Shown: positions 1 through 64,000 of the stretch, one piece after another | Layout of the letters: each line of letters begins with the position of its first letter | How positions within the stretch are numbered: position 1 is the stretch's first letter | DNA from: Hydrogenophaga pseudoflava | GTDB taxonomy: Bacteria > Pseudomonadota > Gammaproteobacteria > Burkholderiales > Burkholderiaceae_C | Assembly (NCBI RefSeq): GCF_031020795.1 | Contig: NZ_JAVHJP010000008.1 | Span: forward strand, 1 to 64,000 | Direction: 5' to 3' | Length of the DNA stretch: 64,000 nt | Position numbers and translations under genes: made by a program | The notes under the pieces: model-generated | Database searches by the model: none | Told to the model about the DNA's origin: nothing | The model's input: the letters and a program-made list of their open reading frames with translations, nothing else

Positions 1-31
1 TGAAAACTGGTTCGACTTCTTGCTCATGGCT

Positions 32-1180
32 CTATCCTCTCAGGGAAAAGAGCCTCCTCAAAACCCGGGGCGGTTCAGCGTCAATAGAAATCCAGCGTTC
101 GCGTTCCGACTTCAATCGACCAACTTCGTCCTTGGGCATTTCATAGCAAAGGCCCCGCGCGCCAAGGCGTCGAGTGCGGTAGTTGGCTTTGCCCTCCTTG
201 AGGTGTTGAACCAGGCTGTCTCTGCCGATGCCAAGTTGTTTTGCTGCCTCTGCCACAGGGAGGTAGGAGTCCAAACCAACCTCAGCAGCAACCAGATGGT
301 CGACGATGCCGTTGAAGTCACGAGCAGCCACCTCGATAACCACCTTGAGAAACACCTGTAGCGGACCGCTGGTGGTGACTGTCTTGAGTTGTTGGTACCA
401 ACGACCCAGCAGTGCGTTGAGCGTTCTTGCCTGCGGTGAGCCGGCGGCTATGCGCTCAGCGACATGTGTTTCAAAGCTGTACGGCCAGTCACTGAGCAAT
501 GCATCCAGTGGTCGCAAGAAGCTCACAGCGCCCTGGATGGAGCTTGGTGCCGCAGCTCTCTGCCTCGGGCCCGGAACCGTTGCATCGAACTGTTGGCACA
601 AGACGCGGACCAACTGAGTGACATCGCTCATCTGAGCTCCGGCGATGCGCGGTTCTATGCCACCTGAGTGCGCTCCTGCCGTGCTCAGCAAACTCGCTAG
701 CCACAGCTGCGCTGGGGTGGCGCTCGGAGTTTGAACGAAGCGCAAGTCATGTCCACACTGGCAGAGTTCGATTCGTTCGCGGCTGTGAGAAAGATAGTCT
801 CCACACGCCGGGCATTGGTCGACAAGTTGCCTGCCATGGTGGTGACAGGCGACTGCATAGCAGTGTTCCCATACCGACCGCAGGTGGACAGAGGACATCA
901 GGCATTGAGGACAAACGGCGTCATGACCGAATCGGTGATGACTGCGCCAGGTCCTTGCGGTCGCTTCACGCTCGGCAAGGCTCTGCGTCCAAGCTGAGTC
1001 AAGTTGGAGGGCGCTGGCCAAGTAGTCGGGTTGTGCAAGCAAGCCCGTTCGCGTTGGCGAGACGCCTGCCATTTGCGCGAGCTCCTTCCAGTTCCAGAGG
1101 GCGTTGTTGCAGGCCAGGCGGCGGTAGTAGCCCAAAGGGGCCTCGTCGCTAAGCGGTGGGAAAGTGACTGTGAGTTCCAT
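32..1180 (-). CDS. tniQ: TniQ/TnsD-family target-selection protein
   Basis: 382 residues. TniQ proteins bind DNA and recruit the TnsC regulator to the target. The N-terminal TniQ signature (about residues 5-25, 'PPLSDEAPLGYYRRLA') is followed by a zinc-binding cluster: C90-x2-C93, H113/H114, C123-x2-C126, C140-x-C142. A helix-turn-helix-like segment lies near residues 305-340 ('AAKQLGIGRDSLVQHLKEG'). The length is typical of the short TniQ proteins rather than the roughly 500-residue TnsD of Tn7, so a second, site-specific TniQ/TnsD could lie outside the window. It is the last gene of the tns operon and starts 8 bp after tnsC. Confidence 0.9.
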   Translation of the reverse strand: MELTVTFPPLSDEAPLGYYRRLACNNALWNWKELAQMAGVSPTRTGLLAQPDYLASALQLDSAWTQSLAEREATARTWRSHHRFGHDAVCPQCLMSSVHLRSVWEHCYAVACHHHGRQLVDQCPACGDYLSHSRERIELCQCGHDLRFVQTPSATPAQLWLASLLSTAGAHSGGIEPRIAGAQMSDVTQLVRVLCQQFDATVPGPRQRAAAPSSIQGAVSFLRPLDALLSDWPYSFETHVAERIAAGSPQARTLNALLGRWYQQLKTVTTSGPLQVFLKVVIEVAARDFNGIVDHLVAAEVGLDSYLPVAEAAKQLGIGRDSLVQHLKEGKANYRTRRLGARGLCYEMPKDEVGRLKSERERWISIDAEPPRVLRRLFSLRG

Positions 1181-1188
1181 GGTGATGC

Positions 1189-2151
1189 TTAAGAGACGGC
1201 GCGGCGAGCACCCATTTCGTTGAGGGTCAACACACTCCCGTGCGCCTGGTCAAACTCGATGGGGGTGATGTGTTCGTTGGCGAACGCTGGGTGATTGGGG
1301 TGACCCGCCGTTTCAATGGCGAGTGCAGCTTGCTGGCAATGGGTCAAACCCAGAGGTCCAGGTGGTATGTCTTCGGTCAACGCAGCCAGCTCCTGCATGA
1401 ACGCTGCGACGATTCCGATGAGACCGCCGCTGAGCAGGTAGCAGTGACCAATCAACTTCTCCCGGGTCAGGTCTAGAGGCCATCCTGCTTCATCAAACAT
1501 CTTGGCGTAGGTCAAGACACAGGTCGCAAATGCCCTGCGCTCCTCGTCGTCTTTCCAGCGGTAAGGGCGAAACTCTTTACAGGCGCTGGCACGGAGTCGC
1601 AACTGCTCGTTAGCTTCGAAGAGGCGCTTCAGGCGCGGGACGCCCAGAAGAATCAGGGTGATATTCAGTTCATCGTGTACTGCCTTGAACCAGTCTGCGG
1701 CAGCGCGCGGAGGAACTTTTGACCCGGGTTCCACCAGGTGACTGGCTTCTTCAAAGATGAGTACGCGAGTGCCGGCCAGCTTGAGCTGCTCGTACATGCG
1801 CGTCAGCATCACACCAGAGGCGAGGCCGCGCTGCGGCAGCGGCACGCCCAGTGCTTCCAAGACACTCAGTGGAAGCAGCTTGGGGGACACGCCTGGGGGC
1901 AGCGGAACGCGAAGGACGGGAACAGCACGTCGTCCGTTTTCTCGCTCAGCAGGAAATAGGCGTGCAAGCGCCTTACCCAGCATTGTTTTGCCGACTCGCG
2001 AAGGACCAACCAGCCACACGATGCGCGGAACAAATCCGCTCAAGGTGTCGTCGATGAGGCGTTTGAGCAGCGCGTGCAGATGCGCGAACTGAAGATGTTG
2101 CAGCTCACAGGACTCGACGCGTCGTCGCAGTTGTCTCGCTGGGTTGTTCAT
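1189..2151 (-). CDS. tnsC: TnsC-like AAA+ transposition regulator
   Basis: 320 residues, an AAA+ ATPase expected to polymerise on DNA, connect the TniQ target complex to the TnsAB transposase and confer target immunity. Walker A is 'GPSRVGKT' at residues 49-56. Walker B is 'RVLIFEEASHL' at about 129-139, with two consecutive glutamates as in other TniB/TnsC proteins. The compact length resembles TniB/short TnsC rather than the 555-residue TnsC of Tn7, so the long C-terminal TnsA/TnsB-interacting tail of Tn7 TnsC is missing. The start overlaps the tnsB stop by 4 bp, indicating translational coupling. Confidence 0.9.
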   Translation of the reverse strand: MNNPARQLRRRVESCELQHLQFAHLHALLKRLIDDTLSGFVPRIVWLVGPSRVGKTMLGKALARLFPAERENGRRAVPVLRVPLPPGVSPKLLPLSVLEALGVPLPQRGLASGVMLTRMYEQLKLAGTRVLIFEEASHLVEPGSKVPPRAAADWFKAVHDELNITLILLGVPRLKRLFEANEQLRLRASACKEFRPYRWKDDEERRAFATCVLTYAKMFDEAGWPLDLTREKLIGHCYLLSGGLIGIVAAFMQELAALTEDIPPGPLGLTHCQQAALAIETAGHPNHPAFANEHITPIEFDQAHGSVLTLNEMGARRAVS

Positions 2152-4133
2152 CCGGCCTCTCCCGAGCGTCGGTCAAGAACAGCCAACGTTTCCACGTCAG
2201 AAAAGTCTGCGACCACAGCGTCTGCACCAACGGCTTCTCCCGGCGCGGTAGTCTTCAACGGAGAGGCTTTTGCACGCGAAACTGCCGCTGTGTGCTTGGC
2301 TTTGGCCGAAGTCTCCTTTGTGGTCTCTGGCTTGCTGGCCTTCCTGGCGCCTTTGGCGGGCCTCGTCGGCTTGGAAGCAGAAAACTGGAACAACTCGAGT
2401 TGGAACTGAAGGCGCTCTGCGTCACTGGCACTGTCATCAATGTCCGCTTCCTTCAGCAGCTTCAAGGCCTGGTCAAAGCTGTACGCCGGCGTGGTCTCAT
2501 CGGCGGCAACGTTGACCAGTTCGATGAGCTCTTCCGAAGGCCCCAGAACCAACACACGCCGAAAATCATCCGGGTCAACGAGTACGTCCACCGGGTTTTC
2601 TCCAACCAGGCTGACAAGCTTTGGCAGGTTCTCTCCCTTGAAAGAAAAGCCGCGGTATGTGATGCCCGTTTTGCGCGACACGGTGCGGCTCTCATAGACG
2701 TACATGGTCTTTTGCCACTCTTGGCGCGACGGAGGCAGCGAGACTGACTGACCACGCACGTCTGCGGCGTGATGCCACCTTTTCCAGGGCGTGTTGCCGC
2801 GGGCCTCAGGGTCGGTAAACACCGTCATGAGCAAGCGCTTGAGCTTGCGGTTGGCCCAGTCCTCGAAGTACCAGCGCACAATCCATTTCTCGATTTCCTC
2901 GAGTGTCATGGGCAGGTCGTTGAGCTTCTCTGGGTCTCTCTCTCCGTCAACATCGTCGAAGCGGGTGCATCCGGGCAAGGTCTGCAGTGCTTCCTTCAGG
3001 GCGCGATTGAGTCGCTCGATGTATGGCTTTTCTTGTGGCGTGTTGGCTTTGCAGTGCATCACGTCGATGAAGAGGTGCGCAAGCTTGGAGATGCGTTCTC
3101 CTTTGTTTTCTGGACCGTTGTCCAGCACGAGCAGCATGGGTGTGCCGAAGCAATCTTTCTCTGTCGAGAGGCCCAGACCGGACAGGTAGCCTTCTTTCGA
3201 ATAGAGGATGGACTCAATGCATTGAAGCGTGTTTGTGACGTTGGGGGAACCCACTACGAGCTTCCACCCAACAGGCATGCCGGTATAGCAGTCAACCGCA
3301 TGCAGCCAGTAGATGCTGTGGCTCACGCCGTCGGGTGTGACGATGCGCCAGGGCAAGTGCACGGCGTCTTGCTCCACGCGTTCCATGAGGTATGACGTGG
3401 TGATGGGCGTCTTGGCCACCGACTTGAACGAGTTCGCTGTCCTCGGGTCCATCCGGTCAATTTCAAGCTCAGGACCGAATTCCTCAAACAGGACGTTTCT
3501 TACGTACGTTCTGCTGATAGGGTCGTTGGCCGAGACATAGCCGTTCGCTGCAGCTACCGCGTTGATGCTTATGACCAAGTCGCGCAGCGTCCAGCGCGAT
3601 TCGGACTGTAGAAACTGGTTCTTGGCCAAAGCGACGACGAGTTGACGTACCTCTCGAGAACGCTTGGGCAGGCGATTTCCCTTGTTTTTGTGTCCGCTGT
3701 AGAGCGGGAGGTCGTTTCGGTTGCGCGTGAGCAAGCGATAGATGGTGGGATTTGAGGGAAACCGTCCAGCAGCTCTGCCCTTGTTGTGGTTGGCACGTAC
3801 TCGCTCGATAGCTTGCAGAACGGAAATGGAAGCTGACTTCGTCAGGCGTCTGATTTCTTGAACGATGCTCAGGATGTGCCTGGTCTTCTCGTCCAGTGCA
3901 GTGTCTTTTTGGACCTGGGGGCTGACTTTGGGCGGCCTGTAGCCTGGACGCTCGTGGACCCATTCGCCACTGGCGACATTCTTCTGGAGGTCGGATAGCT
4001 TGAAGAACACCTCCTTCTCTGAGCGTTCGTCGAACAGCCGTATGCGACCTGCGGTCGGGATTGCGTCTGTGACCACGTAGCGCATGTCATCGCCGCGGAC
4101 ATACAGGTGGTCGTTTCGAAGGAGGTGCTTCAT
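2148..4133 (-). CDS. tnsB: TnsB-like DDE transposase
   Basis: 661 residues, a retroviral-integrase-fold transposase that cuts and joins the 3' ends of the element. A helical DNA-binding region (about 80-235) precedes the catalytic core. Candidate catalytic residues are D256 ('EQDAV'), D338 ('LVLDNGPE') and E373 ('PYIERLN'). D338 to E373 is exactly 35 residues, the classic D,D-35-E spacing. A beta-barrel Mu-C-like segment follows (about 470-560). The C-terminal 90 residues are Lys/Ala/Thr-rich and probably flexible, the region that contacts TnsC in related proteins. The gene overlaps both tnsA and tnsC by 4 bp. Confidence 0.93.
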   Translation of the reverse strand: MKHLLRNDHLYVRGDDMRYVVTDAIPTAGRIRLFDERSEKEVFFKLSDLQKNVASGEWVHERPGYRPPKVSPQVQKDTALDEKTRHILSIVQEIRRLTKSASISVLQAIERVRANHNKGRAAGRFPSNPTIYRLLTRNRNDLPLYSGHKNKGNRLPKRSREVRQLVVALAKNQFLQSESRWTLRDLVISINAVAAANGYVSANDPISRTYVRNVLFEEFGPELEIDRMDPRTANSFKSVAKTPITTSYLMERVEQDAVHLPWRIVTPDGVSHSIYWLHAVDCYTGMPVGWKLVVGSPNVTNTLQCIESILYSKEGYLSGLGLSTEKDCFGTPMLLVLDNGPENKGERISKLAHLFIDVMHCKANTPQEKPYIERLNRALKEALQTLPGCTRFDDVDGERDPEKLNDLPMTLEEIEKWIVRWYFEDWANRKLKRLLMTVFTDPEARGNTPWKRWHHAADVRGQSVSLPPSRQEWQKTMYVYESRTVSRKTGITYRGFSFKGENLPKLVSLVGENPVDVLVDPDDFRRVLVLGPSEELIELVNVAADETTPAYSFDQALKLLKEADIDDSASDAERLQFQLELFQFSASKPTRPAKGARKASKPETTKETSAKAKHTAAVSRAKASPLKTTAPGEAVGADAVVADFSDVETLAVLDRRSGEAG

Positions 4134-4894
4134 GATTCGAACCCTCCAATCAACTGCAGGTGTTCCAGGCAGCCGTAGGCCGGCTGAGCAGACATTGACC
4201 AGCAGATGCGTGTTTTGAGAAGTTCAGCCGAGAGATATCCGCGCACAAGAAGTTGCGTCATGGCATGAGGTGGCACGCCCAACTCCTTACCGAAGTCGCC
4301 CAGCGTCACAGCGCCTTTCTGTTGAGCTGACTCCACAGCATCGCTCGCAAGAAGCTCAAGCGGCTGGAACCGAAATCCAGCTGCGCGCTTGAGCAACTGG
4401 ACATTGACATACGCGGGATGAGCTCGGTTGTTGGGCAGGACAATCCTGCGCAGGCGATAGCCAAATCCATGCAGCACGCTGCGGGCCTCTTGCAGCTTGA
4501 ATTGGTAGTAGCCATCCCCTTCAAAGGCCTCCAGCTTTACCTCAAGTGCTTCTGAGCAGCGATTGGCTAGCTGGATTTCGAAGTCAGGGGTGTAGAACAC
4601 GTCACCATCTCGGAAGCAGTGCCGCACGCGAGCCTCTGCCACTTCTTCTCTGGTGCGCAAGATGCGCCGGTCGACGATGTCGACCGTGAACGGCTGCGTC
4701 TTAAACGACGCGACCGACGGGTCGATGCTGAGCATGTGAGCGACGATGCGCTCTGCTTGGCTCTCAGGTGCGACCAGCCCTCCTGCCTTGTCCGAATGTG
4801 TTGCAAACGACCGTTTGCCGTAGGTCGGCGCGACATCCCGCACGCCTGCTTCCAAAAGGCGCCGAAGCGGGCGCCGCGCGTAGGTGCGCTTCAT
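4130..4894 (-). CDS. tnsA: TnsA-like endonuclease subunit of the transposase
   Basis: 254 residues. TnsA makes the 5'-strand cuts, so that together with TnsB the element is excised cleanly (cut-and-paste). The restriction-endonuclease-like core is visible: 'ESQAERIV' (E44/E48), 'YTPDF' with D104, and 'LEVK' with E118 and K120, matching the E-D-K catalytic set of TnsA. A C-terminal winged-helix-like segment (about 190-250) would contact TnsC. The ATG at 4894 has a strong Shine-Dalgarno (GGAGG) a few bases upstream. It is the first gene of the tns operon and is preceded by the palindromes at 4967-5003. An intact TnsA argues against a replicative, cointegrate-forming element. Confidence 0.9.
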   Translation of the reverse strand: MKRTYARRPLRRLLEAGVRDVAPTYGKRSFATHSDKAGGLVAPESQAERIVAHMLSIDPSVASFKTQPFTVDIVDRRILRTREEVAEARVRHCFRDGDVFYTPDFEIQLANRCSEALEVKLEAFEGDGYYQFKLQEARSVLHGFGYRLRRIVLPNNRAHPAYVNVQLLKRAAGFRFQPLELLASDAVESAQQKGAVTLGDFGKELGVPPHAMTQLLVRGYLSAELLKTRICWSMSAQPAYGCLEHLQLIGGFES

Positions 4895-4966
4895 GGTGAT
4901 TTCCTCCGATTGCTGTCACAGGCCCAAACCAAGCCTGCGTGGACGTCTAGCAATCGGTGGTGACGT

Positions 4967-5003
4967 TCTAAAGTGGCGCGCGACTTTAGATTCGCAGCGA
5001 ATC
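4967..5003. promoter_or_regulatory. Two abutting palindromes upstream of tnsA
   Basis: Two perfect dyads lie side by side. The first has arms TCTAAAGT (4967-4974) and ACTTTAGA (4983-4990) around the GC-only spacer GGCGCGCG. The second has arms GATTCGC (4989-4995) and GCGAATC (4997-5003) around a single A. They sit 73-109 bp upstream of the tnsA start, where an operator or a TnsB-binding end repeat would be expected. No convincing sigma-70 promoter was recognised around them. The function (repressor operator, transposon end site or both) is inferred only from position and symmetry. Confidence 0.45.
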
Positions 5004-5383
5004 ACGAGAAAAGCTGCAATAGAGACTGCATACGACGTTGGCCTCAGTCGAGTGACCTGTGGAGCGCCAGGCACAGACAAGCTGAACCCAACTGCATGCT
5101 GCGCGGCCTGTTCGCTTGGCTGGTGGGCAATGTGATGAGCAAGCTACGGGAAAGTGAGCACATGCTCGCACAAAACAGGTGCTTTGCTACCTCGTTTTCG
5201 AACCCTTGCTGCTGAATCCTTGCTCAACATTCCGCTCTCCTATCCAATTTCGTTTCAGGGGGATGGAAGTTAATGCAGTAGCACGAAACGGGTCAATCGA
5301 ATTTATTGAATGAATAGCCCTTGCTTGATTGACTTTGGTGATTTAGATTAAAGTCATTTGGTATGACTTCCAGGGCTTTAAAT
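5004..5383. other. Gene-free, AT-richer stretch between the tns core and the defence island
   Basis: No credible coding sequence was found. The stretch contains an imperfect dyad (GTGAGCA-CA-TGCTCGC, 5153-5168), several TTGCT motifs (near 5207, 5219 and 5321), an inverted repeat TCAAT (5293-5297)/ATTGA (5305-5309), and three iterations of a TGACTT/AAGTCA motif at 5330-5336, 5350-5356 and 5364-5369. Such clustered short repeats would fit the end of a Tn7-like element, but no TGT...ACA terminus could be fixed, so this is only a candidate zone for the transposon end. Confidence 0.4.
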
Positions 5384-6009
5384 TTAGAATCGTTGGCTTG
5401 ATGCAGCTACAGGCCAATTAATTGGATGGAAGCAGTCCGAGAACTCATCGATAAGCTTGCGCCAGCGGGCCTGGTTTTCAGGAATGCCGTTCGAGTTGCT
5501 CAAGGAGTCGTAGACGAGCTTGGGGGGATAGCCCGTGACGAACTTGGACAACTGATGCATGCCGCCATGTGTGTAGCTGTTCAGGGTTTTCCACGCGATG
5601 TCTTTGTACGCTTGAAGCTGCGCGACGATGTGCTTCGGGGCTTCTGTACCACGTCCAGGCGTTTCAGCATGTCGGCCAGCATGGGCAGGTCGTCTCCGCG
5701 GCGTGCGGTCTCCACCGTCAGCGGCAAGGACAACTTTTCGACTTGAGATTCAGTGGCCGCGAACTTCAGCCAAATGCCACGCACCAGGGTCTCAAACTGA
5801 GGTCGCAAAAGCGTGATGGCCGAGGCAGGCATACCGCTTTGCATCAAGAGCATTGCTGCCGTTGCGTGCTCCAAAGAAAGGAGTCCTGACTGGAATGCGA
5901 GCTCAAAGCGCAGTTCAGGGTACGGCTCTAAGTCGTCGACCAAGTCATGCACAGTCTGGTGCAACTCCAGACTCTTCTCCAACGTCGTTTGGAGCTGCTC
6001 ATCATTCAT
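5384..6009 (-). pseudogene. DUF6988-like protein, frameshifted
   Basis: The ATG at 6009 opens a frame of 142 codons that ends at 5581, but its last 20 residues are unlike the rest. Shifting frame near 5640-5650 gives a continuation that stays open to a stop at 5384-5386 and carries 'AWKTLNSYTHGGMHQ' and a terminal 'FSDCFHP' segment. Together they form about 200 residues, with a 'LLRPQFETLVRGIWL' helix in the first part, a layout I associate with the DUF6988 family (function unknown). A one-base indel is the simplest explanation, either a true mutation or a sequencing error. It lies just downstream of herA in the same orientation, but a 116-bp gap separates them. Confidence 0.6.
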
Positions 6010-6125
6010 ACTTTTCAGACCGCGTTGTTTCGCAGCTCTCTAGGGTGACGTAGTCTATAAAGTTGAGGTGCTTAAGCGACCAGTGCACCTATAACCCTGG
6101 AGAGAGTGAAAGCGTTCATTGCCAT

Positions 6126-7871
6126 TCAAGGCAACGCCTGGCCCCATCCCGAGAAGTTGCCATCATCTGATTTCGGGCGTGGAACAGCATCGGGCGCTCT
6201 AAGCATTGTTGGCATGGAGATGCTTCCGCCAAAGACGATGGCGGTTTGTCGAGCAAGCCCGGCGATACGACGAACCTCTCGGCGGTCTGCCCACTCGCTG
6301 GCCGTTTGAACCGCGTTAAGGTCCTTCTCCGAGGTCAAACGGAACGTCACCCAGTTGTTGCATTGAGAGAGAACAGTTGGCGAAATCTCCGATGGTCGCT
6401 GTGTGCTCAACCAGAGGGCGAGACCGAACTTTCGTCCCTCTTTCGCGAGGCGCTCGTAGGCCAGTGAATTGACGTCGGCGTCTTCACCTGCCCCAACGGG
6501 TCGCATGTAGTGGTGAGCCTCCTCCAAGACCAACAAGGTAGGGGCGGCATGCTCCTGACCGCGGCGGAAGAGTTCGTAGGCATAAAGCTCGAGCAACGAG
6601 CCCAAGACAAACGGCGTCAAATCGTGCGAGACGCGACGCAGGTTGACGATGTGTACGCGCCAATCGACCTGGGCTCCGCCAAAGATTTCCTCGACGAGTG
6701 CCGTGGACTCCGCCCGCCAGTTCAGTCCTGCGGCTGTCGGCGGCCCTCCGCGAACGTCCACAACGTCTGTAAACATGGGGTCTTCGACGAAGCGGTGTAT
6801 CCGCGTGAGCAAAGGTGAGACGTTTCCATAGAGGAACGCATCTCGGGTAAGGCCCCCGTTCTTATGCTGAATCGCATGACTCTCCGCGACAAGCGCGGCG
6901 AGCGCCACCATCGGAGGCCATTCCGTAACCGCTGGCAGTGCACCCCCTGCCCTCAGTCGCTTGAGGGCAGCATCTGCGGCGTCAGCGCCATGCGACCGGC
7001 AGTCATCGAACAGCACGGCCCGCGGACTATCGCCAAGGCCAGCACCTCGGTCTGCTGGGAACCATTTCAGCTTACTGATGTTTTCTAGGGCGAAGGAGAG
7101 CGCAGGACGTTGAGTCTTCTCGCTGGGGATAAGCAGTCGGTTGAGTCCAAACCGACCCAGGGCGTAGTACGGCACTTTCAACGAGTTCGCCTCCGTCCCT
7201 CCCAGGGTTGTCAGCTTCACTGCTCCGGCAGGAAGTTCTGGCAGGTCGAACGCCTCTGGGTACTCGCCGTTGATATCGAAGATGACGATGCGCGCTCCTG
7301 GCAGTCGAACCACCTGCTGCAGCACTGCTGCCGTAAAGCAGCTCTTGCCTTGTCCCGAGCTTCCCAGTACTGCGACATGCCTCGATATCAGGCTCTCCAG
7401 CCCGACGCGCAGCTGCCCGCCACCTCGCAAGTCCTCGCCCAAGGAAATAGGTAGGGCTGCATCGATAGGGTTGCCAAGCGCAGCCGACAGCTCAGAACTC
7501 GTCAACGGGAATGCCTCCGCCCCGAGGGGCGGTGTGGGCAGGGAGTCGCTGACGAATGTGGTGCCGCTGGCCTCACGGGCCAACCGCCCGACGACCACGC
7601 CCGTCACGTTCCGCAGAGGTTCAGACTGATGGGAGCTTGACCCCACGCCGAGCCGGTGAGCCTCCTTGGGCTCAGCGAAGCTCAGCGAGAGGACCTTCAT
7701 CACTAGCAAGCGGCTCCCCGCGTCCAGTGCCAGCAGGCTGCCGACTTCGGTCACGGGCGAGACGCCCTGGAGGTGCGAGGCGAATTGACCGCGGTGCATG
7801 TCCAAGAGGTTCAGCGTTACCTCGGGACCGTCAATCTGCACCACATAGCCGATGGGCTGCCGGCTCCTCAC
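6126..7871 (-). CDS. HerA-like hexameric ATPase of a SIR2-HerA defence module
   Basis: 581 residues. HerA/FtsK-type ATPases form hexamers that move DNA. Together with SIR2 they form a known anti-phage pair in which the complex depletes NAD+ on infection. An N-terminal HAS-barrel-like segment (about 1-75) is followed by Walker A 'GSSGQGKS' at 170-177, the HerA hallmark 'DINGEY' at 199-204, Walker B 'LLVLEEAHHY', and a C-terminal 'STQRPSEISPTVLSQC' motif typical of HerA. The ATG at 7871 overlaps the SIR2 stop by 4 bp, so the two are translated as a pair. It is the last intact gene of the operon. Confidence 0.9.
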   Translation of the reverse strand: MRSRQPIGYVVQIDGPEVTLNLLDMHRGQFASHLQGVSPVTEVGSLLALDAGSRLLVMKVLSLSFAEPKEAHRLGVGSSSHQSEPLRNVTGVVVGRLAREASGTTFVSDSLPTPPLGAEAFPLTSSELSAALGNPIDAALPISLGEDLRGGGQLRVGLESLISRHVAVLGSSGQGKSCFTAAVLQQVVRLPGARIVIFDINGEYPEAFDLPELPAGAVKLTTLGGTEANSLKVPYYALGRFGLNRLLIPSEKTQRPALSFALENISKLKWFPADRGAGLGDSPRAVLFDDCRSHGADAADAALKRLRAGGALPAVTEWPPMVALAALVAESHAIQHKNGGLTRDAFLYGNVSPLLTRIHRFVEDPMFTDVVDVRGGPPTAAGLNWRAESTALVEEIFGGAQVDWRVHIVNLRRVSHDLTPFVLGSLLELYAYELFRRGQEHAAPTLLVLEEAHHYMRPVGAGEDADVNSLAYERLAKEGRKFGLALWLSTQRPSEISPTVLSQCNNWVTFRLTSEKDLNAVQTASEWADRREVRRIAGLARQTAIVFGGSISMPTMLRAPDAVPRPKSDDGNFSGWGQALP

Positions 7872-9130
7872 ACCAAGTCTCCCAGGCCGAGGTCATCCGG
7901 GCCGTCCAGACCTTCGGCAGGCTCACGCAGCGTCTTCTCAAGCTTGCGCATGTCCTCGTCGTACAGCAGCGGGTCGGGGAGTTGGGCAGCCAACTTGTCG
8001 AGATACGCCTCTGCGCTGCCACCGACCACTGTCACGCGCGGGTTCTTCAGCGACAGAAGCTTGCGCACGGCGTCGGGCAAGGTGGCAGCCTTCACATCCC
8101 CGTTAAATTCCGGGAAATAGATAACTAGCTGCAGCGTCGGATTCAGAAGTGCAGAGCGGAGCAGTCGATTGATGTGCTCATCGCCGAAACCGTAGCCACA
8201 GACCACAAGGGCTGCCTGCGGACGGGCGAGGAACTCCGAGAACCGGCGGAACAGCTCACCGAGCACGTAGCCCACGGTCTGCATGTACTTCGCCGCCCTG
8301 GGCATGACCATGAGGCCGAGCTCAGTCCTGCCTGCGTCAGTGAGGAACATGTGAATGCGCCTGGCTGCAAGGCGCGCCTGTACCTCGTAGACCTGGTCGG
8401 CCTCTTCACGCCAGCTCAGTGACCCGTGCAGCTTGGCCAAGTAGATGTTGTAGACACCAAAGCGAGCCTCGCCTCGCGCCTGGGTGTTGCGATACCCAAG
8501 GTCAAAGCTTTGAGGCGAGAACCGCCGTCCATGGACACCCAGGAAGCCATTGACGACCTGCAGGTCGATGGACTCTGCGGCCCACTCGATAGCAAGGTCA
8601 TAGTTGGTCGTAAAAACCCAGGGTGCCGCCTGGCCGGGCTGACGTGCGGCCACGAGCTTCTGCAGCACTGAGCGGTGGTTCTCCAACTGCTCTGCGTCAG
8701 CTTCGGCGCCGCCTGGTGATGCCCACCAAGCTGGCTGTAGGAGCGCAGCGCGCACGACGGCGCGTGAAAGTTGGGCTCGAACTGCGGCGAGCCGGTCAGC
8801 CTCTGCATGTCCCTGGCGGCGCCATTCGACGTAGGCAATCTCCAACGCATCGCCCAACTCTTCAACGTTGGGAACCTCGCGCAGGCCCGGGTCGCCTTCC
8901 AGCGCGCCCTCTTTGACAAATTCTTGGTCGACGAGCCATTGGGCCTCGTCTGGAGACGTAGCCAGGAAGTCTCCCCATAGGCCTGCCATCGTCTTGCCAC
9001 CGGCTGCCACGGAAGCTCCGGCACCCAGCAACAGGCCAACGTTCTCAAGGCGCAGCAGGGTCGCCAGATGCGCCCTCAGCTCGACTTCATCCTTCAGCGG
9101 GGTCGCCCCGCGGACAGCTACAAATGGCAT
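7868..9130 (-). CDS. SIR2-domain NADase, partner of HerA
   Basis: 420 residues. The SIR2 fold is clear: 'GAGAS' at 36-40 (NAD-binding glycine loop), 'TTNYD' with N176 and D178, 'KLHGS' with the catalytic-type H235, and a C-terminal 'GYGFGDEH' near residue 330. Defence SIR2 proteins cleave NAD+ rather than deacetylate proteins, and the Asn and His expected for NADase activity are present. The last 60 residues are acidic and helical. Adjacent genes are HerA (4-bp overlap) downstream and the PLD-helicase upstream, with a 63-bp gap. That gap is the largest in the operon and marks the junction of the two modules. Confidence 0.9.
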   Translation of the reverse strand: MPFVAVRGATPLKDEVELRAHLATLLRLENVGLLLGAGASVAAGGKTMAGLWGDFLATSPDEAQWLVDQEFVKEGALEGDPGLREVPNVEELGDALEIAYVEWRRQGHAEADRLAAVRAQLSRAVVRAALLQPAWWASPGGAEADAEQLENHRSVLQKLVAARQPGQAAPWVFTTNYDLAIEWAAESIDLQVVNGFLGVHGRRFSPQSFDLGYRNTQARGEARFGVYNIYLAKLHGSLSWREEADQVYEVQARLAARRIHMFLTDAGRTELGLMVMPRAAKYMQTVGYVLGELFRRFSEFLARPQAALVVCGYGFGDEHINRLLRSALLNPTLQLVIYFPEFNGDVKAATLPDAVRKLLSLKNPRVTVVGGSAEAYLDKLAAQLPDPLLYDEDMRKLEKTLREPAEGLDGPDDLGLGDLV

Positions 9131-9193
9131 TCAACGCTCCCTGAATTTGGTCTGCTTGGTTGTCTGAGCCGAAACCTTGAACACTGGCCTCGC

Positions 9194-12100
9194 TCAGCTA
9201 GCCTCCTTGGCTAACTTGACCATGCGCTGTACGAGGTCCGACAGCGGAATGTCATCGTCGCCACTGCCCCGCCTGGCCTTCTTCAGACCGACGCGCTCCT
9301 TCTTAAGCGTGTTAGCGATGTAGGGCTGATAAAAGGCGGGAACGTACAAAGACGCGCCTGATGCCTCCAGCAGCCCTAGGGCAACCTCAGCGTTCACCAC
9401 GGTCGTTTCGAGCTTGGTCGTTCGCAGGGTTCTGCTTGCGTCGGGAAGGTACTGGCCCAGCTCGCTCAGCCGGGCTCCTGCTGGAGCGCTGGCAATCAAT
9501 GAGCCGGCAGACTGCAAGTGGGCTCGCTGATGAGCCATGCCTGCCGTAGCGGAAACCTTTTCGGCGCGTGCCCACCGCTCGAGCTCTTGGCGCGCCTCCT
9601 GGGCCGAGCTGGCGGCCTGTGTGCTGGCAGCGCCGGCAACTGCCACCGCCGTCTCAGATACGGTCGCTGGCAGTTGCTCGAAGCGCTCGATGGGCACCTG
9701 TTGTCCATCCTCCAGCGCCAAAGACCACCTGACCACCGTTCCGCCCTGCGGCACGGCGATTTCGGACCGCTCCAGAGCGGTGCAGTCTTCTCGCAGCGAG
9801 ACGATGAACTTGAGGACGCTCTCGAACTCTGGCACTCCCCAGGTGGCGAACTTCACCTGCTCCGAGTGCCCTGGCACACCGCGCTCATACAGCGCCCGCG
9901 AGGCTGTAAGGATGCAGGGCTCCAGCCCTGGGATGCCTCGAACCAGCAGCCCCTCGCCATGCTCGGTTTGAACAACCTCGGAGCCCAGTGCCTTCAGAGT
10001 CATCGACGACACCAATGCCCCGTACATCTCGTTCAGCGAGATGGGCAACTTTTCAGTAGCCGTCTCCTCGTCGAGAGACGCGTACACTGAGTAAAGCTCG
10101 TCCGGCGTCAGTTCCATCGCCTGGGCACGCTCCTGAGCTTGCTGCAGACGCTGCTTGACGCGCTGCTCCAGCTGGTCCCGGGTGATTTCCTTAGTCGCCA
10201 GCTGTCGCAGGTCGTTCGGCATCACAGGCAACAGGATGGTTTGCTGCGCACCGACAGTCCCCGCCGCCCCGCCTATGCGGCTTTGGAGCCTGACGTACAG
10301 CTCTTCCTCTGCTGTTCCGGGGTAAGCCAGGTTGGCAACGTAGATGACGTTGTGGCGTTGCCCGATGCGGTCGATGCGGCCGATGCGCTGTTCGACCTTC
10401 ATCGGGTTCCAAGGCAGGTCAAAGTTGACTAGCAGGTCTGCAGTCTGCAGGTTCAAGCCTTCGGCGGCCGCGTCCGTGCACAGAAGCACGTCAATTTCAC
10501 CAGCTACGAAGCGGCGCTTGACGTCCTCGCGCGTGGCACCGCGCCAGACAAGCGGTGACCCGGTCATGAACGCGCATCGCGGTCCGGCAAAGACGCCCAG
10601 ACGAACCGCTGGAGCACTGCGCTCAATCCACGATTGGATGTCCAACAGCGTGTCGTAGAAGCGTGTGAACAGAACCAGCTGCCGAACACGACCATTGGCA
10701 AGCGAGCGGCTCTGCAATACCTGCAGCAGCGCACGGACCTTCGGTGAAGGCTTCTGAGCCAGCGGTTCCAGTTGCCCGATGAGCTTGGAGAGCTCGTTGC
10801 GCTCCCACTCGAGGTCGTTCTTGCTACGGGTGTGCAGGCCGGCGAAAGTCACACCCTCACTTGCGGCTTCGGCCTCGTCATCAACCTCTTCTTCCCACTC
10901 TTCTTCATCCAGGGCTAGCTGCTGCGGCAGCTGCCCTGCAATGGCTAGTTGCACCTTCTCATGCCGCCGGCGGAGTGTGTCCAGGATGGCCTTGTAGCTT
11001 GATGCGAATCGCAGGTTGAAGAAGCTCAGCATGAAGCCCACAGCCGTGCGCTGCTGGCTGTGGGTCTTCACCTGCTCCGAGAGCTCCTGGCAGTAGGGCT
11101 CGAAGGATTCGTAGACCGCCCGGTCTTCCGCGGTCAGTTCAACTGCCGGCAGCAGGACTCTGCGCTCGGCGAGATTTCCAGCAAGCTTTCCGTGCTCGCG
11201 ATACTTCTGCAGCAGCCCTCGGTTGTGCCGCATCATCACCCGCGACAGGGGTGCTACAGCGAAGAGCAGACGGGTCACTGCCCGTCGGGCTGGGGCCACC
11301 GGCGCAGCAGGTGAGGACTCGATGGATTTCAACCACTGTTCGAGGTCACGGCGGTCCCGCCCGCGCAGCATCGTCCGGCGGATGAAACCAGCGACCGCGT
11401 CGTCGTTGGCCATCACGTGCCGCACCACGCGGCACATGAACGCCCATTCAAGCTCCTCGAGGTTTGCCCCTCGACGAAGCTTGCCGAGCAGGTGGTAGTA
11501 GGCCAGCGCCACCTGCGTCTGCTGTCCGAATGGGCCAAGGCGGCGAGTCAGCGAGGCCAAGTCCACAGCCTCAATCGGCTCAATCTGCATCGGCGTGGCA
11601 GTGGCGAGCCACAGGCTCCGTGCCTTGGGTCGCAGCACCTCTTTGGTGACTCCGAAGAGCTTGTTCCACTCAGCACCACGTTCCGCCCACTGTGTGGGGT
11701 TCGAGCGCCGGGCGTAGTGAGCTTCATCCAGAAGCACAACATCCCAGTCGGCAGACGCTTTCAAGTCCTGCTGACGTTGGTCGCGGACCAGCAGGCCCGT
11801 GGAGACGATGTTCAGGTCAACCGAGAAGAGAGACTCAGCGGGAATCTCGACCTCTTGCGGCCAAAGCAGCTTGTGGCGGTTCTTGTTACCAGTCAGCGCT
11901 CGTGAGAAGGGTAAAAAAAACTTTTCAGCCAGCTCTCGCTGCCACTGTGGAGCCACGCTGGCAGGGGCAGCAATCAGGACGCGCTTGACCTTGCCCGAAA
12001 GCACCAGCGACCGGAGGGCAAGACCGGTCTCAATCGTCTTGCCCAGGCCGACCTCATCACAGAGCATCCACGAGAGCGGCCAGCCGTCAACCAAGCGGCG

Positions 12101-13033
12101 CGCCACGATGCGTTGGTGCGGCCAAGCCTCAATCGGGGCTGTCTCGATGCCCAGGTACTGCCCGTTGCGCATGAACGGTGCGTCCTGGATGAATTTAAAG
12201 GAGAGCCACTCAGCCAGCGTCGGCTTGAGGTCGACTGGCGCCGCGCTGGTGCCGTCCACTTCAGTCGGCGGGTAGCTTGGCGGCAGCAGACCGGTCGACG
12301 TACCTTCGGCGAACGAGACCAATTTCGCTCGAACTGCGTCTGGCAGCGTAAGGACTCGGAACGCAGGATGCTCGCTGGCCCAGAGCGTTGCGAACTCTTC
12401 CTCGGCCTCGTCCGCACGCTGGCGTGCGTCTTCGCTCCGCCAGGCGCAGTGAACGTCGATGTTCTCGGCGTTCAGAACGAGGGCAGTCTTGGACTCGTTG
12501 AGCGAGCCGGAGATGTACATCCGGTCGCCAGCCGCATCAGCCAGCACCGCCCACTTTTCATGCACGTACCCGTCGACCTGCGACTCCAGCGGGATGGCCT
12601 TGCCGGTCTGGACGTGCACCCGCAAGGCAACGCGCACCTCCAGCAGGCCAGCCTTGACCATCCAAGCCAGGAGCTCCACCCCCCGTGCTTCAGGCTCTGA
12701 CCAATTGGTAGGCTCGCCCAGTGATGCCTCGAGCCCCTTGACCAACCGTTCCTGCTCGCCCTGCAGGATGGCCTCGACGTCGTGGGCCTCCAGGTCAGCG
12801 CCTACCAAAAGACGCATCTTTCCCTGACGCTCAGCGAACGCCGAAAAGCCTTGGGAAGCGGCAGCCAGCGAGGTGGACCTGAAGTAACCCGCCACCCGGT
12901 CGTAGCGAGTGGCGCGCTGCAGAACCGGGATGTAAAAGTCATGCAGGATGCTGACGGCCTTCAGCCCGGAGGTCTTGTAAGACAGCCTCCAGTTCCAGTC
13001 ACGGAAATTTCCGGGGGCCGTAACCATCATCAC
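9194..13033 (-). CDS. PLD-like/SNF2-type helicase, DISARM DrmD-like defence protein
   Basis: 1279 residues. An N-terminal phospholipase-D-like domain carries 'HEK' (H158, K160) and 'GSLNES' (176-181). The aspartate expected five residues after the Lys is shifted by one (A165-D166), so nuclease activity is uncertain. The SF2/SNF2 motor has motif I 'DEVGLGKT' (326-333), motif II 'DEAH' (436-439), and motifs V/VI in 'DAAAEGLNLQ' and 'QRIGRIDRIGQR'. An acidic insert ('EEEWEEEVDDEAEAASE') separates parts of the second motor half. A long helical C-terminal third has no recognised domain. Such helicases accompany DUF1156 methylases and DUF499 ATPases in defence islands. The start overlaps the methylase stop by 4 bp. 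Confidence 0.9.
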   Translation of the reverse strand: MMMVTAPGNFRDWNWRLSYKTSGLKAVSILHDFYIPVLQRATRYDRVAGYFRSTSLAAASQGFSAFAERQGKMRLLVGADLEAHDVEAILQGEQERLVKGLEASLGEPTNWSEPEARGVELLAWMVKAGLLEVRVALRVHVQTGKAIPLESQVDGYVHEKWAVLADAAGDRMYISGSLNESKTALVLNAENIDVHCAWRSEDARQRADEAEEEFATLWASEHPAFRVLTLPDAVRAKLVSFAEGTSTGLLPPSYPPTEVDGTSAAPVDLKPTLAEWLSFKFIQDAPFMRNGQYLGIETAPIEAWPHQRIVARRLVDGWPLSWMLCDEVGLGKTIETGLALRSLVLSGKVKRVLIAAPASVAPQWQRELAEKFFLPFSRALTGNKNRHKLLWPQEVEIPAESLFSVDLNIVSTGLLVRDQRQQDLKASADWDVVLLDEAHYARRSNPTQWAERGAEWNKLFGVTKEVLRPKARSLWLATATPMQIEPIEAVDLASLTRRLGPFGQQTQVALAYYHLLGKLRRGANLEELEWAFMCRVVRHVMANDDAVAGFIRRTMLRGRDRRDLEQWLKSIESSPAAPVAPARRAVTRLLFAVAPLSRVMMRHNRGLLQKYREHGKLAGNLAERRVLLPAVELTAEDRAVYESFEPYCQELSEQVKTHSQQRTAVGFMLSFFNLRFASSYKAILDTLRRRHEKVQLAIAGQLPQQLALDEEEWEEEVDDEAEAASEGVTFAGLHTRSKNDLEWERNELSKLIGQLEPLAQKPSPKVRALLQVLQSRSLANGRVRQLVLFTRFYDTLLDIQSWIERSAPAVRLGVFAGPRCAFMTGSPLVWRGATREDVKRRFVAGEIDVLLCTDAAAEGLNLQTADLLVNFDLPWNPMKVEQRIGRIDRIGQRHNVIYVANLAYPGTAEEELYVRLQSRIGGAAGTVGAQQTILLPVMPNDLRQLATKEITRDQLEQRVKQRLQQAQERAQAMELTPDELYSVYASLDEETATEKLPISLNEMYGALVSSMTLKALGSEVVQTEHGEGLLVRGIPGLEPCILTASRALYERGVPGHSEQVKFATWGVPEFESVLKFIVSLREDCTALERSEIAVPQGGTVVRWSLALEDGQQVPIERFEQLPATVSETAVAVAGAASTQAASSAQEARQELERWARAEKVSATAGMAHQRAHLQSAGSLIASAPAGARLSELGQYLPDASRTLRTTKLETTVVNAEVALGLLEASGASLYVPAFYQPYIANTLKKERVGLKKARRGSGDDDIPLSDLVQRMVKLAKEAS

Positions 13034-16000
13034 ACCACCGCAGCAGACCGCATCCGGAGGCCGAACAGCAGACCATCGGCAGCCTTCTTCAGAGCTCGGT
13101 CACCGCACTCCAGGGCCCACACCTCGAGCAGGTCTGTCACTCGCTCGATGTTGTCCTTCGCATGTGTCTCCAGGTACGCGCGGGCCACCGGAATGTCGCC
13201 CTGCTCGTACTTGACCAAGGCCCCCTGCATCACATCCCAGAGGCTCTGTGGTTTGTCCAACCGCTTGACGGAACGCTCGGAAGGCAGTGTCAGGCGAAGC
13301 TTGGAGCCCTTGCGCACCACGGGGGCGTGGTATCCGACGTCATCCGATGCTTGCGCTTGGCCACGGCGACCCGTCGCCTCTTGGTTGTACCCGAGCATGC
13401 GGTCGCCGTCCTCCAATCGATAGCCAGCAGCCTTGGCTTCCATGCGAACGTTGAGAGACTTGGCTACGTTGTTGGCTTCGTCAAAGGCCATCGCACCCAG
13501 GCCGAAGATGCCGAACAGCGTCAGGGCCATGGAGGTCTCCGGGTCCAAGTCGTCCACAGATAGGCGGCCGTGCGTGATGCGGCTGATTTCCTGAGCGGCG
13601 ACAACGCGGGCGGCCTCGTTCATGGCGCGGACCGGGCCCACCGGCTCGTTGCCATCCACAACGGGCCAGGCCTCCGACAGCACCTGCAGTGCGCGCCCGT
13701 AAGAGGCCACCATCCGGTCAACTGGGTTGAGCTGCAGTGGCTCGAAATCGTGCAGCGCTTGCCGCACGGACTCGCGGACCTTGTTGGCCACACCGGTACC
13801 GCCAATGCCGGTCCAAGTGGACGGCAGGCGGTCTTCAATCGGGCGCTTGCGGCAGGTGATGAAGATGGAGCTGGCAGCCGCGGCCACGTCCTTCTGATGC
13901 ATCGAGTTCTCGCCCTCGGATTCGACCGGGAAACTGGAAGTGATTTCCCACCCGGACTCGATAAGTGAACGCGTCAGCGTCTCCCATGCCTCCTGCTGCT
14001 TGTGGGTGAACATCATCGTCATGAGTCCGTCGTCGCGTAGCACGCGGCGACAGTCTCGGAAGATGTCGGTCATCAGGCGCTCGTAGGCCGTCGAAGCAGC
14101 CGAAGCAGACCCATCGCGGACTGGATTGGCCACTGCCTCGTCGGCCTTGTTGGTCATGCGCCGAGTGAACAAGGAGGGATACTGGTCAGCAAGGGTGCGC
14201 TTCTGCCAGACATAGAAGAAGTCAGACAGTTCTGCGTACTGCACGTTGTTGTAGTACGGCGGGTCAAGCGCCAAGAGGTCGACGCTCCCGTCCGCAACAG
14301 CCGTCATAGAGGCGGCAGAGCCGTTGTTAATGGTGACTGGGGGCTTGCCGCCGGTGGCCTCGAAAACCGGCTTCACGAGCTCGGAAATCCCGCGGTATGC
14401 GTCCAGAACCTGCGACAGACCCCAGGCTGCGCCAGAGTTCGGCCCAGAGAAAATCATCTCCCCGAAAGTCCACTTCATTGAGAAGTCATGGCGCGAGAAG
14501 GTCCCTTTGATGACTCCTCGCGTGAATTCCCATCGGGTGTAGGCGCTGTTGTAGTCGATTCCCTTGTCCAGCGCGAACTGGAGGTACGTGATGACTGCGC
14601 GCGCGCGCTCAGTCCCGAGCTCTTCGATGATGGTCGGCTGGAGGCGATTCAGTTCCTCCGTCAAGACCAGGTGCCCAAGCAACTGGCGTGGCGTGAACAT
14701 GTCGCACCACCGGGTAATGCCGTAGAGGCGGTGCCCCCGGTTGTAGTTGCTCTGCTCAGGAATGCTCTCGGTCGGAATTAGGCCGGCCTCATCCCAGCGC
14801 TCCCAGTTCTCTTTCAGCTTGGCTTCAGCCAAACGCAGACCTTCGAAGTCGCACTCGTTTGGCGCCCTGAAGTAGCGAACCTTTTCCACCTTGAGTTGAC
14901 CCGCACGCGCACCTGTCGAGAACCGCTGCAAGTTGCCGTGCTTGTCGAGCTTGGGTTGCAGGCGGATGGCCACGACGCTGTAGAGCCGGTCCGTCCATTT
15001 GCCTTGCGGCGACTCGCCTCGGGCTTGCGCCTTGATTTCGTCGCCGTCGATGGCTTGCTTGCAGTGCACGCACTGGCCAACGCCGTCACTGACGGTGTAT
15101 CCATCCGGGTCTTCACCTCGCGGCCCGCGTCCGTTCTTCACGCGGTATGTCTCAAAGTGGACTTTGCCCTGCTTGGAAGCGCCGTTGGGAACCACCCGCA
15201 CGCCCCATGGGTCGCCCGCCTCTTTAGATAGCCAGTAGGTGTTCAGCAGCGGGGCTTCTCCGCCGCAGTGGGGGCACGTGACTTGACGGGTGTACAGAAA
15301 CCCCATGAAGTCGTGCTCTCTGGAGAACTGAGCAACAAGGTCCTCATTGTCCTTCACGCAAGACTTCAGCGACTGGAGCTCGCTTTCGGGGATATCCGAG
15401 AACTCGCAGTACGGCGCCATTTGGCCTTCAACCCGGGAAAGCAGGCGCTTCCCCCAATGTTCTATGTCCGCAAAGAGGCCGGGGCCAAAGCGCGCGGGGT
15501 AGTCCAAGGTGGCATGAAGAATGGTGGTCGCTACGGGGTTGAGCTCGTTCGCGACCACTGTGTGCCCGAGTCGCAGTGCCTCGAACGGGATGGAACCGCC
15601 ACCTGAGGTTGGGTCCAGCACGACCAAGCCACTTGCTTTCGGTGGATGGTCATTGGCGAAGGCACGGCCGTAGGCATACAAGTCTTCGGAGGACCAGCGT
15701 AGCTCTCCTCCGAGGAGTTGCTTCACCTCAGGCAACTTGGCGAACTCGATGCGAGCTGCGACATGGGCCGGGTCGCCCATGATGCGAGAGACGGGCCATG
15801 CATCACCCAAACTGAAGTCAGTGACGGTGAGAGGCTTGGTTTCGGCTTCCCATCGCTTCAGCACCGGATGGTTCGCAATTTCATCGCTGCCGGTACGAAG
15901 CAGCGCGATGGTTTGGCGCGCCTCGGCCCGTCTCAGGTTTTCGGCCTCAAATGCGCGCTGCGTGACAGCAGTGATTGGCAACCATTCCTTGCCCTGGCTA

Positions 16001-16320
16001 ACCTCAATGCGCTCCAGCAGCGTGCCGGTCAAGGCCCATGCCTGGTCTCCGAATTTGACGACTTTGCGCTCGATGCCAAGCTCCCGAACGAAGGTATCCG
16101 GGTCGGTATCAGCTGGTGCCAGAGATGCAACGATGGCAGCCCGAGATGGCGTCAACGGGCGACGTGCCCACCAGACGTGCAGGAAATAGAGCGGCGGCAG
16201 CGCCGAACTCGCGCCGCGTTCGCGCTGGGTTTCAGCTCCCACTTGGTGGCATGGGAATCCTGCCTCAATCAGACGAAGGTCAGTGCGATTGGTCATCGTT
16301 GATTTCTTGCTGATGGTCAC
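13030..16320 (-). CDS. DUF1156 adenine-specific DNA methyltransferase
   Basis: 1096 residues. The DUF1156 N-terminus ('LIEAGFP', then 'HVWWARRPL' at 48-56) is followed by SAM-binding motif I 'DPTSGGGSIP' (236-245) and catalytic motif IV 'DPPYY' (686-690), the order of N6-adenine methylases. Two CxxC pairs (C349/C352 and C417/C420) between them form a zinc ribbon. A large target-recognition-like region lies between the motifs. It would mark self DNA, allowing the helicase/ATPase partners to act on unmodified phage DNA; this role is inferred from related systems. The ATG at 16320 overlaps the upstream stop; a second ATG at 16296 is possible. Confidence 0.9.
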   Translation of the reverse strand: MTISKKSTMTNRTDLRLIEAGFPCHQVGAETQRERGASSALPPLYFLHVWWARRPLTPSRAAIVASLAPADTDPDTFVRELGIERKVVKFGDQAWALTGTLLERIEVSQGKEWLPITAVTQRAFEAENLRRAEARQTIALLRTGSDEIANHPVLKRWEAETKPLTVTDFSLGDAWPVSRIMGDPAHVAARIEFAKLPEVKQLLGGELRWSSEDLYAYGRAFANDHPPKASGLVVLDPTSGGGSIPFEALRLGHTVVANELNPVATTILHATLDYPARFGPGLFADIEHWGKRLLSRVEGQMAPYCEFSDIPESELQSLKSCVKDNEDLVAQFSREHDFMGFLYTRQVTCPHCGGEAPLLNTYWLSKEAGDPWGVRVVPNGASKQGKVHFETYRVKNGRGPRGEDPDGYTVSDGVGQCVHCKQAIDGDEIKAQARGESPQGKWTDRLYSVVAIRLQPKLDKHGNLQRFSTGARAGQLKVEKVRYFRAPNECDFEGLRLAEAKLKENWERWDEAGLIPTESIPEQSNYNRGHRLYGITRWCDMFTPRQLLGHLVLTEELNRLQPTIIEELGTERARAVITYLQFALDKGIDYNSAYTRWEFTRGVIKGTFSRHDFSMKWTFGEMIFSGPNSGAAWGLSQVLDAYRGISELVKPVFEATGGKPPVTINNGSAASMTAVADGSVDLLALDPPYYNNVQYAELSDFFYVWQKRTLADQYPSLFTRRMTNKADEAVANPVRDGSASAASTAYERLMTDIFRDCRRVLRDDGLMTMMFTHKQQEAWETLTRSLIESGWEITSSFPVESEGENSMHQKDVAAAASSIFITCRKRPIEDRLPSTWTGIGGTGVANKVRESVRQALHDFEPLQLNPVDRMVASYGRALQVLSEAWPVVDGNEPVGPVRAMNEAARVVAAQEISRITHGRLSVDDLDPETSMALTLFGIFGLGAMAFDEANNVAKSLNVRMEAKAAGYRLEDGDRMLGYNQEATGRRGQAQASDDVGYHAPVVRKGSKLRLTLPSERSVKRLDKPQSLWDVMQGALVKYEQGDIPVARAYLETHAKDNIERVTDLLEVWALECGDRALKKAADGLLFGLRMRSAAVV

Positions 16321-16901
16321 TTCGACCGCATGGCGTCGAGCATGCGCACGACACCCTCATCGTTTGGTTGGCCAGCTAGGAATAATCGCAGCCCAGAGAC
16401 GGCCCAGCGGTTGGCATCTGGGCCGAAATCAGTGATGCGCGACAGCCAGTAGAGGGCTTCCTCACGCGAGAACAGCAGGACTCGCCGGGTCAGCAGTTCG
16501 ACACGCTCGGCGTCCGGCAGTCGCTCTTGAAGGCGGAAGATGAGGGCCAGCTTGGCCCCCGCCTCTTCATCCAGCGGCAGCGTGACCCGTTGGCGCAGAC
16601 CCTCTTGGGTCAAGAAGCGGTCCACTTGTGTCGGCACACCCGAAGCGTCGACCCCCGAGGAGCACGCCTTCTTCAGCAGGGGCAGCAGGCGGCGCAGCGT
16701 CTCTCCCTTGACGAAGCCGCGCTCCACCCAGTTCTCCCCCCGGCGCTGCTCGGCCTCGTCGCGGCTGACGCGCTCCTTGACAACAAGGATGGGCGGCGGC
16801 TGGTCTTTCCACTCGGTGATGCGCAGGACGAACGGCGCCGATTTGACCAGGCCCTTGAGCTGCCGGTCATAGTGGTCTTGCAGTGAGGCTTTCGTGGCCA
16901 T
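16317..16901 (-). CDS. Small conserved partner in the DUF499/DUF1156 defence module
   Basis: 194 residues, with no enzymatic motif recognised. A predicted mixed alpha/beta N-terminus ('FVLRITEWKDQPPPILVV') is followed by helices and a conserved-looking 'EALYWLSRITDFGPDANRW' segment at about 150-168. It occupies the place of the small DUF3780- or DUF7680-type proteins found between the DUF499 and DUF1156 genes in such clusters; the sequence seems closer to DUF7680, but I cannot confirm this. It starts 12 bp after the DUF499 gene and overlaps the methylase start by 4 bp, so it is probably a stoichiometric subunit of the ATPase or methylase complex. Confidence 0.75.
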   Translation of the reverse strand: MATKASLQDHYDRQLKGLVKSAPFVLRITEWKDQPPPILVVKERVSRDEAEQRRGENWVERGFVKGETLRRLLPLLKKACSSGVDASGVPTQVDRFLTQEGLRQRVTLPLDEEAGAKLALIFRLQERLPDAERVELLTRRVLLFSREEALYWLSRITDFGPDANRWAVSGLRLFLAGQPNDEGVVRMLDAMRSK

Positions 16902-16913
16902 GGGCTTGTGCCG

Positions 16914-19900
16914 TCAGGCACCCTTCAACTTTTTGATGAGACCGCAGTCGGCAACCGGGCCCTTGACCTCAAGCTCAGCGGCAGTGTTGGGGCCCACCTT
17001 GGCGACGCTCATCAGCACTTCGAACAGCTCCTGCAGAGCCTTCATGTCTGCCGCGCTGACGTCGTTGAGCTGCAGGCGAACGGTGCCACCATCGGGTAGG
17101 ACCAGGTCGAAGACGTCGAGGTAGTCCACCTTGGACTTGCCGCCCTCGGACGTGTACACGTTGCCCATACGCTTCAGCAAAGGTAGAAGCTTGGTACGAG
17201 ACTGGTCGGCTTCCACCCGGAAGCCTGGCTTCGCGGCGGCCGTGAGCCATCCTCGCTCGGCAGCTTTTGCGCGGGTGATGATGCTGTGCTCAGGCGTTAC
17301 CTGGTCGAGCAGCGTGTTGCCGCCGGACTTCAGCTCGGGCTTGTAGTTCTGCTCGGGTTCGCCGACGTAGTACGCGATGGCTTCCTCGCTTGCCAGCGTG
17401 TGCAGAGCGTCGAGCACCAGGTTCTGGGGAACATTCCCGTGCTGTGTCGTGATGACCGTGACGACGTCCGCGACCTTGGCGGCGCCTTGGTTGATGACAG
17501 CCTCGCGAGTCCAGTCCTTGACTTTGGCAGGGCTGATGCTGCCAGCCATCCAATCGCGCTTCTTGGCACCTGGCTCCGTGACGATGCCCCAGCCCGCCTC
17601 CTCAAGGTTGACGTCCATGGGCACGCCACCTTGTTCGCGTGCAAAGAATTTGTCGGGCTTGTCGTTGTTGTCCTGCAGGCGGTAGACACACCAGTAGCCT
17701 TGCACTGCACCCTGGCGAAGGATGCGGTCTAGTAGGTCGGCGCGCTCCAGCATCGGCCAGTTGCGGCGCTGGTTGAAATTGTCCCGAACCGTTTTGACTT
17801 GAAGAGCATCCACGGCGTCGAAGAACAACTTGTTCAGCTGGAGCAACTTCTCCTGGGTGAGCGCGTCGTCTTGGGTGACGAGCTCGCCGTCACTGCGCAG
17901 GACCTCGCGGACCTTTTGCACCACGGCGATACCCGATTCGCCGCTGGAGGTGCGGACCTCCTTGCGAGCCAAGTTGCCCGAGGCAGAGGGGTACCAAAGG
18001 GTGTCGTAGAGCCGAACGGTTTCCGTCTCGAGGGCCTTTTCGCGTTCGGCACGCTGGGCACGGAAGTTGTCCGCCTCCAGGTGCTTCTCGGTCAGGCCAT
18101 ACGCGCCCGGTTGCTCGGCCAGGCGACGCATCGCAATGACCTGCTTGGCAATGCCGAGCAGCTTTTCAAAGGCTTGCGCCGTGCGTTGTGTCTTGTCCTC
18201 GTTCCAGGGGCCGTCCTGCACGGCCTTGCAGGTCTGAGGCAGCAATAGCAGCAGAAGGTTCTGGTTTCGCCGCGGGCCGGCGGCGGCCTCAGTGACCATC
18301 CGTTCAACATCGACGCTGCTAGTGCCCAGTGCCACCACGGCAAGCTGGGGTTGTCCGGGCTTGTCCTCGACATGGCCCGGCTCAAAAACGTCGTGGACGA
18401 TACGAAAGACTCCGGCTCCATCTTTGATGGCCGACCGGACGATGCCTGACACGTACTCCTGCGCAAGCGCATCGGTGACACCGTTGCGGATGCTGCCCAG
18501 GGCGCGATTCACCGACGGGTCCAGGCTTGCGTAGTAGCGACCGTCGCGTTCGCGCAGGTAGAAGGCCTCGTCCTTCAAGGCCTTCAAGGCCATCTCAACT
18601 TGCGGACCGGACATTTCCGGCATCACGCAGGTGAGCTGAGCCTCCTGCTGGTTGATGCCAAAAAGATTGGAGGCGAGCCCCTCAGCACGGCCGGCGAGGC
18701 TGTGCAGGAAGACGGCACGCCACACCACGACGTGCATTGGGATGCCTGCAGGGTGTGGATTGGCGCGGTCGCACAGTTCAGCCCGGCTGTAGCCCGCTTC
18801 CATCTCGGAGGACCCGGGGCCGCCAACGTCGGTGTTGACGACGACCTGGAGCTCACCCGTGCCAGTTCGGCCCAGTAGCTCGTTGAGGATGCGCTCGTCC
18901 TTCAGGTCTATATCGCCGGTCTGCACAATCGACAGAGGACGCTGCTTCTCCCAAAGGTTGCGGATGACCAGCGACAGCATCCGCAGCACACCGCGGGTGC
19001 CTTGGAAGTTCTCGACCGAGGCGAGCTTCTGGTTCAGGAACTCGATGAAGGTCGGGTGGAACGGATAGAAGTTCTGGATGCGCTCGACATAGTCATTGCC
19101 TTGCGCGTGCGCCGGCAGGTAGCTGGACGACGCTTTGTAGGCCTGACCAAACTCTTTCGCGACCTCGGCTGCCTTGGCCGTGTCGATGCTGGTGAAGAGC
19201 CGACGGGCGAGCAGGCGTGAAAGCTCGGAGGCTGCTACGGGCACGACCGTGGTGGCGGCACGTGCGACCACGCTGTTGGTGCCTTCCGCAGCCTTCTCTG
19301 CAAGCGCAACTGCCTCGGCCTCAGTGACCTCCTTGCCCATCACCTTGCCCACGACGTCCTTCAGGGACTTGGCCTGGCGAGAGAAGGCGTCCGTCGAACC
19401 AGAGAGCGTGATGACCACCGACAGGCCTTCGTTGGTCTGTGCGTAGTTCAGCAGCGTCATCAAGAAGGCCTGGAGTTGCTCGGCGCCGTTGGCTCGCGCC
19501 GCTTCAAGACGGGTGGCGTACTGAGCCATCTCGTCCAGCATCACCAGCACCTTGTTGCCGGCGAACACTGCCTTCATGAACTCCTTGCCCGGGGCCGAGA
19601 AGCTGGTCACTTCGTCCTGCAGGGACTTGTAGAGCGCCTCGCCGCCTACCTGGTAGGCCATCTCGCCCCAGAGGGTGTACGGCTGAACCTTCGCGCCCTT
19701 GACCGCCTGAACCGGAAGCTCATCGCCGACGATGCCCACGACGATGACGCTGCCAGGTGCCGGCAATAGCTTGTCGTCCAACAGCGCCGTTGTGACTCCC
19801 GCCAGAGCGGTGCCGTGCTTGCCGATGTGCGTGAGACCAATCAGGGTGTGGGTCTTGCCGCCCCCGAAGCCGGTTTCCAGCCTGTGAACTGCGGGCGCGG

Positions 19901-20135
19901 ACAGGTCGCCGGACAGGCGTCGGTAGACGTCCCCCAGCACCTGACGCATGCCGTTGGTGGGGTAGGTCGCCTGTCCGAAGAATGTCTTCGGGTCCGTGTA
20001 GACGGCGCTCGCGGCCGCCGCACCACCTTGGTAGTGCTCCAGCACGGCAGACAGACTCGCCGTGAAGACTTCAGGGTTGAAGCTCCCGGTAATCAGGTCC
20101 GGGCGGGGTTGGCAGACTTGGTAGATGGTGGTCAT
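16914..20135 (-). CDS. DUF499 anti-phage-associated ATPase
   Basis: 1073 residues. The P-loop 'GFGGGKTHT' (89-97) and Walker B 'KVLVMLDEMAQY' (195-206, D201/E202) near the N-terminus are the hallmark of DUF499 proteins, which resemble the BREX/Pgl ATPase BrxC in layout. The region to about residue 480 is an AAA+-like module. The remainder is helical, with a probable winged-helix region and a small alpha/beta C-terminal domain. DUF499 proteins occur with DUF1156 methylases and SNF2/PLD helicases in defence islands. The start overlaps the upstream regulator stop by 4 bp, so both are translated as a unit. Confidence 0.9.
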   Translation of the reverse strand: MTTIYQVCQPRPDLITGSFNPEVFTASLSAVLEHYQGGAAAASAVYTDPKTFFGQATYPTNGMRQVLGDVYRRLSGDLSAPAVHRLETGFGGGKTHTLIGLTHIGKHGTALAGVTTALLDDKLLPAPGSVIVVGIVGDELPVQAVKGAKVQPYTLWGEMAYQVGGEALYKSLQDEVTSFSAPGKEFMKAVFAGNKVLVMLDEMAQYATRLEAARANGAEQLQAFLMTLLNYAQTNEGLSVVITLSGSTDAFSRQAKSLKDVVGKVMGKEVTEAEAVALAEKAAEGTNSVVARAATTVVPVAASELSRLLARRLFTSIDTAKAAEVAKEFGQAYKASSSYLPAHAQGNDYVERIQNFYPFHPTFIEFLNQKLASVENFQGTRGVLRMLSLVIRNLWEKQRPLSIVQTGDIDLKDERILNELLGRTGTGELQVVVNTDVGGPGSSEMEAGYSRAELCDRANPHPAGIPMHVVVWRAVFLHSLAGRAEGLASNLFGINQQEAQLTCVMPEMSGPQVEMALKALKDEAFYLRERDGRYYASLDPSVNRALGSIRNGVTDALAQEYVSGIVRSAIKDGAGVFRIVHDVFEPGHVEDKPGQPQLAVVALGTSSVDVERMVTEAAAGPRRNQNLLLLLLPQTCKAVQDGPWNEDKTQRTAQAFEKLLGIAKQVIAMRRLAEQPGAYGLTEKHLEADNFRAQRAEREKALETETVRLYDTLWYPSASGNLARKEVRTSSGESGIAVVQKVREVLRSDGELVTQDDALTQEKLLQLNKLFFDAVDALQVKTVRDNFNQRRNWPMLERADLLDRILRQGAVQGYWCVYRLQDNNDKPDKFFAREQGGVPMDVNLEEAGWGIVTEPGAKKRDWMAGSISPAKVKDWTREAVINQGAAKVADVVTVITTQHGNVPQNLVLDALHTLASEEAIAYYVGEPEQNYKPELKSGGNTLLDQVTPEHSIITRAKAAERGWLTAAAKPGFRVEADQSRTKLLPLLKRMGNVYTSEGGKSKVDYLDVFDLVLPDGGTVRLQLNDVSAADMKALQELFEVLMSVAKVGPNTAAELEVKGPVADCGLIKKLKGA

Positions 20136-20347
20136 GGGCGTCCCTGGCTGGTCGGTTCTTCTGGCACTGTTGAAATCTCCTCCTCCGTCGGCATCGTCAG
20201 CCCGTGTCGCGCGTAGTAGTCCATCACCAGCGCCTCAAGCATGTTGGCCATGCTCCGGTGCTCTCGTTCGCCCATCTGTCGAAGAGCGACCTTGAATGTC
20301 TTGGTTGTTTTGATAGACAAAACTTCTGTTTTTCTGGACGTGGCCAT
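20132..20347 (-). CDS. Ribbon-helix-helix regulator at the head of the defence operon
   Basis: 71 residues from the chosen ATG at 20347; an upstream ATG at 20383 would add 12 residues but would place the start inside the promoter/operator. The sequence shows a beta strand ('TEVLSIKTTKTF'), helix 1 ('KVALRQMGEREHR') and helix 2 ('SMANMLEALVMDYYARHG'), the Arc/CopG ribbon-helix-helix plan, followed by an acidic/proline tail. It is the first gene of the operon and overlaps the DUF499 start. The inverted repeat in front of it suggests autoregulation of the whole defence operon. Alternatively it could be an antitoxin-like subunit that contacts DUF499. Confidence 0.75.
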   Translation of the reverse strand: MATSRKTEVLSIKTTKTFKVALRQMGEREHRSMANMLEALVMDYYARHGLTMPTEEEISTVPEEPTSQGRP

Positions 20348-20361
20348 AGCTCGCCCCGGTG

Positions 20362-20408
20362 GTAAGTAGATGTATTCCATCATACTTACGAATCACCGAG
20401 GCGTTGAA
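20362..20408 (-). promoter_or_regulatory. Promoter with overlapping inverted repeat for the defence operon
   Basis: On the minus strand a -10 box TATGAT (20384-20379) and a weak -35 TTCAAC (20408-20403) are separated by 18 bp. Over and just after the -10 lies an inverted repeat with arms GTAAGTA (20362-20368) and TACTTAC (20383-20389). The downstream arm is 15 bp before the chosen start codon of the ribbon-helix-helix gene. A repressor on this repeat would block the promoter directly. Function is inferred from geometry and from the adjacent regulator gene. Confidence 0.5.
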
Positions 20409-20581
20409 AATCTAACTTCCGCATTCTTTCGCTGGATAGATGCGTGGGTTAAGAGCTTGATTGTTGGCCCGTATATCCCAACGAGCTATGACCCATGTAT
20501 GGGGCTGACACTCAATGTGCCGGCTAGCGTAACCAGGACCAGGGTAAAGCTAGAAAGCTAGGCAACAGCTACCGAAGCGAA

Positions 20582-20613
20582 GAGGCCCATAAATTTCTCA
20601 ATTTATGGGCCTC
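20582..20613. terminator. 14-bp perfect hairpin downstream of gyrB
   Basis: Arms GAGGCCCATAAATT (20582-20595) and AATTTATGGGCCTC (20600-20613) enclose a TCTC loop, 35 bp beyond the gyrB stop. No strong U-tract follows on either strand, so it may be a weak or Rho-assisted terminator or a transcript-stabilising structure for gyrB. A degenerate third copy of one arm (TTATGGG) is repeated at about 20625-20631. The rest of the 20414-20647 gap shows no gene; it is the junction between core chromosome and defence island. Confidence 0.5.
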
Positions 20614-20647
20614 GGTTTCTCAGCTTATGGGTCGCTCTACACTTACA

Positions 20648-23284
<2,637 letters not shown>

Positions 23285-23294
23285 TCAGTAAACG

Positions 23295-23321
23295 CCAAAC
23301 CCGCGTGGCTCGCGGGTTTGG
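23295..23321. terminator. Hairpin between dnaN and gyrB
   Basis: Arms CCAAACCCGCG (23295-23305) and CGCGGGTTTGG (23311-23321) around a 5-nt loop form an 11-bp perfect stem. On the minus strand it follows the dnaN stop by about 26 nt and precedes the gyrB start by about 29 nt. There is only a short T-containing tail (CGTTT), so it is likely a partial terminator or attenuator within a dnaN-gyrB transcript. Confidence 0.5.
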
Positions 23322-23347
23322 AAGGTGTATCGCTTGGTGTCAGCGGA

Positions 23348-24454
23348 TCAGATCCGCATGGGCATCACGACGTACTTGAACGCGTTGTCTTCGGGGTTGG
23401 TGATCAGCGCGGAGCTGTTGCCGTCCTGCAGTTCGATGCGGACCATCTCCTGGCCCATGTTCTGCAGCGCGTCAATCAGGTAGGTGACGTTGAAACCGAT
23501 CTCGATCGCGTCACCGCCGTAGTCGATGTCGAGCTCGTCGACCGCCTCTTCCTGCTCGGCGTTGCTGGAGGCGACGCGCAGCGTGCCCGGCTCGACGTTC
23601 AGGCGCACGCCCTTGAACTTCTCGCTGGTCATGATCGCGGTGCGCTGCAGGCTGGCCAGCAGCGGCTGGCGACCCAGCGTGACGATGTTCTTGTGGTTTT
23701 TCGGGATGACGCGGTTGTAGTCGGGGAACTTGCCCTCGACCAGCTTGGTGACGAACTCCATGCCGTCGAAGCTGAACTTGGCCTGGTTGGCGGCGAACTG
23801 CATCTCGATCGCGCCTTCCTTGTCAGACAGCAGGCGCTGCAGTTCGAGCACGGTCTTGCGCGGCAGGATGACCTCCTGCTTGGGCACCTCCACGTCGAGT
23901 TCGGCGCTGGCGAATGCCAGGCGGTGGCCGTCGGTGGCGACCAGCGAGAGCTTCTGGCCTTCGGCCACGAACAGGATGCCGTTGAGGTAGTAGCGGATGT
24001 CGTGCACCGCCATCGCGAACGAGACCTGGCCCAGCAGACTCTTGAGCGTCTTCTGCGGCACGCTGAACACGGGGCCGAAGCTGGCCGATTCCTGCACCAG
24101 CGGGAAGTCCTCGGGCGGCATGCTCTGGAGCGTGAAGCGGCTCTTGCCTCCCTTGAGAATGGTCTTGCCTCCGGTGTGCTCCAGGCTCACGGCCTGGTCG
24201 GCCGGCATGGTGCGCAGGATGTCGATCAGCTTGCGGGCGCCGATCGTGGTGGCAAAGCTGCCGTCGTCGCCGCCCAGCTCGGCCGTGGTGCGGATCTGGA
24301 TTTCGAGGTCGCTGGTGGTCAGCTGGACCTGCGAGCCGGTCTTGCGCAGCAACACGTTGGCCAGGATGGGCAGCGTGTGGCGCCGCTCGACGATGCCGGC
24401 GACCGACTGCAGTGCGGCCAGCACCTGGGCCTGGGAAGACTTCAAAACGATCAT
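23348..24454 (-). CDS. dnaN: DNA polymerase III sliding clamp (beta subunit)
   Basis: 368 residues from the ATG at 24454 ('MIVLKSSQAQVL'); an in-frame GTG 18 bp upstream would add six unconserved residues. The three-domain clamp architecture is complete, with the conserved 'RHTLPILANVLL' near the N-terminus, 'ATDGHRLAFA' in domain 2 and the terminal 'YVVMPMRI' hydrophobic tail motif that closes the partner-binding pocket. It encircles DNA and tethers Pol III and repair enzymes. It lies between dnaA and gyrB in the canonical origin order. Confidence 0.97.
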   Translation of the reverse strand: MIVLKSSQAQVLAALQSVAGIVERRHTLPILANVLLRKTGSQVQLTTSDLEIQIRTTAELGGDDGSFATTIGARKLIDILRTMPADQAVSLEHTGGKTILKGGKSRFTLQSMPPEDFPLVQESASFGPVFSVPQKTLKSLLGQVSFAMAVHDIRYYLNGILFVAEGQKLSLVATDGHRLAFASAELDVEVPKQEVILPRKTVLELQRLLSDKEGAIEMQFAANQAKFSFDGMEFVTKLVEGKFPDYNRVIPKNHKNIVTLGRQPLLASLQRTAIMTSEKFKGVRLNVEPGTLRVASSNAEQEEAVDELDIDYGGDAIEIGFNVTYLIDALQNMGQEMVRIELQDGNSSALITNPEDNAFKYVVMPMRI

Positions 24455-24586
24455 GTCAGACTCTTTCGTCACTGGTTGACTGGCGCTTTGTCACGGCGCT
24501 CTCCTCGGGCGTTCCTCGCAGCCCCCTCGAAACCCAAAACGTGCCTATTTTCACCTGTTTTTACAGACCACCCCTGGCGCCCACGG

Positions 24587-25993
24587 TCAGCCTTTCAGGG
24601 TCTGCTCCAGCACGTGCAACTGCTGGTTCAGCTCGGTGTTGGTCTGGCGTTCGGCGGCGATCTTGCGCACCGCGTGCAGCACGGTCGTGTGGTCCCGGCC
24701 ACCGAACAGCTCGCCGATCTCGGGCAGGCTCTTCTGGGTCAGCTCCTTGGCCAGGAACATCGCGATCTGGCGCGGCCGCGCAATGCTGGCCGGGCGCTTC
24801 TTCGAATACATGTCCGCGACCTTGATCTTGTAGTAGTCGGCCACGGTTTTCTGGATGTTCTCGACCGAGATCTGGCGGTTCTGGATCGACAGCAAATCCT
24901 TGAGTGCGTCGCGCGCCAGCTGGATCGAGATGTCCTTCTGGTTGAAGCGGCTGTAGGCCAGGATCTTGCGCAGCGCGCCTTCGAGCTCGCGCACGTTCGA
25001 GCGCACGTTCTTGGCGACGAAGAAGGCCACTTCCTCGGGCATCACGGCGTTCTCGGCCGCGGCCTTGTTGATCAGGATCGCCACCCGCATCTCCAGCTCG
25101 GGCGGCTCGATGGCCACCGTCAGGCCCGAATCAAAGCGCGAGACCAGCCGCTCATGGATGTCGGCCAGGCCCTTGGGGTAGGTGTCGCTGGTCAGCACGA
25201 TATGGCTCTTGCGGGCCAGCAGCGCCTCGAAGGCGTTGAAGAACTCCTCCTGCGTGCGCTCCTTGTTGGCGAAGAACTGCACGTCGTCGATCAGCAGCAG
25301 ATCGAGCGAGTGGTAGCGCTCCTTGAATTCGTCGAAGGTCTTGCGCTGGTAGGACTTGACCACATCCGAGACGAACTGTTCGGCGTGGATGTACAGAACC
25401 TTGGCCTGCGGCTTGTCGGCCAGCAGCTGGTTGCCGATCGCGTGCACCAGGTGGGTCTTGCCCAGACCGACGCCGCCGTAGATGAACAGCGGGTTGTAGA
25501 GCTGGCCCAGACTACCGGCCACGTGCATCGCCGCGGCGCGCGCCATGCGGTTGGCCGAGCCTTCGACCAGGGTGGTGAAGGTCAGTGCCGGGTTCAGGCG
25601 GCTGCGTGGCCCGGTGGTGGCGGTCGGCTCAGTGGGCGCCACGTCGGGCAGCTCGGCCAGCACCTGCTCCTGCACGGTGCGAGAAGACGGCACAGTCCGG
25701 CTCGGCGTTTCGCGCGGAGCAAGCGCTAACTCCAAAAGAACCGGAGCACCCTGGATGCCTTCCAGCAAGGCGGAGATGCGGGCGGCGTACTGGGCCCGGA
25801 TCCAGTCCATCTTGAAGCGGTTGGCGACGGCCACGGTCACCCGCGAACCATCGGGGGCGACGGTGGCCGAAAGGGGGCGGATCCAGGTATTGAACTGCTG
25901 CTCGGGAATTTCCTGGGCCAGACGGTCGACGCAGGACAGCCAGAGCGACGAGGCGTCGCTGGCAGCAGAAAGGGGGGAATGGCCCTCGATCAT
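24587..25993 (-). CDS. dnaA: Chromosomal replication initiator DnaA
   Basis: 468 residues from the ATG at 25993 ('[16 protein letters not shown]'). The frame remains open for another 83 codons upstream, but that stretch overlaps the DnaA box and has no conserved sequence. Domain I is '[24 protein letters not shown]'. The AAA+ domain has Walker A '[10 protein letters not shown]' and Walker B '[10 protein letters not shown]'. Domain IV carries the DnaA signature '[15 protein letters not shown]' for DnaA-box binding. No clear Shine-Dalgarno precedes the ATG, an oddity that may reflect tight control. Confidence 0.97.
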
Positions 25994-26235
25994 GAAACGG
26001 GAAAGGAAGGTTGTTCTTGTGGACAAACGGCTCGGGGCTGGACCGGCATTGTAGGCCCGCAGAAAAGTTATCCACACCCTTGGGGCGACTGTTACAAGTT
26101 CGGTCCCCGGACGGCCAGACCGGTCGGGAATGGGGTTCGAGACGGCTGCGCTTGCTGGTTTCAGGCTTTCTCGGCGATAATTGCGGGTTTCCCTCCAACT
26201 TGAAATAGCCCTGGCCTTGCCTGGGCCGCACTGCC
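25994..26235. other. Candidate chromosomal replication origin (oriC) between dnaA and rpmH
   Basis: The gap separates minus-strand dnaA-dnaN-gyrB from plus-strand rpmH-rnpA-yidD-yidC, and it is where gene orientation switches in this window. It holds one consensus DnaA box, TTATCCACA (26068-26076, plus strand), and one near-consensus box TTGTCCACA on the minus strand (26026-26018). No obvious 13-mer AT-rich unwinding element was found, so the functional origin could extend elsewhere. Assignment is by gene context plus the single perfect box. Confidence 0.5.
26152..26181 (+). promoter_or_regulatory. Probable sigma-70 promoter of rpmH-rnpA-yidD-yidC
   Basis: TTGCTG (26152-26157), an 18-bp spacer and GATAAT (26176-26181) match the -35/-10 pattern and lie 60 bp before the rpmH start. 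This is the expected location of the strong ribosomal-protein promoter of this operon. Confidence 0.5.
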
Positions 26236-26241
26236 ATGGCA

Positions 26242-26376
26242 ATGAAACGCACCTACCAGCCTTCGAAGATCAAGCGCGCCCGTACCCACGGTTTCCTCGT
26301 GCGCATGAAGACCCGCGGTGGCCGCGCCGTCATCAACGCACGCCGCGCCAAGGGCCGCAAGCGTCTGGCCGTCTGA
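26242..26376 (+). CDS. rpmH: 50S ribosomal protein L34
   Basis: 44 residues beginning '[18 protein letters not shown]' and ending 'KGRKRLAV', an essentially full-length match to bacterial L34, a small basic protein of the large ribosomal subunit. A second in-frame ATG six bases upstream (26236) would add Met-Ala; the family start is the Met-Lys-Arg-Thr one. It leads the rpmH-rnpA-yidD-yidC operon and sits directly beside the origin, giving high dosage. Confidence 0.98.
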
Positions 26377-26458
26377 GCCTGATACGCCCTGCCGCATCGA
26401 TCGGTTGTTGGTCGGCCGGGCCCACGCTCTCCAGCGCGCCTGTGACTCCGGTCGTCTG

Positions 26459-26854
26459 ATGCAGCGCATCCGGACCCGGCCCCAGTTCCAGGCCGCCATG
26501 GCGGGTGCCATCGTGGCCAAAACCCCTCATTTCGCCCTGCACCGGTTGGCATTGCCCGGACCGGAGCACGGGCGTTTGCTGTTTCCGGTGTCCGACACCT
26601 GGGTGGGGGTCGTGCTGCCCAAACGCTGGGCCAAGCGGGCCGTCACGCGCAACGCTATCCGGCGTCAGGTGTACGAGGCCGCCCGCCTGGTTGCGGACCG
26701 GTTGCCGCCGGCGGCGCTGGTCGTGCGCCTGCGCAGCGGCTTCAGCCGGGAGCAGTTTGTGAGCGCCACGTCCGACCTGCTCAAGCAGGCGGTGCGCACC
26801 GAGCTGACCCAGTTGCTCGGGCGCGTCGCCGCACGGCCGGAGGTTGCGGCATGA
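26459..26854 (+). CDS. rnpA: Ribonuclease P protein component
   Basis: 131 residues from the ATG at 26459 ('MQRIRTRPQFQAAM'). The protein assists the RNase P RNA in maturing tRNA 5' ends. The RNR signature 'AKRAVTRNAIRRQ' lies near the centre, followed by the conserved 'LVVRLRSGF' strand. The reading frame extends upstream over the end of rpmH without conservation, so the 26459 start is preferred. The stop overlaps the start of yidD by 4 bp. Confidence 0.95.
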   Translation: MQRIRTRPQFQAAMAGAIVAKTPHFALHRLALPGPEHGRLLFPVSDTWVGVVLPKRWAKRAVTRNAIRRQVYEAARLVADRLPPAALVVRLRSGFSREQFVSATSDLLKQAVRTELTQLLGRVAARPEVAA

Positions 26855-27138
26855 TGCGCGACTGGCCGCGTCAGGCCCTGATCGGACTGGTCAGGGGCTA
26901 CCGCCTGTTCCTCAGTCCCTGGTTGGGCGGCAGCTGCCGCTTCGAGCCCACCTGTTCGGTCTACGCGCTGGGGGCGTTGCAGCGCCATGGCGCCCTGGCC
27001 GGTGGTTACCTGATGCTCAGGCGCATCGGCCGCTGTGGTCCCTGGTGCGAGGGAGGCTGCGACCCGGTGCCCGACACGACACCCGCACTGTTCTCTCACC
27101 TGATTCCTGTTTCCTCAGAAAAGAAGAACCCTTCATGA
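26851..27138 (+). CDS. yidD: Membrane protein insertion efficiency factor YidD
   Basis: 95 residues. The YidD signature is complete: 'RLFLSPWLGGSCRFEPTCS', 'YALGALQRHG' and 'RCGPWCEGGCDPVP', with the conserved cysteines. YidD is a small membrane-associated protein thought to help YidC-dependent insertion. The start overlaps rnpA and the stop overlaps the yidC ATG by 4 bp, so the three proteins are translationally coupled. The last about 20 residues are less conserved than the core. Confidence 0.95.
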   Translation: MMRDWPRQALIGLVRGYRLFLSPWLGGSCRFEPTCSVYALGALQRHGALAGGYLMLRRIGRCGPWCEGGCDPVPDTTPALFSHLIPVSSEKKNPS

Positions 27139-28847
27139 ACGACATCCGCCGTTCCATCCTCTGGGTGGTCTTTGGTTTTTCGATGGTCCTGATCTGGGAC
27201 AAGTGGCAGATCCACAACGGCAAGGCGCCCACCTTCTTCCCTTCGTCGGCTGCGACTGCGCCGGCTGAGCAGAAAGCAGCGCCAGCGCCCGATGCCAGCG
27301 TGCCGGCTGCCACATCGGCCAGCGCGCCTGCAGTGGCCGGTGCAGCTGTCGCGCCCGACGCGGGCGCGCCCGCGCCCACGGCCATGCGCCACGAGGTGAC
27401 CACCGATGTGTTCAAGCTCGCCTTCAACAGCGAAGGCGGTTCGCTGATCGGCGCCACGCTGCTGCAGCACGCCAGCAAGCAGCTCGGTTCCGAGCCGTTC
27501 CAGCTGCTGGCCCAGAACGACCAGCACACCTACGTCGCGCAGACCGGCCTCATCGGCGGCAGCTTCCCGACGCACAAGACGCCCATGACCCTGGTGCCCG
27601 GGGCCACATCGCTGGCGGACGGCCAGGACACGCTGGCGGTGAAGTTCGAGTCGGCCGACGTCGGTGGCGTCAAGCTCATCAAGACCTACACGCTCAAGCG
27701 CGGCAGCTACACCATCGATGTGGCGCACGAGGTGGTCAACACCGGCGCCGCGCCTGTCACCCCGCAGCTGTATGTGCAGCTGGTGCGCGACGGCAACAAG
27801 ACCGACAGCGAGACGCCGTTCTATTCGACCTTCACCGGCCCGGCGGTCTACACCTCGGCCCAGAAGTACCAGAAGATCGAATTCGGCCAGATCACCGACA
27901 ACAAGGCCACCTTCGAGAAGAGCGCCACGGACGGCTACGTGGCCATGGTGCAGCACTACTTCACCTCGGCCTGGCTGCTGCCCGAGGGCACCGCGCGCGA
28001 GAACTTCGCCCGCCGCATCGACAACAACCTGTTCTCCATCGGCGCCATCAGCACCCTGCCCGCCATCGCGCCGGGACAGAGCCAGAAGCTCGATGCCCGG
28101 CTCTTTGTCGGACCGCAGCTGGAGAAGGTGCTCGAAACCACGGCCCCCGGCCTGGAACTGGTGAAAGACTACGGCTGGCTGACCATCATCGCCAAGCCGC
28201 TGTACTGGCTGCTGGAAAAGATCCACAGCTTCGTGGGCAACTGGGGCTGGGCGATCGTGCTGCTGGTGGTGCTGCTCAAGGCGGCGTTCTACTGGCTCAA
28301 CGCGAGCGCCTACCGTTCGATGGCCAAGATGAAGGCCATCAACCCGCGCATCATGGAAATGCGCGAGCGCCTGAAGAACAACCCGCAGCTGATGCAGCAG
28401 GAGATGATGAAGATTTACCGGGAAGAGAAGGTCAACCCGCTGGGTGGCTGCTTCCCGATCCTGATCCAGATCCCGGTGTTCATCGCGCTGTACTGGGTGT
28501 TGCTGTCGTCGGTGGAGATGCGAAATGCTCCCTGGATCGGCTGGATCACCGACCTCTCCACGCTCGACCCGTTCTACGTGCTACCGGCGGTGATGACGCT
28601 GACCACCATCGTGCAGACCGCGCTGAATCCGCTGCCGCCCGACCCGCTGCAGGCCAAGATGATGTGGCTGATGCCGCTGATGTTCTCGGTCATGTTCTTC
28701 TTCTTCCCGGCCGGTCTGGTGCTGTACTGGATCACCAACAACCTGCTGACCATCGCCCAGCAGGCGTTCATCAACCACAAGATGGGCGTGCCGCTGAAGA
28801 TCACGAACCCGTTCGAACTGTTCAGGGGCAAGCCGGCCGCCAAGTAA
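27135..28847 (+). CDS. yidC: Membrane protein insertase YidC
   Basis: 570 residues from the ATG at 27135 ('MNDIRRSILWVVF'). The first transmembrane segment (about 5-22) is followed by an Ala/Pro-rich linker (about 38-85), a large periplasmic beta-sandwich (about 90-340) and the conserved C-terminal Oxa1 core, including 'YWLLEKIHSFVGNWG', 'KMKAINPRIMEMRERL' and 'VNPLGGCFPILIQIPVF'. It inserts and folds inner-membrane proteins alone or with SecYEG. The long low-complexity linker is typical of Burkholderiales. A terminator follows 20 bp after the stop. Confidence 0.97.
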   Translation: MNDIRRSILWVVFGFSMVLIWDKWQIHNGKAPTFFPSSAATAPAEQKAAPAPDASVPAATSASAPAVAGAAVAPDAGAPAPTAMRHEVTTDVFKLAFNSEGGSLIGATLLQHASKQLGSEPFQLLAQNDQHTYVAQTGLIGGSFPTHKTPMTLVPGATSLADGQDTLAVKFESADVGGVKLIKTYTLKRGSYTIDVAHEVVNTGAAPVTPQLYVQLVRDGNKTDSETPFYSTFTGPAVYTSAQKYQKIEFGQITDNKATFEKSATDGYVAMVQHYFTSAWLLPEGTARENFARRIDNNLFSIGAISTLPAIAPGQSQKLDARLFVGPQLEKVLETTAPGLELVKDYGWLTIIAKPLYWLLEKIHSFVGNWGWAIVLLVVLLKAAFYWLNASAYRSMAKMKAINPRIMEMRERLKNNPQLMQQEMMKIYREEKVNPLGGCFPILIQIPVFIALYWVLLSSVEMRNAPWIGWITDLSTLDPFYVLPAVMTLTTIVQTALNPLPPDPLQAKMMWLMPLMFSVMFFFFPAGLVLYWITNNLLTIAQQAFINHKMGVPLKITNPFELFRGKPAAK

Positions 28848-28867
28848 ACGGCTTGCCTGTCAGCCCC

Positions 28868-28905
28868 AAGGGCCGCCGCACCTCCGGCGGCCCTTGCTGT
28901 TTCTG
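28868..28905 (+). terminator. Intrinsic terminator after yidC
   Basis: Arms AAGGGCCGCCG (28868-28878) and CGGCGGCCCTT (28885-28895) enclose a 6-nt loop and are followed by GCTGTTTCT. The stem is 11 bp and very GC-rich, while the T-tract is short. It would end the rpmH-yidC transcript ahead of mnmE. Confidence 0.7.
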
Positions 28906-28930
28906 AAGTGCCTTGACGCAGAATCCGACC

Positions 28931-30352
28931 ATGCTCGCCGCCGCCCTTGACCCCATTGCTGCCATCGCCACCGCGCCCGGCCGTGGCGCGGTGGGCATCG
29001 TGCGGGTGTCCGGCCAAGGCCTGGCGCCGTTCGTGCAGGCCCTGCTGGGGCGCATGCCCAAGGCCCGAGAAGCGACCTACCTGCCCTTCCCCGACGCCGC
29101 CGGCCAGCCCATCGACCACGGGCTCGCACTGTGGTTTCCCGGTCCACATTCCTACACAGGCGAGGACGTGCTGGAACTGCAGGGCCATGGCGGTCCGGTG
29201 GTGCTGCAGCTGCTGCTGGCGCGTTGCCTGCAGGTGGCGCAGTCCGCGGCCGCCGACCGTCAGCCGTTGCTGCGCGGCCTGCGCCCGGCGCGCGCCGGCG
29301 AATTCACCGAACGCGCGTTTCTGAACGACAAGCTCGACCTGGCCCAGGCCGAAGCGGTGGCCGACCTGATCGATGCCAGCACCGAGGCAGCAGCGCGCAG
29401 CGCCAGCCGTTCGCTCGCCGGGGTGTTCTCCGAGCGCATCCATGCGTTGCGCGACGCGCTGGTGCACCTGCGCATGCTGGTTGAGGCGACGCTGGACTTT
29501 CCCGAAGAGGAAATCGACTTCCTGCAGAAGGCCGACGCCAGCGGCCAGCTCGTGCGCCTGCGCGCCGGGCTGGATGCGGTGCTGGGCGAGGCGCGCCAGG
29601 GCGCGCTGCTGCGCGATGGTCTGAAGGTGGTGATCGCCGGCCAGCCCAACGCCGGCAAGAGCTCGCTGCTCAACGCGCTGGCCGGCGCCGAGCTGGCCAT
29701 CGTCACGCCCATTGCCGGCACCACGCGGGACCTGGTACAGCAGACCATCCAGATCGAGGGCGTGCCACTGCACGTGATCGACACGGCCGGCCTGCGCCAG
29801 GGCGCCGACGTGGACGAGGTGGAGCAGATCGGCATACAGCGCGCCTGGGGGCAGATCGAACAGGCCGACGCCGTGCTGTTCCTGCACGACCTCAGCCGCG
29901 CCGACCGGGCCGACTACCAGGCCGCCGACGCTGCGATCGCCGCCGAACTGCCCTCCGGCGTGGCGCTGCTGCCGGTGTGGAACAAGCGCGACCAGTGCAG
30001 TGCGGGCGCGTCGGCCCTGATGGCGCGTGCGCAGGCGGCGGGCGAGCTGGTGATCTCGGCCAAGCAGGGCGAAGGCCTGGAGGCACTGCGTCAGCGCCTG
30101 CTTGATCTGGCCGGCTGGCAGCACGCGGGCGACGGCCTGTTCATGGCGCGCGAGCGGCACCTGCAGGCGCTGCGCCGCGTGGGCGAGCACCTGGCGCTGG
30201 CCGATGGCCACCTGGCCGCGCAGGCCGAACACCTGGACCTGCTGGCCGAGGAGCTGCGGCTGGCGCAGGGGGCGCTGGGCGAGATCACCGGCGAGTTCAG
30301 CGCCGACGACCTGCTCGGCGAAATCTTTTCCCGCTTCTGCATCGGGAAGTGA
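28931..30352 (+). CDS. mnmE: tRNA modification GTPase MnmE
   Basis: 473 residues from the ATG at 28931 ('[19 protein letters not shown]'); an in-frame TTG 18 bp upstream is less likely. With MnmG it installs the cmnm5 modification on wobble uridines. The N-terminal formyl-THF-binding domain is followed by the helical domain and an inserted G domain with G1 'GQPNAGKSS', G2 'GTTRD', G3 'DTAG' and G4 'NKRD'. The chain ends with the invariant 'FCIGK', whose Cys is catalytically important. It is in its usual position after yidC. Confidence 0.97.
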
Positions 30353-30420
30353 GCGTCTCTGGGGCCGGTGGAGAGGGTACAAAATGACACATCTTTGTTC
30401 ACCCACCGGGCAGGCCCGCA

Positions 30421-31812
30421 ATGACCGTTATTGAACCGGACGCCGCCACGGCGGCCACCGCATCACCGCTGGAGGCGGTGCGCCTGCCTGTGGTGTATGG
30501 CCCCGGCGTGGCCTCGGCTCTGGCGGAGCTGGGCCGAACCGAGGACGTGCACCTGTCCCCTGACAACCGGCGGCTGGCCATTGCCGGCCACCTGTGCAAC
30601 CGCGTGCTGGTTCTGGGCATCGACATCGTTTGGGGCGGAGACGCGCCGCAAGTGCGGCTGCACAGCCCCCAGCCGCTGGTGTCGCGCGAGTTCGCGTACC
30701 CCCACGGCCTTTGCTGGAGCAGCGACGATACCCTGCTGGTGGCCAATCGCCAGGGCGGTGTGCCGGTGTTTCGCATACCACCGCCCGCGGTGGACGCCGC
30801 CCCCTGCGAGCTGCAGCCGCTGGTCCGCCTCGAGGCGGCTCAACCGGGGCTGGTGGAGACGCCCGGGTCGGTCAGCGTCCGTCCCCTGAGCTGCGGCTGC
30901 CTCGATGTGCTGGTGTGCAACAACTTCACACACCAGGTGACCCAGCACCTGGTGGACCCGGACGGTGCGTCACCACGCGCCGTCGCCGGCTCACCCCTTC
31001 TGGCCCGGGGACTGGACATTCCCGACGGGGTGGCCCACAGCCCCGACGGACGCTGGATCGCCGTCAGCAACCACAACGAACAATGCGTGCGCCTTTACGA
31101 CGCTAGCCGAGCGCTCGGGCCGGACGCCGAGCCCGATGCCCGGCTGCCGGGCGCGGACTATCCCCATGGCCTGCGCTTTGCCGCCGCGTCGCGCCGCCTG
31201 CTGGTGGCCGACGCCGGCGCGCCGTTCGTGCATGTCTACAGCTGCCCCGACGGGCGCTGGCAGGACGGGGGGTGGGAGCACCGCCGACTGCGGGTGCTGG
31301 ACGAAGACACCTTTCTCCAAGGGCGGTCCAACCCCCAGGAGGGCGGCCCCAAGGGGCTCGATCTTGACCGGCAGGGGCGCCTGCTGATCATCACCAACGA
31401 ACAGGTGCCGCTGGCATTCTTCGACCTGCGGCCCCTGCTCGGCCCACTGTCCGATGGCGGCGGGGCCGATTCACAGCAGAAGGCGGACCGTGCGGTGCGG
31501 GACGCCCAGGTCTGGCGTCGCCAGATACAGGGGCTCGCGCTCCAGCTGGAGCGCAAGCAAGGGCAACTGCAGGTGGAGACCGCCCGCGCGGGGGCCGGTG
31601 CCGTGGACCTGGCACGGAAGGATGCGCTGCTGGCCCAGCAGGAGGACCGACTGCGGCATGCCGAGCGGGCGCTGGACGAGGCGCGCGCCGCGCTGCGGGA
31701 CAGCCAGCAGGGCATGACCGCGCTCACGAGCAGCCGGTCCTGGCGACTCATGGCGCCTTACCGCGGCGCCGGCCGCTGGCTCCGGGGCTGGCTGCCGAAC
31801 TCGAAAGTGTGA
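30421..31812 (+). CDS. Beta-propeller protein with C-terminal coiled coil
   Basis: 463 residues, cytosolic, with no signal peptide. Residues about 30-340 contain repeated 'HLSPDNRRLAI', 'PHGLCWSSDD', 'PDGVAHSPDGRWIAVSN' and 'YPHGLRF' strands typical of NHL/SMP-30-like beta-propellers. Residues about 350-435 are a Gln/Glu/Arg-rich coiled coil. The tail contains 'SSRSWRLMAPYRGAGRWLRG', a motif often found at the C-terminal end of coiled coils attached to glycosyltransferases and other cell-surface polysaccharide proteins. I cannot assign an activity. It is flanked by mnmE and a cyclic-nucleotide-binding protein, without obvious operon partners. Confidence 0.7.
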   Translation: MTVIEPDAATAATASPLEAVRLPVVYGPGVASALAELGRTEDVHLSPDNRRLAIAGHLCNRVLVLGIDIVWGGDAPQVRLHSPQPLVSREFAYPHGLCWSSDDTLLVANRQGGVPVFRIPPPAVDAAPCELQPLVRLEAAQPGLVETPGSVSVRPLSCGCLDVLVCNNFTHQVTQHLVDPDGASPRAVAGSPLLARGLDIPDGVAHSPDGRWIAVSNHNEQCVRLYDASRALGPDAEPDARLPGADYPHGLRFAAASRRLLVADAGAPFVHVYSCPDGRWQDGGWEHRRLRVLDEDTFLQGRSNPQEGGPKGLDLDRQGRLLIITNEQVPLAFFDLRPLLGPLSDGGGADSQQKADRAVRDAQVWRRQIQGLALQLERKQGQLQVETARAGAGAVDLARKDALLAQQEDRLRHAERALDEARAALRDSQQGMTALTSSRSWRLMAPYRGAGRWLRGWLPNSKV

Positions 31813-31926
31813 CCGGGAGTTAACCGGAGCGCCGCTGACCACCATTGCGGCGCCACTGGGAACCGAAACGTAAGCAACCGTAACTGCGCCTTGTGTGGGC
31901 TGGCTCCCGGCCGTTATGGTGCGGGG

Positions 31927-32418
31927 ATGAACGCCCGAGTTCCCACCGATGCGCGGTTCGACGTGCTGGCGCTGGCGCAGGCCATGCGCACCAGCAATGC
32001 GCTGGACGCTGTTCCGGCGAATCTGTCGGACGCGCAATGGCAGGTGCTGAGCGACTACCTGCAGCCGGTATCACTGAGCCAGGGGCAGGTGCTCATCGAA
32101 CAGGGCGTGAAGGACCGTACGGTCTATTTTGTCGAGAGCGGCAGCCTCACCGTGCACTACGAGGACGACAAGGACCGGGTGCGCCTCGCCATGGTCGGTG
32201 CGGGATCGGTGTTGGGCGAGGGCGCTTTCTTCAGCCACCTGCCCCGCAGCGCGACTGTGAACGCGGGGGGGCACAGCCGGCTGTGGTGCCTGACCCCGCT
32301 GCGGTTCCGCGAGCTGTCCACCCGCCATCCCGCCATCGCGCTCGAACTGACCGTGGCCATGGCGGCGGTGCTCGCCCGGCGCATGTACAACAAGCCCAAG
32401 CGGGTCGCGGTCACCTGA
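31927..32418 (+). CDS. Single-domain cyclic nucleotide-binding protein
   Basis: 163 residues from the ATG at 31927. Residues about 40-150 form a cNMP-binding domain ('LSQGQVLIEQGVKDRTVYFVESGSL', shown here in part, then 'GSVLGEGAFFSHLPRSATV', the phosphate-binding-cassette region). No helix-turn-helix or effector domain follows, so it is not a full CRP-type regulator. It may be a stand-alone sensor or adaptor. The chosen start is preceded by a G-rich segment; an upstream TTG would only add low-complexity residues. Confidence 0.8.
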   Translation: MNARVPTDARFDVLALAQAMRTSNALDAVPANLSDAQWQVLSDYLQPVSLSQGQVLIEQGVKDRTVYFVESGSLTVHYEDDKDRVRLAMVGAGSVLGEGAFFSHLPRSATVNAGGHSRLWCLTPLRFRELSTRHPAIALELTVAMAAVLARRMYNKPKRVAVT

Positions 32419-32470
32419 TCGCCCCATGGGGCCCGTCTCAAGTCCTCGTTCCTGAAGGCATACTCCGCCC

Positions 32471-33097
32471 ATGTCCCTCCTACGCTGGTTGCAAGCCAAG
32501 AAGTCCGATGCCGGAGCCAATGGCGGCCGCAAGCCCCGCCGCTCTTTCGGCCAGACCACATTGCCCCTGATCTCGCCGCGACGGGGGCGGCGCATCCTGC
32601 GCCGCGAGCAGTTGTTTTCGGTGGTGCGTGAGTCCTTGATCCGCGCCGGCGTACTGTCCTCCAGCTACGAGTTCAAGGTGCTGGCCCTGGACTCCACCGG
32701 CGACGGCTTCCTGGTGCTCATCAACCTCACCCTGCCGGCCGACGTGATGCCCGACGAGTACCTGCTGGAGATCGAGCGCTGGATCCAGGGCAGCGCCCGC
32801 TCGCGCCATTCGATGCAGGTGCAGGCGGTGTACTGGCGCCGTCAGCCGGTGCACGATCTGCGGGGCGTGGCGCTCAAGGCCTCGGTGGCGGCACAGACCC
32901 GGCGCGGAAGTGCGGCGGCGCCCGGCACTGCGCGCGCGCTGGCGCCCGAGGAGGTGGCGGCCTTCCGTTCGGCGCTGGAGACCCCGGCGATGCCTGCGCA
33001 CCGCATGGAGTCCCCGGCCGCGGCCCAGATGGAACGGCCGCCGGAGGTGCACAGCGATTTCGCCGAACTGAGCGAAACCCAGTACGGCAAGCTCTGA
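32471..33097 (+). CDS. Hypothetical protein, Comamonadaceae-type
   Basis: 208 residues, not recognised. It has a basic N-terminus ('RKPRRSFGQTT', 'SPRRGRRILRREQ'), a folded-looking alpha/beta centre (about 45-135: 'LFSVVRESLIRAGVLSSSYE', 'FKVLALDSTGDGFLVLINL') and a low-complexity Ala/Pro tail. No signal peptide, membrane segment or catalytic motif is visible. It follows the cNMP-binding gene by 52 bp in the same direction, so the two may be co-transcribed. Confidence 0.7.
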   Translation: MSLLRWLQAKKSDAGANGGRKPRRSFGQTTLPLISPRRGRRILRREQLFSVVRESLIRAGVLSSSYEFKVLALDSTGDGFLVLINLTLPADVMPDEYLLEIERWIQGSARSRHSMQVQAVYWRRQPVHDLRGVALKASVAAQTRRGSAAAPGTARALAPEEVAAFRSALETPAMPAHRMESPAAAQMERPPEVHSDFAELSETQYGKL

Positions 33098-33119
33098 GAC
33101 TGCTCCGGGGGGGCGGCGC

Positions 33120-33665
33120 TCAGTGCCCTTCGAAGTGAACCAGCGTGAAGAGGGGCAGGCCCGAGTCGCGCAGCTTCTGCGAGCCGCCCAGCTCGGGCAG
33201 ATCCACGATCGCCGCTCCTTCGATCACCTCGGCGCCGAGCTTCTCCAGCAGGCGGCGCCCGGCCATCATGGTGCCACCGGTGGCAATCAGGTCGTCGATC
33301 AGCAGCACGCGGTCGCCGGACTTCACCGCGTCGGTGTGCAGCTCGACCGTGGCACTGCCGTACTCGAGTTCGTAGGTTTCCTCGACCGTGGTGAAGGGCA
33401 GCTTGCCCTTCTTGCGGATCGGCACGAAGCCGACGCCCAGCTCATAGGCCAGCACCGAGCCGATGATGAAGCCGCGTGCGTCCAGACCCGCGACCACGGT
33501 CGGCCTCAGGGCCGGGTCCATGTAGCGGTGCACGAAGGTGTCGATCAGCACCCGGAAGACCCGCGGGTCCTGCAGCAGCGGCGTGATGTCGCGGAACTGC
33601 ACGCCCGGCGCGGGCCAGTCGGGCACGGTGCGGATGTGGCTCTTGAGGAAGGCGGTGGTGTCCAT
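33120..33665 (-). CDS. apt: Adenine phosphoribosyltransferase
   Basis: 181 residues from the ATG at 33665 ('[21 protein letters not shown]'). It salvages adenine plus PRPP to AMP. The family motifs are '[11 protein letters not shown]', '[12 protein letters not shown]', '[10 protein letters not shown]' and the PRPP loop '[14 protein letters not shown]'. The length is that of bacterial Apt. The frame remains open upstream into non-coding sequence. It is convergent with the preceding hypothetical gene and is separated from the MBL gene by about 105 bp. Confidence 0.96.
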
Positions 33666-33771
33666 GGGTGGATTATGGAGACACCCCTGCTCCGCCTGCG
33701 GCATCACCCCCTCAAGGGGCGATGCGAGTGGCCCGGCAAAGCCGGTTCCACCGCATCTCTGGAGGGGGCGT

Positions 33772-34734
33772 TCAGGCCACCGGTTTGAACTGGTAGCCGC
33801 TGCCCGCGGCTTCGATGATGCCAAAGGCGGGGAACGGGAAGTGATAGCCGCCAGCCATGACCTTGTCCCGGACCAGCATGTCGAACACCCGCCGGCGTGT
33901 CTGGCGCGCCATCTCGGCGTCCATGTCGAACTGCACCGCCCAGTCGGGGCTGCGCGCGAACAGCGAGGGCACGTTGGTCAGGTCGGCCACGTACATGAAC
34001 CTCTGTCCTTCCGATTGCACCGAAACCATGCTCATGCCGGGGGTGTGGCCGAACGCCGCCTCGGCCCGGATGCCGGGCGCCAGCTCCTGGCCCGGCTCGT
34101 ACTTCATCAGAATGTCGGCCGGGATGCTGCCGATGACCTTGCGCGCCGCCTCGAAGCCGCCCTTGAGCGCAGGCGGCGCTGCGTTCATCTTGGCGTCGTC
34201 GAACCAGAACGCGTGCTCCGGCGCAGGCACATGCACCTTGGCCCTGGGGAAGGCCAGTGAACCGTCCTTCTTGCGCAGGCCGTTGATGTGGTCGCCGTGG
34301 TAGTGGCTGATGACCACGTGGTCGACGTCCTCGGGCTTGAAGCCGGCGGCACCGAGCTGGCCAGCGAGCTTGCCGGTGGTCGGCGGGCCGTTGTCCGCAA
34401 AGCCGGTGTCGAACAGGAACCGGCCCGCCGGGCCGACCACCAGGAAGGGGGTGAACGGGATGTCGACGTAGTCGGTGGGCAGGTTCTGCGAGGCCAGCAG
34501 CGACTTGACCTGCTCCAGCGGCACGTTGCGCACGAACTCCTCGCCCAGCGGCCGACGCAGCGCGCCGTCGTTGAGCGCGATGACCTCCATGGCCCCCAGC
34601 TTCAGGCGCTTGGCGCCGTTGGCCGGCAGGGCCGGCGGTCCGAAGTTCGGCGTGGCCTGCTGCGACCACACGGATGAAAAGGTCAGGGCGGTGGCACCGG
34701 CCATGCCGGCGCCCAGGAAAGCGCGTCGATCCAT
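33772..34734 (-). CDS. Exported MBL-fold metallo-hydrolase
   Basis: 320 residues from the ATG at 34734, which has a good GGAGG Shine-Dalgarno. The N-terminus '[19 protein letters not shown]' is a Tat-type signal (RRxFL). The metallo-beta-lactamase fold has the zinc motif 'HYHGDH', then 'FGHTPGMS' and 'YVADLTN'. Such proteins include quorum-quenching lactonases and other esterases; the substrate is not predictable here. It lies downstream of the antiporter gene on the same strand, 87 bp away. Confidence 0.87.
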
Positions 34735-34821
34735 CAGCAAATCCTCCAGCGGGTTGAAAGGGGATGCGATGCCATCGCCGCGAGAGGGTTCCCGGCCGGT
34801 GGACTGGGACAAACCCGGGGT

Positions 34822-36810
34822 TCAGCCGCCGCCCAGCAGCTTCTCTTCGGCCAGCGCCAGCGCGGGCGCCTTGCCGCTGAGCACAAGGGTGTCGCCGCCG
34901 TCGAGCACGGTGTCGTCGTCGAACGGGGCGTTCTGGCCACCGGCGCGGCGCAGGCTGGCCACGCGCACGCCCATCGCTTCCAGTGCCACGCTGCCCAGCG
35001 TGCGACCCACCTTGCGCCCGCCCGGCGGGATGGTCACGGTCGAGAGCCGCTCGTGTTCGGCCTCCTCCACCCCGTCGTCGTCGGCGCCGTGGAAGTAGCC
35101 CTTGAGCAGGTGGTAGCGTGCGTCGCGCTGGTCCTGCACCACCCGGATCACGCGCCGCATCGGCACGCCCACCAGCGCCAGCGCGTGGCTGGCCAGCATC
35201 AGGCTGGCCTCGATGGCCTCGGGCACCACCTCGGTGGCACCTGCTGCGCGCAGCCGGCCGTCGTCCACATCGTCGATGGTGCGCACCACCACCGGCACTT
35301 GTGGCGCGTGTTCGTGCGCGTGGTGCAGCACCTTGAGCGCACTGGCGGTCTCGATGTAGGTGATCACCACGGCGCTGGCGCGGTGCAGGCCGGCGGCCAT
35401 GAGCGCCTGCAGGCGCGCGGCGTCGCCGAACACCACGGAATGGCCGGCGGCGGCGGCCTGGCGCACCCGGTCGGGGTCCAGGTCCAGCGCCATGTAGGGA
35501 ATGCCTTCGGCTTCCAGCAGCCGCGCCAGGTTCTGGCCGCAGCGGCCGTAGCCGCAGATGATCACGTGCTTGTCGGCGTTGATCGAGCGGCGGGCGATGC
35601 TGGTCATCTGCACCGACTGCATCAGCCAGTCGCTGCCCACCACGCGGGTGACGATGTCGTTGGTGTACTGGATGATGAAGGGCGTGGCGAGCATGGAGAT
35701 CACCATGCTCGCCAGGATGGGGTTGAACAGCGCGGGGGGCACCAGTTGGTGCTGCCCGGCCAGCGACAGCAGCACCAGACCGAACTCGCCGGCCTGGCAC
35801 AGGTAGAGGCCGGTGCGCAGCGCAGTGCCCATGGGGGCGCCGAACAGCCGCGTCAGGCTGGTGATCATCGCCAGCTTGAATCCGACCGACAGCGTGAACA
35901 GCAGCAGCACGAGCGGCCAGCGCTCGAGCACCAGGCGCCAGTCCAGCAGCATGCCGATGGTGATGAAGAACAGGCCGAGCAGCACGTCGTGGAAGGGCCG
36001 GATGTCGGTCTCCACCTGGTGCTTGTATTCGGTCTCTGAGATCAGCATGCCGGCGACGAAGGCGCCCAGCGCCAGCGACAGGCCGGCGTGTTCCGTCATC
36101 CAGGCCAGGCCCAGCGTGATCAGCAGCAGGTTGAGCATGAACAGCTCGTCGCTCTTGCGCCGCGCCACCAGGGTCAGCCACCACCGCATCAGCCGCTGTC
36201 CGCCGGTCAGCAGGATGCCCAGCAGCAGCGTGGCCTTGAGCAGGGCGATGCCCAGGGCCTTGAGCAGCTCGTCGGGCGGCGAGCCCAGCGCCGGGATCAG
36301 CACCAGCAGCGGCACGACCGCCAAGTCCTGGAACAGCAGGATGCCGACCACCCGCTTGCCGTGTTCGGACTCCAGCTCCAGCCGCTCGGCCACCAGCTTG
36401 ATCACGATGGCGGTGCTGCTCATGGCCATCACGCCGCCCAGGGCCAGCGCCATCTGCCACTCCATCTGCCACCAGGTCGGCAGGAACCAGCCCAGCGCCA
36501 GCGAAGCCAGCGTGGTCAGCAGCACCGTCAGCACCACCTGGGACAGGCCCAGCCCGAACACGTGGCGCTTCATGGCGCGCAGCTTGGGCAGGCTGAACTC
36601 CAGCCCGATCACGAACATCAGGAACACCACACCGAACTCGGCCAGGTAGCGCAGACCCTGGGAGTTCTGGGCCAGGGCCAGCGCGTTCGGACCGATCACC
36701 ACGCCGACCACCAGGTAGCCCAGCATGGGCGGCAACCGGAGCATGCGGCAGCCGACCACGCCGAGCACAGCCGCCAGCAGGTACAGCAGGGTGATGTCCA
36801 GGGAATTCAT
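34822..36810 (-). CDS. CPA2-family K+/H+ antiporter with TrkA domains (Kef/YbaL-like)
   Basis: 662 residues from the ATG at 36810 ('MNSLDITLLYLLAAVLG'). About 12 transmembrane segments (residues about 5-385) form the Na/H-exchanger fold ('MLGYLVVGVVIGPNAL', 'FLMFVIGLEFS'). An RCK/TrkA-N Rossmann domain has 'VIICGYGRCGQNLARLLE' (about 415-432), and a TrkA-C domain follows (about 565-650). It would export K+ or Na+ in exchange for protons under nucleotide control. The gene is divergent from kdsD across a 41-bp gap, so the two promoters must overlap. Confidence 0.88.
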   Translation of the reverse strand: MNSLDITLLYLLAAVLGVVGCRMLRLPPMLGYLVVGVVIGPNALALAQNSQGLRYLAEFGVVFLMFVIGLEFSLPKLRAMKRHVFGLGLSQVVLTVLLTTLASLALGWFLPTWWQMEWQMALALGGVMAMSSTAIVIKLVAERLELESEHGKRVVGILLFQDLAVVPLLVLIPALGSPPDELLKALGIALLKATLLLGILLTGGQRLMRWWLTLVARRKSDELFMLNLLLITLGLAWMTEHAGLSLALGAFVAGMLISETEYKHQVETDIRPFHDVLLGLFFITIGMLLDWRLVLERWPLVLLLFTLSVGFKLAMITSLTRLFGAPMGTALRTGLYLCQAGEFGLVLLSLAGQHQLVPPALFNPILASMVISMLATPFIIQYTNDIVTRVVGSDWLMQSVQMTSIARRSINADKHVIICGYGRCGQNLARLLEAEGIPYMALDLDPDRVRQAAAAGHSVVFGDAARLQALMAAGLHRASAVVITYIETASALKVLHHAHEHAPQVPVVVRTIDDVDDGRLRAAGATEVVPEAIEASLMLASHALALVGVPMRRVIRVVQDQRDARYHLLKGYFHGADDDGVEEAEHERLSTVTIPPGGRKVGRTLGSVALEAMGVRVASLRRAGGQNAPFDDDTVLDGGDTLVLSGKAPALALAEEKLLGGG

Positions 36811-36851
36811 GCGCCCTGATGGTAATGGGTGCCCCACGCGATAATTCGCCC

Positions 36852-37850
36852 ATGAGCACGGCCCTTTCCCCAGATGCCGCGCGCCTGCTGGCGATGGCGC
36901 GCGAAACCCTTCAGATCGAGGCCGAGGCCGTGACGGCGCTGGCCGGCCGGCTCGACGAGCGCTTTGCCGACGCGGTGCGCTGCCTGCTGGCCTGCACCGG
37001 CCGCGTGGTGGTCACGGGCATGGGCAAGAGCGGCCACATCGGCCGCAAGCTCGCCGCCACCCTGGCCTCGACCGGCACGCCCGCCATGTTCGTGCACCCG
37101 GCCGAAGCCAGCCATGGCGACCTGGGCATGATCACCGCCGCCGACGTGGTGCTGGGCATCAGCAACAGCGGCGAGAGCGACGAGCTGTCGGCCATCCTGC
37201 CGCTGATCAAGCGCATGGGCGTGCCCCTGGTCGCGTTCACCGGGCGGCCGGAATCGACCCTGGCGCGCCACGCCGACGTGGTGCTGGACACCGCCGTCGC
37301 GCGGGAGGCCTGTCCGCACAACCTTGCGCCCACAGCCAGCACCACCGCGCAGCTGGCACTGGGGGATGCGCTGGCGGTGGCGCTGCTGAACGCCCGGGGC
37401 TTCAAGGCCGACGACTTCGCCCGCTCCCATCCGGGCGGCTCGCTCGGCCGCAAGCTGCTCACCCATGTCAGTGACGTCATGCGCAGCGGCGACGATGTGC
37501 CGCGTGTGACCACCGACGTGCCGCTGATGGGCCTGATGCGCGAGATGAGCGCCAAGGGACTGGGCATGAGCGCGGTGGTCGACGGGGCCGGGCGGGTGCT
37601 GGGCATCTTCACCGACGGCGATCTGCGGCGCGTCATCGAGCGCTCCGGCAACAGCACCGACCTGCGGGCGCTGAGCGCCGGGGACGTGATGCATGCCAAC
37701 CCGCGCACCGTGCGCGCCGACGCGCTGGCGGTCGAAGCGGCCGACCTGATGGAAGCCAGCCGCATCACCAGCGTGCTGGTGGTCGACGGCAGCGGCGCGC
37801 TGGTGGGCGCCCTCAACAGCAACGACCTCATGCGGGCGAAAGTCATCTGA
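36852..37850 (+). CDS. kdsD: Arabinose-5-phosphate isomerase KdsD
   Basis: 332 residues from the ATG at 36852. It converts ribulose-5-phosphate to arabinose-5-phosphate, the first step to Kdo for LPS. The SIS domain ('VVVTGMGKSGHIGRKL', 'EASHGDLGMI', 'ISNSGESDEL', 'SHPGGSLGRKLL') is followed by two CBS domains (about 205-325). A GATAAT box lies only six bases before the ATG (36840-36845), which could give a leaderless transcript, although the -35 is poor. It heads the kdsD-kdsC-lptC-SDR unit. Confidence 0.95.
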   Translation: MSTALSPDAARLLAMARETLQIEAEAVTALAGRLDERFADAVRCLLACTGRVVVTGMGKSGHIGRKLAATLASTGTPAMFVHPAEASHGDLGMITAADVVLGISNSGESDELSAILPLIKRMGVPLVAFTGRPESTLARHADVVLDTAVAREACPHNLAPTASTTAQLALGDALAVALLNARGFKADDFARSHPGGSLGRKLLTHVSDVMRSGDDVPRVTTDVPLMGLMREMSAKGLGMSAVVDGAGRVLGIFTDGDLRRVIERSGNSTDLRALSAGDVMHANPRTVRADALAVEAADLMEASRITSVLVVDGSGALVGALNSNDLMRAKVI

Positions 37851-37875
37851 GCCGGTCACCCGTTAGGATTGCCGG

Positions 37876-38442
37876 ATGTCCCTGAACCTGCCGCCCTTGC
37901 GCCCTGTGCTGAACTTCGACCCCGAGCTGTTGCTGCGGGCGCAGCCGGTGCGCGTGGTGTTCTTCGACGTCGACGGGGTACTCACGGACGGCGGCCTGTA
38001 TTTCGGCGAGTCGGGCGAAGCGCTCAAGCGCTTCCACACGCTCGACGGCCACGGCATCAAGCTGCTGCAGCGCGCGGGCATCACGCCGGCGGTGGTCAGC
38101 GGCCGCGACTCCCTCGCACTGCGGGCCCGGCTGTCCGCGCTGGGCGTGCGCCACACGCGCTTTGGCACCGAGGACAAGCGTCCCGCGGCCGAAGCGATCC
38201 TGCTCGAGCTGGGCCTGGACTGGTCGGCCGCCGCCGCCATGGGCGACGACTGGCCCGATCTGCCGATGCTGCGCCGGGCGGCCCTCGCCTGCACCCCGCC
38301 CACCGCCCATCCCGAACTGCTGGCGCTGGCCCACCACGTGACGCAGCGCCTGCCCGGTGCCGGTGCGGTGCGCGAGCTGTGCGACCTGTTGCTGGTGGCG
38401 CGTGGCGCCTATGCGGCGGAGCTGGAGGCGGCGGCGCGATGA
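37876..38442 (+). CDS. kdsC: 3-deoxy-D-manno-octulosonate-8-phosphate phosphatase KdsC
   Basis: 188 residues. This HAD-family phosphatase releases Kdo from Kdo-8-phosphate. The nucleophile motif 'FFDVDGVLTDGGLYF' lies at about 29-43, motif II is 'VVSGRD', and motif III/IV is 'AAMGDDWPDLPML'. Like other KdsC proteins it lacks a large cap domain and would be a tetramer. It starts 25 bp after kdsD and overlaps lptC by 4 bp. Confidence 0.95.
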   Translation: MSLNLPPLRPVLNFDPELLLRAQPVRVVFFDVDGVLTDGGLYFGESGEALKRFHTLDGHGIKLLQRAGITPAVVSGRDSLALRARLSALGVRHTRFGTEDKRPAAEAILLELGLDWSAAAAMGDDWPDLPMLRRAALACTPPTAHPELLALAHHVTQRLPGAGAVRELCDLLLVARGAYAAELEAAAR

Positions 38443-39083
38443 GCACCGCAGCCCTGCCCGGCACCGCCCGGGGCCGCCGCAGTTTCTGGCGCTGGTGGGA
38501 CCGCATGTCCATCTACCTGCCGGTGCTGCTCATGATGCTGCTGGCGCTCGCGTCGTACTGGCTGCTGCGGGCGACGCCGATTCCGGAAGAGCCCGGTCCC
38601 AAGCCCGAGGTGACCCACGAGCCCGACTATTTCATGCACCGCTTTTCGGTCAAGGTGTTCGAGCCGACCGGGGTGCTGAAGACCGAGCTCTACGGCACGG
38701 CGGCGCGGCACCATCCCGACGTGGGCACCCTGGTGGTGGATGCGGCCCGCGTGCGCTCCTTCGGGCCGCAGCGCCAGCTCTCCACCGCCACGGCGCGGCA
38801 GATCACCAGCAACGACGAAGGCACGGTGTTCGTGCTGGAGGGCGACGCCGCGGTGGTGCGCCAGGCCGGCAAGGGCGCCAACGGGGAACCGCTGCCTCGG
38901 CTGGAGTTTCACGGCGAGTACCTGCGGGTGAGCACCGAGCCGGAGCACATCATGTCCGACCAGCCCGTTCTGCTGGTGCGCGACCTGGACCAGATCAGGG
39001 CCGACAGCCTCGACTATGTGGGCGACACCCGCGTGGCGGTGCTCAACGGCCATGTGCGCGCGCTGTTCGCGCCCCGCCCATGA
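38439..39083 (+). CDS. lptC: LPS export ABC transporter periplasmic protein LptC
   Basis: 214 residues. A single N-terminal transmembrane anchor ('IYLPVLLMMLLALASYWLL', about 25-43) is followed by a periplasmic LptC beta-jellyroll ('PDYFMHRFSVKVFEPTG', 'DNNDEG'-like turns, 'DSLDYVGDTRVAVLNGHVR'). It passes LPS from LptBFG to LptA. It overlaps both kdsC and the following SDR gene by 4 bp (ATGA). LptA and LptB genes, normally next, are absent from this position. Confidence 0.88.
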   Translation: MSTAALPGTARGRRSFWRWWDRMSIYLPVLLMMLLALASYWLLRATPIPEEPGPKPEVTHEPDYFMHRFSVKVFEPTGVLKTELYGTAARHHPDVGTLVVDAARVRSFGPQRQLSTATARQITSNDEGTVFVLEGDAAVVRQAGKGANGEPLPRLEFHGEYLRVSTEPEHIMSDQPVLLVRDLDQIRADSLDYVGDTRVAVLNGHVRALFAPRP

Positions 39084-39889
39084 GCGCCGTGCCCGCCGCC
39101 AGCGCCCCGCTGGCGTTCATCACCGGCGCCTCCAGCGGCATCGGCCAGGCGCTTGCCGTGCGCTGTGCCCGTGCAGGCTACCGGCTGGCCCTGGTGGCGC
39201 GCCGCAGCGAAGAGCTGCAAGCCTGGGTGGATGCGCAGGGCTGGGACGCCGAGCGCTGCCGCGTCTACCGCGCCGACGTGGCCGACACCGACAGCATCGT
39301 GCAGGCGGGTCTGAGCTGTCTGCAGCAGCAGGGCGTGCCCGAGGTCGTGGTGGCCAACGCCGGCATCAGCATCGGCATGGACACGGCCGAGCGCGACGAT
39401 CTGGCGGTGATGGCCCGCACCTTTGCCACCAACAACACCGGGCTGGCCGCCACCTTCCATCCCTTCGTCGCGGCCATGCGCGCGCGCGGTCACGGGCGGC
39501 TGGTGGGCATCGCCAGCGTGGCGGCGATCCGGGGCCTCCCGGGGCACGGCGCCTATTGCGCCAGCAAGGCCGCCGTGGTGGCCTACTGTGAAAGCCTGCG
39601 GGGTGAGTTGCGGGGCAGCGGTGTGCGGGTGGTGACCCTGCTGCCGGGTTACGTGGACACGCCGCTGACGCGCGAAAACCGCTATGCGATGCCCTTCCTG
39701 CTCAGTCCCGAGGTGTTTGCCGACCGGGCCTTCGCGGCCATCGAGGAAGGCAGCAGCTACCGCGTGATTCCGTGGCAGATGGGGGTGGTGGCCAAGCTGT
39801 TGAGGTTGCTGCCGAACGCCTGGTTCGACCGGTTGCTGTCTGGGCGTGCCCGCAAGCACCGCCAGGGCCAGGGCCGACCCGCGTCCTGA
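39080..39889 (+). CDS. Short-chain dehydrogenase/reductase
   Basis: 269 residues. The classical SDR fold shows the NAD(P) loop 'TGASSGIGQAL' (about 15-25), 'NAGIS' and the catalytic 'YCASKAA' (Tyr-x3-Lys). A C-terminal hydrophobic/basic tail ('VVAKLLRLLPNAWFDRLLSG') suggests membrane association, as in acyl-chain or lipid-modifying SDRs. The substrate is unknown. It is translationally coupled to lptC, which hints at an envelope role, and is followed at once by a terminator. Confidence 0.88.
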   Translation: MSAVPAASAPLAFITGASSGIGQALAVRCARAGYRLALVARRSEELQAWVDAQGWDAERCRVYRADVADTDSIVQAGLSCLQQQGVPEVVVANAGISIGMDTAERDDLAVMARTFATNNTGLAATFHPFVAAMRARGHGRLVGIASVAAIRGLPGHGAYCASKAAVVAYCESLRGELRGSGVRVVTLLPGYVDTPLTRENRYAMPFLLSPEVFADRAFAAIEEGSSYRVIPWQMGVVAKLLRLLPNAWFDRLLSGRARKHRQGQGRPAS

Positions 39890-39917
39890 CCGGTTTTTCA
39901 TTGGGGGCCAGAAACAA

Positions 39918-39942
39918 AAAAGCCCCTCGACGAGGGGCTTTT
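39918..39942. terminator. Bidirectional intrinsic terminator
   Basis: Complementary arms AAAAGCCCCTC (39918-39928) and GAGGGGCTTTT (39932-39942) enclose a very short loop, with an A-tract before and T-tract after. It lies between the convergent SDR and RRM genes and can serve both. Confidence 0.85.
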
Positions 39943-39956
39943 CAGGGGAGCGGGGA

Positions 39957-40352
39957 TCAGTAACCGCCGCGACCGCCGCCGCCTTCACGACGGCCACCGT
40001 TGCCGTAGGGGCTGCGGAAGCCACCGTCGCCACCGCCGCCGCCATAACCGCCTTCACGACGGCCACCGCCGAAACCGCCGCCACCGGTCCGGGGCGGGCG
40101 CGGCTCCATGGGACGGGCTTCGTTGACCACCAGGCTGCGGCCGCCCAGCGACTGGCCGTTCATGCCCTGGATGGCGGCCTGAGCTTCGGCATCGCTGCCC
40201 ATCTCGACAAAGCCGAAACCCTTGGAGCGACCGGTGTCGCGCTCCATCATGACCTTGGCGCTGTTGACAGAGCCGAAGGCGCTGAAGGACTGTTGCAGGT
40301 CTTCGTCGCGCACGCTGTAGGGCAGGTTGCCCACGTACAGTTTGTTGCCCAT
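39957..40352 (-). CDS. Glycine-rich RRM RNA-binding protein
   Basis: 131 residues from the ATG at 40352, preceded by AGGAG. An N-terminal RNA recognition motif (1-80) has RNP2 'KLYVGNL' and RNP1 'KGFGFVEM'. The tail from about residue 88 is Gly/Arg-rich (RGG-like repeats 'GGGGFGGGRREGGYGGGGG') and probably disordered. Such proteins resemble cold-induced RNA chaperones of cyanobacteria and proteobacteria. A leader of about 110 nt is likely (see promoter entry), consistent with cold-shock-style post-transcriptional control, but that is inference. Confidence 0.92.
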   Translation of the reverse strand: MGNKLYVGNLPYSVRDEDLQQSFSAFGSVNSAKVMMERDTGRSKGFGFVEMGSDAEAQAAIQGMNGQSLGGRSLVVNEARPMEPRPPRTGGGGFGGGRREGGYGGGGGDGGFRSPYGNGGRREGGGGRGGY

Positions 40353-40609
40353 GGTCGGGACTCCTAGAAACACAGAAAAAGATAGCGATGGAGCCCCGGC
40401 AGCAAACAAATCTGTAGCACGCGAAACCAACCGATCACTTGTTGTGCGAGCGTCCAGGACGTTCGCCGGGCCATTATGCGCCGTTTGCCTCAAAGCAAGT
40501 CTTTTTTTTGGTGCTGCGTCAAGGCGCTTCAGGCGCTGGTGCGCATTTGCAACACCAAGCCCGGCGCGCGGCAAGGCGCGTTCCCGAACCCGGGCCGGGA
40601 CCTTCCCTC
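40353..40609 (-). promoter_or_regulatory. Leader and tentative promoter of the RRM gene
   Basis: On the minus strand CATAAT (40477-40472) is a good -10 box, preceded by an A-tract (40509-40502) that could act as an UP element; the -35 is weak. Transcription from here would give a 5' leader of roughly 110 nt before the ATG at 40352. Nothing else recognisable lies in this gap before the metX leader. Confidence 0.35.
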
Positions 40610-40615
40610 TATACT
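40610..40615 (+). promoter_or_regulatory. -10 box of the metX leader promoter
   Basis: TATACT lies 8 bp before the start of the SAM-II riboswitch, so transcription would begin at the aptamer. A convincing -35 is not visible, only GAACCC-like sequence at the right distance. Confidence 0.4.
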
Positions 40616-40622
40616 GTTCCCC

Positions 40623-40674
40623 AGCGCCGATTTGTCCGGATTGCGGGCGCTTTACAAATACCGCTAAAGGGGGG
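40623..40674 (+). ncRNA. SAM-II riboswitch aptamer upstream of metX
   Basis: The sequence carries the SAM-II landmarks in order: the 5' stem strand GCGCC (40624-40628), the conserved GATTTG...CCGGATTGC loop (40629-40644), the stem partner GGCGC (40646-40650), an AAAT linker, and the pseudoknot strand GCTAAAGG (40663-40670). This arrangement matches the SAM-binding H-type pseudoknot found upstream of metX/metA genes, best known in Alphaproteobacteria. Binding of S-adenosylmethionine should lower metX expression. Confidence 0.85.
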
Positions 40675-40677
40675 ACT

Positions 40678-40715
40678 CCCGGTCTCGCACCTTGCGGCAC
40701 CGGGATTTCTGTTTT
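40678..40715 (+). terminator. Intrinsic terminator as SAM-II expression platform
   Basis: CCCGGT (40678-40683) pairs with ACCGGG (40699-40704), with an inner CGC/GCG stem, followed by ATTTCTGTTTTT. It lies directly 3' of the aptamer and 31 bp before the metX start. The G-run ending the aptamer (40669-40674) can pair with the CTCCC at 40676-40680, giving a plausible anti-terminator. SAM binding would free the terminator stem. Confidence 0.65.
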
Positions 40716-40745
40716 TGGGGCTTGCCGGCCCCGAGGTGAACCACC

Positions 40746-41915
40746 GTGATCGTCACGCCACGTACCCAGCGCTTTGATGAGCCTTTGCCGCTCCGGAGCG
40801 GCGCGGTCCTGCCGGCCTATGAGCTGGTCTATGAAACCTACGGCACGCTCAACGCCGACCGCTCCAACGCGGTGCTGATCTGCCACGCCCTGAATGCCAG
40901 CCACCACGTGGCCGGCCTCCATGCCGATGCGCAGGGCCAGCCGCAGGCCCGCAGCGAGGGGTGGTGGCACAACATGATCGGCCCGGGCAAGTCAGTGGAC
41001 ACGAACCGCTGGTTCGTCATTGGCGTCAACAACATCGGGTCGTGCTTCGGCAGCACCGGCCCCACCCACACCAACCCCGTCACCGGCCAGCCCTGGGGCG
41101 CGGACTTCCCGGTGGTCACCGTGGAGGACTGGGTCGATGCCCAGGCCCGCCTGCTGGATGCGCTGGGTGTTCAGCAGCTGGCGGCCGTGATGGGCGGCAG
41201 CCTGGGCGGCATGCAGACGCTGTCGTGGACTCTGCAGTACCCCGACCGTGTGCGCCATGCGGTGGTGGTGGCCAGTGCGCCCAACCTCACCGCGGAGAAC
41301 ATCGCCTTCAACGAGGTGGCGCGCCGCGCCATCGTGACCGACCCGGATTTCCACGGTGGCCACTACCTGCGCGAAGGCACATTGCCGCGCCGCGGCCTTC
41401 GCATCGCGCGCATGATCGGCCACATCACGTACCTGAGCGACGACGTGATGAACGAGAAGTTCGGACGCACGCTGCGGGCCGCCGATGGTGAGGATCCGGC
41501 GGCCGCCGCCGAACTGGCCTACCGGTACTCCACTCAAGACGTGGAGTTCCAGATCGAGAGCTACCTGCGCTACCAGGGCGACAAGTTCAGCGAGTACTTC
41601 GACGCCAACACCTACCTGCTCATCACGCGCGCGCTGGACTACTTCGACCCGGCGCGAGAATTCGACGGCGACCTCAGCGCCGCACTCGCCCGCGCGAAAG
41701 CCAAGTTCCTGCTGGTGAGCTTCACCACCGACTGGCGCTTCTCGCCCGCGCGCAGCCGCGAGATTGTCAAAGCGCTGCTGGAGAACCGGCGCGACGTGAG
41801 CTACGCCGAGATCGACGCACCACACGGCCACGACGCCTTCCTGCTCGATGACCCGCGGTACCACGCGGCCGTGAAGAGCTACTTTGAACAGACCATCGCC
41901 GGAGGTGTGCAATGA
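40746..41915 (+). CDS. metX: Homoserine O-acyltransferase MetX
   Basis: 389 residues from a GTG at 40746, with GAGGTG as Shine-Dalgarno. It acylates homoserine in the first committed step of methionine synthesis; in Burkholderiales the donor is usually succinyl-CoA. The alpha/beta-hydrolase fold has oxyanion 'CHALNASHH', nucleophile 'MGGSLGGMQ', and catalytic His in 'HGHDAFL'. It is followed by metW with a 4-bp overlap, the standard pair, and preceded by the SAM-II riboswitch. Confidence 0.95.
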
Positions 41916-42493
41916 GCGAACGCCACCTGCTCGAATCCATCGCCCGGCTGGTGCCACCGGGCTCGCGCGTGCTGGACCTGGGCTGCGGGGACGGCGCGCT
42001 GCTGGCCCACCTGCAGGCCTCGCGCCAGTGCAGCGGCTACGGCGTCGAGATCGACGACGCCAAGGTGCACGCCTGCATCCGCCGCGGCGTCAACGTGCTG
42101 CAGCTCAACCTGGAGGACGGCCTCTCCATGTTTGGCGACGACGCGTTCGACGTGGTGCTGCAGATCGACACCCTGCAACACCTGCGCAACGCCGAGACCA
42201 TGCTGCGCGAGACCGCGCGTGTGGGCCGCATCGGCATCGTGGCCTTTCCCAACTTCGCCCACTGGCCCAACCGGCTGGCGGTGCTGCAGGGCCGCATGCC
42301 CGTGACCCGGCGCCTGCCCTACCAGTGGTACGACACGCCCAACATCCGGGTCGGCACCTACGCAGACTTCGAGGTGCTGGCGCGCAGCTGCGGCCTGACG
42401 GTGGACGACAGCTTCGGCCTGCAGGAGGACCGCGAAGTGCGTTTCGCGCCCAATCTGCTGGCCAGCACGGCGGTCTTCAAGTTCTCCAACTGA
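41912..42493 (+). CDS. metW: Methionine biosynthesis protein MetW
   Basis: 193 residues, a SAM-dependent-methyltransferase-fold protein that partners MetX. Motif I '[12 protein letters not shown]' (about 20-31) and the MetW signature '[19 protein letters not shown]' are present. It is translationally coupled to metX (ATGA overlap), consistent with a joint complex. It shares the riboswitch control. Confidence 0.95.
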
Positions 42494-42517
42494 GCCCCCG
42501 GGCCGGTGCTGGCCGGC

Positions 42518-43186
42518 TCAGGCGCCGCTTTCCCGGGCCGCGTCCAGCGCGAAGTCGGCCGTGCCCACGTCCCGGCCCTGGGTCCAGAACGGATACAACT
42601 CGGCAAACGTGGCCTTGAGGGCCTCCAGTGGCAGGTCGTCGAACTGCCCGCGCTCGTTCACGTACTCCATGTGCCGCTGTCCCGCGCGGTCGTAGGGGTG
42701 GTAGAGCGAGTCGCTGACGCCGTCGAACTCCAGCGGCAGCAGGCCGAATTTCTCGCACAGCGAGAGGTTGAAGGCCGGGGTCGCCTTGCGCCAGGCGCCG
42801 TCGATCCAGAGCGCGGTGTAGCCATGCCAGGCGAAGACGTCGGTTTTCATGGTCTGGCGCAGGCGCTCGGTAGACAGGTGGTTGCGCACGTCGGCAAATC
42901 CGAGCCGGGCCGGGATGCCCGCGGCGCGCGCCACCGCCGCCAGCGCCACCGCCTTGGGCACGCACCAGCCGAAGCCCTGCGACAGCGCCGTGCTGGCGCG
43001 CATGCCCTGGGCCGAGAGGTCGATGCGGTAGGGGTCGTAACGCAGGCCGTCCCGCACCGCCAGGTAGAGCGAGACCGCGCGTTGGCGGTCGGTCTGGCCG
43101 GTGGCGTGCTCACGGGCAAAGGCCTTCACGGCGGGGTGGTCGCTGTCGATGGCGTCGGTCGGGGCAAGGTTGCAGGCGAGGTCCAT
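42518..43186 (-). CDS. Transglutaminase-like cysteine peptidase/protease-fold protein
   Basis: 222 residues from the ATG at 43186. The transglutaminase-like catalytic set is present: Cys in 'GFGWCVPKA', His in 'AWHGYTALW' and a downstream Asp. Nothing indicates export. Stand-alone proteins of this kind are common in Burkholderiales with unknown substrate. It is convergent with metW and divergent from the chemotaxis array. The frame is open for another 68 codons upstream; ATGs at 43270 and 43252 are less likely starts. Confidence 0.8.
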   Translation of the reverse strand: MDLACNLAPTDAIDSDHPAVKAFAREHATGQTDRQRAVSLYLAVRDGLRYDPYRIDLSAQGMRASTALSQGFGWCVPKAVALAAVARAAGIPARLGFADVRNHLSTERLRQTMKTDVFAWHGYTALWIDGAWRKATPAFNLSLCEKFGLLPLEFDGVSDSLYHPYDRAGQRHMEYVNERGQFDDLPLEALKATFAELYPFWTQGRDVGTADFALDAARESGA

Positions 43187-43305
43187 GGCCGTCTTGTACC
43201 AGAGCCCTGTCCGCTGGCCAGCAGCCCGTGTGACGGAGGGGTGTCTCGCCATTGACCGAAAAGCATTCATTTCATATGGGGCCGCAAAAGCCCTCTTTTC
43301 TGTCC

Positions 43306-43332
43306 TACAGACGCAGGGGCGTTTGCCGATAG
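43306..43332 (+). promoter_or_regulatory. Sigma-28 (FliA)-like promoter of the chemoreceptor array
   Basis: TACA (43306-43309), 15 bp, then GCCGATAG (43325-43332) matches the flagellar sigma-28 pattern TAAA-N15-GCCGATAA with one mismatch in each box. It lies 85 bp before the first receptor gene. A second such site is at 47776-47802. Confidence 0.5.
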
Positions 43333-43416
43333 TGAACGGGACGCCGTGTGTTCTTTGGGGAGGCGGTTCCGCATGCCGTTGGCGTAACAACGGTCCCCAT
43401 ATTTCCGATAACCATC

Positions 43417-45150
43417 ATGGACAAGAGCATTGGCTTCGGTATCGCCAAGCGGCTGTACCTCATCAGTGGACTGATCACTTCGGCGCTGATCGCGCTGGCG
43501 GTGTACGCGCATTTCAGCCTCAACGACGCGGCGGCGCAGGCTGACCACACCAAGACCGACCGGGTGCCCCAGCTGCAGGCCATGGCCGAGCTGGAGCTGA
43601 ATGTGACGCGGGTGTCGCTGCAGATCCGGCACGCCATGCTGGCGCGCAACCCCCAGGAGCTGAACGACACGCTGAACTACATCGGCGAGAAGCACAAGCA
43701 CATGGACGAGGTGCTGGCCGCGTTCGAAAAGCGCCTGTTCTCTCCACAAGGCAAGGCCCACTTCGTCAAGCTCCCGCCCGCGGTGGCCGAGTTCTGGAAG
43801 GTGGGCGAGGCCAACATCGCCCTGATCAAGGAAGGCAAAAAAGACGAGGCCTTCGTCTTTCTGGTGGACAAGACCATTCCCACCCGCAACGCGCTGCTGA
43901 AGCTGTTCGCCGAGGGGCGCGAAATCCAGCAGGCGGGGCTGGAGGCCGACATCGCCGGCGTTGAAAAAAGCACCGAGACCACCGCGCTGATGCTGACCGC
44001 GGTGGCGGGGGCGATTGCCGTGGCCCTGATGGCCTTTTCCTGGTACTTCGCGCAGCTGCTGCGCCGCCGGGTGCGGGTGACCCAGCAGGTGGCGGAGCGC
44101 GTGCGCGACGGTGATCTGACGGTCGCGGTGGTCGACAACGCCCGCGATGAGTTCTCGCCCCTGCTGGCCGCCATGGGCGAGATGCAGGCCTCCCTGACAC
44201 GCGTGGTCAGCAACGTTCGCCACGGTGCCGACAGCGTGGCCACCGCCAGCGTGCAGATTGCCCAGGGCAACAGCGATCTCTCATCCCGCACCGAACAACA
44301 GGCTTCTGCGCTGGAAGAAACTTCCGCGTCAATGGAGGAAATGGGCTCGACCGCGCAGCAGAACGCCGACAACGCCCGCCAGGCCAGCCAGCTGGCGGCC
44401 AGCGCCAGCGGCGTGGCCATCCAGGGCGGCGAAGTGGTCAACCAGGTGGTGCAGACCATGAAGGAGATCAACGAGAGCAGCCGCAAGATCAGCGACATCA
44501 TCGGCGTGATCGACGGCATCGCCTTCCAGACCAACATCCTGGCGCTCAACGCCGCGGTGGAAGCGGCGCGGGCGGGTGAACAGGGACGCGGCTTCGCCGT
44601 GGTGGCCGGCGAGGTGCGCAACCTGGCCCAGCGCTCGGCGGAGGCGGCCAAGGAAATCAAGGGCCTGATCAATGCCAGCGTCGAACGCGTGGAGCAGGGC
44701 ACGGCCCTGGTGGACCAGGCCGGAACCACCATGCAGGAGGTCGTGCAGTCGATCCAGCGCGTGACCGACATCGTCGGTGAGATCAGCAGCGCCAGCCAGG
44801 AGCAGAACGCCGGCGTGAACCAGGTCAGCGAAGCGGTCAGCAACATGGACCAGACCACGCAGCAGAACGCGGCCCTGGTGGAAGAAAGCGCGGCGGCCGC
44901 GTCGAGCCTGCAGCAGCAGGCCCAGCAGCTGGTGCAGGCGGTGTCGGTGTTCAAGCTGTCTGGCACCACGTCTCACATGTCTTCCAGGGCCCCTCTGACC
45001 CCGAGCCCCGCGCCAGTGGTCAAGCCGGCGCCCGCCCTCCGCCCTCCTGCGGCAAGCACCGCGCGCAAGCCTGCGGCCCTGCCGCAAACCCCCAAGCCGA
45101 TGTCGGTGGCGCCTGCCGCCGGTGACGGCGACAGCTGGGAAAGCTTCTGA
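43417..45150 (+). CDS. Methyl-accepting chemotaxis protein 1, 4HB-type sensor, WESF tail
   Basis: 577 residues from the ATG at 43417. TM1 (about 12-34) and TM2 (about 190-212) flank a four-helix-bundle periplasmic sensor; a HAMP domain and the long cytoplasmic coiled coil follow. The signalling tip '[20 protein letters not shown]' and adaptation helices with '[10 protein letters not shown]' are intact. After a Pro/Ala-rich linker (about 510-565) the chain ends in 'DSWESF', a CheR/CheB-tethering pentapeptide-like motif. The ligand is unknown. It is the first gene of the array. Confidence 0.93.
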
Positions 45151-45169
45151 CTTTTCCGAAGACACGACC

Positions 45170-45694
45170 ATGGACATGCACAAAGACACCAGCCACCCCG
45201 ACCAGGGCCGCTCCGTCGCCGGCCAGCCCGCCAGCGCCAGCGAATTTCTGACCTTCCGCCTGGGTGCGGAGGAATACGGGATCGACATCCTGCGGGTGCA
45301 GGAGATCCGCTCCTACGAGGAGCCGACGCGGATTGCGAACGCGCCGCACTTCATCAAGGGGGTGGTGAACCTGCGCGGGGTGATCGTGCCGGTGGTGGAC
45401 CTGCGCATCAAGCTGGGTTGCGAGAAGGTGGAATACAACGGGTTCACGGTGGTGATCGTGCTGAACGTGCACGGCCGAGTGGTGGGGGCGGTGGTGGACT
45501 CGGTCTCGGACGTGCTGGAGCTGGCGCGCGAGCTGATCAAGCCGGCGCCGGAGATGAACACCACGATGGACACCAGCTTCATCACCGGGATTGCCAGTGT
45601 GGGCGAGCGCATGCTGATCCTGATGGACATCGAGGCCCTGATGAGCAGTCCCGACATGGGCCTGATGGACAGCGGCTCGCAGAACCTGCAGTGA
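45170..45694 (+). CDS. cheW: CheW coupling protein, copy 1
   Basis: 174 residues from the ATG at 45170. CheW links receptors to the CheA kinase. A non-conserved N-terminal 25 residues precede the CheW SH3-like fold ('[20 protein letters not shown]', '[16 protein letters not shown]', '[11 protein letters not shown]'). From nucleotide 45251 to the end it is almost identical to the copy at 47840. A terminator-like hairpin follows 6 bp after the stop. Confidence 0.95.
45251..45690 (+). repeat. Direct repeat, cheW body, copy 1
   Basis: 440 bp repeated at 47921-48360. Only one difference was seen, at 45676 (C) versus 48346 (T); the first 425 bp are identical. The unique parts are the 5' ends of the two genes and the stop codons. 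Confidence 0.95.
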
Positions 45695-45700
45695 GAAGGT

Positions 45701-45735
45701 AGCGCCACCGAGATGGCGCTGTCGGTGTTTTTTTT
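45701..45735 (+). terminator. Terminator/attenuator inside the chemotaxis array
   Basis: Arms AGCGCCA (45701-45707) and TGGCGCT (45714-45720) are followed by GTCGGTG and a run of eight T (45728-45735). It would end most transcripts after the first receptor-cheW pair, with the next receptor starting 13 bp later. Confidence 0.75.
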
Positions 45736-45747
45736 CAGGGAGTGAAC

Positions 45748-47682
45748 GTGTTTCGAATGCTTGCCCAGCTGCGGCTGGCCCAGAAGTTTCTGGTTCTGGG
45801 CGGAATCGCCCTGCTGATGATGGCCCTGCCCGCCACCGTGGCGGTGCGCGACGGTCTGGATGTCTGGCGCGCGGCGCGCAGCGAGGCGGTGGGCATCGAG
45901 CCGGCCGGCCACATCCTCAAGCTGGTGCAGCTGACGCAGCAGCACCGCGGTCTGTCGGCCAACCTGCTCGGTGGCAACGAGGCGCTCAAGGGCGACCGCG
46001 AGGCGCGCCAGGCGGCGGTGGACCAACTGCTGCCGCAGGCCGGCCAGAGTCTGGACGGGTTGGGGGCATCGGCGCTGCAGGCCGAGCTCGTGGTCATCGG
46101 CCAGGAATGGTCGGCCCTGGCCCGTGCCGTGTCCGAACGCAGCATCAACGGCCCGCAGAGCTTCGCCCGCCACACCGCGCTCATCGAACGCCAGCTCAAC
46201 CTGCTGGAAGGTGTGGCCGAGGCCTCGGGCATGAGCCTGGACCCGCACGCCCACAGCTACTTCCTGATCCAGTCGGTGCTGGTGCACCTGCCACGCCTGA
46301 CCGAAACCCTGGGTCAGACGCGGGCCCAGGGCTCGCTCACGCTGGCGCGGGGCGAGGTGGGTATGGCACAGCGCGCCCAGCTGGCGGCGCTGGCGGACCT
46401 GTCGCGCCTGCACCTGCGGCAGGCCCGCCGCAGCCTGGACAAGGCCATGGCTTCTGACAGGGGCTATGAACAGCGCCTGGGTGGCACCGCCGGCCAGGCC
46501 TGGGGCCAGGCGGAGGCCGCCTTTGCCCTGACCGACCAGGCCATCATCAAGGCCGAGCAACCCAGCATGCCGGCCAGTGAGTTCTTCGCCACCACCACCC
46601 GCCAGATCGACGCCCAGTTCGCCCTGATCACCGCGGCCTTTGACGAACTGTCGACCACCCTGCGCGAGCGCGAAAGCGCCATGGCCCGGGGTCTTCTGAG
46701 CATGCTGGGCGGTCTGGCGCTGCTGGCCCTGGCGGGCGCCGCCCTCATGTGGACCATCTCCCGCAGCACCACCTCGGCCATCGCACGGGCGGTGAAGGTG
46801 GCGCAGACCGTGGCCGGCGGCGACCTGACGTCCCGCATCGAGGTGCAGGGCCGCGACGAGACGGCCCAGTTGCTGGCCGCGCTCAGGGACATGAACGACG
46901 GGCTGGCGCAGGTGGTGTCTGAAGTGCGGCAGGGCAGCGACCACATCGCCACCGGCAGCAGCCAGATCGCCACCGGCAACGCCGACCTCTCGCAGCGCAC
47001 CGAAGAGCAGGCCAGCAACCTGCAGCAGACCGCGGCCAGCATGGAGCAACTGACCAGCACCGTGCAGCACAACGCCGCGACCGCGCGCCAGGCCAGCGAC
47101 ATCGTGCGCGGCGCGACCGAGGCCGCGCGCGAGGGCGGCGAGACGGTGGGCCAGGTGGTGACCACCATGGAGGCCATCAACCAGAGCAGCCGCAAGATCC
47201 ACGACATCATCGGCGTGATCGACGGCATCGCCTTCCAGACCAACATCCTGGCGCTCAACGCGGCGGTGGAAGCCGCGCGTGCCGGCGAGCAGGGCCGGGG
47301 CTTTGCCGTGGTGGCGGCCGAGGTGCGCAGTCTGGCGCAGCGCAGCGCGGGTGCGGCCAGGGAAATCAAGCAGCTCATCGGCGAGAGCGTGGACCGGGTG
47401 GAGAGCGGCACCGCGCTGGTGGCCGAGGCCGGCGCCAGTGTGGGCCGCATCGTGGACCAGGTGGCGCAGGTCAACCGCCTGATCGAGACCATCGCCACGG
47501 CCAGCGCCGAGCAGTCCGAGGGCATCGCCCAGGTGGGCAATGCGGTGGCGCAGCTGGACCAGGTGACCCAGCAGAACGCGGCCCTGGTGGAGGAGAGCGC
47601 GGCGGCGGCCGACAGCCTGCAGAACCAGGCACAGCGCATGGCCCAGCTGGTCGGGCGGTTTCGCCTTCCTTCGGGCGTCTGA
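45748..47682 (+). CDS. Methyl-accepting chemotaxis protein 2, NIT-like sensor
   Basis: 644 residues from the GTG at 45748, which has AGGGAG at good spacing; a GTG six bases upstream is also possible. TM1 (about 14-34) and TM2 (about 315-335) flank an extended, about 280-residue helical sensor beginning '[18 protein letters not shown]', reminiscent of NIT nitrate/nitrite-type sensors, though I am unsure. HAMP, methylation helices and the tip '[20 protein letters not shown]' are intact. It lacks the WESF tail. Terminators flank it on both sides, so it may be a separate transcription unit. Confidence 0.9.
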
Positions 47683-47703
47683 GGCACCTGCCCTCCAGCG
47701 GAA

Positions 47704-47727
47704 AAAGGCGGACGAAAGTCCGCCTTT
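47704..47727 (+). terminator. Intrinsic terminator after receptor 2
   Basis: Arms AAAGGCGGAC (47704-47713) and GTCCGCCTTT (47718-47727) with a GAAA tetraloop. It closes the receptor 2 transcript before the second sigma-28-like site. Confidence 0.85.
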
Positions 47728-47775
47728 GTGCGTGTAGCCAAGGGTCTGCCCTGACTTTGTGGCCTTTTTCCGGAC

Positions 47776-47802
47776 TTCAGGAAGGGGCTGTCCGGCCGAT
47801 AG
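47776..47802 (+). promoter_or_regulatory. Sigma-28 (FliA)-like promoter before cheW copy 2
   Basis: TTCA (47776-47779), 15 bp, then GCCGATAG (47795-47802). The -10 element is the same as at the head of the array; the -35 is weaker. It lies 38 bp before the cheW start and follows a terminator, so it probably drives cheW2 and receptors 3-6. Confidence 0.45.
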
Positions 47803-47839
47803 TCCATGAACCTCCATTCGTGTTTCAAGGACGGCCTTC

Positions 47840-48364
47840 ATGGACATGCACTCTTCCTCCGGCGCTGCCGGCGATGCCCGCCACGTGGCGGGCCAGCAAG
47901 GCGCCCACGCCGAGTACCTCACCTTCCGCCTGGGTGCGGAGGAATACGGGATCGACATCCTGCGGGTGCAGGAGATCCGCTCCTACGAGGAGCCGACGCG
48001 GATTGCGAACGCGCCGCACTTCATCAAGGGGGTGGTGAACCTGCGCGGGGTGATCGTGCCGGTGGTGGACCTGCGCATCAAGCTGGGTTGCGAGAAGGTG
48101 GAATACAACGGGTTCACGGTGGTGATCGTGCTGAACGTGCACGGCCGAGTGGTGGGGGCGGTGGTGGACTCGGTCTCGGACGTGCTGGAGCTGGCGCGCG
48201 AGCTGATCAAGCCGGCGCCGGAGATGAACACCACGATGGACACCAGCTTCATCACCGGGATTGCCAGTGTGGGCGAGCGCATGCTGATCCTGATGGACAT
48301 CGAGGCCCTGATGAGCAGTCCCGACATGGGCCTGATGGACAGCGGTTCGCAGAACCTGCAATAA
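47840..48364 (+). CDS. cheW: CheW coupling protein, copy 2
   Basis: 174 residues. The N-terminal 27 residues ('[20 protein letters not shown]') differ from copy 1. The remaining CheW domain is the same at protein level, because the DNA is nearly identical over 440 bp. It starts a second transcription unit and is followed by receptor 3 after 3 bp. Two identical CheW bodies suggest dosage or array-stoichiometry selection rather than different signalling roles. Confidence 0.95.
47921..48360 (+). repeat. Direct repeat, cheW body, copy 2
   Basis: Partner of 45251-45690 at a constant offset of 2670 bp, with one mismatch noted (48346). Confidence 0.95.
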
Positions 48365-48367
48365 GCC

Positions 48368-50323
48368 ATGAAGACCCCCACCATCAACAACCGCTCGCTG
48401 GCACGGCGCGTCGCGCTGCTGGCCGTCGCCATGCTCTCGGGTGTGCTCGTCACCATCAGCGTCGCCATGAGTCTGGTGGCCGAGGAGCGCTCCCGCGAGC
48501 GCGTCGTGCAGTGGGTGGGCGACAAGACCCAGTCGGTCGCCGATTCGGTGGACGCTTTCGACGCCACCGCGCGCCTGATGACCGACCGCGCCTACCGGCC
48601 GTTCCGGGCGAAGTTCTCCCAGTTCTTCGAGCTCGACGAGGCCAGCGGCCTGATCAAGAGCTGGTCGTTCCGCCTCAACGGCGAAACGGGTGACGTGGAC
48701 GACTTCAACAAGATGACCGGCGGTGTGGCCACCGTGTTCATGCGCAAGGGCGAAGACTTCGAACGGGTGACCACCTCGCTCAAGAAGGAAAACGGCGAGC
48801 GCGCCGTCGGCACCCTGCTGACGCGCGACCACCCGGCCTACCCGCTGATGCTGCAGGGCCAGAACTACACCGGCCGCGCCGTGCTGTTCGGCAAGCCCTA
48901 CATGACGCACTACGAGGCGCTGAAGGACCACACCGGCAAGGTGGTGGGCATCCTGTTCATCGGCTTCGATCTTTCAGACTTCCAGACCGCGCTGCAGAAG
49001 CTGGTGAGCGAGGCCCGCTTCTTCGACCACGGCACCACCGTGATCATCGACCCGCGCAAGAGCGACGCGGAGGCGGTGTTCGTGGTGCACCCGACGGCGG
49101 CGGGCAAGAAGGTCCTGGAGGCCTACCCCTCGGCCGGCCCGCTGCTGGCCAGCCTGCGCGCCACGCCCGAGGCGTTCGTGGCGGACACCACCCCGCTGGT
49201 CTCGGACGAGCTGACCAGCCCCTGGGTGGTCAAACGCCCCACCAAGGCCGGGGGCTGGTGGGTGGTGGCCGAGGTCTCGGACGACGAGGCCATGGCCTCT
49301 CACTGGGCCACCATGTACGCCTTCTGGGGCCTGCTGGCTGCGGCCACCGCGCTGCTGGGCCTGGGCCTGTACTGGCTGGTGCGGCGCAACGTCAGCCGCC
49401 CGCTGGGCGACCTGACCGCCGCGGTCACGGCCGTCGCCCAGGGTGATCTGACCCAGCGCTTCAGCACCGACCGCCGCGATGAAATCGGCCGGCTGGTGCT
49501 GGAGGTGGAAGACATGCGCCAGCGCTTTGTCGCCATGCTGGGCGACCTGCGCACGGCCAGCGACAGCATCGGGACGGCGAGCGCGGAGATTGCGTCGGGC
49601 AACCACGACCTCTCCAGCCGCACCGAACAGGCGGCCTCGAACCTGCAGCAGACGGCGGCCTCGATGGAGCAGCTGACCAGCACGGTCAGGAACAGCGCCG
49701 ATGCGGCGCGCCAGGCCAACCAGCTGGCCGCCAGCGCCTCGGAGATCGCGGTGCGCGGCGGACAGGTGGTGGACCAGGTGGTGCACACCATGCAGGAGAT
49801 CCACCACAGCAGCCAGAAGATCAACGACATCATCGGCGTGATCGACGGCATCGCCTTCCAGACCAACATCCTGGCGCTGAACGCGGCGGTGGAGGCGGCG
49901 CGCGCGGGCGAGCAGGGCCGTGGTTTTGCGGTGGTGGCGGCCGAGGTGCGCAGCCTGGCGCAGCGCAGCGCGGAGGCGGCGCGCGAGATCAAGGGGCTGA
50001 TCGGCACCAGCGTGGACAAGGTGGAGACGGGCAGCCGCCTGGTGGGCGATGCGGGCCAGACGATGGGCGAAGTGGTGGCCAGTGTGCAGCGGGTGACGGA
50101 CATCATCGGTGAGATCAGTGCGGCGGCGGGCGAGCAGAGCGACGGCATCGGCCAGGTGAACGTGGCGGTGACGCAGCTGGACCAGATGACGCAGCAGAAC
50201 GCGGCGCTGGTCGAAGAGAGTGCGGCCGCGGCCCAGAGCCTCAAGGACCAGGCCGCCCGCCTGGCCCAGGTCGTCGCCACCTTCAAGGTGGACACATCGG
50301 CGGCCGCCGGTGCCGCCCGCTGA
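48368..50323 (+). CDS. Methyl-accepting chemotaxis protein 3, Cache_3-Cache_2-type sensor
   Basis: 651 residues. TM1 (about 15-37) and TM2 (about 318-340) flank a large periplasmic domain (about 40-310) with '[20 protein letters not shown]', '[18 protein letters not shown]' and '[17 protein letters not shown]'-like strands typical of the Cache_3-Cache_2 fusion that binds small organic acids. HAMP and a full signalling domain follow. The DNA from 49555 to 50289 is identical to receptor 4. It ends without a WESF tail. Confidence 0.93.
49555..50289 (+). repeat. Direct repeat, chemoreceptor signalling module, copy A
   Basis: 735 bp encoding the adaptation helices and signalling tip. By eye it is identical base for base to 51161-51895 (offset 1606 bp), while sequence on either side is unrelated. 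Confidence 0.93.
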
Positions 50324-50357
50324 GTTTTCGTTCAGAAAAACAACCACGGAGTTCAAC

Positions 50358-52148
50358 ATGGGACTGAGCAACCTCAAGATCGGTCAGCGGCTGGGCATGG
50401 GCTTCGGCGCGGTGCTGGTGCTGCTGGGCGTGATGACGGCCGGCGCGTTCTACAGCCTCAGCGCGGCGCAGAAGGACCAGGTCCGCCTGGTGGAGATGGA
50501 GCGCCGCGCGATGATGGTGGACGAATGGGTGGCCAGCACCCAGCTGAACATCACCCGTGTGATGGCGCTGGCCAAGTCGGGCAACCACCCCGAGGTGGAC
50601 GCCTACTTCAAGCCGCTGATCGCGCAGACCACCGAGCGGATCAACACCTTGCAGAAGGACCTGGAGGCTTCGATCGAAGCACCCGAGGCCAAGGCCATGC
50701 TGGCCGACATCGCGACCCGGCGCAAGGAGTACATCGAGGTGCGCAAAGGCTTCTTCGACACGCTCAAGGGCGGTGATGCCGCCGCGGCCGCCGGGCAGCT
50801 GGAAGGGGCCCTGTTGCCGGCGGCGCAGCGCTACCTGGGCGCCATGCAGGGGCTTCAGAGCTACGAACACGGCCTGGTGGTCGAGGCCATCAAACGGGCC
50901 GAGACCAATGTGCAGCTGGAACTGCAGGTGCTGGGTGCGCTGGCCGTGCTGGCTGCCGTGACCTGCCTGGGCGTGGCCTGGCGCGTGACACGGTCCATCG
51001 TGGCGCCGCTGCGAGAGGCGGTGCAGGCGGCGGGTCGGGTGGCCGAGGGCGACCTGACCTACAGCGTGGGTTCGCGCCGTCGCGACGAGCTGGGCGATCT
51101 GCTCAACTCGCTCGCAGCGATGAAGGACGCCCTGCTCAAGACGGTGCAGCAGGTGCGCCAGGCCAGCGACAGCATCGGGACGGCGAGCGCGGAGATTGCG
51201 TCGGGCAACCACGACCTCTCCAGCCGCACCGAACAGGCGGCCTCGAACCTGCAGCAGACGGCGGCCTCGATGGAGCAGCTGACCAGCACGGTCAGGAACA
51301 GCGCCGATGCGGCGCGCCAGGCCAACCAGCTGGCCGCCAGCGCCTCGGAGATCGCGGTGCGCGGCGGACAGGTGGTGGACCAGGTGGTGCACACCATGCA
51401 GGAGATCCACCACAGCAGCCAGAAGATCAACGACATCATCGGCGTGATCGACGGCATCGCCTTCCAGACCAACATCCTGGCGCTGAACGCGGCGGTGGAG
51501 GCGGCGCGCGCGGGCGAGCAGGGCCGTGGTTTTGCGGTGGTGGCGGCCGAGGTGCGCAGCCTGGCGCAGCGCAGCGCGGAGGCGGCGCGCGAGATCAAGG
51601 GGCTGATCGGCACCAGCGTGGACAAGGTGGAGACGGGCAGCCGCCTGGTGGGCGATGCGGGCCAGACGATGGGCGAAGTGGTGGCCAGTGTGCAGCGGGT
51701 GACGGACATCATCGGTGAGATCAGTGCGGCGGCGGGCGAGCAGAGCGACGGCATCGGCCAGGTGAACGTGGCGGTGACGCAGCTGGACCAGATGACGCAG
51801 CAGAACGCGGCGCTGGTCGAAGAGAGTGCGGCCGCGGCCCAGAGCCTCAAGGACCAGGCCGCCCGCCTGGCCCAGGTCGTCGCCACCTTCAAGGTCGACG
51901 GCGCAGTGCGCGCCCCGGCCACGCCCACACCGCCCGTGGTCCGTGCGGCCGCCACGCCAGTGGCCCGGGCGCCGGCCCCGGCGCCGGTCAAGGCTGCGGC
52001 AACCAAGCCAGCGACGACCAACCGGGTGGTGCGCGAACCGGCGTCCAGGGCTCCGGCCGCCACGCCTGCGCCCGCGACGTTCTCACCCTCGGCTCCGGCC
52101 CGGGTGGTGGCCAGCGCCAGCGCCGAGGGCGACTGGGAAAGTTTCTGA
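50358..52148 (+). CDS. Methyl-accepting chemotaxis protein 4, 4HB-type sensor, WESF tail
   Basis: 596 residues from the ATG at 50358; the frame is open upstream across the end of receptor 3 without conservation. TM1 (about 13-33) and TM2 (about 195-217) flank a four-helix-bundle sensor. The signalling module is the 735-bp block shared with receptor 3. A long Pro/Ala/Val-rich linker (about 515-590) ends in 'EGDWESF', a CheR-binding pentapeptide-like tail. It may tether the adaptation enzymes for tail-less neighbours such as receptor 3. Confidence 0.93.
51161..51895 (+). repeat. Direct repeat, chemoreceptor signalling module, copy B
   Basis: Partner of 49555-50289, 735 bp with no difference seen. 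Confidence 0.93.
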
Positions 52149-52181
52149 AGTCATTTCCAACCATTACCGGCGAGTCTCATC

Positions 52182-53750
52182 ATGTGGATCCGGTCTTTCA
52201 TGCGTCACTTTTCCATCCGTTTCAGAATGATCGGCGCCATCGGCGTTGTGCTGGCCCTGCTGTTCATGGTGGGCAGCGCGGGCCTCTGGGGCATGCAGCG
52301 TCTGCAGACCCTGAGCCAGCAGTTCGTGGACCACGCGTTCCAGGAAACTGTCGAACTCTCCCAGTTGCGTCTGGCCATGGCGGACCTCAGCCGCCATGAG
52401 AAAGACATGGTGATCCAGTACGAGTCGCCCGAGCAGCTGTCCCTGGCCTACATGAAGTGGGAGAAGACCCGCAACGAGATCGGCAAGCTGATGGAGGCCC
52501 TGCAGCAGGGGGAGGCCGACGAGGACAACCTCGTGCTGCAGCAGATGAGCGCCAAGCTCAAGGACTATTCGGCGGCGGTCGAGCCCACGGTGGCCAACAT
52601 CAAGGCCGGCGGCTACGACAGCGCCACCGTGGCCAACCGCATGCTGGCCCGGGCCCATGACCGCTACGCCGAACTGCTGGCCGACATGAAGAAGATCGAA
52701 ACCATCATCGCGGCCGAAGCGGCGGCGGTGCAGGCCGAAGAGGCCGCCGCCTCGCAGCAGACCATGCTGCTGTTCGGCATCGCGGTGGCGGTGGCCGTGC
52801 TGGTGGTGGTGCCCACCACGCTGGCCAACATGCAGAGCATCTGCCGCCCGCTTGACGAGGCGCAGCGGCTGGCTGTGGCCATCACGCGTGGCGACCTGAC
52901 CCAGCCGGTGGCGGTGCAGGGCAAGGACGAGCTCACCAAGCTGATGGCGGCTCTGGGCGAGATGCAGGCCTCGCTCTCGCGCATCGTCAGCGAGGTGCGC
53001 CAGACCACCGACAGCATCAGTGTGGCCAGCGCCGAGATCGCTTCGGGCAACCAGGACCTGTCCGGCCGCACCGAGCAGGCCGCCTCCAGCCTGCAGCAGA
53101 CCGCCAGCAGCATCGACCAGATCAACGGCACGGTGCAGCAGGGCGCCGAGTCGGCGCGCCAGGCCAGCGAGATGGCCCAGGCCAATGCCGCGGTGGCGGC
53201 GCGCGGCGGCGAGGTGGTGAGCGAGGTGGTCGCGACCATGCAGGAGATCAACCACCGCAGCCACAAGATCAGCGACATCATCGGCGTGATCGACGGCATC
53301 GCCTTCCAGACCAACATCCTGGCGCTGAACGCTGCGGTGGAAGCCGCGCGGGCGGGCGAGCAGGGCCGCGGCTTCGCCGTGGTGGCCGGCGAGGTGCGCA
53401 GCCTGGCGCAGCGCAGCGCCGAGGCGGCACGCGAGATCAAGAGCCTGATCGGTGCCAGCGTCGAAAAGGTCGAGGCCGGCACGCGCCAGGTGGCCGAGGC
53501 CGGCGCCACCATCGGCGAGATCGTGGCGAACGCGCAGAAGATCTCCGATCTGGTCGGCCACATCACGGCCGCCGCCAACGAGCAGAGCCAGGGCATCGGC
53601 CAGGTCAACGGCGCGGTGGGACAGCTGGACCAGATGACGCAGCAGAACGCGGCGCTGGTGGAAGAGAGTGCCGCCGCGGCCCAGAGCCTGCAGGACCAGG
53701 CACAGAAGCTCGCCGGCGTGGTGGCGACGTTCCGGCTGAGCACCGGCTGA
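52182..53750 (+). CDS. Methyl-accepting chemotaxis protein 5, 4HB-like sensor
   Basis: 522 residues. TM1 (about 15-37) and TM2 (about 195-217) enclose an all-helical periplasmic domain ('[20 protein letters not shown]') like the 4HB_MCP or related helical-bundle sensors. HAMP, adaptation helices and the tip '[20 protein letters not shown]' are present. The signalling module is similar to its neighbours but clearly diverged at DNA level. There is no C-terminal tether. It follows receptor 4 by 33 bp. Confidence 0.93.
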
Positions 53751-53765
53751 CCAGGGGAGCACGAG

Positions 53766-55328
53766 ATGTTGAAGCAGATGAGTCTTCGGGGCCGCATCGT
53801 GCTGCTGGTGGTGGTGGCCGTGCTGGGCATCGCGATCATGGGCGCACTGTCCGTGGCGCAGGCCAAGCGGCAGCTCACCGAAGCCCGCCACGGCCAACTG
53901 GTGACGGCGGTCGAATCGGCGCATTCCATCGTCGAGGGCTTCCAGGCCCTGGAGAAGTCCGGCAAGCTCGGCACCGACGCCGCGCAGGCGGCGGCCAAGG
54001 CCGCGGTCGCCCATGCGCGCTATGGCAAGGGCGGCAAGGAGTACCTCTACATCTGGTCGCTCGACGGCGTCGGCGTGATGCATCCGATCAAGCCCGAGTG
54101 GCAGGGCCAGAACATGCTTGGCAAGGTCAAGGACGGCGGGGGCACCGACGTCATCGCTGCCCTGGTCGACGGCATGCGCCAGAGCCCCGACGGCCGGGCC
54201 TTCGTGCAGACCAACTTCCCGCGCCCGGGCGAGACCAGGCCGGTGCCCAAGCTGCAGTACATCATGAAGGTCGACGGCTGGAACTGGATGGTGGGCTCGG
54301 GCCTGTACACCGACGACCTGGACGCCATGGTGTGGCGCACCCTGCTGGTCAATGGCGCGCTGGCGCTGTCGGGCCTGCTGGTGATCGGCGCCATCGGCTG
54401 GCTGACGTTGCGCAGCGTGATGCGCCAGATCGGCGGCGAGCCGGCGCTGGCGGTGTCGGCCATGCGCTCGGTGGCCGGCGGCGACCTCACCGTCACCCTG
54501 CCCCGCGTGCCCGCGGGCAGCCTGCTCTCGGCGCTGGCGGACATGATCGCCTCGCTGCGCGGCACCGTGGGCCAGGTGCGCCTGGCGACCGACAGCATCG
54601 GCACCGCCAGCAGCGAGATCGCCACCGGCAACCAGGACCTGTCCACCCGCACCGAACACACGGCCAGCAACCTGCAGGAAACCGCGGCCAGCATGGAAGA
54701 GCTGACCGGCACCGTGCGCCAGAGCGCCGAGTCGGCGCGCATGGCCACCCAGCTGGCCGAAGCCGCCGCCGGCACCGCGCGACGCGGCGGCACGGTGGTC
54801 GGCGAGGTGGTGAACACCATGCGCGAGATCAACGACAGCAGCCGCCGGATCAGCGACATCATCGGCGTGATCGACGGCATCGCCTTCCAGACCAACATCC
54901 TGGCGCTGAACGCCGCGGTGGAGGCCGCGCGGGCGGGTGAACAGGGCCGCGGCTTCGCCGTGGTGGCCGGCGAGGTGCGCAGCCTGGCGCAGCGCAGCGC
55001 CGAGGCCGCGAAGGAGATCAAGGGCCTGATCGGCACCAGCGTGGACCGGGTGGACGCGGGCACGAAGCTGGTCAGCGAGGCGGGCCAGACCATGGACGAG
55101 ATCGTGGCCAGCGTGCAGCGGGTGACCGACGTGATCAGCGAGATCGGCGCCGCCACCGGAGAGCAGAGCCAGGGCATCGCCCAGGTGGGCGCGGCGGTGG
55201 CCCAGCTGGACCACATGACGCAGCAGAACGCGGCGCTGGTGGAACAGAGCGCGGCCGCGGCCCAGAGCATGAAGGAACAGGCGCAGCGCCTGGCCGGCGT
55301 GGTCGCCACCTTCCGCCTGTCGGCCTGA
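53766..55328 (+). CDS. Methyl-accepting chemotaxis protein 6, sCache_2-type sensor
   Basis: 520 residues. TM1 (about 10-32) and TM2 (about 192-214) enclose a short single-Cache domain with '[20 protein letters not shown]' and '[13 protein letters not shown]', the sCache_2 signature known for small-molecule (often carboxylate) sensing. HAMP and a complete signalling domain follow, with no tether at the end. It follows receptor 5 by 15 bp and is the last gene of the array. Confidence 0.93.
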
Positions 55329-55372
55329 GGGTTTCCCCGGCGGGGCAGCGCTGTCCGGCGGTGCGGCCTGCC

Positions 55373-55378
55373 TATACT
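55373..55378 (+). promoter_or_regulatory. -10 box upstream of the M20 peptidase
   Basis: TATACT lies 39 bp before the next start codon in an otherwise GC-rich 88-bp gap. The -35 region (around CTGTCC) is weak. Confidence 0.4.
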
Positions 55379-55416
55379 GGTCCCTTGCTGCGCCGCGCGC
55401 GCCCAGAGGACCGCCC

Positions 55417-56919
55417 ATGAACGCCCGCCTGCCCGCTTCGGCCCTGCCGCTGGAGCCCCAAACCCTTCAATCGCACGTCGACGCCGCCTGGCGCGACACC
55501 ATCGTGCCCGAGCTGCAGCGCTACATCGCGGTGCCGGCCAAATCGCCGATGTTCGACCCCGACTGGGCGGCCCACGGCCTGCTCGAGCGGGTGCTGCAGA
55601 ACGCCGCCGACTGGGTGCGCGCGCAGCAGGTGCCGGGCCTGCAGCTGGAGATCGCGCGTCTGAACGACGCCCAGGGCCGGCCGCGCACGCCGGTGCTGTT
55701 CTTCGAACTGCCGGCCAGTGGCGGCGCCGATGGTTCGCCAGCCCCCGCGTCGGGGCAAACGGTCTTGATGTACGGCCACCTGGACAAGCAGCCCGAGTTC
55801 AACGGCTGGCGCAGCGACCTGGGGCCGTGGACCCCGGTGATCGACGACGGCAAGCTCTACGGTCGTGGTGGCGCCGACGACGGTTACGCCGTCTACGCCA
55901 GCATCGCCGCCATCCAGGCGCTCAAGGCCCAGGGCGTCGCGCATCCGCGCATCGTCGGCCTGATCGAAACCTGCGAAGAAAGCGGCTCGGCCGACCTGCT
56001 GCCCTATGTCGATGCACTGAAGGCGCGCCTGGGCGATGTGGGCCTTGTGATCTGCCTGGACAGCGGCGCCGGCAACTACGACCAGCTGTGGCTGACCACC
56101 AGCCTGCGCGGCATGGCCAGCGGCGTGCTCAAGGTCGAGATCCTCACCGAAGGCATCCACTCGGGCGATGCGTCCGGCCTGGTGCCGTCGAGCTTCCGCA
56201 TCATGCGGCAGGTGCTCGACCGGCTCGAAGACAGCGGCACCGGCCGCCTGCTGCCCGCGAGTTTTCACTGCGAGGTGCCGGCCGAACGTCTGGCGCAGGC
56301 GCGGGCCACGGCCGCCATCCTGGGCGACGAGCTGTTCAAGCGCTTCCCCTGGGCGCACCACGACTGCGGCGGTGCCACCGTGTCCGCCCTGCCCACCACC
56401 ACCGACCCGGTCGAGGCGCTGCTGGCGCGCACCTGGCGGCCCACACTGAGTGTCACGGGCGCCGACGGTTTTCCGGACATCGCCAACGCCGGCAACGTGC
56501 TGCGGCCCTACACCGCCTTCAAGCTCAGCCTGCGTCTGCCGCCGCTGGTCGAGGCGGCGCCCGCTGTTCAGCAGCTCAAGGCCCTGCTCGAAGACAACGC
56601 GCCTTACCAGGCCAAGGTGACGTTCGAGGGCCTGAGTTCGGCCACCGGCTGGAATGCGCCGGCCACCACGCCCTGGTTCGAGCAGGCGCTGCAGGACGCC
56701 TCGCAGGCGCACTACGGCGCGGCCTGCGCCACCATCGGCCAGGGCGGCACCATCCCGCTGATGAACATGCTCAGCCAGGGCTTTCCCACCGCGCAGATGA
56801 TGGTCTGCGGCGTGCTGGGCCCGCGCAGCAATGCGCACGGCCCCAACGAGTTCCTGCACCTGGACTATGCGCGCCGCCTGACGGCCTCGGTGGCCCAGGT
56901 CATCGCCCGCATGCCCTGA
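55417..56919 (+). CDS. M20-family metallopeptidase (dipeptidase-like)
   Basis: 500 residues, cytosolic. Zinc and catalytic residues are visible in 'MYGHLDKQPEF' (His/Asp), 'GRGGADDGYAVY' (bridging Asp), 'ETCEESGSADL' (Glu-Glu) and the late 'GPNEFLHLDY'. The insertion of a dimerisation domain (about 225-385) gives the usual M20 plan. It most resembles carnosinase/CNDP-like dipeptidases. The substrate is not determinable. It is followed 13 bp later by an alpha/beta hydrolase, so the pair is probably co-transcribed. Confidence 0.9.
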   Translation: MNARLPASALPLEPQTLQSHVDAAWRDTIVPELQRYIAVPAKSPMFDPDWAAHGLLERVLQNAADWVRAQQVPGLQLEIARLNDAQGRPRTPVLFFELPASGGADGSPAPASGQTVLMYGHLDKQPEFNGWRSDLGPWTPVIDDGKLYGRGGADDGYAVYASIAAIQALKAQGVAHPRIVGLIETCEESGSADLLPYVDALKARLGDVGLVICLDSGAGNYDQLWLTTSLRGMASGVLKVEILTEGIHSGDASGLVPSSFRIMRQVLDRLEDSGTGRLLPASFHCEVPAERLAQARATAAILGDELFKRFPWAHHDCGGATVSALPTTTDPVEALLARTWRPTLSVTGADGFPDIANAGNVLRPYTAFKLSLRLPPLVEAAPAVQQLKALLEDNAPYQAKVTFEGLSSATGWNAPATTPWFEQALQDASQAHYGAACATIGQGGTIPLMNMLSQGFPTAQMMVCGVLGPRSNAHGPNEFLHLDYARRLTASVAQVIARMP

Positions 56920-56932
56920 CCGCGCACCGCCC

Positions 56933-57784
56933 ATGTCCGACACCACCCAGGCGCCTTTCACCCTGCGCGACGGCCTGAACATCGCGCTCTACGACTGGCC
57001 CCTGCAGTCGCGGCAGCGGCCCCGCGCCGTCGTGCTCATCGTGCACGGGCTGGGGGAACACGCCTGGCGCTACGACGCGGTGGCGCAGCGCCTGAACGAA
57101 TGGGGCTTCTGCGTGCGCGCCTACGACCAGCGCGGCCATGGCGACTCGGGTGGTGATCAAGGGGTGCTGTCCGACGACGACGACCTGCTGGCGGATCTGG
57201 AGGAACTGGTGGACGACACGCGCCGCCACATCGCGGAACCCTGGGCCTGCCCCCTGGTGCTGCTGGGCCACAGCATGGGCGGACTGGTGGCGGCCACCTT
57301 CGTGCAGCGCAGGATCGCACCGGTGGACGCCCTGGTGCTTTCGTCGCCCGCGCTGGACACCGGCATGAACGCCTTCCAGCGCGCACTGACCCGGCTGCTC
57401 TACCGCTGGGCACCCGACCTCACCGTGCCGAACGGGCTGGACCCGCGCGGCATCTCCCACGACCCGGCGCAGGTGGCGGCCTACCAGCGGGACCGGCTGG
57501 TGCACAACCGCATTTCGGCGCGGCTGGCGCGCTTCATCGACGGCAACGGGCCCCGCGTGGTCGCGGCCGCACCGAACTGGTCCGTGCCCACGCTGCTGAT
57601 GTACGCCGGTGCCGACCGGCTGGTGCGACCCGACGGCAGCCGCGCCTTTGCCGCCGTCGCCCCGGCGGCACTGGTGCGCAGCCGCCGGTTCGACGGCCTG
57701 TTCCACGAAATCTTCAACGAGGCCGATCCGTCGGCCGTGTACGCCGAACTGCGGGCCTGGCTCGACGCGCGGATCCCCGCCTGA
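56933..57784 (+). CDS. Alpha/beta hydrolase, monoacylglycerol-lipase-like
   Basis: 283 residues. The oxyanion segment 'IVHGLGEHAWRYD' (about 31-43), the nucleophile elbow 'GHSMGGLVAA' and a catalytic His in 'RFDGLFHEIFNE' match the Hydrolase_4/monoglyceride lipase family ('serine aminopeptidase S33' by name in databases). It is likely a cytosolic esterase or lipase. It is downstream of the M20 peptidase and convergent with yidB. Confidence 0.88.
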   Translation: MSDTTQAPFTLRDGLNIALYDWPLQSRQRPRAVVLIVHGLGEHAWRYDAVAQRLNEWGFCVRAYDQRGHGDSGGDQGVLSDDDDLLADLEELVDDTRRHIAEPWACPLVLLGHSMGGLVAATFVQRRIAPVDALVLSSPALDTGMNAFQRALTRLLYRWAPDLTVPNGLDPRGISHDPAQVAAYQRDRLVHNRISARLARFIDGNGPRVVAAAPNWSVPTLLMYAGADRLVRPDGSRAFAAVAPAALVRSRRFDGLFHEIFNEADPSAVYAELRAWLDARIPA

Positions 57785-57787
57785 GGT

Positions 57788-58285
57788 TCAGCGGCGGCCC
57801 ATCAGGCCGCCAAGCATGCCCATCAGGTCACCTGCGTCCAGACCCCCGGTGCCGCCGCGCTGACCCCCGCCGAGCAGCGCTCCGAGCGCGCCCAGTCCGT
57901 TGTCCGCCGGCACCTGTCCCTGCGGCGTGAGCTGGTCGATCAGGCCCGGGAGCAGATCGGCCATGGTGCCCGCGGCTTCCTGCTGGCTGCCGCCGAGCTG
58001 GCGGGTGATCAGGTCCATGAGCTCCGGGCCCAGGGCGCTGCCCAGCGCGTCGGGCGAGACCGGCTGGTTGGCGCCGGTGCCCACCCAGGAGGCCGCGGCG
58101 TCGCCCAGACCGGCCTGCTGCAGCCGGGCCAGCAGGCCGGAGAGTCCGCCTGCGCTGTCCATCAGGGCGCCGATGAGGCCGATCAACAGCTGCGGGTCCA
58201 CGCCGCCGGGCGACCGTTGCGTGTTCTGCTGCCCGCCAAAAGCGGCGTCGGTGGCCGCACCCACCAGTGAATCCAACAGTCCCAT
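57788..58285 (-). CDS. yidB: YidB/DUF937-family protein
   Basis: 165 residues, Gly/Leu-rich. It begins 'MGLLDSLVGAATDAAFGG' and contains 'VSPDALGSALGPELMDLI', the YidB-like signature, with a Gly-rich tail. The function of the family is unknown. It has no signal peptide. Its start faces the MFS gene on the same strand, 45 bp apart. Confidence 0.85.
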   Translation of the reverse strand: MGLLDSLVGAATDAAFGGQQNTQRSPGGVDPQLLIGLIGALMDSAGGLSGLLARLQQAGLGDAAASWVGTGANQPVSPDALGSALGPELMDLITRQLGGSQQEAAGTMADLLPGLIDQLTPQGQVPADNGLGALGALLGGGQRGGTGGLDAGDLMGMLGGLMGRR

Positions 58286-58330
58286 GCTGCGCTCCTCAAC
58301 AAGTCGTGTCCGGCACCTGCATGGGCCGGT

Positions 58331-59506
58331 TCAGGCGGGATTGTGGGCTGGGCGCCGGCGCCAGGCAAGCCAGACCAGGGCCAGCCCGGTGAGCGCCACG
58401 GGCAGCAGCGAACCAAGGTTCAGCAAGGCCCAGCCCTGAGTGGTGACGAGGGCGCCGGAGGCGAAGGAAGTGACCGCCATGGTGGCAAAAACGAAGAAGT
58501 TGATGGCGGCCTGTGCGCGGTCTTTTTCCTCAGGCCTGTAGGCTTGCAGCGACAGTGTGGTGCTGCCGGTGAACAGGAAATTCCAGCCCACGCCCAGCAG
58601 GAACAGCGCCAGCAGGAACTGGTGCAGGTCCACACCGGTGAGCGCGATGGCGATGCAGGCGGCGTTCAGCAGCACGCCCACACCCATGATGGTGAGCACG
58701 CCGAAGCGCTTGATCAGGTGGCCGGTGAAGAAGCCGGGCGCGAACATGCCGATCACGTGCCACTCCAGCACCAGGGCCGCGTCCTCGAACTCGAAGCCGC
58801 AGACCTGCATGGCCAGCGGCGTGGCCGCCATCAGCAGGTTCATCACGCCATAGCCCAGCGCCGCGCCCGCGGCCGCGACGATGAAGACGGGCTGCTTCAT
58901 GATCTCCGAGAGGGGCCGGCCGGTGTCGGCGTTGGCCTTCCTGGGCGGCAGCGGCGGGAACTTCATGAAGGCCATGACCGCCATGGACAGCAGCGCCACC
59001 ACCGCCAGCGCGAGGTAGGCGCCGGCGAACGGCACGTCCAGCAGGTTGCGTGTGCGGCTGGCCAGGTTGGGGCCGAGCACCGCGCCCACCAGACCACCGG
59101 CCAGCACGAGCGACACCGCCTTCTCGCGGAACTCGGGCGCCGCCAGCTCGGCCGCCGCAAAGCGGTAGAGCTGACCGTTGGCGCTGTAGTAGCCGGCCAC
59201 CACGGTGGCGGCCACCAGCAACCAGAAGTTGCGGTCCATCGCCGCCCAGTAGCACAGCAGGGCCGAGCCCAGAGCCACCAGCAGGCCGATCTGGAACGAA
59301 CCCTGCCGGCCGAAGGCGCTCTGCGTGCGCGCCACCAGCGGCGTGGACAGCGCGCCTCCGACCACATAGCCCATCACCGGCAGCGTGGCCATCCAGCCCA
59401 GGGGTGCCAGCGAGAGGCCGACCAGGCCGTTGATCGCGATGAAGACCACGTTGTTGGTCAGGAACAGGCCTTGCGCGGCGGCCAGGAGCCAGAGGTTCTT
59501 GTTCAT
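58331..59506 (-). CDS. MFS transporter
   Basis: 391 residues from the ATG at 59506 ('MNKNLWLLAAAQGLFLTNN'). Twelve transmembrane segments with the usual short central loop ('KFPPLPPRKANADTGRPLS') are predicted by hydrophobicity. MFS-type repeats are present but no substrate signature is. It sits upstream of yidB on the same strand and divergent from the DUF4410-like gene. The reading frame extends 31 codons upstream with no membrane character. Confidence 0.88.
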   Translation of the reverse strand: MNKNLWLLAAAQGLFLTNNVVFIAINGLVGLSLAPLGWMATLPVMGYVVGGALSTPLVARTQSAFGRQGSFQIGLLVALGSALLCYWAAMDRNFWLLVAATVVAGYYSANGQLYRFAAAELAAPEFREKAVSLVLAGGLVGAVLGPNLASRTRNLLDVPFAGAYLALAVVALLSMAVMAFMKFPPLPPRKANADTGRPLSEIMKQPVFIVAAAGAALGYGVMNLLMAATPLAMQVCGFEFEDAALVLEWHVIGMFAPGFFTGHLIKRFGVLTIMGVGVLLNAACIAIALTGVDLHQFLLALFLLGVGWNFLFTGSTTLSLQAYRPEEKDRAQAAINFFVFATMAVTSFASGALVTTQGWALLNLGSLLPVALTGLALVWLAWRRRPAHNPA

Positions 59507-59599
59507 AAGCCGTTGTTTATACAGTGGGCGCGGCCTTCCAGGGGGCCTGTACGATGTGGCCGCCTCCGACCGGAGGCCATTCATCAACAAGGAGGACAA

Positions 59600-60166
59600 G
59601 TGATTTCAGCGTGCACGCGCCGCACCGGCGCCCTGATTCTGTTGGCGTTCATGACCGTCGCCCCGTCGTTTTCCGCGATGGCCGCCGACGCCAAAGCCGA
59701 AGAAGCGCCCCGCAAGTACACCCAGGCTTATGTGACCGACATCGTGGTGAAGCTGCTCGACAGCGAGCCGGACGAGAAGCGGATCGAAGACAAGAAGACC
59801 ATGGAAATGAAGCTGCCCCAGTCCACCCGCAAGAAGCTGCAGGACGAAGGCCTGACGGTCGCCGACACCGATCCAGGCCCGGTGGCCGGCGCGGTGCGGT
59901 TGAAGATCGCCATGGACTACGACCCGGGCAACCGGGCCTTGCGCTGGGTCGGTGGCATGTTTGGGGCCGGCAAGGGCACCGTGTCCGTGAAGGTCGAGGC
60001 GGTGGACGCGGTCACGGGTGGCTCGGTGGCGACCGAGGAATACAGCGACTCCAAACGCATGGGTGGCGCCGGGGGCGATTTTTATGGCTTTGCGATCGAT
60101 GCGGTCGACGAGGCGCTGGAGAACCTGGCCGAAAAACTCGCCGCCATTCCCAAGCCCGTCCAGTGA
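59600..60166 (+). CDS. Exported DUF4410-like protein
   Basis: 188 residues from the GTG at 59600, chosen because a perfect AAGGAGG Shine-Dalgarno lies 5 bp upstream. A Sec signal peptide ('ALILLAFMTVAPSFSAMAAD') is followed by a small domain with 'GAVRLKIAMDYDPGNRALRW' and 'GTVSVKVEAVDAVTGG', resembling DUF4410 periplasmic/outer-membrane-associated proteins. There is no lipobox Cys after the signal. Function is unknown. Confidence 0.75.
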   Translation: MISACTRRTGALILLAFMTVAPSFSAMAADAKAEEAPRKYTQAYVTDIVVKLLDSEPDEKRIEDKKTMEMKLPQSTRKKLQDEGLTVADTDPGPVAGAVRLKIAMDYDPGNRALRWVGGMFGAGKGTVSVKVEAVDAVTGGSVATEEYSDSKRMGGAGGDFYGFAIDAVDEALENLAEKLAAIPKPVQ

Positions 60167-60199
60167 CGCGGGGCGCGGCGGTCGCTGCGGGCGACGGCC

Positions 60200-60922
60200 T
60201 CAGGCCAGCGCCTGCACCAGCGCCGCCAGGGCGGCCGTTTCGGCGCGCAGAACCCTCGGACCCAGTGTCACGGGCAGGAAGCCGGCCTGGCGAGCGAGGG
60301 CGTCCTCCTGCGCGGACAGGCCGCCTTCCGGGCCGCTGAGGAACAGCACCGGCGCGTCCGCCGGCTGTTGGCGCAGCACCTCCGCCAGCGGGCGAGTGCC
60401 TTCGGCCAGGGAGAGCACGCAGCGCAGCGGTGCGATGGCGTCGCTCTGGCGCAGCCAGGTCGCCACGTCGGCCACCGGCCGCACCGCCGGCACGCGGTTG
60501 CCGCCGCACTGCTCGCAGGCCGCCACGGCCACCGACTGCCAGTGACCCTGTTTCTTGGCCGCCCGCTCGCCACTGAGGCGCAGCACGCTGTGTGCGGTGT
60601 GCAGCGGCTGCAGGCTGGCCACGCCGAGCTCGGCGGCCTTCTCCACCAGCCAGTCCATGCGCTCGTTGGCCGGCATGCCCACCGCCAGGTGCACGCGGCG
60701 TCCCGGCTCGCGCTCGGTGTCCTCGAACGCTTCGACCTTCACCGCCACGTCGCTTCGGCCCATGCGCAGGACCGTGGCCGACCACTGGCCGCCCTCGCCG
60801 TTGAACAGCGTGATCGCATCGCCGGGCTGGTGGCGCAGCACCTGCACGTGGCGGGCCGCAGCGGGCGGCAGGTCCAGCTCGGCGCCGGCGCTCAGCGGGA
60901 CGGGGCAGTGAAAGCGTGGCAC
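60200..60922 (-). CDS. rsmE: 16S rRNA (uracil-1498-N3)-methyltransferase RsmE
   Basis: 240 residues from a GTG at 60922 ('MPRFHCPVPL'). The PUA-like N-terminal domain ('HVQVLRHQPGDAITLFNGEG') precedes the SPOUT/trefoil-knot methylase with 'FLSGPEGGLSAQE' and 'LGPRVLRAETAALAAL', the RsmE cofactor-knot signature. It methylates U1498 in the 30S subunit. It follows amgK by 14 bp on the same strand. Confidence 0.94.
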   Translation of the reverse strand: MPRFHCPVPLSAGAELDLPPAAARHVQVLRHQPGDAITLFNGEGGQWSATVLRMGRSDVAVKVEAFEDTEREPGRRVHLAVGMPANERMDWLVEKAAELGVASLQPLHTAHSVLRLSGERAAKKQGHWQSVAVAACEQCGGNRVPAVRPVADVATWLRQSDAIAPLRCVLSLAEGTRPLAEVLRQQPADAPVLFLSGPEGGLSAQEDALARQAGFLPVTLGPRVLRAETAALAALVQALA

Positions 60923-60936
60923 GTTGGAAAGAAGGC

Positions 60937-62028
60937 TCAGACCCGGCCGAAGGCGAAGCCGCTGGCGACCTGCAGGCCTTCCACCTCGTCGACCAGGCGC
61001 AGCAGCGGCGCCAGTTCGCGGTAGCGGTGCGCGGTGGCGCGGATGTAGCCGATGAAACGCGGCGCATCGGCCAGGTACCTGGGCTTGCCATCGCGCAGCG
61101 TCAGGCGCGCAAAGATGCCGGCCACCTTGAGGTGGCGCTGCAGGCCCATCCATTCGACGGCGCGGTAGAAGGCACCGAAGTCGCTGTGCCAGTCCTCGAA
61201 GTCCATCAGCCCGGCCTTGCGCGCCTTTTCCCAGTAGCGCACGGTGATGTCGATGACGAAGTCTTCTTCCCAGCTCAGGAAGGCATCGCGCATCAGGCTG
61301 GCGATGTCGTAGGTGATGGGGCCGTGCACCGCGTCCTGGAAGTCCAGCACGCCCAGCTGCTGCGCGGGGGTGGCGCCGGGCCGGGCCGGGATCATCAGGT
61401 TGCGTGGCATGAAGTCGCGGTGCACGTGCACCGTGGGGGCGGCCAGATTGCGCGCCACGATGGTGTCGAAGGTTTTTTGCAGGGTGGCCGCGACGGCGCC
61501 CTCGACCTTCACCTGCCGGTGCTGCGTCAGGTACCAGTCGGGGAACAGCTGCAGCTCGCGCCGCAGCAGAGCCTCGTCGTAAGGGGGCAGCTCACCGGGC
61601 TTCGAGGCCAGTTGCCAGGCCAGCAGCGTGTCCACCGCCTGCATATAGCGCGCATGGTTGGCCTGGGGGTTGTCGGCGTCAATCTGCTCCATCATGGTCT
61701 GCGTGCCCAGGTCGGGCAGCAGCATGAAGCCCTGGGGCTCGTCCCAGGCCAGGATGTCCGGCACCAGCAGGCCGGCGGCCTTCATCAGGCCGGCCACGTG
61801 CACGAAGGGCTGGCAGTTCTCCTTGTCGGGCGGTGCATCCATGACGATGCGGCTGCCACCGCCCTCGGTGTCCACCCGCAGGTAGCGGCGAAAGCTGGCG
61901 TCGGCCGAGGCCGGACGCAGCGTCTGTGGCCGCAGGCCCTGGGACGTGGCCAGTCCTTGCAGCCAGTGGTCAAAGGCGGTCTGGCGGGCCGGGTCGGCCC
62001 AGGTGACAACGGGGGTGTTAGGGGTCAT
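60937..62028 (-). CDS. amgK: Cell-wall sugar kinase AmgK (aminoglycoside-phosphotransferase fold)
   Basis: 363 residues from the ATG at 62028 ('MTPNTPVVTWADPARQTAFD'). The APH-like kinase fold has 'SFRRYLRVD', the catalytic loop 'VHVHRDFMPRNLM' (HxDxxxxN) and 'VLDFQDAVHGP' (Mg-binding Asp). AmgK phosphorylates MurNAc/GlcNAc in the MurU recycling pathway that confers fosfomycin tolerance. The divergent position next to lptD is typical of the pseudomonad/Burkholderiales locus. MurU itself is not in the window. Confidence 0.8.
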   Translation of the reverse strand: MTPNTPVVTWADPARQTAFDHWLQGLATSQGLRPQTLRPASADASFRRYLRVDTEGGGSRIVMDAPPDKENCQPFVHVAGLMKAAGLLVPDILAWDEPQGFMLLPDLGTQTMMEQIDADNPQANHARYMQAVDTLLAWQLASKPGELPPYDEALLRRELQLFPDWYLTQHRQVKVEGAVAATLQKTFDTIVARNLAAPTVHVHRDFMPRNLMIPARPGATPAQQLGVLDFQDAVHGPITYDIASLMRDAFLSWEEDFVIDITVRYWEKARKAGLMDFEDWHSDFGAFYRAVEWMGLQRHLKVAGIFARLTLRDGKPRYLADAPRFIGYIRATAHRYRELAPLLRLVDEVEGLQVASGFAFGRV

Positions 62029-62174
62029 GCAAGCGGGGGGAGACGGGGGCGCCGGCGCGCTGGCAGGCCGGGCTGGAGGCATAGGATAATGGCCGGAGAT
62101 TCTACAAATCCCTCTTGCCTGCGGCCACGTCCGCAGGCAGTCCGAAGCCCGGTCGACCGACAGCGACGGGGCAT

Positions 62175-64000
62175 GTGCCACCGAAATCAGAGACGGCCGT
62201 TTCGCCACACACCGCCTTGAAACCTGATTCCTCCTCCCTGAACAGCCCCGCCCGCCCGTCGCGCCTGGCGCGACTCCCGGAACCCACCACCCTGGCGCGC
62301 GCTGTGCAGGGAGCGCTGGCCGTTCTGGCACTGGGCGGAGTCTGCACACCCTCCTGGGCCCAGAACACCGCGGCCGGGCAGGATGCGGCGGCCATCCGTC
62401 TCAAACCGGGCGATACGCTGGTCCAGCAGGTGCCGACGGAGGTCCGCAAGCAACTGCCGGTGTTCATCTGGGGTGAGAGCCTCGAGGGCGAGATGGACGG
62501 GGTGACGGTCATGCAGGGTGGCGCCGAGCTGCGGCGCCACGACACCGTGATCCGGGCCGACCGCATCGAGCACGACAAGCGCACCGGCGAGACCAAGGCC
62601 CAGGGCAACGTGCTCATCAACCGCAACGGCGACCGCTTCACCGGTCCCGACGCCGAGGTCAATGTCAACAGCCACTGGGGCCATTTCAACCAGCCCGAAT
62701 ACTCGCTGCTGAAGAACGAGGGCAAGGGCGACGCGCGCCGGGTCGACTTCATGGGTGACGACCGCACGCTGGTGCACGATGGCCGCTACTCGACCTGCCC
62801 GCGACCGCCCGGTTCGACCTGGATGCCCGACTGGATCGTGCGCGCCTCGTCCATCGAACTGGACCGGGTGGAGGACGTCGGCATCGCCAAGTCGGGCGTG
62901 ATCGAGTTCATGGGGGTGCCCATCCTGGCGGCGCCCATCCTGAGCTTCCCGCTGTCGGACCAGCGCAAGACCGGGGCCCTGCCGCCCAGCCTGAGCATCA
63001 GCACCCAGAGCGGCGTGGAACTGTCCACGCCCTACTACTTCAACATCGCCCCCAACTACGACGCGACGGTCACGCCCACGCTGATGACCAAACGCGGTCT
63101 GGACCTTTCGGGCGAGTTCCGCTACCTGCAACCGGGCTACTCCGGCAACCTGCGCACGTCCTACATGCCGTCGGACAAGCTGCGCGACGACGACCGCTGG
63201 GCGGTGGCCTACCGGCACAACCAACAGCTGACCCGCCCGATCGGCGGGGGCAGCCCGATCGGGCTGCGGGTGAACCTCAACAAGGTCAGCGACGACAACT
63301 ACTGGCGCGACTTCCCGCGCACCATCACCTCGCTGACTTCCCGCCTGCTGCACAACGAAGTGTCGATGGGCTGGGGCAAGGGGCCGTGGTCAGCGAGCGC
63401 CGGCATGTACCGGTACCAGACCCTGCAGGACGTGAACGCGCCGATCACGCCGCCCTTCGACCGGCTGCCGTCGGTGGGTTTCTCGTACGAGCAGCCGAAC
63501 CAGACGCTGTTTGGTGCCCCGGGATGGGATTTGTCCTTCGCCACCAACGCCACGCGTTTCCAGCGGGCGGTGCTGAGTGCAGGTGTGCCGACCGGGCGGG
63601 AGATCGGTGGTGACCGCTCGGTGGCGGTGGCTCAGATTGCCCGGCGCTGGCAGGCACCGGGCTGGTTCGTCATCCCCAAGGCGCGGGTGCACATGGCGCG
63701 CTACAGCAACGACAACACCACCGGCTCCACGGTGTCGGCCACGCGCACCGTGCCCACGGTCAGTATCGACAGTGGGCTGGTGTTCGAGCGGCCGGCCGAG
63801 TTCTTCGGCACCAGCTACATCCAGACCCTGGAGCCGCGCGCCTTTGCGACCTGGACGCCCTTCCGCGATCAAAGCGAACTGCCCAACTACGACTCGGCCG
63901 CGCGCAGCTTCAACTACTCCAGCATGTTCGCCGAGCACGCCTTCAGTGGCAACGACCGCATCAGCGACACCCGGGCGGTGACGGTGGGCGTGAGTTCGCG
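62175..64000 (+). CDS. lptD: LPS-assembly outer-membrane protein LptD, 5' part
   Basis: Open to the window end without a stop; about 608 residues are visible of an expected 750-850. A GTG at 62175 is the preferred start (G-rich segment upstream); a TTG at 62217 is an alternative. A signal peptide ('VQGALAVLALGGVCTPSWAQ') is followed by the OstA/LptA-like domain ('RADRIEHDKRTGETKAQGNV'), the first conserved Cys in 'YSTCPRP', and the start of the beta-barrel ('GVELSTPYYFNIAPNYD'). LptD with LptE inserts LPS into the outer leaflet. It is divergent from amgK. Confidence 0.93.
   Translation, partial: MPPKSETAVSPHTALKPDSSSLNSPARPSRLARLPEPTTLARAVQGALAVLALGGVCTPSWAQNTAAGQDAAAIRLKPGDTLVQQVPTEVRKQLPVFIWGESLEGEMDGVTVMQGGAELRRHDTVIRADRIEHDKRTGETKAQGNVLINRNGDRFTGPDAEVNVNSHWGHFNQPEYSLLKNEGKGDARRVDFMGDDRTLVHDGRYSTCPRPPGSTWMPDWIVRASSIELDRVEDVGIAKSGVIEFMGVPILAAPILSFPLSDQRKTGALPPSLSISTQSGVELSTPYYFNIAPNYDATVTPTLMTKRGLDLSGEFRYLQPGYSGNLRTSYMPSDKLRDDDRWAVAYRHNQQLTRPIGGGSPIGLRVNLNKVSDDNYWRDFPRTITSLTSRLLHNEVSMGWGKGPWSASAGMYRYQTLQDVNAPITPPFDRLPSVGFSYEQPNQTLFGAPGWDLSFATNATRFQRAVLSAGVPTGREIGGDRSVAVAQIARRWQAPGWFVIPKARVHMARYSNDNTTGSTVSATRTVPTVSIDSGLVFERPAEFFGTSYIQTLEPRAFATWTPFRDQSELPNYDSAARSFNYSSMFAEHAFSGNDRISDTRAVTVGVSS

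Follow-up and report, generated by a model that had tools for sequence, protein, structure and literature searches.

The question raised by this locus is whether a restriction-like gene cluster and an NAD-depleting gene pair, encoded one after the other beside gyrB in Hydrogenophaga pseudoflava, work together in defence or only share a place on the chromosome. The window, that is, the whole stretch of 64,000 nucleotides analysed, had been proposed to contain a single seven-gene operon combining both modules.

The operon and its genes

The ORF list has seven ORFs on the minus strand, each following the previous one in the same direction. They are given here in operon order, together with their neighbours:

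20648-23266, minus strand: gyrB, upstream neighbour of the operon, with dnaN and dnaA beyond
20132-20383, minus strand: first operon gene, 83-aa small protein that reads like a ribbon-helix-helix regulator (label given by eye)
16914-20135, minus strand: DUF499 AAA+ ATPase (HmaC/BrxC-like) with C-terminal DUF7744; PF04465 3.5e-34, PF24897 1e-29
16317-16901, minus strand: DUF7680 protein of the core, encoded between the ATPase and methylase genes; PF24728 7.3e-34
13030-16320, minus strand: DUF1156 methyltransferase, presumed N6-adenine (HmaB-like); PF06634 1.6e-12, HmaB 248 bits
9194-13033, minus strand: N-terminal HKD (phospholipase D-type) nuclease plus SNF2-type helicase, presumed restriction effector; Helicase_C, SNF2, weak PLDc_2
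9131-9193, minus strand: 63-bp junction from helicase stop to SIR2 start, no terminator-like site; 57 bp in its counterpart in the Methylibium locus L024
7868-9130, minus strand: SIR2 NADase of the SIR2-HerA pair; NF042942 622 bits (cut-off 500), PADLOC SIR2 609 bits
6126-7871, minus strand: HerA ATPase of the pair; NF042943 923 bits (cut-off 800), Pfam DUF87/HerA
5581-6009, minus strand: DUF6988/PDC-S52 ORF outside the conserved block; PF22491 matched at 2-81 of 167, PDC-S52
32-4894, minus strand: Tn7-like genes outside the conserved block; TnsA 4130-4894, TnsB/Mu-C 2148-4133, TnsC/TniB 1189-2151, TniQ 32-1180

The junctions are, in operon order, a 4-bp overlap, a 12-bp gap, two 4-bp overlaps, the 63-bp gap and a last 4-bp overlap, in agreement with the predicted layout of 4-bp overlaps or gaps of 12-63 bp, and GC by codon position favours the seven annotated frames. 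The upper boundary had been set at 20408, but the longest ORF of the first gene begins at 20383. The "one recognisable promoter" proposed ahead of the operon was not recovered, since a sigma-70 scan of 4800-21000 placed zero sites on the minus strand, including before the first gene and in 9131-9193. As the scan was blank on the whole strand it decides little, and a promoter in 9131-9193 is neither shown nor excluded by it. The original prediction had named a terminator and promoter of its own in this junction as evidence against a common operon; no terminator was found there, and on the promoter the scan was uninformative. The seven genes probably form one transcription unit, which would be read as a single transcript.

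The proposed identities of the DUF499, DUF1156 and PLD-SNF2 genes were borne out by Pfam, the PLD domain weakly, with PLDc_2 below its cut-off and PF00176 and PF00271 above theirs. PF04465 gave 118 bits on the ATPase against a cut-off of 23, and PF06634 gave 47.8 bits on the methylase against 24; N6_N4_Mtase stayed below its own cut-off. The motifs are intact and, among aligned rows filtered by length and score, invariant: GGGKT of the ATPase in 53/53, DPPY of the methylase in 69/69, and H158, K160, D166, G176, N179, GLGKT and DE of the HKD-helicase in 58/58. The "small partner" between ATPase and methylase is present and belongs to the Pfam family DUF7680 (alignment of 36 sequences); its AlphaFold2 model has a pLDDT of 93 and, compared with the PDB, gave no match with E <0.001. 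The ribbon-helix-helix identity of the first gene found no family match in Pfam, NCBIfam or PADLOC and rests on a reading of the sequence by eye; a 39% relative lies upstream of DUF499 in locus L006.

The last two genes are the known NAD-depleting pair that had been predicted, both above the NCBIfam cut-offs. SIR2 matches Pfam SIR2_2 and presents the motifs GAGAS, FTTNYD and LHG, and HerA presents the Walker A motif GSSGQGKS and EEAH. Their best PDB matches, 8j4u_A and 8j4u_M, are two chains of one solved complex. On these matches, the two genes, both full length and overlapping by 4 bp, are an ordinary SIR2-HerA pair (named Gao19 or Nezha in PMC12322248), and NAD+ loss would be its effect here. 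The pair differs from the known system in its place, as the last two genes of a restriction-like operon and not standing alone.

A DUF499-centred restriction core

Judged by domain content, the five upstream genes are a DUF499-centred, BREX-related (Hma-like) restriction core, which probably marks the DNA of its own host and destroys foreign DNA; the mark would be methylation, and the destruction cleavage. The locus holds the general features of DUF499-centred BREX-related (BR) systems, namely a DUF499 ATPase, a methylase with N-terminal DUF1156 and an SNF2-type helicase. Type-2 BR systems (PMC12839542) share with this operon the DUF499 ATPase, the DUF1156 N6-methylase, an HKD domain replacing TUDOR on the helicase, the lack of PglZ and the presence of back-up effectors adjoining the core; unlike them, the operon has DUF7680 in place of DUF3780 and an NADase pair as its back-up. 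The same paper reports a stand-alone DUF3780 gene in 98% of Type-2 BR taxa. No PF12635 match was found in the genome of the window (G000), and DUF7680 may hold a comparable role. We considered DUF7680 as a DUF3780 homologue because motif order and the strand and helix order of the models looked similar by eye, and rejected it when profile statistics fell short: P was 0.15 when 3 DUF3780 sequences were used and 0.064 when 23 were, while 4/40 column-shuffled controls beat the profile score. The DUF3780 model used in the structure comparison is poor (pLDDT 50).

The first part of the operon had been called Hma/DISARM-like. A likeness of the core to Hma is supported: HmaA, HmaB and HmaC models all match, with 262 bits for HmaC on the ATPase alongside the HmaB score given above (PADLOC; PMC8565338). 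In contrast to Hma, the helicase is closer to the PLD/HKD type (320 bits on NF042964, itself under its cut-off, versus 190 on HmaA), and the DrmD, PbeA and PLD_Helicase models also give it slightly higher scores than HmaA does; in addition, the operon has the extra DUF7680 and the added SIR2-HerA. DISARM fits less well. The helicase resembles DrmD, but no DrmB is among the matches listed and the DrmA model matches the helicase alone. The core is better filed with the DUF499-centred BR systems (PMC12839542) than with DISARM. The statement that drmA, drmB and PglZ genes are missing agrees with the PADLOC matches listed for the ten proteins scanned at 32-20383, among which PglZ, the mark of Type-3 BR, does not occur; the PglX model is listed on the methylase.

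The NCBIfam "anti-phage-associated" set (NF042962-NF042964) comprises a homologous ATPase, methylase and PLD-helicase, but the three proteins of the operon reach 154, 193 and 320 bits where the cut-offs are 1200, 1000 and 1100, and so form a distant branch. That set goes with DUF3780, and DUF3780 proteins are labelled "anti-phage-associated" in plasmid records. BREX-related capture (BRC; PMC12839542) likewise brings HerA together with BREX-related ATPase genes; unlike our operon, BRC has PglZ, BrxA/B homologues and a DndH-like HerA, whereas the HerA described here belongs to SIR2-HerA. It should be noted that "modification-dependent restriction", the activity first proposed, has the wrong sense, since from the layout it is DNA without the self mark that would be restricted.

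Association of the core with SIR2-HerA

We lean towards the reading that a complete SIR2-HerA was added to a BREX-related core as a terminal, co-transcribed back-up effector, the two modules acting in series. With the DUF499 ATPase and DUF7680 as guides, the DUF1156 enzyme would methylate adenine in host DNA, and the HKD nuclease-helicase would engage and then cut incoming DNA that is unmethylated. Should phage DNA survive, SIR2 (dodecamer) and HerA (hexamer), made from the same transcript, would assemble, deplete NAD+ and abort the infection. Restriction and NAD+ depletion would be serial layers with shared expression, not one machine.

A second occurrence was found in a Methylibium MAG (L024), where methylase, helicase, SIR2 and HerA lie in the same order at another chromosomal site. 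Protein identity to the window is 0.885 for the methylase part, 0.794 for the helicase, 0.807 for SIR2 and 0.798 for HerA; dN is 0.08-0.15 and dS at least 1.4 (saturated for HerA), and the four-gene block is under purifying selection. Nucleotide homology is unbroken from 15624 to 6174 and ends near the HerA end, and the SIR2 and HerA proteins, about 80-81% identical, compare with at most 65% for the stand-alone pairs seen. The L024 contig ends within the methylase gene, so that all seven genes in order are known only from the window. The arrangement is therefore not a one-off, yet it rests on two genomes, and the expectation that both modules should occur together in another genome passes narrowly, on the last four genes of one locus whose rest lies off the contig.

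The lineage counts comprise 47 loci (L002-L042, L047, L049, L051, L060, L066 and L128), of which 37 cover the methylase-helicase junction on both its sides. DUF7680 is present in 41/47; L005, L024, L039 and L042 are cut before its position, and it is absent from L016 (4.1 kb upstream examined) and L060 (2.8 kb). Loci with methylase identity of 33-39% were excluded (L043-L046, L048, L050, L052-L059, L061-L065 and L067-L081), and neither tblastn nor the profile search found SIR2 or HerA in any of them. SIR2 and HerA profiles run on the ORFs of L002-L081 matched L024 only, in agreement with tblastn. The block did not occur in phage records at E 1e-50, and plasmids at E 1e-100 gave nothing beyond 34-35% relatives of the methylase. 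IMG/VR yielded two short methylase fragments and one helicase locus, L128, which has no SIR2 within 2.4 kb after the helicase. In a Comamonadaceae MAG (L033) the ATPase and DUF7680 are 85-91% identical, in a match that ends inside the methylase and is uninformative on SIR2-HerA.

Two independent defence systems could instead have become neighbours in an island and moved together once, read-through giving them shared transcription at most, with no functional consequence. SIR2-HerA does occur without the core, within the stretches examined, on plasmids from Sinorhizobium, Leisingera and Rhodovastum as well as in genome G087. Furthermore, in 27 related loci the sequence extends 3.2 kb or more past the helicase, and SIR2-HerA follows it in L024 alone; the other 26 carry the core without the pair, which counts against the layered reading. 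The modules thus also occur apart and "one system" is too strong; of the claimed "fusion", what survives is adjacency and a probable single transcription unit. The site points the same way: the operon lies directly downstream of gyrB, where the three relatives scanned (L149, L151 and L152; L150, L153 and L154 were left out) have caspase/EAD1, type I RM, and Dnd/Pbe with GmrSD, respectively, and at a site so variable and rich in defence genes adjacency of unrelated systems is expected. Against mere adjacency, the block has been kept at this dS in two genera that carry it at separate sites, with a junction of 57-63 bp; a close HerA was found in 2/399 genomes of the family, both with a close helicase adjoining (one of the two being the window itself); and passenger effectors recur across the lineage. 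We regard independent systems as a possible explanation, though a somewhat unlikely one.

Carriage of the operon by the Tn7-like genes was also considered. These start 1.2 kb past HerA, with the contig ending inside or just past them, and their TnsA, Mu-C and TniQ matches are below curated cut-offs. When the two gaps were searched for repeats, one at a time, they gave short inverted pairs only and no direct repeats, and L024, adjoined by other genes, has neither Tn7-like genes nor DUF6988 and no homology to the Tn7-like part. We treat the Tn7-like genes as a neighbour. The DUF6988 ORF covers part of its profile and has no nucleotide counterpart in L024.

Possible exchangeable effectors beside the core

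Back-up effectors beside BREX-related cores are a published concept (PMC12839542), although the main text of that paper mentions neither SIR2 nor NADase. On our reading, SIR2-HerA is probably a further back-up effector of this core, exchangeable like the others. The back-ups described for BREX-related cores are nucleases; with an NADase pair in one operon with the core, the principle would reach further, and the locus would offer a compact setting for testing restriction and abortive infection together.

A tighter coupling can also be conceived, in which HerA receives DNA ends or single strands from a DUF499/DUF7680 sensor or from the HKD-helicase, and the SIR2 NADase is thereby activated directly when restriction fails or is inhibited. 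The single operon and the conserved block are compatible with such a machine, a review lists the activation trigger of SIR2-HerA as unclear (PMC12198126), and PARIS modules recruited by BREX (PMC12839542) are a precedent for sensing restriction inhibitors. However, SIR2-HerA occurs elsewhere without such a core, no additional gene lies between the modules, and the matches of SIR2 and HerA to the models of the stand-alone pair span almost the whole of each protein, leaving no extra domain evident. We consider an integrated machine improbable. Hardly more probable is a broader proposal, that the DUF7680-marked BREX-related branch is a platform with exchangeable abortive effectors, in one lineage of which the exchanged part is an entire SIR2-HerA machine, the core feeds or triggers its HerA, and phage escape or blocked restriction is read out as NAD+ loss.

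The DUF7680 lineage, with its changing passengers, also suggests where more effectors might be sought. Inserts of more than 500 bp occur at 9/37 readable methylase-helicase junctions, and their genes include GmrSD, a PtuA-like ATPase, Schlafen AlbA_2 and AbiD; the L016 insert has no ORF of at least 90 aa. Three of the loci are from Selenomonas (L027, L032 and L047) and have inserts of 320-322 aa, of which that of L027 alone was scanned. Two points speak against the layered reading. The surest passengers elsewhere are placed between core genes, and SIR2-HerA is at the operon end, a position that a mere island neighbour could equally occupy. Nor is each gene beside the core a defence gene. The scan of genes after the helicase left out L011, L019, L023, L029, L031, L036 and L038; among those scanned, there was no match for two genes from L128 and one from L016. 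In that position L030 has a PD-(D/E)XK transposase-family match and L014 a general AAA match, while L003 carries Abi_2 and L021 a CBASS-like SAVED-HNH with a cyclase, 235 bp on.

Organization and family assignment of the operon

As described in the original prediction, the seven genes lie head to tail on the minus strand. They run from 20383 to 6126, neighbours overlapping by 4 bp or being separated by 12 or 63 bp, and their reading frames are backed by codon-position GC. The gene products, assigned by family scans except for the first, are:

First gene, minus strand: 83-aa protein, ribbon-helix-helix by reading of the sequence alone; no match in the family scans
Second gene, minus strand: DUF499 ATPase with DUF7744
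Third gene, minus strand: DUF7680 protein
Fourth gene, minus strand: DUF1156 methylase
Fifth gene, minus strand: SNF2 helicase with an HKD region at the N terminus
Sixth and seventh genes, minus strand: SIR2 and HerA

The key motifs of these proteins are intact. Among the alignment rows that passed length and score filters, invariance was observed for GGGKT of the ATPase (53/53), DPPY of the methylase (69/69), H158/K160/D166/G176/N179 and GLGKT of the helicase (58/58), FTTNYD and LHG of SIR2 (23/23), and the Walker A glycines and lysine of HerA (31/31). Furthermore, residues of the operon SIR2 match the N, Y, D and H that PMC11263360 gives as catalytic in DSR2 and describes as conserved also in the SIR2-HerA system. 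SIR2 and HerA both exceed the curated cut-offs of the NCBIfam models for this anti-phage pair, and their best structure matches are the two chains of 8j4u, a solved complex. The review PMC12198126 describes the system as a SIR2 dodecamer to which a HerA hexamer is bound, and calls its trigger unclear.

The first five genes constitute a DUF499-centred BREX-related core, as such systems are defined in PMC12839542. The operon shares the HKD-helicase, hallmark of the Type-2 BR system in that paper, but carries DUF7680 in the place of the Type-2 gene DUF3780. A search of the Hydrogenophaga genome did not find DUF3780; attempts to relate DUF7680 to DUF3780 gave no significant result, and DUF7680 had no mention in the full-text literature searched, a scope outside which subscription papers and preprints fall.

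Occurrence of the core together with SIR2-HerA

The seven-gene order could be followed in one other genome for four genes: methylase, helicase, SIR2 and HerA occur in the same order in L024, a locus of a Methylibium MAG. This locus breaks off within the methylase, and its ATPase, DUF7680 and first gene fall beyond the visible sequence. Nucleotide homology between both copies is unbroken from 15624 to 6174 of the window, and the helicase-SIR2 gap measures 57 bp in L024 versus 63 bp in the window. Protein identity is 0.885 for the methylase (part), 0.794 for the helicase, 0.807 for SIR2 and 0.798 for HerA. Across the four genes dN is 0.08-0.15, and dS is 1.4-1.6 in three of them and 4.2, saturated, in HerA; these dN/dS values at long divergence indicate that both modules have thus been retained by selection. 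L024 is contained letter for letter in a contig of the genome G637, where the block adjoins genes reading like rsmB, ntrY and ntrX (names by eye) and nothing homologous to the window's Tn7-like or DUF6988 region lies next to it. Having different neighbours, the block has therefore moved, or been inherited, as a unit. It should be noted that selection and unit movement are both read from one comparison, in which the window is part of the pair by choice.

A scan with exact short peptides of the methylase over one genome for each of 84,980 species gave 113 relatives; among the best 80 of the 113, which were kept, SIR2 and HerA were present only in L024 (tblastn and profile search of ORFs). Likewise, where a core-lineage locus extends 3.2 kb or more past the helicase, SIR2-HerA was found once in 27 cases. 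Of 399 family genomes, sampled from a larger group, three encode the helicase (E 1e-60), G614 with no more than 34% identity; HerA is encoded by two, the Hydrogenophaga genome and G637, which carry both. At the level of the order, 37 of 399 genomes gave a HerA match, a close one only in the Hydrogenophaga genome; the next closest (47%) was in G087. The association of the core with SIR2-HerA is real but rare, and known from two genera.

SIR2-HerA relatives without any DUF499 core within the stretches examined were observed in Sinorhizobium meliloti pSymA, in Leisingera and Rhodovastum plasmids, in G087 and in L111, a viral contig locus, their HerA being 45-65% identical to that of the operon.

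In L033 (Comamonadaceae MAG, 1402-3792) methylase stretches close to that of the window alternate with weakly similar ones, and the homology ends near residue 660; perhaps the target-recognition region has changed or the operon is broken.

Additional genes beside the core

Among the 47 loci of the core lineage, 37 methylase-helicase junctions were readable: 28 of these are short, with 5 to 123 bp separating the matches; the other nine hold more than 500 bp.

Additional genes at the junction or after the helicase

L007, junction: GmrSD-type endonuclease
L008, junction: PtuA-like ATPase and 170-aa gene
L018 and L038, junction: Schlafen AlbA_2 proteins
L027, junction: AbiD (L032 and L047 inserts are similar in size; the AbiD match comes from the L027 scan alone)
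L006, junction: 198-aa gene of unknown family
L016, junction: no ORF of 90 aa
L003, after helicase: Abi_2, 50 bp away
L018, after helicase: STAND-type ATPase, 121 bp away
L021, after helicase: SAVED-HNH and cyclase pair, 235 bp away
L030, after helicase: PD-(D/E)XK transposase-family match
L014, after helicase: general AAA match
L128 (two genes) and L016, after helicase: no family match in the scan

In four alphaproteobacterial loci (L020, L021, L023 and L036) a DUF7680-type core is followed by genes reading by eye like phage structural genes, and this core may ride in prophages.

Back-up effectors beside BREX-related cores, with nucleases in that role, follow the same principle in PMC12839542, the main text of which gave no match for SIR2 or NADase. 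The combination of DUF1156, HerA and SIR2 was not found in a full-text literature search, its scope excluding subscription papers and preprints.

The observation behind the original prediction is confirmed, and its interpretation holds in part. The operon most likely works in layers: the core would methylate self DNA, the HKD-helicase would cut unmarked DNA, and SIR2-HerA would deplete NAD+ once restriction fails, all seven genes presumably being on one transcript. Gene layout, motifs and conservation are observed; the remainder is by analogy with the named families. The core might in addition be coupled directly to HerA, a hypothetical variant of this scheme.

Genomic setting

The other explanation to consider is that core and SIR2-HerA are chance neighbours at a defence hotspot, and its main argument is the site after gyrB. 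Upstream of the operon lie gyrB, dnaN and dnaA, and divergently rnpA, yidC and mnmE. Twelve genomes of the genus, including that of the window, were searched with gyrB, and six relatives gave usable downstream stretches (L149-L154). Their homology to the window ends at the gyrB stop (in L149, ~70 bp beyond), and none of the 15 pairs of these stretches aligned beyond the end of gyrB; the site is hypervariable in the six. All three stretches scanned contain defence genes:

L149: caspase, EAD1
L151: type I RM
L152: Dnd/Pbe and GmrSD

Positions 20582-20613, in the gap between gyrB and the operon, form a perfect inverted repeat (14 bp, 4-base loop). The L149 homology runs through this repeat, which could therefore represent either the gyrB terminator or an island boundary.

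Downstream, the operon is followed by a partial DUF6988 gene and then, up to the contig start, by Tn7-like transposition genes. The DUF6988/PDC-S52 ORF (5581-6009) aligns to only about half of its Pfam profile and appears to be truncated or disrupted. TnsA-TnsB-TnsC-TniQ occupy 32-4894, the far end being beyond the contig; a second TnsB match was searched for in the genome and none was found. Finally, similar short protein motifs (TSIEVYE) lie close to the island in L156 (5809-7053) and L149 (578-808), loci of different genomes, possibly marking a shared mobile or boundary gene.
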